From the IMG/VR virus record IMGVR_UViG_3300023176_002354, positions 1 to 27,003 of that record: a stretch of DNA of 27,003 nt; one strand, given 5' to 3'. Below, piece by piece: positions 1-27,003 of this stretch. Source of the DNA: a virus. The position numbers and the translations under genes were made by a program. A model generated the notes under the pieces. It worked only from the letters and a program-made list of their open reading frames with translations, ran no database searches and had not been told where the DNA came from. Every line of letters starts with the position of its first letter. Positions within the stretch are counted from its first letter, which is position 1.

Positions 1-3000
1 GTGGTGGCGGCGGAGGAGGTGCTGGCCTTGGTGGTGGCGGAGCAGGTCTCGGTGCCGAAGGTCTTGGCCTTGGTGGTGGTGGTGGCGGTGGTGGTGGTGG
101 AGGGGGAGGTGGTAGAGGTGTTACTGATGTTTGTGTGCTGTTACTTACAACAGTTGTTACCTGAACATCAGTTGCAGCTCTAGTTTCACTTGCAGCGACA
201 ACTTCAAACCTTGGTTTTCTTGTTGATCTTATGGTTTCTTGGACATTATCTAAAGTACCAGAAGCAAAGTATGCTTGCTCTCCAGAAGTTCCAGTCAATC
301 CACCAAGACTGCTGTTTGTAGAATTATTAGTAAGTCTAAAGACTTTTGTTCCAACTTCAAATGATGGGTTAGAAGGTACGTTTGGATCTGGAATGAAGAA
401 TGTTCCAATAACAGTACCAACATCATCAGATACCAATTTAACATCAATAACCTCTGCCTCAGCGGTAACACCTCTGAGTCTCATACCAGTTCTGATAAAT
501 CCAGTAAATGCTGATTGATTACTTTCTGATAGTGTTCTAGTATCTACATTAAGAATAATGGATGAACTAGAATAGTTTTGTGGGATTGTATAATTTTCAT
601 CATATGGACTTAATGTAAAGATATCAGTTGGATTATCAATTGGTCCATATTTGTGATTAGACTGTGCAACTTTAAATGTAATTGATGGTGTTGATGCACC
701 AACAACAGGAGTAGAACTAGTTGGCATAGTGCCAGTAATGGTTTCACCAACACTGAACGATCCACTAATCATTCTAATTTCAACAAGTTTTGGAACGATG
801 TAACTATTAACATCTTCCCCATCAAAGAAACCATATACTCTTGTACGTGGTTTAAACTTTCTTCCTGTAAATTCGATGTTACGTGATCTCATAAACGCGA
901 TCACGTCAGAACTTACAACCCTATCTCCCTCATTAATAGTCTCAGTTTGTTCAGAAAGTCTAAGTTGATCACCAGCTCTAGTTTCTGTACCTGTTTGTGT
1001 AGTTGTAGTAGTTGTAGTAGTTTCTAACTGACTTGTTGTTACAAGGGCACTACCGTTATTTGTAGTAGAAGTTGATGTTACAACTGTATTGCTTGTTGAG
1101 GTTGATGATGAACCTGTCCAAGTTGCTGCCCATGCTCCCCAACGAACTGGACCTAAACCTGTTTGTGGATCATATCCATCAAATTCTAACTGAAGTCTAG
1201 TTTGAGTATAGTCATCAACATCAATCTGTTGTGGTGCCAATCTTACTTGGTCAATCCAGATATCAGAAGATGGGAATAGTTCAATATTACCATTATATGT
1301 TGTTACAAGGTAAGGAACAACATTTTCAATTCTAGTTGCAAATGGTTGCTCAATTTGTAAAGTAGAGAAGTAATCAATTGTAATAACTTGACCAGTTCTT
1401 CTGAAGTTTGAACCAACAATATCTGTTGCAAATGCTGGACTTACGTTTGGATTTGCAGTGGTTCCAATTCCAATAAGGGATTTAGATCCGATTAAAAGAT
1501 CAACCTCAGTAGTAAAGTGTGATGGTCTTAACTCTAAATTAAGTGGATCAATACTATTTGTAATCTTACCTGCTTTAAGTTGATTTTTGGTCGTTGTAAA
1601 GTTATCTACAAATATACCAGATTTAAATCTAGTTAATCCACTATTATCTGGAATAATTAATGCTTCAGTTTTTGCTTCGAGTAAAGATAATGCAGTATAA
1701 TACTCCAGATTCTTAATTCTATCCTCAAGAAGTGCAATATCTTGCATTCTATATCTCTTGTGAGACTTCAGAGATATGGAAACATTGTTTGCATTGCAGA
1801 GATATGGTGGAAGTTTGATTGTAGCAACTTCTAATGCATTATCGATAGAAAGTGGTGGAAGTGGTGATTCTGAAGGAACACCCTTAATTAATTGGAATCC
1901 ACCATCTGGATTAAAATAAAGTTTGTCAATTCTAGGCAGATAATGTGAATATGTTAGCGTAATTGATTCATCAGATGCCAAAATATTTTTGGCAGAGTTG
2001 GTTGCATCTATAAAACTGCGAGAGTCAAATTCAAAAGGTGATTTTGCTGTTGAATTTGGATCAAATGTACGAACTCTTGGTCTAATGTCAAGAACATCCG
2101 TAAGTCTGATTTTGTTCTTGATAAACGGAAGATCACAATAGTTAAATTGGTCATAAGAAGATACGGTTGTAATATCTCCTTCTGTAGAATCTGAATATTC
2201 TGCAGATTCAAATATGATTCTTAATTTTCCTCTAGGATCTTTTGTATTTGGTTTTCTTACCAATCTTGCATAATCTACAATAGTATCTCTTTGACCAGAG
2301 TCTAAAAGATATCTATTGAGAATATTGTCATCTCCTGGAGTAAAATCACTAATAGTTCCAGTGATTCCTGTTGTTTGTGTAATTATAGTCTCATTTATCT
2401 CAAAACTTAAATCATTTAAATAAACAATTGAAATCTTAGATGAGTTTGGTCTTTCAATAAAGAGTCCAATGGCACCACTATTTTTGCCAACTACCTCTTC
2501 ACCAATAATGAAATCATCAGTTTTACCTGATGGACCATTCATATTAAACAGTGTGATTTGTGGAAGAACAGGATCATTTGTATCATCCGACTCAAAAACA
2601 CCATATACTTTTATGACATCTGGTTCTAATAAACAAATATCTTTATCTTGAACTCTGAGACCATATCCATATGCACCATAAGTCAATCCATCATTTAATG
2701 TTGTTGAACCAATACCAGATGATGTTAACTTGGACTTATTGACGATAATAGAGTTTGTCTTTTTAGAATTTTTTACTTTGTTGACTACACTATTTTTTTC
2801 AAGTGTTGTAATCAATCTTCCAGATCCAGATACCGAAAGACCAAAGATTCTTAATTCTCTATTTCCATTGGTAAATCTAAACTTATCTTGAGTAAGTTCT
2901 TCAAATCCACCCTCACTATTAATTAAAACATAACGCTCTTCATCAAATGGTAAAAAGGTTTCATTCTCACCTGCTTGAATGGTATTGGTAGCATTTGCGG

Positions 3001-5101
3001 TAATAGTTACGTTATATTCTTTTCTAATTGATAACTTTGATGAAGTTATATCTACACTTGAGACAAACTCTTTTGGTAATGGTGTATATAATGTGTTGTC
3101 TGATGATGATTGGAATCTTGCTTTTGCAATTGCAAAATCTGAAGGATTGATCGTTGTTGTTGGAAGACCACCGTCATTAATATTTGCAACTGTAGTAATG
3201 CCAACAATAGTAATACTGTAATCGTCAATAATACTTGTAACTTTCGCATAGGTTTTTACATTAGTCGTTCCTAATTGACTATTTGTAAATGATACTAAAT
3301 CACCTGGTTTTATTGTATTGGGAAATTCAGAATCTACAGATGTGACTGTTGAAATTCCAGGAGCAGAACCACTTTTTGGTGAAATTACTACTGATGGGAA
3401 TCTGAGAGTTGGATATGCCTTTGTATCACCATTAAATGTTTGTCCAACACCAACAGAACTGTAAAGTGATTTTACATCACTAACACTAAATGCTGTTACT
3501 GCTGTAGAAATTCTACCATTATCAATACCATTAAATATTAACTTTTCTCCTTTGAGGAATGCTCCTTTAGTATTATATGTTGTTACAATTCCAGTATTGG
3601 TATCAAATCTTAGGTGTCCAGTTGCACCACTAGACTTTCCTTCAACAAATGTAGGAACACTTAGAGTTACTGACTGGTTTAGAGTCATTTCAGTGTATGG
3701 TTGAATATCATATAGAGTGATGTCCCACTCGTTTAAGTCACCAACAGTTGAAGAATATGATCCAGACTCTAATGCATAATCATATACTCTTGCAACACCA
3801 ATCTCCTTTCCTGCTGCTGTTGTACTAGTAACACCTATTCTAGAATCTCTTAAACTTATAACAGATGAAGTACTAAATCCAATTCTAGGAGCACCAATGA
3901 CTCTATTGAGAGTTAATGTGGGTCCAGTAAAATAATTTATTCCTTGATTTTTTAATGTTTTGGTTGTTCTTGTTTTTGGGAAGTCTAAGTACTGTACTGT
4001 ACGAGAGTCAACTTCATAACCTTTAATAAATGCTTTTCCTGGAGATATTTTGTAAGTTCCAAGATCATCACTAGGAACATTATTATTGTATGTTAATTGA
4101 TCTTTAGTAAATACGCCATTATTTCCCTTTCTATCATTGAGAGATTCTTTTGCATGAATAGAAAATGGTTTTACATAAAAATCACCTGATTGATCGTAAG
4201 TCCTTCTTGCAAGTTCATCTGCAAGTAAGTTATAATCTGCTCTATCTTCTATATGCTGAACAAAACCATTTCTAATGATCATTAACTCAACAAAATTTTC
4301 GTTCTTTGTTGACTCTAATGATCTTTTTGCAAGAACTGCAGTAATTTTTAATCTATCTGCACCTGGTGCTGCATAGTTATTAAATCCCTTTGCATTATCG
4401 GTAAGACTAGAATCTTTTCCTGATGAAACAATTTCTTCATAGATTTCTAATCCAACTCTATATGATGGATTTGGATCGTGGGCATCAAGAACTAAAGTTT
4501 GTCCAGGAACTTTTACAAAAGTTCCTCTTAAGAAGTATACACCTTCGGATAAAAAGATTGCCGAACCATTTGAAATTGCATTAACAGGTGCTGTATTTGC
4601 AAATCCTTGTCCTGCTTGGAAATTTATAACCGTTGTGGATAAATTACTCTCCAATAAAAGAGTCTCATTATCATCAAATACTTGCTTACCATCATTTCCA
4701 GAACTAACATAATTTACAAAGAAGGTATAGTATCCTCTTTCTGATGCTGAAGTTCCTTCGTAAAATACAATCTTAGCTCTGACATTTGATCGTTGTCCTC
4801 TGACAAATACATTGACAAGATCGTCAGCATAGTTGTCTATAGCAATGCCAAGATACTCTGGCTCAACTTCAACAGAATATAATGCATTGTTATAGTTAAT
4901 TTGTCCAGGAATAACTACTGAACCCTCTTTAAAAAGATGAGTTCCTACTTGCTCAATCTGATCTTGAAGTGTTGATTGAAGAGTAGTTAATTCCCTTGCT
5001 TGAACTGGGAGTCCAGGTTTAAATAATACTTTATAATAATTTTTTTGCGGATCAAAGTCATCAAAATAAGGTGATACGTTGAGATTAGTTTCTTGTGGCA
5101 T
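1..5101 (-). CDS. DUF4815-type phage tail/baseplate structural protein, C-terminally cut by window edge
   Basis: Open from the ATG at 5101 to the left edge (1700 codons seen, no in-frame stop). It starts MPQETNLNVSPYFDDFDP and continues with KPGLPVQARELTTLQ, the N-terminus I know from DUF4815 proteins of cyanophages. LARRTYDQSGDFYVKPF lies near residue 297. A heptad-like stretch containing LEDRIKNLEYYTALSLLE lies near 1113-1148, an eight-threonine run near 1350-1358, and IEFTGRKFKPRTRVYGFFDG near 1405-1427. From about residue 1662 the chain becomes proline-rich (13 consecutive prolines, then Arg-Pro and Ala-Pro pairs) up to the edge. A stop-AGGATT-ATG arrangement puts the ribosome site in the 6-base gap after gp8, so it is co-transcribed with the wedge genes. 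In T4 this slot holds gp9/gp10; I see no clear similarity to either. Exact role unknown; a virion structural role is likely. Confidence 0.85.
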   Translation of the reverse strand, partial: MPQETNLNVSPYFDDFDPQKNYYKVLFKPGLPVQARELTTLQSTLQDQIEQVGTHLFKEGSVVIPGQINYNNALYSVEVEPEYLGIAIDNYADDLVNVFVRGQRSNVRAKIVFYEGTSASERGYYTFFVNYVSSGNDGKQVFDDNETLLLESNLSTTVINFQAGQGFANTAPVNAISNGSAIFLSEGVYFLRGTFVKVPGQTLVLDAHDPNPSYRVGLEIYEEIVSSGKDSSLTDNAKGFNNYAAPGADRLKITAVLAKRSLESTKNENFVELMIIRNGFVQHIEDRADYNLLADELARRTYDQSGDFYVKPFSIHAKESLNDRKGNNGVFTKDQLTYNNNVPSDDLGTYKISPGKAFIKGYEVDSRTVQYLDFPKTRTTKTLKNQGINYFTGPTLTLNRVIGAPRIGFSTSSVISLRDSRIGVTSTTAAGKEIGVARVYDYALESGSYSSTVGDLNEWDITLYDIQPYTEMTLNQSVTLSVPTFVEGKSSGATGHLRFDTNTGIVTTYNTKGAFLKGEKLIFNGIDNGRISTAVTAFSVSDVKSLYSSVGVGQTFNGDTKAYPTLRFPSVVISPKSGSAPGISTVTSVDSEFPNTIKPGDLVSFTNSQLGTTNVKTYAKVTSIIDDYSITIVGITTVANINDGGLPTTTINPSDFAIAKARFQSSSDNTLYTPLPKEFVSSVDITSSKLSIRKEYNVTITANATNTIQAGENETFLPFDEERYVLINSEGGFEELTQDKFRFTNGNRELRIFGLSVSGSGRLITTLEKNSVVNKVKNSKKTNSIIVNKSKLTSSGIGSTTLNDGLTYGAYGYGLRVQDKDICLLEPDVIKVYGVFESDDTNDPVLPQITLFNMNGPSGKTDDFIIGEEVVGKNSGAIGLFIERPNSSKISIVYLNDLSFEINETIITQTTGITGTISDFTPGDDNILNRYLLDSGQRDTIVDYARLVRKPNTKDPRGKLRIIFESAEYSDSTEGDITTVSSYDQFNYCDLPFIKNKIRLTDVLDIRPRVRTFDPNSTAKSPFEFDSRSFIDATNSAKNILASDESITLTYSHYLPRIDKLYFNPDGGFQLIKGVPSESPLPPLSIDNALEVATIKLPPYLCNANNVSISLKSHKRYRMQDIALLEDRIKNLEYYTALSLLEAKTEALIIPDNSGLTRFKSGIFVDNFTTTKNQLKAGKITNSIDPLNLELRPSHFTTEVDLLIGSKSLIGIGTTANPNVSPAFATDIVGSNFRRTGQVITIDYFSTLQIEQPFATRIENVVPYLVTTYNGNIELFPSSDIWIDQVRLAPQQIDVDDYTQTRLQLEFDGYDPQTGLGPVRWGAWAATWTGSSSTSTSNTVVTSTSTTNNGSALVTTSQLETTTTTTTTQTGTETRAGDQLRLSEQTETINEGDRVVSSDVIAFMRSRNIEFTGRKFKPRTRVYGFFDGEDVNSYIVPKLVEIRMISGSFSVGETITGTMPTSSTPVVGASTPSITFKVAQSNHKYGPIDNPTDIFTLSPYDENYTIPQNYSSSSIILNVDTRTLSESNQSAFTGFIRTGMRLRGVTAEAEVIDVKLVSDDVGTVIGTFFIPDPNVPSNPSFEVGTKVFRLTNNSTNSSLGGLTGTSGEQAYFASGTLDNVQETIRSTRKPRFEVVAASETRAATDVQVTTVVSNSTQTSVTPLPPPPPPPPPPPPPPRPRPSAPRPAPPPPRPAPPPPPP

Positions 5102-5107
5102 AATCCT

Positions 5108-6691
5108 TTAAAATTGCAAAATAACTTTGATATCTTCTCTTTGATTTACTGACCTAGTAATAGATGGTCTATTGTCAACATAAAGAATAGTTCCAGAATA
5201 TTTTTCTACTTCTGGATCTGCTACACCCTTAATAAATGTTTGACCTAGGTAGTATGTCTTATTATTTATGACGGTACTAATACCTGGATTTGTATCAGTT
5301 CCGAATCCTTCATCTATATATAAGTCCTTACTGCCACCTACAATTTTTAAAGATCCTCCACTCTGTAGAGTTGCAGAAAAATCATTCAATTGGAATCCGT
5401 ATGTGGCGCTAGACTTTTGAGTTCCATCCGTATTAAATCCAACAAGAGATCTATCTTGCCAGTAACGTAAAACACCAGTTTGTGCATCATATGCAACAAC
5501 TCTTCCAACAGCAGTGATACCAGTACCTACAGTTTGAGTTATAATTGCATTTTGTTCAAATGAGGTTGATCTATAATCATCTTGATTTGGAGAAAGACCC
5601 TTAAGAACTAAACCTCTCAAAGAACTTAATCTATCTTCTGTAAGAATTGTGTTTGACTGATATCCTTTTGGATCTTCCACAATTCCAATTCTAGCGACAG
5701 ACGTTCCTGTTACAAAATCTGGATTTTGATCATCATTTTCGATTCTAGAATAAATCAGAACGTTTGTTGATCCTAGTTCTGAATAAATGTCTGCACCATG
5801 ACCACCTGGTGGTGGTATGATGACATCAAAAACGGGAGTATTTGATCCAGTAGGAACGTTTCCTCCAATTAAATCAACCGTACCATAAGTATATCCAGAA
5901 CCACCATTAGAAACAGTTATTGATTCTATTTTAGAGTCATTGTTAACAACAATGGTACACTCACCACCAGACCCATCACCCCTAATAGGAACTCTTGAAT
6001 ATGTAACATTTGGGGGACCAACTAAGAATCCCCTATCTCTAATAAGTATTGTTTTTAACTGACCGCTAGTAGAAGCATTAGTTCTAACTGTTTGATAATC
6101 CGAATTAGTTTCCCAGTCTACAGGAACTGGAACAAAGTTGAGAGAGTCAAATTTGATCACATCACTTGGACTAATAGTATAAAGATATTTCCAAATATAT
6201 CCATCACCACTAGTACCAGCTGCCCTTGGTTCTAAATCTGTGAATTTTGGTTCATCAAGAGATGGTCTACCATTAGGGTTCTCTGGGTCAATTCCATTGT
6301 TTAAGCAGATGTACACACGGAATTCGCTATTTACAATATAATAATTGGATGCATATAAACTTGTTTTATTTGATGGTTTTGAAAGATTATTTCTATTAAC
6401 ATCATGGCGATACATATCATAAATTGTTGCCGATGCCCAAGAGACCTTTCTTACAACTGGTCTGACATCATCAGCAGCAATTTTTTTCAAGGCAATCATT
6501 GTATCCCAATAAGTATTGGAATCATCAAAACAATCTCTGGGAGATGGCGGAGATACATTCCAACTACTTGTTACCTCTGTTGCATTCGGCAGACCGATGA
6601 ATGTATAGTATGATTTATTCGGATCCCTAATTTTTTCAATAAAGGATCTGGCGTTTTTAACTCTCAACAAGTCAGTTATAATAGCAGCCAT
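5108..6691 (-). CDS. gp8: Baseplate wedge protein gp8, enlarged form
   Basis: 527 residues against 334 in T4 gp8. Two ends match T4 gp8 as I remember it: the segment around residues 165-175 (GDGYIWKYLYTI; T4 has GDGYVWEYLFEI) and the C-terminus (SGTILYVDNRPSITRSVNQ ending in ILQF; T4 has SGEMIYMENRPPI ending in LFTF). The extra length sits between these blocks, about residues 205-480. It contains a GGSGY motif (NGGSGYTYGTVDLIGG) of the same type repeated many times in the giant upstream protein. In T4, gp8 binds gp7 and gp6 in the wedge, and here it directly follows them. The ATG at 6691 has only a weak ribosome site. A late-promoter match lies in the 32-base gap in front. Identity is strong; the role of the insert is unknown. 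Confidence 0.88.
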   Translation of the reverse strand: MAAIITDLLRVKNARSFIEKIRDPNKSYYTFIGLPNATEVTSSWNVSPPSPRDCFDDSNTYWDTMIALKKIAADDVRPVVRKVSWASATIYDMYRHDVNRNNLSKPSNKTSLYASNYYIVNSEFRVYICLNNGIDPENPNGRPSLDEPKFTDLEPRAAGTSGDGYIWKYLYTISPSDVIKFDSLNFVPVPVDWETNSDYQTVRTNASTSGQLKTILIRDRGFLVGPPNVTYSRVPIRGDGSGGECTIVVNNDSKIESITVSNGGSGYTYGTVDLIGGNVPTGSNTPVFDVIIPPPGGHGADIYSELGSTNVLIYSRIENDDQNPDFVTGTSVARIGIVEDPKGYQSNTILTEDRLSSLRGLVLKGLSPNQDDYRSTSFEQNAIITQTVGTGITAVGRVVAYDAQTGVLRYWQDRSLVGFNTDGTQKSSATYGFQLNDFSATLQSGGSLKIVGGSKDLYIDEGFGTDTNPGISTVINNKTYYLGQTFIKGVADPEVEKYSGTILYVDNRPSITRSVNQREDIKVILQF

Positions 6692-6717
6692 TTCGGAAAC
6701 AAACTTTTTCTATGTTC

Positions 6718-6725
6718 TATTTATT
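6718..6725 (-). promoter_or_regulatory. Candidate T4-type late promoter for gp8
   Basis: AATAAATA on the minus strand, one base from the T4 late consensus TATAAATA and fitting the NATAAATA form usually given for cyanophages. It overlaps the stop of the giant gp7-like gene and lies 27 bases before the gp8 ATG, in the only sizeable gap of the baseplate operon. Late promoters of this family have no -35 box, so the match is short and could arise by chance in AT-rich DNA. Confidence 0.5.
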
Positions 6726-9700
6726 AGTTCAAATAACCAAGATATTTAAGAGGATTCTTTCTCCTTATCACTGGATTTGTTACGATTCCAGCTTGAGATA
6801 CTCCATGATTAGAGTTCCATACTTGGTTAGTTGTTCTAACTGGAAGTCCAATTTTGCCCCATGTATATTCACCATAGTATGCAGTAGTTCCCAATCCAAC
6901 TACATTATTAGCACCAGCACTCTGAAGTGAGATAATTACTGTAGTAACGGTTGTTCCAAATCCAACTGTCGTTCCAAGACCATTTATTCCTGCTGGAACT
7001 ACGGACTGTTTTGTATAGTAATCAATACACTCACACATCATGTCTGCATGTATAGTTGATACACCAACAATAGACCCATCTGCACCAAGAGAAGTTTGTG
7101 CTGCCCCAATAAAGTTGGTTTTAGTTATGTTAAAGAGATCACCAGTAGTAATTCCTGGTAAAGTTATAGATAAACCTTCCCTAATCTCGGAATTAAATGG
7201 AATAAAGAGGTCTAAAGCAACACCTAAACTTGTTCCAGCACCAATGGTCGTAGTTCCGACACCAACAATTATTCCATAATCTCCTTCAAATGTTATGAAT
7301 TGACACTCTTCCACTGCTCTCTTTGGTGGAGCGACTAACACCTCTGGTGGTTCTATTTCAATAACTTTAAACTTGATTGGTGCTCCCAATGCCCATTTTC
7401 TTGATGTAGTTGCTAGTCCAACATTATCATATGTATCAACAAATAGAGTATCACCAACTTGATAATTAGTACCACCTTCAAGAACACTGAACGAAGCAAC
7501 ATTAAAGTTTATTGTGCTGATTTCGATATCAGCAACTGCACCAAATCCGATACCACTTTCTGTTTTTAATCTTGCTGATCTAAAGAAGTTTGTATTTGTA
7601 TCTACTGGTGGGAATCCAGAACCTTGTTGCTGGAGGCTCATTGCCTTAAGTGGTCCATAGTAATAATTAGTTCCACCAGTGCTTACTGTTGCTGTTGTGA
7701 CTGATCCTCCAGCACCAATAGTAAGACCACCTATTGCTTGAGTTCCATTATCATATGGTTTTTGTATGGTAACATCTGGAGTTGATGTGTAACCATAACC
7801 AGGATTTGTTATAAGAAGATTTGATACTGATCCACCAACTCCAAGAACTGCATCTACAGTTGCTGGTACTAATTCATCTCCAGATATAATTTCAATTACT
7901 GATCTATCTTGAACAGAAATACCCTCAAAAGGATTATCAAATAATGGTCTTATGGAATAAACATAAACAGAACTATCTGCCAATCCAACATTTGATATTA
8001 TATTTGTTGATGGATTGATTATTGGTTCATAATAAACACGATCCTTACCAATGTAGTTGTTGTCAATAATCTTATCAACTGTTTGTTTTGTCCAAGATAA
8101 TGGTCTCTCAAACAATTCATTCAGAGTTACACCTTGCCCAGCATAGTTATTTGTGATAACCTTATCTGCTGCTTTAATATCCATTACAAGTCTTGGATCT
8201 TGTGTAAATGTGGTGTCAACATTACTATAAAGTTGAACTTCATCACCAACTTCAACAGAGGGGAGAACATCTACAGTACGAACGTCAATTGTTTGAGTTC
8301 CAGTATACATAAAGATTTTTGCTTTATCTCCTGTGGTACTAAATCCACTAACGCCACCTTTGGGTGCTTCTGTAAATCTTAATGTACTACCACCATTAAA
8401 CTGATAACCCTCTCCTGGTGTCTGAAGAATGTCATTAACAAATACAAGTAAGTTTGATTGTAAGTTGATTCCAGAGTTTGCTTTTGCAAAGAATGAAATA
8501 CTTTCACCATTAACTGACAGCGGGAACAATCTTCTTGCGCCGTTAAAGAATGGATCAATTTCATCAAGAACAATAAATTCACCAACGTTCCATCCAGAGA
8601 ACTTAGACTGGAAGGTTCTATCAATAGTTAATTCAAATGGGAGATATGTTGCAAGTCCAACAAATGTATGTGGGAACTGCTTTCCAACTGGGGATGATCC
8701 AGCAAATACTGTAATTGTTGTTGATGTATATGATGTAATTCCAACATCTTGGTTTGCAATGTTGCTATCGATTCCAGGACGTGGGTAAGCAAGAATTGCA
8801 CTATAATCATCACTTGCACATCTGAAGAGAAGTGATTTATTTGCAATTCTAACCGTATCTGCTGTAGTTAATGTATGAATACCAATAGTGAGTGTTGAAT
8901 TGCCACTTACAGGATCATATGTTGCATCAGTTACTGAGTAGTAATTTGCTCCATCAAATACAGGTGTAACGGCATTTGATGTTATGGTTGCAAACGTTGG
9001 AATGCCAACTGTACCACCAATTGCTACTGTCAAGCGTTCCCCAGAACCATAACCATATCCAAAATTATTAATTTCAAAATTGAGAATTGTGCTATCATTA
9101 CTTGGAACTAAGTCTACTGTTGCCCCTGTTCCAAATCCAGACTCTCCTGGATGGTAAACTAAAGGAATGTTGTAATATGTTAATGGGGCATCAAATACAA
9201 CATCAAGGGGTCTTCTGACCTCTCCACAACGCTTGTATGCGTGTGTATATGGGGATGGACCAGAGTTGATAATAAACGTGTAGTCATCTACAATTTTTGT
9301 AATTGCAGTTCCATTTGCACCAGGATCTTGCCCTGTTGGTGAGTTGTTAATTTGTCTAGGAGCAAGAATAATCTCCTCTACAATTCCTCCAGAGTTATAG
9401 AAAGATTCTGCAGTGGTAACACCAACATTAATTTCAAAGTCATAAAGACTATTCATTCTAGTAACTTGTGTTCCACAATATGTTGGGTCTGTTATTCTTG
9501 GGTGAGTAAGAATTCCAACACCGCCATCATAAGAGCATGTAAATGCAAGACCAGTAAGAATTACATCTGTGCCAACTTTTAATTTATGTCCAACTGTTAG
9601 TGAACCACCACTCACATATTCATGGCGAATAGTAGAAATTCCAGCATTAAATGTAAGTGTGTATGAATCTGGTGCTGAGAGAACTCCAAATATATCTCCA

Positions 9701-12700
9701 AGAGGTGATACTACAGAGTTGCCTGGGAATATGTTAGTATTAATACCTACTTGAATTACGCCGCCAGATGCATAAGTATGACTAATAGTTGAAGGTCCAA
9801 CATTAACTGTAAACGATGTTGTGGTCCCTACTGTAACAACATCAAAGAAATAACCTTGAGTTCCATCTGGGAATATTGATGTAGTAAGTCCAGCAGTAAC
9901 TTGTCCAGCATCATTCTCAACATAAGTATGACTAATTGTTGATGGTCCAACATTAATCTCAAATTGATCGGATGCAATGATATTAGTTACAGTAAATGTG
10001 TATCCTTGAGTTCCATCTGGGAAGATAGTTGTTGTGATACCAGACCCACCTGGGCAAGTAAATTCAAGGTTATCCAGTCTAATATCACTACCAATTCCAA
10101 TTACGCCAATAAAAGAACTAGAAGTAGTAACTGTAGAAAGACCAGTAACATTGTCATACTGGAACTGCGTAATCGTGAACGTTTGGCCATATCCTGTAGG
10201 TCCTCCAACTGGACAATTAAACGCCAATTCGCGCATCTTGAATGTTTCACCATTGGATAATCCATGATCCCCAATAGTGAAGACTGTTGCTAAACCAGTT
10301 ATATTGTCATAAGTAAAATCATATACTCCAAATGTTTGACCATACCCAACGCAAGTAAGTGCCAATCCTGCAAGACTGAAACTTCTTCCTATAGCAGTTT
10401 GAGGAACGAACTTATGCGGTTCTACCGTCGTAACAGTCGCCAATCCAGTAACATTATCATAGAAGAATCCATTAACTGTAAGCGTTGATGCACCACCAAC
10501 AGTAACTGTCATAATGCCAGTTACATTATCATAAAGAGCATTTGTTACATTTACTGGTGGATAGTAATCACATGTGAATGCTGCACCAACCACTTGAACT
10601 TCATCGCCAAGAGACAAATTATGTGGAGTGGATGTTGTTACTGTTGTGATTCCAGTTACTGAACTATAACCAATATTTGCAACTTCTCTAGGTGCATAAA
10701 ATACTTGTGGATTTGTAATAGCAACTCCAATTACATGTCCATCAACAACAGTAGCAACACCAACTGCAGTTATATTTGCAGCGCCATAACTTGCAGTCTC
10801 AATTCCAACAGATACTGTTTGCAATCCAGATCTATAACCAGATCCAGTATTACCTATTGCAATCGCTGTTATTGTTCCAGCGGCAGATACAACTGCTGTT
10901 CCTCCAGCAGATACTAAAGGTTGATAACCATAACCCGCCTTTGAAGCAACGCTAACAATAACACCTCCTCTAGGAACTCTATTTACATTAATATCATTAT
11001 GGTTATTTGGATCTGTAACTTCTCCATTAAATCCTAAGAGAAGTTGACCACCACCACCTTCAAGTTTGTAATCTCCTTCAATATTTGTTAATACATTGCC
11101 AAGTCTCTGTGGACCTTGGAATATATCATCAATTAAGACAATTGTATTTTGTGCTGAAATATTATCAATGTCATTTCCATTATATTTTAAATAGAATGAA
11201 GTGTTGATTCCATTAAATTGATCAGAAATATCATCATAAACATAGTTATTATCATATGCTGGTAAGAAGCTTGTTGTAAATGCCTGGTTTAATGCAGATC
11301 TTAAGAAGATTCTTCCACTAAATCTAGAACTTGTTGTAAGTCCTGTGTAATCAACCTCTCCAGAATTTAGCGCAGTTGTTCCAAGTCCAACTGGAATATT
11401 GCCCCAAGGACCTTCAATTAGATGAAGATCATTGTTAACTACATTAAAGTTACCAACTTGCTTTGTTCCAACAACACCAGCGGAATGAGATACTTCAGCA
11501 GTTCCCATCCATCCTCTTCTCACTGTTAATGTATTTGCTACATTATCGACCGCAGCAATTAAGACAACCTCATCTTCAAACCTTACAAGATCACCACCAA
11601 ATACAGATGTTACTCCAACCATATCGATTACAGTAGAACCAATGCCCGCTGTGGATGCAAGAGCAACTGTATATGCGGTTCCAACCATTGGAGACTGAAT
11701 AGTTCCATTGATTGTAATTAACATTCTATTATTTGGTTCAATTGCTCTGAATATATGAGTAGATCCAATTCCAACTCCAGTTAATCCAACACCTATTGGG
11801 TTAAACAACAACGCATTTGTTGCTGAAGTTGCAACTCTGACTTTTTGGTTGTCTTGTTTGATAATATAGAATTGTGATGGAAGTAATGATGTAGTACCAA
11901 TTCCTGGTCCAAAATCTGTTGGGGTAATCTGAATTGCATTGGCAAAATCATTATTTGGTGGGATATATTGTACCAATTCTCCACTAACAAAATAATGATT
12001 TGTTATATCAATGGTTCCCTCACCAACTGATATTTTAGTTGCATCATTACCAGAAAATTCAATCTCAAAAACTTTGTTGCCGTCTGAGAATAATTCAAAA
12101 TCTCTCTTTTCACCATTAAACTGATCACTAAAGTCATCAACAGCAAGAACTCTGTTTCCTATAAATTCTTGGTATTGTGCAAGGAATGGTAAATTAAACA
12201 AGATTTCATTGGATACCAAATCTCCACTAACATCAATACTCTTTTCTCTACCAATATCAAAGTCTCTGACTGTATTTAAATCAACAACTTGAGTCAAATC
12301 TGAGATTGCAATCAGAACATTGAGATCTTGTGCTGTTGTTATACCAACGATTGAGGGATCATATGAATCAATAACCAATTCACTAAATTTTTTGAATCCA
12401 GAAGTATGTGTTAAAGCACTTACCAGAGGATTCCAATCCTTATAATCTATTGAGGATCTTATTGAATAAGAGAAGTACTGATAATAATCATTATCATGAA
12501 CTCTTTGGAATGCATAATTAAGTTTTCCAGTATCTCTTAAGAAACCTTTTTTAGTAATACTATTGGACGATATCAAATATTTTCCAGATATTCCATCAAC
12601 ACTAGAAATTAATCCTTGGTTCTGTGATGATTGTCCAATGATGAGATCATCAACCTTAAATGGAATTTTAGATCTAACTCTCAAATATTCGTTTCTAAAA

Positions 12701-15700
12701 TCATAGAACTGAACTACTCCTCTATTATCATCTTGAGCAACAATAATTTCTCCAGATCTAAATGAGTCTTTTGCAAGATCAATATCAAATTGTGGGAAGT
12801 ATGATTCTGGTGTAACTGTTCCAAATGAATCAAAACTATCAAAATTACCTGGAACTTGACCTGGTTTTAAATAATCCTGTAAGTTATACGTAATAGTTGG
12901 AGTCTCCCCACCAATATTTGGATCTATGGCGGTCAAAGTAAATAATGCATATCCAAAGTCTGATGAGTTGTATCCAGTTCCATTGACAGTTGCGTCAATA
13001 TTGGTGTTCTCTACAATAACCTTATCACCAACTTTGAATGGATAATCTTCTGCTGTTGTGAATGTGACGGCAAATCCAATAGTAACATTATAGTTACCAG
13101 GATCGTATGTAATATCATCAATTCTTATACCATTTGGATTATTGATTGGTAGAATTTTTGGAGTAATGTTATACAAACCTGTTGTATTTCTTACAATGGT
13201 TACTTCAGTATCTCCAATATCATATTTGAGAGATGCTTCGGTGTTAACTCTTCCAGTAAAACCATCAAGAACAACTAATTGTGGTGGAACAAAATAATTG
13301 ATACCAGGGTTTACAATTTTAATTTGACTAAATTTAGAAAGTGGTTCAATCTTGTATGTGTATGGGAACTGTGCTGCTGGATTTAACGTTTTGTCTGAGG
13401 GATAGTCAAAACCAATATCAGTTAACACTACCTCATCAACTTGACCAAGATTGGTACTTGCTGGTAAGAAAATTGCTCCTGTTCCACCAATACTGACAAT
13501 TTCAGCAATGTTTGGAAGTTTTCTGTAATTTCTTCCTATAGAATCCAGAGAAACTTTTGCAACTGGTCCAATTGCACTTAAAGATGTTGTTGTATATGAC
13601 AACAATGCTTCATTATTTGGATATAAAATTTTCTCTGGAGTATCTAAGAGTGGATAATTAAATGTTGCGCTAGTTACTCCAGTTACATTTGCTTTGAGAT
13701 TAAATTTACTGTAAGAAACACTCAATTTATTTGGATTCTTTATATTAAAATTATCCGATATAATTTCTAGTTTTGATGCTGCTGCACCATTATATCTAAT
13801 TGGTTCTAAGTTATAATACAATGTAGTTGGGACGTTCTCATCAATAATTAATTCTAACTTTGCTCCTGGTTCTCCAATAGTTCCGCTTGTTTTTACGTTA
13901 AAATCTCCAGTATTTTCTTCTGTAGTAAAAAATTCATCACTAAAGTTTTCATCAGTATAAAGGAAGAAGTTAAATGCTGGCAAGGAATTTGCTGCTAATG
14001 TTTGATCCGATAAATCAAATATGACGGTAGAATTTCTATAGCAGAATATTTCAGGATTTACTTCACTAATAAATCCTAAAGATTGAGTTTCGATATCGAT
14101 TATTTGAACACTCTCATTAGAGGTAATTACATCATAATAATAATCCGATAAAGAAATTGTATTGTCATCTAAAACAATAACATAGTAAATCTGTGCATTG
14201 GTTAAACCAACAGATGGTGATGGTGAATTATAGATTACTTTTGCACCATTTTTAAATCCGTGGTTTGGAATTGTAATTGAATTTCTATCAATGTCAACAT
14301 CAGAATCAATAAATGATTTTTGGTTTATAACCATTCTTCTGTTCAAATCATCATAAGCAACAGTAACAGTTGTTTGAATTCCACTAACAGCATTAAATAC
14401 GATCTGATCACCTTCTGTTAATCCATGATTTATTTTGGTAGTAACCTTAGCATACTTTTTATAAACATCGCCAACAATAGTTGAAGTTTTGTTAGTATTA
14501 AAACTATGTATTTCACCAGTTCCATAGTCAACTAGATCATAGATCAGTAATCCTTCTGATCCAACGCCAACAAACTGTCCAGTGCTTCCAACTCCAACTT
14601 GTTGAGTTGAGATTCCAATAAAATCAGCATCATATACTGCAGCATATAACTTTGTACCATCTTCCAAGGGGAATTGTGTGGTCCCTGTGGATACTTTTAC
14701 CCCAGTAAATCCAGATCCAACATTGTAAGTTAATAAATCACCTGTTTTGAATCCATGAGATGGTAAATAGAATGAATGAATTGTTGATTTTATAAGTTCT
14801 TTTTGAGTCACTCCAGGATTACTCAAAGACAATAATCCAGATACATCCGCAGATCTTGACAATGCAGAACCATTAGTCTCATAAAGAGTTGATCTTAAAG
14901 TTCCAGTTTCTATTTGAGCACCCCAAACATAGAATGTTGGTGATGTATTTGATGTCAGTGTTTGTGGACCGTATGTACCAATTTTTAATGTGTGACTACC
15001 AGAACCAGTAAATGCTTGGAAAGAATATCTTCTCCAAAATCTTGTTAGGGTAACTTTTGAACTATAATATGCCAATCCATCATCAACTATAATATAAACT
15101 TCTTCACCACCAGCATTTCCCTTTAAAAATACTGATATTGTATGATTTGTTGCTGAAAGAGATGTTGAAGAATACTCAATTCCAAAACCGTCTCCTGTGC
15201 CCGTTGTTGATGCAAAAGAAACCTTTGCAACATCATTGCTACCATCTGGAGCGGTTGCAGAATAATAAGATACCGTTCCAGTACCAACACCGACAGTATA
15301 GTAATCCCATGCAGATACTAATTCTGGCGGAACTGGATTTGAATATAAAATAAGATTTTCTGATGGAATAATCACAGATTCTCTAGGATCAAAATAATAT
15401 TCAGTATCTAATTGATATTCTGTAGATGTTGTAAATCCAGTATTTACAATTAATTTTCTAGTTTTTTCCTTCAAGTTTGATCCAGCAAAGTGTGGATCAC
15501 TTGTTCCATTAATTGCTCTTTGTACTTTTATTCGAGAATCATCTTGATATACGTTTAATACTTTTACAGTCTCATCTCCAATAAGATAAAGATCATTAAC
15601 CGACAATGCTGGAAATACTAAGTTACCACTTACATTGAAGTAAGTTACAATACCACTTGAAGCAGAGTCTCCTACATTTGTTGATAACGTTAGGTTATTT

Positions 15701-18700
15701 GTAGATATTCCTACGTTGTATGATTTGGAAAACTCTGTTGATAATATGTTTAAATTTTGTATCGATACAATATCACCATTCTTTAAATTATGATCTGTTG
15801 ATCCAATTCCAATAAATCTACCGTCAGATATTGATGGTACAAATTGAACAGATTTAAGTAAATCAAACTCATAAGAAACACTATCAACGGTTTTTCCTGC
15901 AAGTTCAGATATACGTGCATATGCACCAGAACCACTTGTATCAACGTTATCAAAGAAAACACTATCCGCAAGAGAATAATTATCTCCAGGAGCAACCAAA
16001 TTTAACTTAGTAACTGATCCAGGCGTTACACTTCTTATTTCTGTAAACCCTTCTGCAAATTGATCTGGTTGTAAGAATCCAGAATAAGATGTTCTATTAC
16101 TTAAAAGACCTAATTTACCAGTATACCTAGTCCAACCAGAATCATTTATATTAATGTAGTCTAAACTGGAGAATTGACTAAAATTAAATTCTACAGGTTT
16201 TGATTTATAACTATCTCCAATAACATATGGGAAAACTGGTTTTAAGTAACCATTTAATGGTCCACTTGCTTCTGGGGTAGAATTTATAGTAGAAAAATAT
16301 GCATATACGCCATTTGGATATTCTGGAGTTTTACAATATCTACCATTGTGTATATCTAAATCACCATCTCCAACAAATTGATAATCTTCTACGAATATGC
16401 CTGCTGGGAAATCTCCAGTAGATGGTCTATTTGCTGGCAAAATCAGACTATAACCACTATTAAGTCTTTTTATTGCTCCACCTTCTTTATCGGCGTATCC
16501 GTATGGTCCATAAATTGGATGACCATCATAAGACCAACCAACAATAGGTGAGTGATATAATGTGGAATTGGTATCATTATCAATATCATCTCTATAAATT
16601 GTATTACCATCATTATCAAGAGAAGTTGAAAGTAATTTTCTTCTCAGTTCTCTACCAAGATAACCATGGGTGTATTGTAAACCAGCATCAGATGTTATTG
16701 CTGATGTAATAATACCATCGTCTGGATTAATTTTTTGTGCTTGTATAATTCTTTCAACAAGGTTTATAGACCAAGATTTTATTTTGGCAGTAAATGTTGC
16801 TCCAGAACCAGTTGGAATTACGTTTAATATCGTATCTACTTGTTTATAACCAAAACCACTTTCAATAATTTTGACTTCTGTCAATTTACCATCTTCAATT
16901 ACTGGAGTCAATACTGCACCATCTCCAGAACCTAAGATTTCAATGTTTGGTGGAGAATTATACCCACTACCAACATTATTGACAATAACACCAATTATTC
17001 TACCAGCAGCGGATACAATCGGTGTTAATTGTGCATTTACTCCACTGTTAAGTTGAATATTTGGTTGTCTGTTATAATTTAAGATACTAGCATCACCATA
17101 GTTGTTGCCATTTGTCTTTAATGATATTGAGATAATTTCTCCCGTAAATATTGGACTAATTTTAGCTGCAAAATTCTGCCCCGATGTTGTTGTTACACCA
17201 ATAGGAGCTTCCAGTTTTACTTCAATTGGTCTGTAGGTGATATTGTGTGTTCCAGTGCCCCCATCACCAAAATTAACAAATCTTTTATTTACATAGTTAA
17301 AATCTGATTGAAGAGTTGATCCAATACCAACAGTAATGTATTCTGCGACTTTGAATCTGTTACTATCAACAACATTAACATAATATTCTGATGTTGAATT
17401 TAAACCTACAGGAAGAGTATCATCTGTAGAAATTCTAACAATTTCCCTATCTGTATATCCATGATTTGGGTATACAATAGTATTTGAATAAATGTCTACA
17501 TGGTCCTCATTAAAGTATAGTGTTTTATTTGTATATCCAGATCCACCAGAAATTACTTCTATAGATGATATTACATTTTTCTTTTCAAACGCAGAAATCT
17601 TCTGCAATCCATCTCCATATGCAGTAAAGTTGATTGTATTAACACCAACAATAGCATCATCTGCAGTGTTGTAAAGTTTAATAGTCTTACCATCCAAATC
17701 TTTAACAAAATAGATGGAGTCATTGACTAATCCACCAATTTCAGTTTGTGATTGTGAAGAGTATAAAACTTTTTCATAATCTCTAAATTTATGGAAGGTG
17801 GAGAATCCAATTGTATTATTAGAAAGATTTACATTCTCATACAAACTTCCAGCATTAAATGATACTGAATGTGTTATCTTGGATAATTTACACTTTGCTT
17901 CTGCACCAATACCATTTCCACCAGAAATAGTTACTTTTGGTTCTTCAACATAATCAAATCCCTTATCAATAATGTCGATCTTTGTAAGAGATCCTCTTAC
18001 GTTACATACTCCCTCTGCCCCAGATCCAAAAATAGAACTTCCTACACCAATGTTGTCATCAATTGAGAGAACGGGTGGGTTTATAATATCATAGTTTTTA
18101 TCTCCAGGAGAAGAAACTACAATCTCTTCTATTTTACCGTAATATAAAGTATCCGAAGATTTGTAATTTAATAACTCAACTCCATTAAGAAACATTCCCG
18201 TATTACCTGGAGAGGTAATGGTTTCTTCATAATTATCATATGGTATTGGGTGTGAGAATTTTCTGATTAAAGATTGGGATTTGATAATCCTGTCTTTAAA
18301 TTTAAGAAGTTCAAACTTATTATTAAATACTGTTCCAAATACTCTAATAAAAATGCCACTTCTAATATTAGATCTACTTGTTGCTAATCTTATTGTAGAT
18401 GCATTGGCTTTATATACAAAATACTGACCTTCTTGAATATCTAGACCAATATTATTGTTGTAGTTATAATAAATGGCATCTCCAGTAATAAAACCATTTG
18501 TACCAATATTAATATCAAATCCATCAAACTGACCACTAAAGGTCACAGATAAATCTTCAATTGTTATTGGAGTGTTATAATAATCTGGAAGAGAGTTTGA
18601 AGTAACATACCTATCATTATCTTTAATATAAACATTGCTTACATTTGATGAGAATATGTTGAGTTCTGGATTATTTACAGAGTTTGCTTTTGATATACCC

Positions 18701-20232
18701 TTTCTAATGTTATACTTAACACTAGTTGTATTTACTTGTGTTGTTAAGTTAATATCAAATTCGTACCTATCAGAAACTGCAATAACAAAAACGTCATATT
18801 GATTTCCATCACTTCCCTTTACTGTTCCAATATCACCAAGAGTAAAAATATGTGGATCGTAAGTTCTTACTCTATACTGAGCAGCACCATTTAATTTTAA
18901 TGCTACTTGTGTCAGTTGTTCTATCTCATATTCTGGTGTAGAATTAAGTACCCAAGAAGTTACATTTTGATCTTCACTATCTGAACCCAGTGAGACGATT
19001 TGAATTTGATCGCCTACTTGATAATAATATGATTTTTCTCTATCATATACCAGTTCACCCAAAACACCTGTTACTTTAACGCGAATTTCGTTACCATCGT
19101 CGTCAGTAGCATAAGCATAGTCTGGAGTTGTTATATCTGCATTTAATGGGATTGCTATTGGTGATTGTAATCCAAAAAATTGAGTCGTGTTCTTGCCACT
19201 GTATTGAATTTGATACTCTACATCATTATCATAAAATACCAATGTTCCTTCATTTTCAAAACTTAATGTTGAATCTACATCAAGATAGGTTTGTCCCGCT
19301 CCAACTGGATTGGTAATTTTAGTTTTTGGGTGTACTGAGAATACAAAGGTTTCTAGGTCTGGGTTATAATCCAGACTCATTTTATAATAAACTTCATTAC
19401 TACGAAAAATTTGTTCTACATCGGTGATTGTGCCCGATGCATTTTGAATTGTAGTTGTTTCATCTTGGAAAAGAGTTCTATTTACCAGATCTTGTGGATC
19501 TCCAAGAAGTGGTTTTACAACTAGATCTCTTGTAATTCTATAATCGGCATCAGATGGTTGAATGAGGAAGTCTCTTGGTTTTACTACCTTAACATCAACT
19601 CCCCAAATCAGTCTAAACAATAGATCAAATGAAGAGTTTGCACCCTTGGATGCATAAAAATCCTTTAATCTTGCAACAGCATTTTTTTCATTAACTTCTT
19701 CATAAAACTGGACATTATCAAATCCAGGAGCATACATTCTCTTATATTTTTTATAGATTTCTGCTATAAAAAGAGAATTTAAATTAAATACAGTATCCCC
19801 AGGAGAATGTGGTTCTTTGTTTGAATCAAGAAATGTTGGAAACTTGTCAATATTGTCAACGTATGAGGTAAAACCAACAAATCCTCTCACACATCCATCA
19901 AAAGATGTTAAGGTTTTTGTATCATACCTAATAATTTCATTTCCAATTTGAACCAATCCATCTCTAGGTGGAAACCCTTCGGTGCTTGTTACCTCTATGG
20001 ATTTTGTTGAATATCCAACGCTAGATGTCAATTCTGTTGAATATACAATTTCAGAAACATTATTTAATTGAGTATATTGATCAATATTATTAACAATATC
20101 TAATGGAGATCCAGGACTTTCTAAGTCTTTATAATATGCACGTAAGAATTCTACAAATTCTGGATAAGAATCTGAAACAAAATCAGGAACTTGATCTTGA
20201 ACTAAGTTTTGTATTTTTACTCTATTATCCAT
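6724..20232 (-). CDS. gp7: Giant gp7-like baseplate wedge protein with modular beta-rich extension (4502 aa)
   Basis: A single uninterrupted 4502-codon frame, over four times T4 gp7 (about 1032). Residues 1-235 resemble the C-terminal wedge core of T4 gp7: PDFVSDSYPEFVEFLRAYY, FIAEIYKKYK and DFYASKGANSSFDLLFR (near 188-205; T4 has DFYSTKGIEASYKFLFK). Its place between gp6 and gp8 agrees. The rest is a mosaic: a YHYH domain (about 1195-1345), a jelly-roll carbohydrate-binding-like module (about 1625-1800), three FNG modules (near 2700, 3005, 3890), two 'turn-RG' modules (near 70-115 and 2855-2920), HG(F/L)-x2-GD modules, tandem YDNVTG and IFPDGTQGY repeats (3190-3480), and many GxGY motifs (near 898, 1086, 1125, 3130, 3725, 4143). 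No signal peptide or membrane segment is seen. The ATG at 20232 follows gp6 by 3 bases with AAGG upstream. The wedge role is inferred from the N-terminus and position; the extension's function is unknown. Confidence 0.85.
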   Translation of the reverse strand: MDNRVKIQNLVQDQVPDFVSDSYPEFVEFLRAYYKDLESPGSPLDIVNNIDQYTQLNNVSEIVYSTELTSSVGYSTKSIEVTSTEGFPPRDGLVQIGNEIIRYDTKTLTSFDGCVRGFVGFTSYVDNIDKFPTFLDSNKEPHSPGDTVFNLNSLFIAEIYKKYKRMYAPGFDNVQFYEEVNEKNAVARLKDFYASKGANSSFDLLFRLIWGVDVKVVKPRDFLIQPSDADYRITRDLVVKPLLGDPQDLVNRTLFQDETTTIQNASGTITDVEQIFRSNEVYYKMSLDYNPDLETFVFSVHPKTKITNPVGAGQTYLDVDSTLSFENEGTLVFYDNDVEYQIQYSGKNTTQFFGLQSPIAIPLNADITTPDYAYATDDDGNEIRVKVTGVLGELVYDREKSYYYQVGDQIQIVSLGSDSEDQNVTSWVLNSTPEYEIEQLTQVALKLNGAAQYRVRTYDPHIFTLGDIGTVKGSDGNQYDVFVIAVSDRYEFDINLTTQVNTTSVKYNIRKGISKANSVNNPELNIFSSNVSNVYIKDNDRYVTSNSLPDYYNTPITIEDLSVTFSGQFDGFDINIGTNGFITGDAIYYNYNNNIGLDIQEGQYFVYKANASTIRLATSRSNIRSGIFIRVFGTVFNNKFELLKFKDRIIKSQSLIRKFSHPIPYDNYEETITSPGNTGMFLNGVELLNYKSSDTLYYGKIEEIVVSSPGDKNYDIINPPVLSIDDNIGVGSSIFGSGAEGVCNVRGSLTKIDIIDKGFDYVEEPKVTISGGNGIGAEAKCKLSKITHSVSFNAGSLYENVNLSNNTIGFSTFHKFRDYEKVLYSSQSQTEIGGLVNDSIYFVKDLDGKTIKLYNTADDAIVGVNTINFTAYGDGLQKISAFEKKNVISSIEVISGGSGYTNKTLYFNEDHVDIYSNTIVYPNHGYTDREIVRISTDDTLPVGLNSTSEYYVNVVDSNRFKVAEYITVGIGSTLQSDFNYVNKRFVNFGDGGTGTHNITYRPIEVKLEAPIGVTTTSGQNFAAKISPIFTGEIISISLKTNGNNYGDASILNYNRQPNIQLNSGVNAQLTPIVSAAGRIIGVIVNNVGSGYNSPPNIEILGSGDGAVLTPVIEDGKLTEVKIIESGFGYKQVDTILNVIPTGSGATFTAKIKSWSINLVERIIQAQKINPDDGIITSAITSDAGLQYTHGYLGRELRRKLLSTSLDNDGNTIYRDDIDNDTNSTLYHSPIVGWSYDGHPIYGPYGYADKEGGAIKRLNSGYSLILPANRPSTGDFPAGIFVEDYQFVGDGDLDIHNGRYCKTPEYPNGVYAYFSTINSTPEASGPLNGYLKPVFPYVIGDSYKSKPVEFNFSQFSSLDYININDSGWTRYTGKLGLLSNRTSYSGFLQPDQFAEGFTEIRSVTPGSVTKLNLVAPGDNYSLADSVFFDNVDTSGSGAYARISELAGKTVDSVSYEFDLLKSVQFVPSISDGRFIGIGSTDHNLKNGDIVSIQNLNILSTEFSKSYNVGISTNNLTLSTNVGDSASSGIVTYFNVSGNLVFPALSVNDLYLIGDETVKVLNVYQDDSRIKVQRAINGTSDPHFAGSNLKEKTRKLIVNTGFTTSTEYQLDTEYYFDPRESVIIPSENLILYSNPVPPELVSAWDYYTVGVGTGTVSYYSATAPDGSNDVAKVSFASTTGTGDGFGIEYSSTSLSATNHTISVFLKGNAGGEEVYIIVDDGLAYYSSKVTLTRFWRRYSFQAFTGSGSHTLKIGTYGPQTLTSNTSPTFYVWGAQIETGTLRSTLYETNGSALSRSADVSGLLSLSNPGVTQKELIKSTIHSFYLPSHGFKTGDLLTYNVGSGFTGVKVSTGTTQFPLEDGTKLYAAVYDADFIGISTQQVGVGSTGQFVGVGSEGLLIYDLVDYGTGEIHSFNTNKTSTIVGDVYKKYAKVTTKINHGLTEGDQIVFNAVSGIQTTVTVAYDDLNRRMVINQKSFIDSDVDIDRNSITIPNHGFKNGAKVIYNSPSPSVGLTNAQIYYVIVLDDNTISLSDYYYDVITSNESVQIIDIETQSLGFISEVNPEIFCYRNSTVIFDLSDQTLAANSLPAFNFFLYTDENFSDEFFTTEENTGDFNVKTSGTIGEPGAKLELIIDENVPTTLYYNLEPIRYNGAAASKLEIISDNFNIKNPNKLSVSYSKFNLKANVTGVTSATFNYPLLDTPEKILYPNNEALLSYTTTSLSAIGPVAKVSLDSIGRNYRKLPNIAEIVSIGGTGAIFLPASTNLGQVDEVVLTDIGFDYPSDKTLNPAAQFPYTYKIEPLSKFSQIKIVNPGINYFVPPQLVVLDGFTGRVNTEASLKYDIGDTEVTIVRNTTGLYNITPKILPINNPNGIRIDDITYDPGNYNVTIGFAVTFTTAEDYPFKVGDKVIVENTNIDATVNGTGYNSSDFGYALFTLTAIDPNIGGETPTITYNLQDYLKPGQVPGNFDSFDSFGTVTPESYFPQFDIDLAKDSFRSGEIIVAQDDNRGVVQFYDFRNEYLRVRSKIPFKVDDLIIGQSSQNQGLISSVDGISGKYLISSNSITKKGFLRDTGKLNYAFQRVHDNDYYQYFSYSIRSSIDYKDWNPLVSALTHTSGFKKFSELVIDSYDPSIVGITTAQDLNVLIAISDLTQVVDLNTVRDFDIGREKSIDVSGDLVSNEILFNLPFLAQYQEFIGNRVLAVDDFSDQFNGEKRDFELFSDGNKVFEIEFSGNDATKISVGEGTIDITNHYFVSGELVQYIPPNNDFANAIQITPTDFGPGIGTTSLLPSQFYIIKQDNQKVRVATSATNALLFNPIGVGLTGVGIGSTHIFRAIEPNNRMLITINGTIQSPMVGTAYTVALASTAGIGSTVIDMVGVTSVFGGDLVRFEDEVVLIAAVDNVANTLTVRRGWMGTAEVSHSAGVVGTKQVGNFNVVNNDLHLIEGPWGNIPVGLGTTALNSGEVDYTGLTTSSRFSGRIFLRSALNQAFTTSFLPAYDNNYVYDDISDQFNGINTSFYLKYNGNDIDNISAQNTIVLIDDIFQGPQRLGNVLTNIEGDYKLEGGGGQLLLGFNGEVTDPNNHNDINVNRVPRGGVIVSVASKAGYGYQPLVSAGGTAVVSAAGTITAIAIGNTGSGYRSGLQTVSVGIETASYGAANITAVGVATVVDGHVIGVAITNPQVFYAPREVANIGYSSVTGITTVTTSTPHNLSLGDEVQVVGAAFTCDYYPPVNVTNALYDNVTGIMTVTVGGASTLTVNGFFYDNVTGLATVTTVEPHKFVPQTAIGRSFSLAGLALTCVGYGQTFGVYDFTYDNITGLATVFTIGDHGLSNGETFKMRELAFNCPVGGPTGYGQTFTITQFQYDNVTGLSTVTTSSSFIGVIGIGSDIRLDNLEFTCPGGSGITTTIFPDGTQGYTFTVTNIIASDQFEINVGPSTISHTYVENDAGQVTAGLTTSIFPDGTQGYFFDVVTVGTTTSFTVNVGPSTISHTYASGGVIQVGINTNIFPGNSVVSPLGDIFGVLSAPDSYTLTFNAGISTIRHEYVSGGSLTVGHKLKVGTDVILTGLAFTCSYDGGVGILTHPRITDPTYCGTQVTRMNSLYDFEINVGVTTAESFYNSGGIVEEIILAPRQINNSPTGQDPGANGTAITKIVDDYTFIINSGPSPYTHAYKRCGEVRRPLDVVFDAPLTYYNIPLVYHPGESGFGTGATVDLVPSNDSTILNFEINNFGYGYGSGERLTVAIGGTVGIPTFATITSNAVTPVFDGANYYSVTDATYDPVSGNSTLTIGIHTLTTADTVRIANKSLLFRCASDDYSAILAYPRPGIDSNIANQDVGITSYTSTTITVFAGSSPVGKQFPHTFVGLATYLPFELTIDRTFQSKFSGWNVGEFIVLDEIDPFFNGARRLFPLSVNGESISFFAKANSGINLQSNLLVFVNDILQTPGEGYQFNGGSTLRFTEAPKGGVSGFSTTGDKAKIFMYTGTQTIDVRTVDVLPSVEVGDEVQLYSNVDTTFTQDPRLVMDIKAADKVITNNYAGQGVTLNELFERPLSWTKQTVDKIIDNNYIGKDRVYYEPIINPSTNIISNVGLADSSVYVYSIRPLFDNPFEGISVQDRSVIEIISGDELVPATVDAVLGVGGSVSNLLITNPGYGYTSTPDVTIQKPYDNGTQAIGGLTIGAGGSVTTATVSTGGTNYYYGPLKAMSLQQQGSGFPPVDTNTNFFRSARLKTESGIGFGAVADIEISTINFNVASFSVLEGGTNYQVGDTLFVDTYDNVGLATTSRKWALGAPIKFKVIEIEPPEVLVAPPKRAVEECQFITFEGDYGIIVGVGTTTIGAGTSLGVALDLFIPFNSEIREGLSITLPGITTGDLFNITKTNFIGAAQTSLGADGSIVGVSTIHADMMCECIDYYTKQSVVPAGINGLGTTVGFGTTVTTVIISLQSAGANNVVGLGTTAYYGEYTWGKIGLPVRTTNQVWNSNHGVSQAGIVTNPVIRRKNPLKYLGYLN
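9830..10670 (-). repeat. Internal tandem repeats in the giant gp7-like gene
   Basis: Five protein modules start with YDN(V/I)TG followed by (L/I)xTV (one diverged copy reads YSSVTG). At DNA level they share a core close to CCAGTAACATTATCATA on the plus strand near 10142, 10294, 10444 and 10512, with a weaker copy near 10655. To the left lie two copies of a unit containing IFPDGTQGY and VGPSTISHTY, with near-identical DNA around 9775 and 9925 and around 9850 and 10010. The DNA similarity implies fairly recent duplication within the gene. Confidence 0.8.
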
Positions 20233-20235
20233 ATT

Positions 20236-22146
20236 TTATAACCTTACGTATTCTCCGTTTAAGTAACTAGATGATACTATATATTGAGTTCCAGAGAGGT
20301 CTATTCCAGAAGCTATAGTGTCTGCTATCATATCAACGCTAGATTTTGAAGTATCTAACTGCAGGTATAAATCCTGTAAACCAATAACATCATTTGATTG
20401 AGGTATCATTGATACTTCGACAATATTATCGCCAAGTTTTTTCTTTGAAGTGGAGATAATGTTAACTGCGTTTACACGAATCTCACCTCTCAAATAATCA
20501 ATTGTACCAAAATCCTTTCTAATGATTACTGGTTCGTTTTTTGCATCTAATTTGAATAAGAAAATTGATCCAGTCTCTTGATCTGTATTTGGTAAATCGC
20601 TAAAATAAACCGTACCAGTAATTCCTGATACTTGCAAACCACTGGTTTTAATATTGTATCCATTCAATGATTTAATGTGAACTCTATTTCCAAAACAAAT
20701 TTCATATTCAGCAAAAATACCAGGAGGAGATACTTTCACATCTCTTCTCAAAAATATAGTAGTAATGTTTGATGTGATTGCTGCAGCAGAATCATCAATA
20801 AGTTTTAAGAACTTACTGTATTTGAATCTAGAACCATATCTATTTAACTCATCAGAAGAAGCAAATAATTCAATATTTTTCTTAACCTCTTCCTTTATTT
20901 GAGATGCGGAACCAAGATTTTGGTTGTAATAAACATTAGAATCATACTCAATATAAAGATATTTTAAATCAATAAACTCTGGTATAATTCCAGCAACAGA
21001 ATATTTTCTAAGTAATGTCTTTATATTATCTTTTACAATGTTTGGAACGTAATCACCATTTTTTGGTTTGATAGATATGAATACTTTTCCATATTTTGGT
21101 GGAGTCAATTCTTCACCACCATAAACTGATACTGAATCTGTTTCTGGGTATAGAGATGGAATCAGTGCCTCATAGTCCCCTGCAGTAACTGCTCTATTTT
21201 GTGATGCATAGACTCTAGGAGCCAACTTCTTAATCGACTCTACAGATTCAATTGGGGATCCATAACCAGCAGATTCTACAACACTAACCAAAGGAGAGGT
21301 TATCTTTAATAAACTTCCATTGTTATCAACAAATCTTCCCGTAAATCTAAACTTGTCTATTCCATTCCCATTTTCTGCGTTTGTTACAACATAAGTTACG
21401 ATAATAAAATTATCATTCTTAAGCTTACTACCAAATGTACCATCACCAAAAATTAATTCATATCTTTGGTCATCTATTTCATTAATGAAAAATACATCAT
21501 CGGTTCTAGATACATTTGTTAAATTAGATGCCTGTCTATAGTAACGAGTAACATTACTATTCTTACTCTCTCTTACTTCAACTCTAATCAGACTTGTATC
21601 AATTCTTGGATTCTGCAATATGAATCTTTGATTCTTTTTGTTGCTATCAACAGTAAATGTATTTTGAATGTACCCACCTTCAAAAATTTCTAACTCTTCA
21701 AAAACTGCAGTAGAATTTGATACTGGAACAGTAACGTCATCTGGTATTGAATAGACGTAACTAAGTCCACCATAACTTGCTGCTGTGGTAGCAACAATGC
21801 CCTTTTTTAAGGTAACTGAGACTATATTTGCTGATAGATCAGTTAAATTTAATGCAAACTGAACTTTTGCCCTAGATGCAGTTACTGAACGAGGGAGATA
21901 TCCAAGATTCCTTGCTAATGATACTACATTCTCTCTGAGAGTTGCTCCATCAAGAAACACCTCATTGGTCAACATGTTGGCATTATAAGCACTTATGTAA
22001 GTGTTATATGCTAACGTGTCTAAAAGAACAGAAAAATTTGACCCCTCAAAATCATAGTCAGTAAAGTTACCATCGGCTCTTAGGTAACTTTTAATTGACT
22101 CTTTGATTTCTGCAAAATCTAGACTTGCTACGTTGACTATTGACAT
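20236..22146 (-). CDS. gp6: Baseplate wedge protein gp6 (baseplate J-like)
   Basis: 636 residues, close to T4 gp6 (660). Residues 28-50 (FTDYDFEGSNFSVLLDTLAYNT) match the T4 motif FLDYDFEGSRLNVLCDLLAYNT. This is followed by TLRENVVSLARNLGYLPRS, the equivalent of the T4 stretch ending DNGYLPTS. A later block, AVTAGDYEALIPSLYPETDSVSVYGGEE, fits the baseplate J-like core. In T4, gp6 dimers join neighbouring wedges into the ring around the hub. The ATG directly abuts the gp25 stop (TAA-ATG) with no clear ribosome site, so translational coupling to gp25 is likely. The next gene starts 3 bases after its stop. No truncation or frameshift seen. Confidence 0.95.
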   Translation of the reverse strand: MSIVNVASLDFAEIKESIKSYLRADGNFTDYDFEGSNFSVLLDTLAYNTYISAYNANMLTNEVFLDGATLRENVVSLARNLGYLPRSVTASRAKVQFALNLTDLSANIVSVTLKKGIVATTAASYGGLSYVYSIPDDVTVPVSNSTAVFEELEIFEGGYIQNTFTVDSNKKNQRFILQNPRIDTSLIRVEVRESKNSNVTRYYRQASNLTNVSRTDDVFFINEIDDQRYELIFGDGTFGSKLKNDNFIIVTYVVTNAENGNGIDKFRFTGRFVDNNGSLLKITSPLVSVVESAGYGSPIESVESIKKLAPRVYASQNRAVTAGDYEALIPSLYPETDSVSVYGGEELTPPKYGKVFISIKPKNGDYVPNIVKDNIKTLLRKYSVAGIIPEFIDLKYLYIEYDSNVYYNQNLGSASQIKEEVKKNIELFASSDELNRYGSRFKYSKFLKLIDDSAAAITSNITTIFLRRDVKVSPPGIFAEYEICFGNRVHIKSLNGYNIKTSGLQVSGITGTVYFSDLPNTDQETGSIFLFKLDAKNEPVIIRKDFGTIDYLRGEIRVNAVNIISTSKKKLGDNIVEVSMIPQSNDVIGLQDLYLQLDTSKSSVDMIADTIASGIDLSGTQYIVSSSYLNGEYVRL

Positions 22147-22548
22147 TTATCGAGTTGGTAGTAATACAAATTGCAACTGTTGGGGTTGAGCGTCAATACC
22201 CACAATATAGTATTTTATAGTTACTTCCATTAGATTCTCATCTTCTTTTGGAGTAACAATAACTTCTTTTAGGTCAACTCTAGGTTCATTGTTTTTTATA
22301 ACATTTATTATTTCATCTTTTAATGAACTAGCAGCAAAAAAGTCAATATTTTCAAATAATAATCTATTTACGTCACTTCCAAGACTTGGATTAAAAAATC
22401 TTTCACCACGAACAGTCAAAACTAAATTTTGAACAGAGCGTGCAATAGCATATTCATTCTTTAATATGACCAAATCTTTTGTCAAGGGGTTAGACCTTAA
22501 CGAAAGACTTATATCTTTAAACCCCTTACTGACACGCTCTAAAGGCAT
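22147..22548 (-). CDS. gp25: Baseplate wedge protein gp25
   Basis: 133 residues from the ATG at 22548, starting MPLERVSKGFKDISLS, the usual beginning of cyanophage gp25; T4 gp25 is of similar size. NPLTKDLVILKNEYAIARSV and VRGERFFNPSLGSDV are typical of the GPW/gp25 family. Family members sit in the inner wedge with gp6. An in-frame TTG at 22560 would add four residues (MINI) and has AAGG at better spacing (7 bases, against 19 for the ATG), so the start is not settled. It is the first gene of the wedge operon and is coupled to gp6 by a TAA-ATG junction. A late-promoter match lies about 30 bases upstream. Confidence 0.93.
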   Translation of the reverse strand: MPLERVSKGFKDISLSLRSNPLTKDLVILKNEYAIARSVQNLVLTVRGERFFNPSLGSDVNRLLFENIDFFAASSLKDEIINVIKNNEPRVDLKEVIVTPKEDENLMEVTIKYYIVGIDAQPQQLQFVLLPTR

Positions 22549-22577
22549 GATATTTATCAAAAGTTTACCTTATGACT

Positions 22578-22585
22578 TATTTATC
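22578..22585 (-). promoter_or_regulatory. Candidate T4-type late promoter for the gp25-gp6-gp7 operon
   Basis: GATAAATA on the minus strand, one base off the T4 late consensus, in the gap between the 72-residue gene and gp25. A second copy of the same 9-base word TGATAAATA lies at 22551-22559, just before the gp25 ATG. That copy is too close to be useful as a promoter for the ATG form. Placement before a late structural operon supports the call. Confidence 0.6.
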
Positions 22586-22599
22586 ACAATTATTTTGAG

Positions 22600-22818
22600 T
22601 TATTGATGCCAACGCTCAACAAAATCATCGAATCCACCAGCACCTCCACAGGGACGTGCCATACGATCTTCTGGAACTGGGTAAAGTTCTTCTTTTCTTT
22701 TGTTACGATTGCGTTCTGATGCCATATTTAAGAGTCTATCACTATCAGTTTCAGTGATGAGGGTCATTCCCTCTTCAATAAAGTCAGTTGATTTATCAAC
22801 TTCAAAGTGATTTCCCAT
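22600..22818 (-). CDS. Hypothetical 72-residue acidic/basic phage protein
   Basis: Begins MGNHFEVDKSTDFIEEGMTL and ends FDDFVERWHQ. A basic patch (SERNRNKRKEELYPVPEDR) sits mid-protein and a short glycine-rich stretch (PCGGAGG) near the end. No known domain recognised; no membrane segment. The ribosome site is the best in the window: AGGAG, 7 bases before ATG. That site is part of a possible 7-bp hairpin (22827-22847). The gene lies between the 234-residue gene (50 bases upstream) and gp25 (about 40 bases downstream, across a late-promoter match). Confidence 0.75.
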   Translation of the reverse strand: MGNHFEVDKSTDFIEEGMTLITETDSDRLLNMASERNRNKRKEELYPVPEDRMARPCGGAGGFDDFVERWHQ

Positions 22819-22826
22819 TTTTTTGC

Positions 22827-22847
22827 TCCTGATTTGTTAGATCAGAA
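22827..22847 (-). promoter_or_regulatory. Hairpin covering the ribosome site of the 72-residue gene
   Basis: On the minus strand TTCTGAT and ATCAGGA pair around the loop CTAACAA (one G-T pair). The 3' arm includes most of the AGGAG ribosome site. Such a structure could lower or condition translation; only the pairing is seen. Confidence 0.4.
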
Positions 22848-22868
22848 CTTTTAGAGGGGTTGCTATCC

Positions 22869-23573
22869 CTATTCAGCGTTAATGCACCGAGGATCGCATG
22901 GATTCATACCACAATTTTCGCAAATTTTATGTTCTTTTTCTGTTTTCCAAAAATATTCGTCAGTATCGCCAAGTCTTCCCCAAGAAATTCCATTTTCAAC
23001 CTGAAAAATGTGTGTAGATACCTTAAAATCAGGAGTTTTTGGAGTTTCTGGTGTAATAGAGAGGTCATACATCCTCATTCTATTGTTTGGATAGAGTCCA
23101 AACTGCCCATTTTCCAATAGAATACAATTATGTGACTTATGTTCGTCTGGTTTCTCACTAACATTAGTGTCTATAATATCTATATCTGCATGGAAGTTGT
23201 CCAAAGTAAACAGATATTGACCTTTTAAGAATCCATGGTTGCGAGTAAACACCTCAAATTGCATTGTACTGATAAATTGCTTCTGAATGCAACGTATTCC
23301 ATAGTCCATACAGTTCCAGAACTGTAGGTTAGGAAGGTCCAGATCGGGGTCTGGAAGCGTCTGTGCCGAGAGAAACGCGCTGATAGGTAGTTTATCATAC
23401 ATGGCACCATATTCTGGTAAATATGTCTCAAAATAAAAAGCGCGTCCAGGTATGGACTTTGCCGATACCCAGACGCCCTCTACAAATTCACCAAATCCAT
23501 CTTGAAAGTCTCTTAGATATTCTTTACGTACCCATACTTTTTGGGATGGAAGATTGGTGACTAATTGACTCAT
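22869..23573 (-). CDS. Conserved-looking 234-residue protein with C-terminal four-cysteine cluster
   Basis: I recognise the type (cyanophage conserved protein starting MSQLVTNLPSQKVWVRKEYL) but not a function. The body is mixed, rich in aromatic residues, and contains no membrane segment. The tail CENCGMNPCDPRC has cysteines 218, 221, 226 and 230 (C-x2-C-x4-C-x3-C), the spacing of a small metal-binding knuckle; this is inferred from spacing only. The ATG lies 2 bases after the stop of the 49-residue gene, and the end of that gene (AAAGG) serves as ribosome site, so the two are likely co-translated. Confidence 0.85.
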   Translation of the reverse strand: MSQLVTNLPSQKVWVRKEYLRDFQDGFGEFVEGVWVSAKSIPGRAFYFETYLPEYGAMYDKLPISAFLSAQTLPDPDLDLPNLQFWNCMDYGIRCIQKQFISTMQFEVFTRNHGFLKGQYLFTLDNFHADIDIIDTNVSEKPDEHKSHNCILLENGQFGLYPNNRMRMYDLSITPETPKTPDFKVSTHIFQVENGISWGRLGDTDEYFWKTEKEHKICENCGMNPCDPRCINAE

Positions 23574-23575
23574 GT

Positions 23576-23725
23576 TTAACCTTTACCTTGACCGCGATAA
23601 CGTTTACGCTTAGCATTCCGAGAGCTTGCGCTATATTTGGTATGCTGTCCTGCTCCTTGCCGAGTTTTTTTGGGTTTGGACTCGATGATTTTTTTATTAG
23701 TCAGAGAAGATTTGAGACGTGCCAT
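23576..23725 (-). CDS. Small very basic 49-residue protein
   Basis: Reads MARLKSSLTNKKIIESKPKK then TRQGAGQHTKYSASSRNAKR and ends KRYRGQGKG. About a third of the residues are Lys or Arg and there are almost no acidic ones, so binding to nucleic acid is plausible but not shown. It resembles a small conserved cyanophage protein I have seen without an assigned function. It sits exactly between its neighbours (2-base gaps on both sides: TAATTATG before, TAAACATG after), which strongly supports it as a real gene despite its size. Confidence 0.8.
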   Translation of the reverse strand: MARLKSSLTNKKIIESKPKKTRQGAGQHTKYSASSRNAKRKRYRGQGKG

Positions 23726-23727
23726 AA

Positions 23728-23898
23728 TTATTCAGAAGTTTCAAAAAGTGGATCGAGGTAAATGAGGGAGGGATCAATGTCCTCCCCCTCATAGTATTTT
23801 TCAGAGATTTCTTGAAGTACCTCAGAGGCATCTTCAATAGTGAGGTTCTGATATAATGCTCTGCCATTATAGCAGAGATTATAGAGTTTTTCTTTCAT
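23728..23898 (-). CDS. Conserved-type 56-residue protein
   Basis: Starts MKEKLYNLCYNGRALYQNLT and continues with EDASEVLQEISEKYYEGEDI, an acidic, probably helical protein. A longer frame exists upstream to 23946, but the ATG at 23898 overlaps the glycosyltransferase stop by one base (TGATG), the usual sign of translational coupling, so I take that start. No function recognised; it looks like a short protein common next to the glycosyltransferase-like gene in cyanophages. Confidence 0.78.
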   Translation of the reverse strand: MKEKLYNLCYNGRALYQNLTIEDASEVLQEISEKYYEGEDIDPSLIYLDPLFETSE

Positions 23899-24683
23899 CA
23901 GATGATACGAATTTTTTCGTGACCAACGCGGATACGAGGATCGCACCAGGTCTCAACGCCTGCTTCTTTGGCATCAAGACAGAACGATACGTCTTCTCCG
24001 CACATATCTTGAACGTTACCAGATTCAAAGACTTGCATCTTAGGAGCGAACCAAGGATACTCAAGACGCTCAAAGACACCCTTACGAATCATAACCCAAC
24101 CGAATCCAGTGTAGTCAACGGTAAAGGGTTTACGACGCTTTGCCATGGACTCTACGGTCTCATGGTTCATAACGCCGCCGTTCTTACGGAAGTCATCTTC
24201 TTCCAACCAGTGAGCAACGCTGGTAGTCATCCCATCTTCGGTGGCATACCAACCACATGCGATCTCTCGCTCGGATTGCTCGTTTCCGTCTTTGTCTGGA
24301 CCAGGGACTGCGAGATCGCACAGTTGCCAGAACTTCTCAGTATTGAACACAATATCATTATCAATCCAGAGTTGATAATCGTAGTTCAGTTTACCATCCC
24401 AGGGAATCTGCTTGGGTCCGCGCAGAACATTCGCTCCAAGAACCTTGCAACGTGCAAAGTTAACCATCGACGAATAATCCTGAGAGATTTGGATACTCAT
24501 ACCATTTTGTACAAGGTCAAATGCCATTTGCACAAAAGATTTGAGGAATGTATAAGAGCAATTACGTCCAGGAAGACAGAACACAATGCTCTTCCCTCGC
24601 ATACGTGCTTTGATTGCATCGTAATCCCACTCTTCTTTAGGTTGAGTAGGAGCAGATGCTTTTACAGTGAATCCTTTTGCCAT
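23898..24683 (-). CDS. Glycosyltransferase-like protein (GT-A type)
   Basis: 261 residues. The front half has KSIVFCLPGRNCSYTFLKSF (31-50), QISQDYSSMVNFARCKVL (65-82) and YDYQLWIDNDIVF (101-113). D108-N109-D110 is placed like the DxD metal/nucleotide-sugar site of GT-A enzymes. Later come TVDYTGFGWVMI (188-199), CGEDVSFCLDA (228-238) and a conserved-looking H255 (RVGHEK), where GT-A enzymes often have a catalytic acid and a metal-ligand histidine. Family assignment is from motif order; substrate unknown. Possible roles are modification of virion or host glycans, or of DNA bases. A consensus sigma70 promoter sits directly in front. The coding DNA is visibly richer in G+C than the baseplate genes (32 of 60 bases in 24121-24180). 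Confidence 0.72.
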   Translation of the reverse strand: MAKGFTVKASAPTQPKEEWDYDAIKARMRGKSIVFCLPGRNCSYTFLKSFVQMAFDLVQNGMSIQISQDYSSMVNFARCKVLGANVLRGPKQIPWDGKLNYDYQLWIDNDIVFNTEKFWQLCDLAVPGPDKDGNEQSEREIACGWYATEDGMTTSVAHWLEEDDFRKNGGVMNHETVESMAKRRKPFTVDYTGFGWVMIRKGVFERLEYPWFAPKMQVFESGNVQDMCGEDVSFCLDAKEAGVETWCDPRIRVGHEKIRII

Positions 24684-24706
24684 GTGTTTAAAGTTTCTTC
24701 AGTTCA

Positions 24707-24735
24707 ATTCTAACAGTGTATCTATATGGTGTCAA
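24707..24735 (-). promoter_or_regulatory. Strong sigma70-type promoter before the glycosyltransferase-like gene
   Basis: TTGACA (24735-24730), a 17-base spacer, then TAGAAT (24712-24707) on the minus strand: a full -35, ideal spacing and a one-mismatch -10. Transcription would start near 24700, about 17 bases before the ATG. The -35 box overlaps the stop codon of the upstream 55-residue gene. It implies use of the host RNA polymerase early or mid infection. Confidence 0.72.
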
Positions 24736-24899
24736 TAAGAGGATTCTGCGACTGCCTTATTATCGACTGTCAGTTCCTCGTATTCATACTTAGTCTTATC
24801 CAATACTGCCCACTTCTGTTTGAATTCCTCCTCTGTAAGTACGGATTCAACACATTGGTTCTCTTTTGAGTATATGTGATAGATCTTCGAGTATGTCAT
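24732..24899 (-). CDS. Hypothetical 55-residue protein
   Basis: Reads MTYSKIYHIYSKENQCVESV, then a charged stretch LTEEEFKQKWAVLDKTKYEY, and ends AVAESSY. Likely helical and acidic, with no membrane segment and no known domain recognised. The ATG lies 5 bases after the stop of the membrane protein gene and the stop overlaps the -35 box of the next gene's promoter. This tight fit, together with amino-acid-like composition, supports it as a real gene. The ribosome site is poor. Confidence 0.7.
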   Translation of the reverse strand: MTYSKIYHIYSKENQCVESVLTEEEFKQKWAVLDKTKYEYEELTVDNKAVAESSY

Positions 24900-24904
24900 A
24901 CTGT

Positions 24905-25036
24905 CTAATTCGCTACAGAATTATATATCCCTATAATGAGAATACCCAGTACGGCAAATACGACCTTAGGGTGTCGAGCAATCCAATAAGTGAGGATAAC
25001 TCTCCACATGTTCCAATAGGGTGGTCGTCGGCGCAT
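24905..25036 (-). CDS. Small single-span membrane protein (43 aa)
   Basis: Reads MRRRPPYWNMWRVILTYWIA then RHPKVVFAVLGILIIGIYNS and ends VAN. A hydrophobic stretch of about 17 residues (VVFAVLGILIIGIYNSV) after a strongly basic, tryptophan-rich front predicts one helix across the membrane, with the basic N-terminus probably inside. No family recognised. The ATG at 25036 follows an exact 10-base palindrome GAGAATTCTC; an in-frame GTG directly precedes it. Position between the oxygenase-like gene and the 55-residue gene, with a 5-base gap downstream, supports a real gene. The competing frame over the same bases (MRILRDAP...) looks random. Confidence 0.65.
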   Translation of the reverse strand: MRRRPPYWNMWRVILTYWIARHPKVVFAVLGILIIGIYNSVAN

Positions 25037-25059
25037 CACGGAGAATTCTCATTGACCTT

Positions 25060-25068
25060 ATTATACCA
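25060..25068 (-). promoter_or_regulatory. Extended -10 promoter candidate
   Basis: TGGTATAAT (TGn plus perfect TATAAT) on the minus strand, overlapping the oxygenase-like gene's stop and placed to start RNA near 25053, just before the 43-residue gene. No good -35. The 11 bases TATAATAAGGT recur exactly at 25742-25732. Confidence 0.5.
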
Positions 25069-25714
25069 GAGGATCTACCTTTTGTGGGGTGTTTGAGGCA
25101 ACATGGGGTGTGTTGATAACATTCGGAGATTGTGTTATATCTCCCGCAATACAAATTCTATAATCATCTGAGGTATACCCTGGCATAACCATATGATCCA
25201 TCATCCCAGGAAAAAGCAAGAGCGTTCCCTCAGAACTCTTGTCGAGTTTTACATTATACGTCTGAATTAATCCAAGAAGATCAGAGTAAAATAAAATAAA
25301 GTCTGTGGCAGATGGATGGCGAGCATGACAGTTCCCACTCTGCTCCTCTCTCCAATTTGTGGGGATATTCATCCAAATTACAAAAGAAAGCACCGATTTA
25401 TGTTTGTGTGGCTCTACATAATCCCCTGGATGATTTACCCTCACCCATAACCTGCTAATCTCTAGCGAATGCTCATGGGTCGTGTGCGGCTCGCCAGGGT
25501 AGTAAAAATCCGTAAAGTATTTGTTCACATACGGCACCATAAACGCCGCCAACTTACCCTCATCATCCCGTATAGGAAATTGGTTATACTCTAAATCTAC
25601 CTCGGGAAAATTCGGAGGCAACACGGAATCAATTATAGAATTCAGATACTCTCGGATATTATCATCAATCTCACCTTTTATGACACCAAGGTTTGGGAAC
25701 TCTAAATGATCCAC
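25061..25714 (-). CDS. 2OG-Fe(II) oxygenase-like protein
   Basis: 217 residues from a GTG start; no other start lies near, and the ribosome site is weak. The core has GDYVEPHKHKSVLSFVIWMN (97-116), then GTLLLFPGMMDHMVMPG (163-179) and DDYRICIAGDI (184-192). This fits the double-stranded beta-helix of small phage and bacterial 2OG-Fe(II) oxygenases, with H103 (or H105) and H174 as iron ligands and R186 as the 2-oxoglutarate ligand. The usual Asp/Glu two residues after the first histidine is not present: the sequence is HKH. Either H105 substitutes or the first ligand is elsewhere, so catalytic activity is uncertain. Such genes are frequent in cyanophages; substrates are mostly unknown. The last 25 residues look unstructured. 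Confidence 0.75.
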   Translation of the reverse strand: MDHLEFPNLGVIKGEIDDNIREYLNSIIDSVLPPNFPEVDLEYNQFPIRDDEGKLAAFMVPYVNKYFTDFYYPGEPHTTHEHSLEISRLWVRVNHPGDYVEPHKHKSVLSFVIWMNIPTNWREEQSGNCHARHPSATDFILFYSDLLGLIQTYNVKLDKSSEGTLLLFPGMMDHMVMPGYTSDDYRICIAGDITQSPNVINTPHVASNTPQKVDPLV

Positions 25715-25736
25715 GGAAATTTTTTATAGTAACCTT

Positions 25737-25745
25737 ATTATAACA
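25737..25745 (-). promoter_or_regulatory. Extended -10 promoter candidate for the oxygenase-like gene
   Basis: TGTTATAAT on the minus strand, 23 bases before the GTG start at 25714. A/T tracts lie immediately upstream (25757-25792), like an UP element; no convincing -35 is seen. It shares TATAATAAGGT with the candidate at 25060. Confidence 0.5.
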
Positions 25746-26102
25746 CCTTATGAGGCAAAAAATTTTTGGCGAATTTTTTTTAATGAACTCGAAATCACTC
25801 ACTCGAATTGTCACCTCTGTAGGTTAGGGTAGTGATCGATTTTATATACGGGGGGCGCAGGGGCGCACATTAGTATATCTTATCAATGGAATCAACTGCC
25901 ATAACGACTGCTGATCAATCGATGTGTGCCGCACGAATAACTGGCACACACCCCCAAACCCCTTGCGCCGCAACGGATCTCAGCGACTGTGCCAATCCAC
26001 GAACTGCCATTTTGCAGTTACAACCGTTTACAATCCAGTTTGCGAACTGTCCACTCTGAAATGCTGACGAAAACTGACATAAAACGTCACACTACAGGGC
26101 AC
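25746..26102. other. Gene-free spacer with hairpins and short repeats
   Basis: No convincing gene on either strand. Contents: A/T tracts at 25757-25792; a tandem 8-base repeat GGGGCGCA (25852-25859, 25860-25867); an 8-bp inverted repeat TGTGTGCC / GGCACACA with a 12-base loop (25923-25950); a 6-bp hairpin AACTGC / GCAGTT (26002-26019); and about seven scattered words close to CGAACTGCC. The base composition changes here from AT-rich to GC-rich. Confidence 0.6.
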
Positions 26103-26127
26103 AAAAAAAGCGACCCATAAGGGTCGC
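26103..26127 (-). terminator. Rho-independent terminator after the DUF7178-like gene
   Basis: A perfect 7-bp stem, GCGACCC / GGGTCGC, with a 4-base loop (26110-26127) is followed on the minus strand by seven T's. It sits about 50 bases past the stop of the rightmost gene and separates it from the oxygenase-like gene. Confidence 0.88.
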
Positions 26128-26179
26128 TGATCAGTCCCGTTTTTGTGCAGAATCTAAAGATTCTCTCCCTATTTGCCTC

Positions 26180-26812
26180 TCAATCCACCAGACCTTTGTT
26201 AATCCGCCTGTAGGCGACCCAGGTGATCGCTTGCATTTGAGAGGGCGAGACTGCGCTCTCACCGCGTTCTAGGCGCACTGCAGTGGCAATCGCTGCCGCT
26301 TCCCTGTAGGCGTCCTGAATGCCTGCGAACGCCTTAGGCGTCATGCTCGGAACGTCTTTCAGACCGCTTACGGTCCCGTTCCAAACGTTGTAGGCGTGCC
26401 CATCGATCACGGGCGCGTTGCAGTTGCCAGCGGTGGCAATGTTTTCAAAAAACGCTGTAACTTTCTGCCCTTTTAAGATAACTTTAATTTGATCGTAATT
26501 TGCGTTCAATTCGAGAATCGCAATCGCCTTTGCTTTGTTACCTTTAAAGGTGCAGACTTTAATCTCAGCAGGATCGATTCCCGTTGCGATTGCGCGGGCA
26601 AGCGATTCCGCGTCTTGAATGTTTCTATCCCACTTGTTATTTGGCGACAGTGCAGCGATTGCGCCTGCGATCTGATCAGTGGAGAATCCGTATTTGTTAC
26701 CTAAAGTGACGCAAATACTGTGGGCATTGTTGTACCAAGACGCGCCAACTTGCTGGTCAAGAATACTGGCGCGGAAGAACATTGCCAGAATCGAATCAAC
26801 GTGGTTTGCCAT
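26180..26812 (-). CDS. DUF7178-like phage protein of unknown function
   Basis: 210 residues from the ATG at 26812 (MANHVDSILAMFFRASILDQ). Blocks that I associate with DUF7178-type phage proteins: GASWYNNAHSI, IAGAIAALSPNNKWDRNIQD, CTFKGNKAKAI, GQKVTAFFENI, APVIDGHAYNVWNG and SPSQMQAITWVAYRR. The mixed helical layout with a late invariant-looking D-x-H recalls helix-hairpin-helix DNA glycosylases, but that link is a guess. The open frame runs on to a TTG at 26902, but the extra 30 residues look unstructured, and MANHVD is the start seen in relatives as I recall them. The DNA is strikingly GC-rich (38 of 60 bases in 26281-26340, against 17 of 60 in 18421-18480 of the giant gene). It has its own terminator. 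This pattern suggests recent transfer, possibly from a GC-rich host or phage. Confidence 0.78.
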   Translation of the reverse strand: MANHVDSILAMFFRASILDQQVGASWYNNAHSICVTLGNKYGFSTDQIAGAIAALSPNNKWDRNIQDAESLARAIATGIDPAEIKVCTFKGNKAKAIAILELNANYDQIKVILKGQKVTAFFENIATAGNCNAPVIDGHAYNVWNGTVSGLKDVPSMTPKAFAGIQDAYREAAAIATAVRLERGESAVSPSQMQAITWVAYRRINKGLVD

Positions 26813-26932
26813 GATCGGTTGCAGCGGAAGGGATCTGAGAGGGACTGGCGACGCGGTTGCCTCGCTTGTGCCAATGATGCCCGATCTGAACCGACCGCGC
26901 AACCCCTCAAAACGAAAGAAATCCTGAATCTC

Positions 26933-26963
26933 CTAAGTCTCGTGAGATTCGGGTTGGAAATGT
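26933..26963. other. Ten-bp inverted repeat near the right edge
   Basis: CCTGAATCTC and GAGATTCGGG pair (one G-T) around an 11-base loop. On the minus strand it is followed by a T-rich tail (ATTTCTTTCGTTTT), so it could terminate a gene lying beyond the edge, or be a hairpin in the leader of the DUF7178-like gene. It does not fit a tRNA. Confidence 0.4.
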
Positions 26964-27003
26964 AATTTAGGCAACACTAAAAGTATTTTTTCAATCCGCT
27001 TGA

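Follow-up and report, generated by a model that had tools for sequence, protein, structure and literature searches.

In phage T4, gp7 is a wedge-core subunit that joins two copies of gp6; it is present in six copies, and the work of the baseplate periphery is done by its own N-terminal domains together with separate proteins such as gp10-gp12. The T4 protein has 1032 residues (PDB 5iv5, 5hx2) and its gene lies between genes 6 and 8. About 640 N-terminal residues are followed by two helical blocks (1a and 1b), domain V and a further block (block 2). A minimal gp7-type partner of two gp6-type subunits is gp17 of Vibrio phage XM1. The cryo-EM study (PMC10457771) describes it as a gp7 orthologue of only 242 residues whose helix-turn-helix joins the (gp16)2-gp17 core bundle. 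The tail-spike density encloses its loop 80-106 and its C-tail 201-242, and twelve spikes are attached through gp17. Turning to marine phages, a 2010 comparison counted gp7 in the core of non-cyanophages (PMC3037559), and a 2010 review lists g10, g11 and g12 among the genes that cyanomyoviruses lack (PMC2984593). According to a 2020 paper, neither cyano- nor pelagimyophages have gp7, for which VrlC appears to be the substitute (PMC7029224). GenBank names a 5195-residue protein of P-SSM2 (PSSM2_111) gp7, and a gp7 identity for proteins of this kind is thus not new. This protein and the Kyanoviridae 'baseplate wedge initiator' proteins have the gene order, N-terminus and two arms of the locus described here. 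P-SSM2 gp7 is about 30% identical to our protein over aligned residues, lacks its carbohydrate-binding-like module and has a longer C-terminal arm of 2665 residues.

The DNA analysed (the window) is a stretch of 27,003 nucleotides, IMG/VR record IMGVR_UViG_3300023176_002354. The genome of this virus is known as fragments of 27 and 37 kb, the second contig being 99.97% identical to the window over 26,215 bases and extending 10.7 kb further. One open frame encodes a giant protein of 4502 residues and about 488 kDa. The first-pass annotation had delimited this gene correctly; its strand is minus, the plus-strand translation being full of stops. Read along that strand the gene order is 25-6-X-8, with the giant gene in the place of gene 7 in the T4 order 25-6-7-8, between gp6 and gp8 and with gp25 upstream (Table 1). 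The VrlC protein that follows gp8 is 2547 residues long in the longer contig, where it is the sole large ORF from gp8 to the neck genes. The DUF4815 family that defines it in Table 1 was not matched in the giant protein at E up to 1. A long polyproline run lies in VrlC near the window edge (2-140, minus strand). Upstream of the baseplate genes are a phrog_1574 protein (23898-24683) that matches a glycosyltransferase family less strongly and a 2OG-Fe(II) oxygenase (25061-25714).

Table 1. Baseplate genes of the window and the parts of the giant gp7 orthologue
Feature	Residues	Position	Strand	Basis
VrlC / DUF4815 protein, cut by window end		2..5101	-	PF16075, 192.5 bits
gp8, baseplate wedge		5108..6691	-	PF09215, 51.5 bits (cut-off 25)
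Giant gp7 orthologue, 4502 aa	1-4502	6724..20232	-	Open frame; phrog_2885 baseplate wedge subunit, E 0
Arm 2, C-terminal extension (1879 aa)	2624-4502	6727..12363	-	Alignment; block models
Run of related repeats in arm 2	3183-3850	8683..10686	-	Profile-against-self searches; comparison with relative
Block 2, about T4 862-890	2555-2623	12364..12570	-	E 1.8e-15, short-form-only model
Arm 1, domain V to block 2 (2162 aa)	393-2554	12571..19056	-	Long stretch in 31/31 giants; recurring modules
Carbohydrate-binding-like module, arm 1	1641-1830	14743..15312	-	phmmer, VIA
YHYH domain, arm 1	1223-1317	16282..16566	-	PF14240, 81.1 bits (cut-off 25)
Domain V counterpart (T4 763-842)	230-392	19057..19545	-	VIA, hhalign
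Block 1b, DFYASKG...LLF, about T4 706-760	157-222	19567..19764	-	E 5.9e-14 for 179-239
Small beta module between blocks 1a and 1b	62-153	19774..20049	-	VIA
Block 1a, N-terminal helices	7-61	20050..20214	-	hhalign; helices predicted at low confidence
gp6, baseplate wedge		20236..22146	-	PF21379 and PF21387 above cut-off
gp25, baseplate wedge		22147..22560	-	PF04965, 45.3 bits (cut-off 27.2)

The giant protein is almost certainly the gp7 of this virus. The helical core block DFYxxKG...F of T4 gp7 (T4 706-760) is present near its N-terminus: DFYASKG at residues 191-197 is followed by LLF, as DFYSTKG at T4 733-739 is followed by FLF. A wedge block at this end had been annotated in the T4 letters and as the end of T4 gp7; its placement holds, but the letters differ, and about 290 residues come after the block in T4. 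Pairwise BLAST of the giant against T4 gp7 was weak (E 7e-4), and P-SSM2 (2.6e-5) and S-SM2 (7.9e-5) aligned with T4 gp7 in the same register. When residues 1-400 were searched by tblastn, with a permissive threshold, in 50,697 phage records, Aeromonas and Stenotrophomonas phages also appeared by way of this stretch, among them PX29 with its gene 7 (E 0.03). In profile-profile alignment (hhalign), residues 185-287 matched T4 727-813 (96.1%, E 3e-9) and residues 6-250 matched a profile of short-form gp7s, the short gp7s of other phages described below (99.6%, E 4e-24). When a profile made from 78 N-terminal sequences of the window protein and relatives was searched against 177,635 PDB sequences, gp7 ranked first and second (E 2.8e-5 and 4.6e-5) and gave the only significant matches; with the short-form profile gp7 was found at 1.4e-11. 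The next matches of the N-terminal profile, from E 0.037 upwards, were enterotoxin, cholera toxin and nitric oxide synthase chains, which we took as chance. Given the profile-profile E-value and the sole significant PDB match, the T4 gp7 block in the giant is not a chance resemblance.

Structure prediction agreed at moderate confidence. An AlphaFold2 model of residues 1-420 (pLDDT 69.5, pTM 0.39) is helical at 7-61 and 151-222 and forms beta domains at 65-119, 234-290 and 303-391. VIA aligned residues 230-391 with T4 763-842 (5hx2_A), which is domain V, at Z 8.3 and rmsd 2.6 over 80 residues, a Z only moderately above the 6.0-6.7 of unrelated beta barrels over the same stretch; the hhalign match also runs into domain V, to T4 813. 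The longest VIA alignment (T4 639-844) had an rmsd of 13.1. The top Foldseek match was a baseplate entry of a Klebsiella phage KP1 variant, through a chain of 1031 residues taken as gp7 from its length and from the entry's named gp7 chain in the PDB profile search; a T4 baseplate chain came third. TM-scores to the gp7 chains were low (0.12-0.15, query-normalised), and neurotoxin binding domain rows at E 0.012 and above were taken as chance. The Pfam models Gp7_helical, Gp7_5th and Gp7_6th all match the T4 protein but none matched the giant at E up to 1, and PF23786 (Baseplate_wedge), with a cut-off of 27 bits, reached only 18.3.

Searched through all genes of 12 complete phage records, the short-form gp7 profile placed its N-terminal core columns (about 1-130) solely in the gene at the gp7 position, while other genes matched middle columns that are common to beta modules. 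No second gp7 homologue was thus found by the core columns in these records; the window's own genome is represented by fragments only. Profile match, gene order and moderate-confidence fold agree that the wedge anchor is gp7, as the first-pass annotation had proposed; the match to gp7 falls within residues 1-300, the stretch that it had named for checking.

The core has gained small insertions as well. Block 1a corresponds to the helical domain of T4 gp7 (about 645-700), and the short forms align with T4 from 644. The beta module that separates it from block 1b gave VIA Z-scores of 9.4 and 9.5 over 75-76 residues with chains of phage GP4 portal-tail and phage VP1 capsid entries, and a similar stretch lies at 251-400. 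A further beta module, nested in domain V at 302-370, resembles four phage tail chains (VIA Z 7.0-9.8).

We scanned the giant against gp7 profiles in 45 segments of 250 residues. Strong matches came solely from segments overlapping residues 6-288 and 2564-2623, and with the short-form profiles no other region reached 25%. The second of these, block 2, matched the short-form profile at 98.6% (E 1.4e-15). The gp7 core, roughly 400-500 residues made up of blocks 1a, 1b, domain V and block 2 as judged from sequence and prediction, is thus very probably split, with domain V and block 2 far apart in the chain. Domain V ends at about residue 392, and the first arm is therefore taken as 393-2554. Unlike in T4 gp7, domain V and block 2 are 2,162 residues apart in the giant, and a further 1,879 residues extend beyond block 2. 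The earlier picture of a wholly N-terminal core trailed by a single very long C-terminal arm does not survive, since about 2,160 residues precede block 2 and 1,879 follow it.

Models of block 1b and block 2 were built from nine short gp7s only and run on 46 proteins and their 46 reversals. Both blocks were found in order in 31/31 giants (29 distinct; one is the window's own virus and two are identical), in all five T4-like gp7s and in gp055 of HTVC008M. The window scored 44.3 bits for block 1b and 49.1 bits for block 2, against best control scores of 4.1 and 3.2 bits; the controls were 200 shuffles, 20 for every one of ten giants, together with four other proteins of the window. Two of the model's own members, when reversed, were hit by the block 1b model (E 1.4e-4 and 0.01), so E-values near 1e-4 with this model were distrusted; all giants scored 2.4e-10 or better. 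The stretch 2564-2623 has 60 residues in each of 26 aligned giants. The two block matches are separated by about 100 residues in T4-like gp7s, 65-765 in short forms and 1558-2790 in giants (2315 in the window). BLAST of pf16, Melnitz-3, OC and YB07 gp7s against the giant returned collinear pieces, the last between residues 2541 and 2623; Melnitz-3 additionally matched shared modules out of order.

The link from block 2 of the giant to T4 runs through the short forms, as the direct match is weak (hhalign 3.8%, E 0.011). With the short-form model, block 2 of T4 (862-890) was recovered at E 9e-4 and that of the other four T4-like gp7s at 3e-5 to 1.1e-4. The profile alignment of short forms with T4 extends to T4 892, spanning block 2, without realignment and ends at T4 828 with it. 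A predicted model of residues 1560-2690 had a pLDDT of 59, with most of block 2 below 50; block 2 has no confident fold there and hence gains no confirmation from it. For one structure model the relatives were picked by alignment columns, blastp boundaries giving only seven.

Short-form gp7s start with block 1a and carry both blocks in the order seen in the giant. They comprise X1 (498 residues), YB07 (503), pf16 (523), BUCT-ZZ01 (607), OC (631), Cr30 (767), Melnitz-3 (896), phiM12 (1007), HTVC008M gp055 (1016) and DLP6 (1288). All nine of those used lack the N-terminal region of T4, which the giant also lacks: T4 1-640 reached at most 1.4% in any of the 45 segments. That arm is thus not definitive of gp7 as such. 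The first-pass annotation was right that the N-terminal two thirds of T4 gp7 is not visible in the giant, but its reading that an outer part had been replaced is too simple, as the same region is missing from the short forms and may be a T4-side addition.

A length of 4502 residues is not unusual for the group. Proteins at the gp7 position have 3048 residues in S-PM2, 3895 in S-SRM01, 4024 in S-B05, 4067 in Bellamy, 4156 in S-SM2, 4307 in P-TIM68, 4749 in S-T4, 5195 in P-SSM2, 6619 in S-SZBM1, 6817 in ACG-2014d and 7312 in P-SSM4 (analysed in its first 6285 residues), and 3680-4502 in 20 environmental records, one of them the window's own virus. The giants were picked by similarity to the window, so no frequency can be derived from them. 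The Synechococcus elongatus phage BUCT-ZZ01 has a short gp7 (3477-5300 of its record), and the giant form is therefore not needed for infecting cyanobacteria. In P-SSM4, ACG-2014d and S-SZBM1, block 1b starts near residue 671-675, with about 500 residues inserted between blocks 1a and 1b.

Both arms are strings of beta modules. Self-BLAST of the giant protein returned nothing and the gene contains few DNA repeats, all short, but profile-against-self searches revealed several module families that recur in both arms and in the small core insertions; these searches replaced a hand-written beta-module motif, which had found only five places. Relatives differ by whole stretches in a 26-sequence alignment, which leaves out two near-duplicates, S-PM2, P-SSM4 and ACG-2014d. 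Residues 3183-3690, in the repeat run of arm 2, are present in six sequences (window, three closest relatives, P-SSM2 and S-T4), and one near relative lacks stretches of about 100-111 residues from this run. Residues 1656-1776 and 4200-4290 occur in the window and its three closest relatives only. The YHYH domain is present in all 26, and invariant columns are densest there, with 20 at residues 1201-1300, the maximum for any 100. A PDB search with the YHYH segment gave carbonic anhydrases alone at E 0.43 and above and was not used.

The carbohydrate-binding-like module is confined to the window and its three closest relatives (4/26). By phmmer the segment matched the head spike fibre 6tb9 of a gene transfer agent at E 0.0063, having been chosen after a whole-protein match at 0.29. 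Residues 1656-1776 within it form a predicted beta sandwich, with VIA Z up to 10.0 to CBM4-2; 44 of the 50 VIA rows listed align at this module, many of them named carbohydrate-binding modules. Foldseek rows to carbohydrate-binding modules had E of only 0.014-0.042, with local pLDDT of 25-72. On this modelled fold, the module may contribute by contacting glycans directly.

The arms have diverged at about the rate of the wedge proteins gp6 and gp25. Compared with two relatives, gp7 is 85% and 67% identical by global alignment, and by tblastn gp6 is 84% and 70%, gp25 85% and 68%, gp8 93% and 84%, and the first 1669 residues of VrlC 92% and 74% identical. Along the arms, identity per 100 residues is 0.73-0.97 to one relative and 0.51-0.91 to the other. 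No fast-evolving tip was seen in the arms at this resolution, and in these two relatives conservation over the first 200 residues is not higher than in the arms.

Virion proteomics places a giant gp7 in particles of a relative. In PMC9146016, S-SZBM1_208, a 'baseplate wedge initiator', has a mass spectrometry row of 724.20, 6619, 71 and 13.5%, figures that we read as kDa, residues, peptides and coverage. The S-SZBM1 GenBank record has a 6619-residue gene directly after gp25 and gp6, and the protein carries both blocks, at 675-762 (E 1.3e-21) and 3519-3581 (E 1.3e-17). On this reading, the peptides indicate that the giant gp7 of S-SZBM1 is in its virions. PMC10665884 reports 91 unique peptides for S-CREM2 ORF122, which has 1937 residues from its coordinates and whose gp7 position we judged by the order and lengths of its neighbours.

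Outside gp7, the gp11 family had no match in any of 11 non-T4 records and the gp9/gp10 N-domain family was missing from 7/11, T4 being positive for both. The gp9/gp10 N-domain was present in 4/10 giant-bearing records, so a T4-like periphery has not been lost everywhere.

Two other accounts bear on how much of the protein is gp7. The N-terminus alone might be gp7, with block 2 a coincidence and everything after about residue 392 one C-terminal fibre. The weak direct match of block 2 to T4 and the lack of a confident model fold leave room for this, but a model free of giants scores block 2 at 49.1 bits where the best shuffle reaches 3.2, and searches with short gp7s match named cyanophages (e.g. 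P-RSM4) twice, the second site lying about 8 kb further downstream, which makes coincidence most improbable. That gp7 is absent and VrlC stands in for it, as PMC7029224 proposes, is barely credible. Such a protein does come after gp8 in P-SSM2, S-SM2 and S-B05, and VrlC reached 32.3% with the short-form profile, in the middle columns (145-219) common to beta modules. Its first 1700 residues, however, reached at most 0.4% with the T4 gp7 profile, and VrlC of HTVC008M 0.2%; on these profile tests we rejected VrlC as the substitute. It is the protein between gp6 and gp8 that bears both gp7 blocks, and this includes gp055 of the pelagimyophage HTVC008M, which matches the short-form gp7s over its length by hhalign (99.9%, E 3e-35; T4 profile alone 1.5%).

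As to the arms, they might primarily be adhesins that bind the host surface directly, in line with the host contact that the first-pass annotation had suggested. The carbohydrate-binding-like module would suit this, as would its absence from 22/26 aligned giants, which is how a swapped binding module would behave. Its being missing from most giants also means that it is not their general function, and arms without a hypervariable tip that are overall about as conserved as gp6 and gp25 speak against the idea; we consider it unlikely. Proteolytic release of the arms while the particle assembles, which would leave the gp7 core and the arms as separate parts of the virion, is very unlikely. The chain is very long, a relative has an annotated prohead protease and peptides detected by mass spectrometry do not by themselves prove the chain intact. 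Yet the frame is open without stops in 20/20 environmental records, and such a cut would sever block 2, which lies beyond arm 1, from blocks 1a and 1b.

The best explanation is that the giant is a gp7 wedge-core subunit with two added arms that would serve as an outer baseplate scaffold, and we regard this as reasonably probable. The core would sit in the wedge as in T4, with its helices in the (gp6)2-gp7 bundle. The stretch of about 2,160 residues lies between domain V and block 2, so both of its ends are tied to the core; arm 1 would form a closed loop that starts and ends in the wedge, and arm 2 would hang from the wedge. Giants have grown at a loop and at the C-tail, the kinds of site at which XM1 gp17 contacts the tail spikes, and by this analogy we infer that the two arms are enlarged docking sites. 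Whether they are in fact a built-in periphery with a docking role is, in our judgement, evenly balanced. Six copies, about 2.9 MDa, would then form the outer scaffold and a docking surface for receptor-binding proteins, doing the work that T4 assigns to the N-terminal domains of gp7 and to separate proteins such as gp10-gp12. A more speculative and rather doubtful extension is a trip-wire, in which the pull of host contact on the loop would pass directly to the gp6-gp7 joint and replace the T4 gp9-gp12 network. The loop would exit and re-enter beside this joint, which shifts as the baseplate opens.

Annotation of this protein is scattered. Best PHROG matches of gp7s are 964 (T4), 2885 (window), 4406 (S-PM2), 26741 (pf16, YB07), 17744 (OC) and 3465 (HTVC008M). 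HTVC008M gp055 (13435-16485 of its record, between gp6 and gp8) is annotated 'head closure Hc2', the label also given to phrog_3465. In the same phage gp063 and gp064 (3-1649 and 1699-4905) are annotated 'baseplate wedge initiator' and had no gp7 match, one of the two being searched without its first 80 residues; they resemble repeat-rich fibre proteins. In Ochrobactrum phage OC, the gene at 2121-4004 is labelled T4-like gp7 and sits in the gp6 position directly before the protein with the gp7 blocks; it is probably gp6. The window gp8 matches phrog_460 (head closure Hc2) in its middle, and a neck protein gp14 (12819-14219 of its record) matches phrog_701 and phrog_2885; judging by these matches, a beta module seems to be common to several virion proteins. 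The S-TIM4 gene found by tblastn, ORF101, is unnamed in the main text of PMC6224464. In the literature searched, which excluded most subscription papers and all preprints, we found no description of a split gp7 core; the giant thus appears, from its sequence, to be a known protein with an architecture that we did not find described.

If this reading is true, at least six PHROG families that are currently listed separately, several of them as head/packaging or connector proteins, would merge into one. Across the lineages, a single wedge core has been extended at four points: the N-terminus (T4), the gap between blocks 1a and 1b (P-SSM4, ACG-2014d, S-SZBM1), the gap between domain V and block 2, and the C-terminus. 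The finding touches the question of how marine cyanophages, which lack the T4 set of fibres, construct the outer baseplate and set off contraction. If the arms are the periphery, the missing outer periphery of cyanophages would lie in cis, within a gp7 gene of 9 to 22 kb, and if the trip-wire reading holds, marine cyanophages would have folded much of the outer baseplate into gp7 itself.
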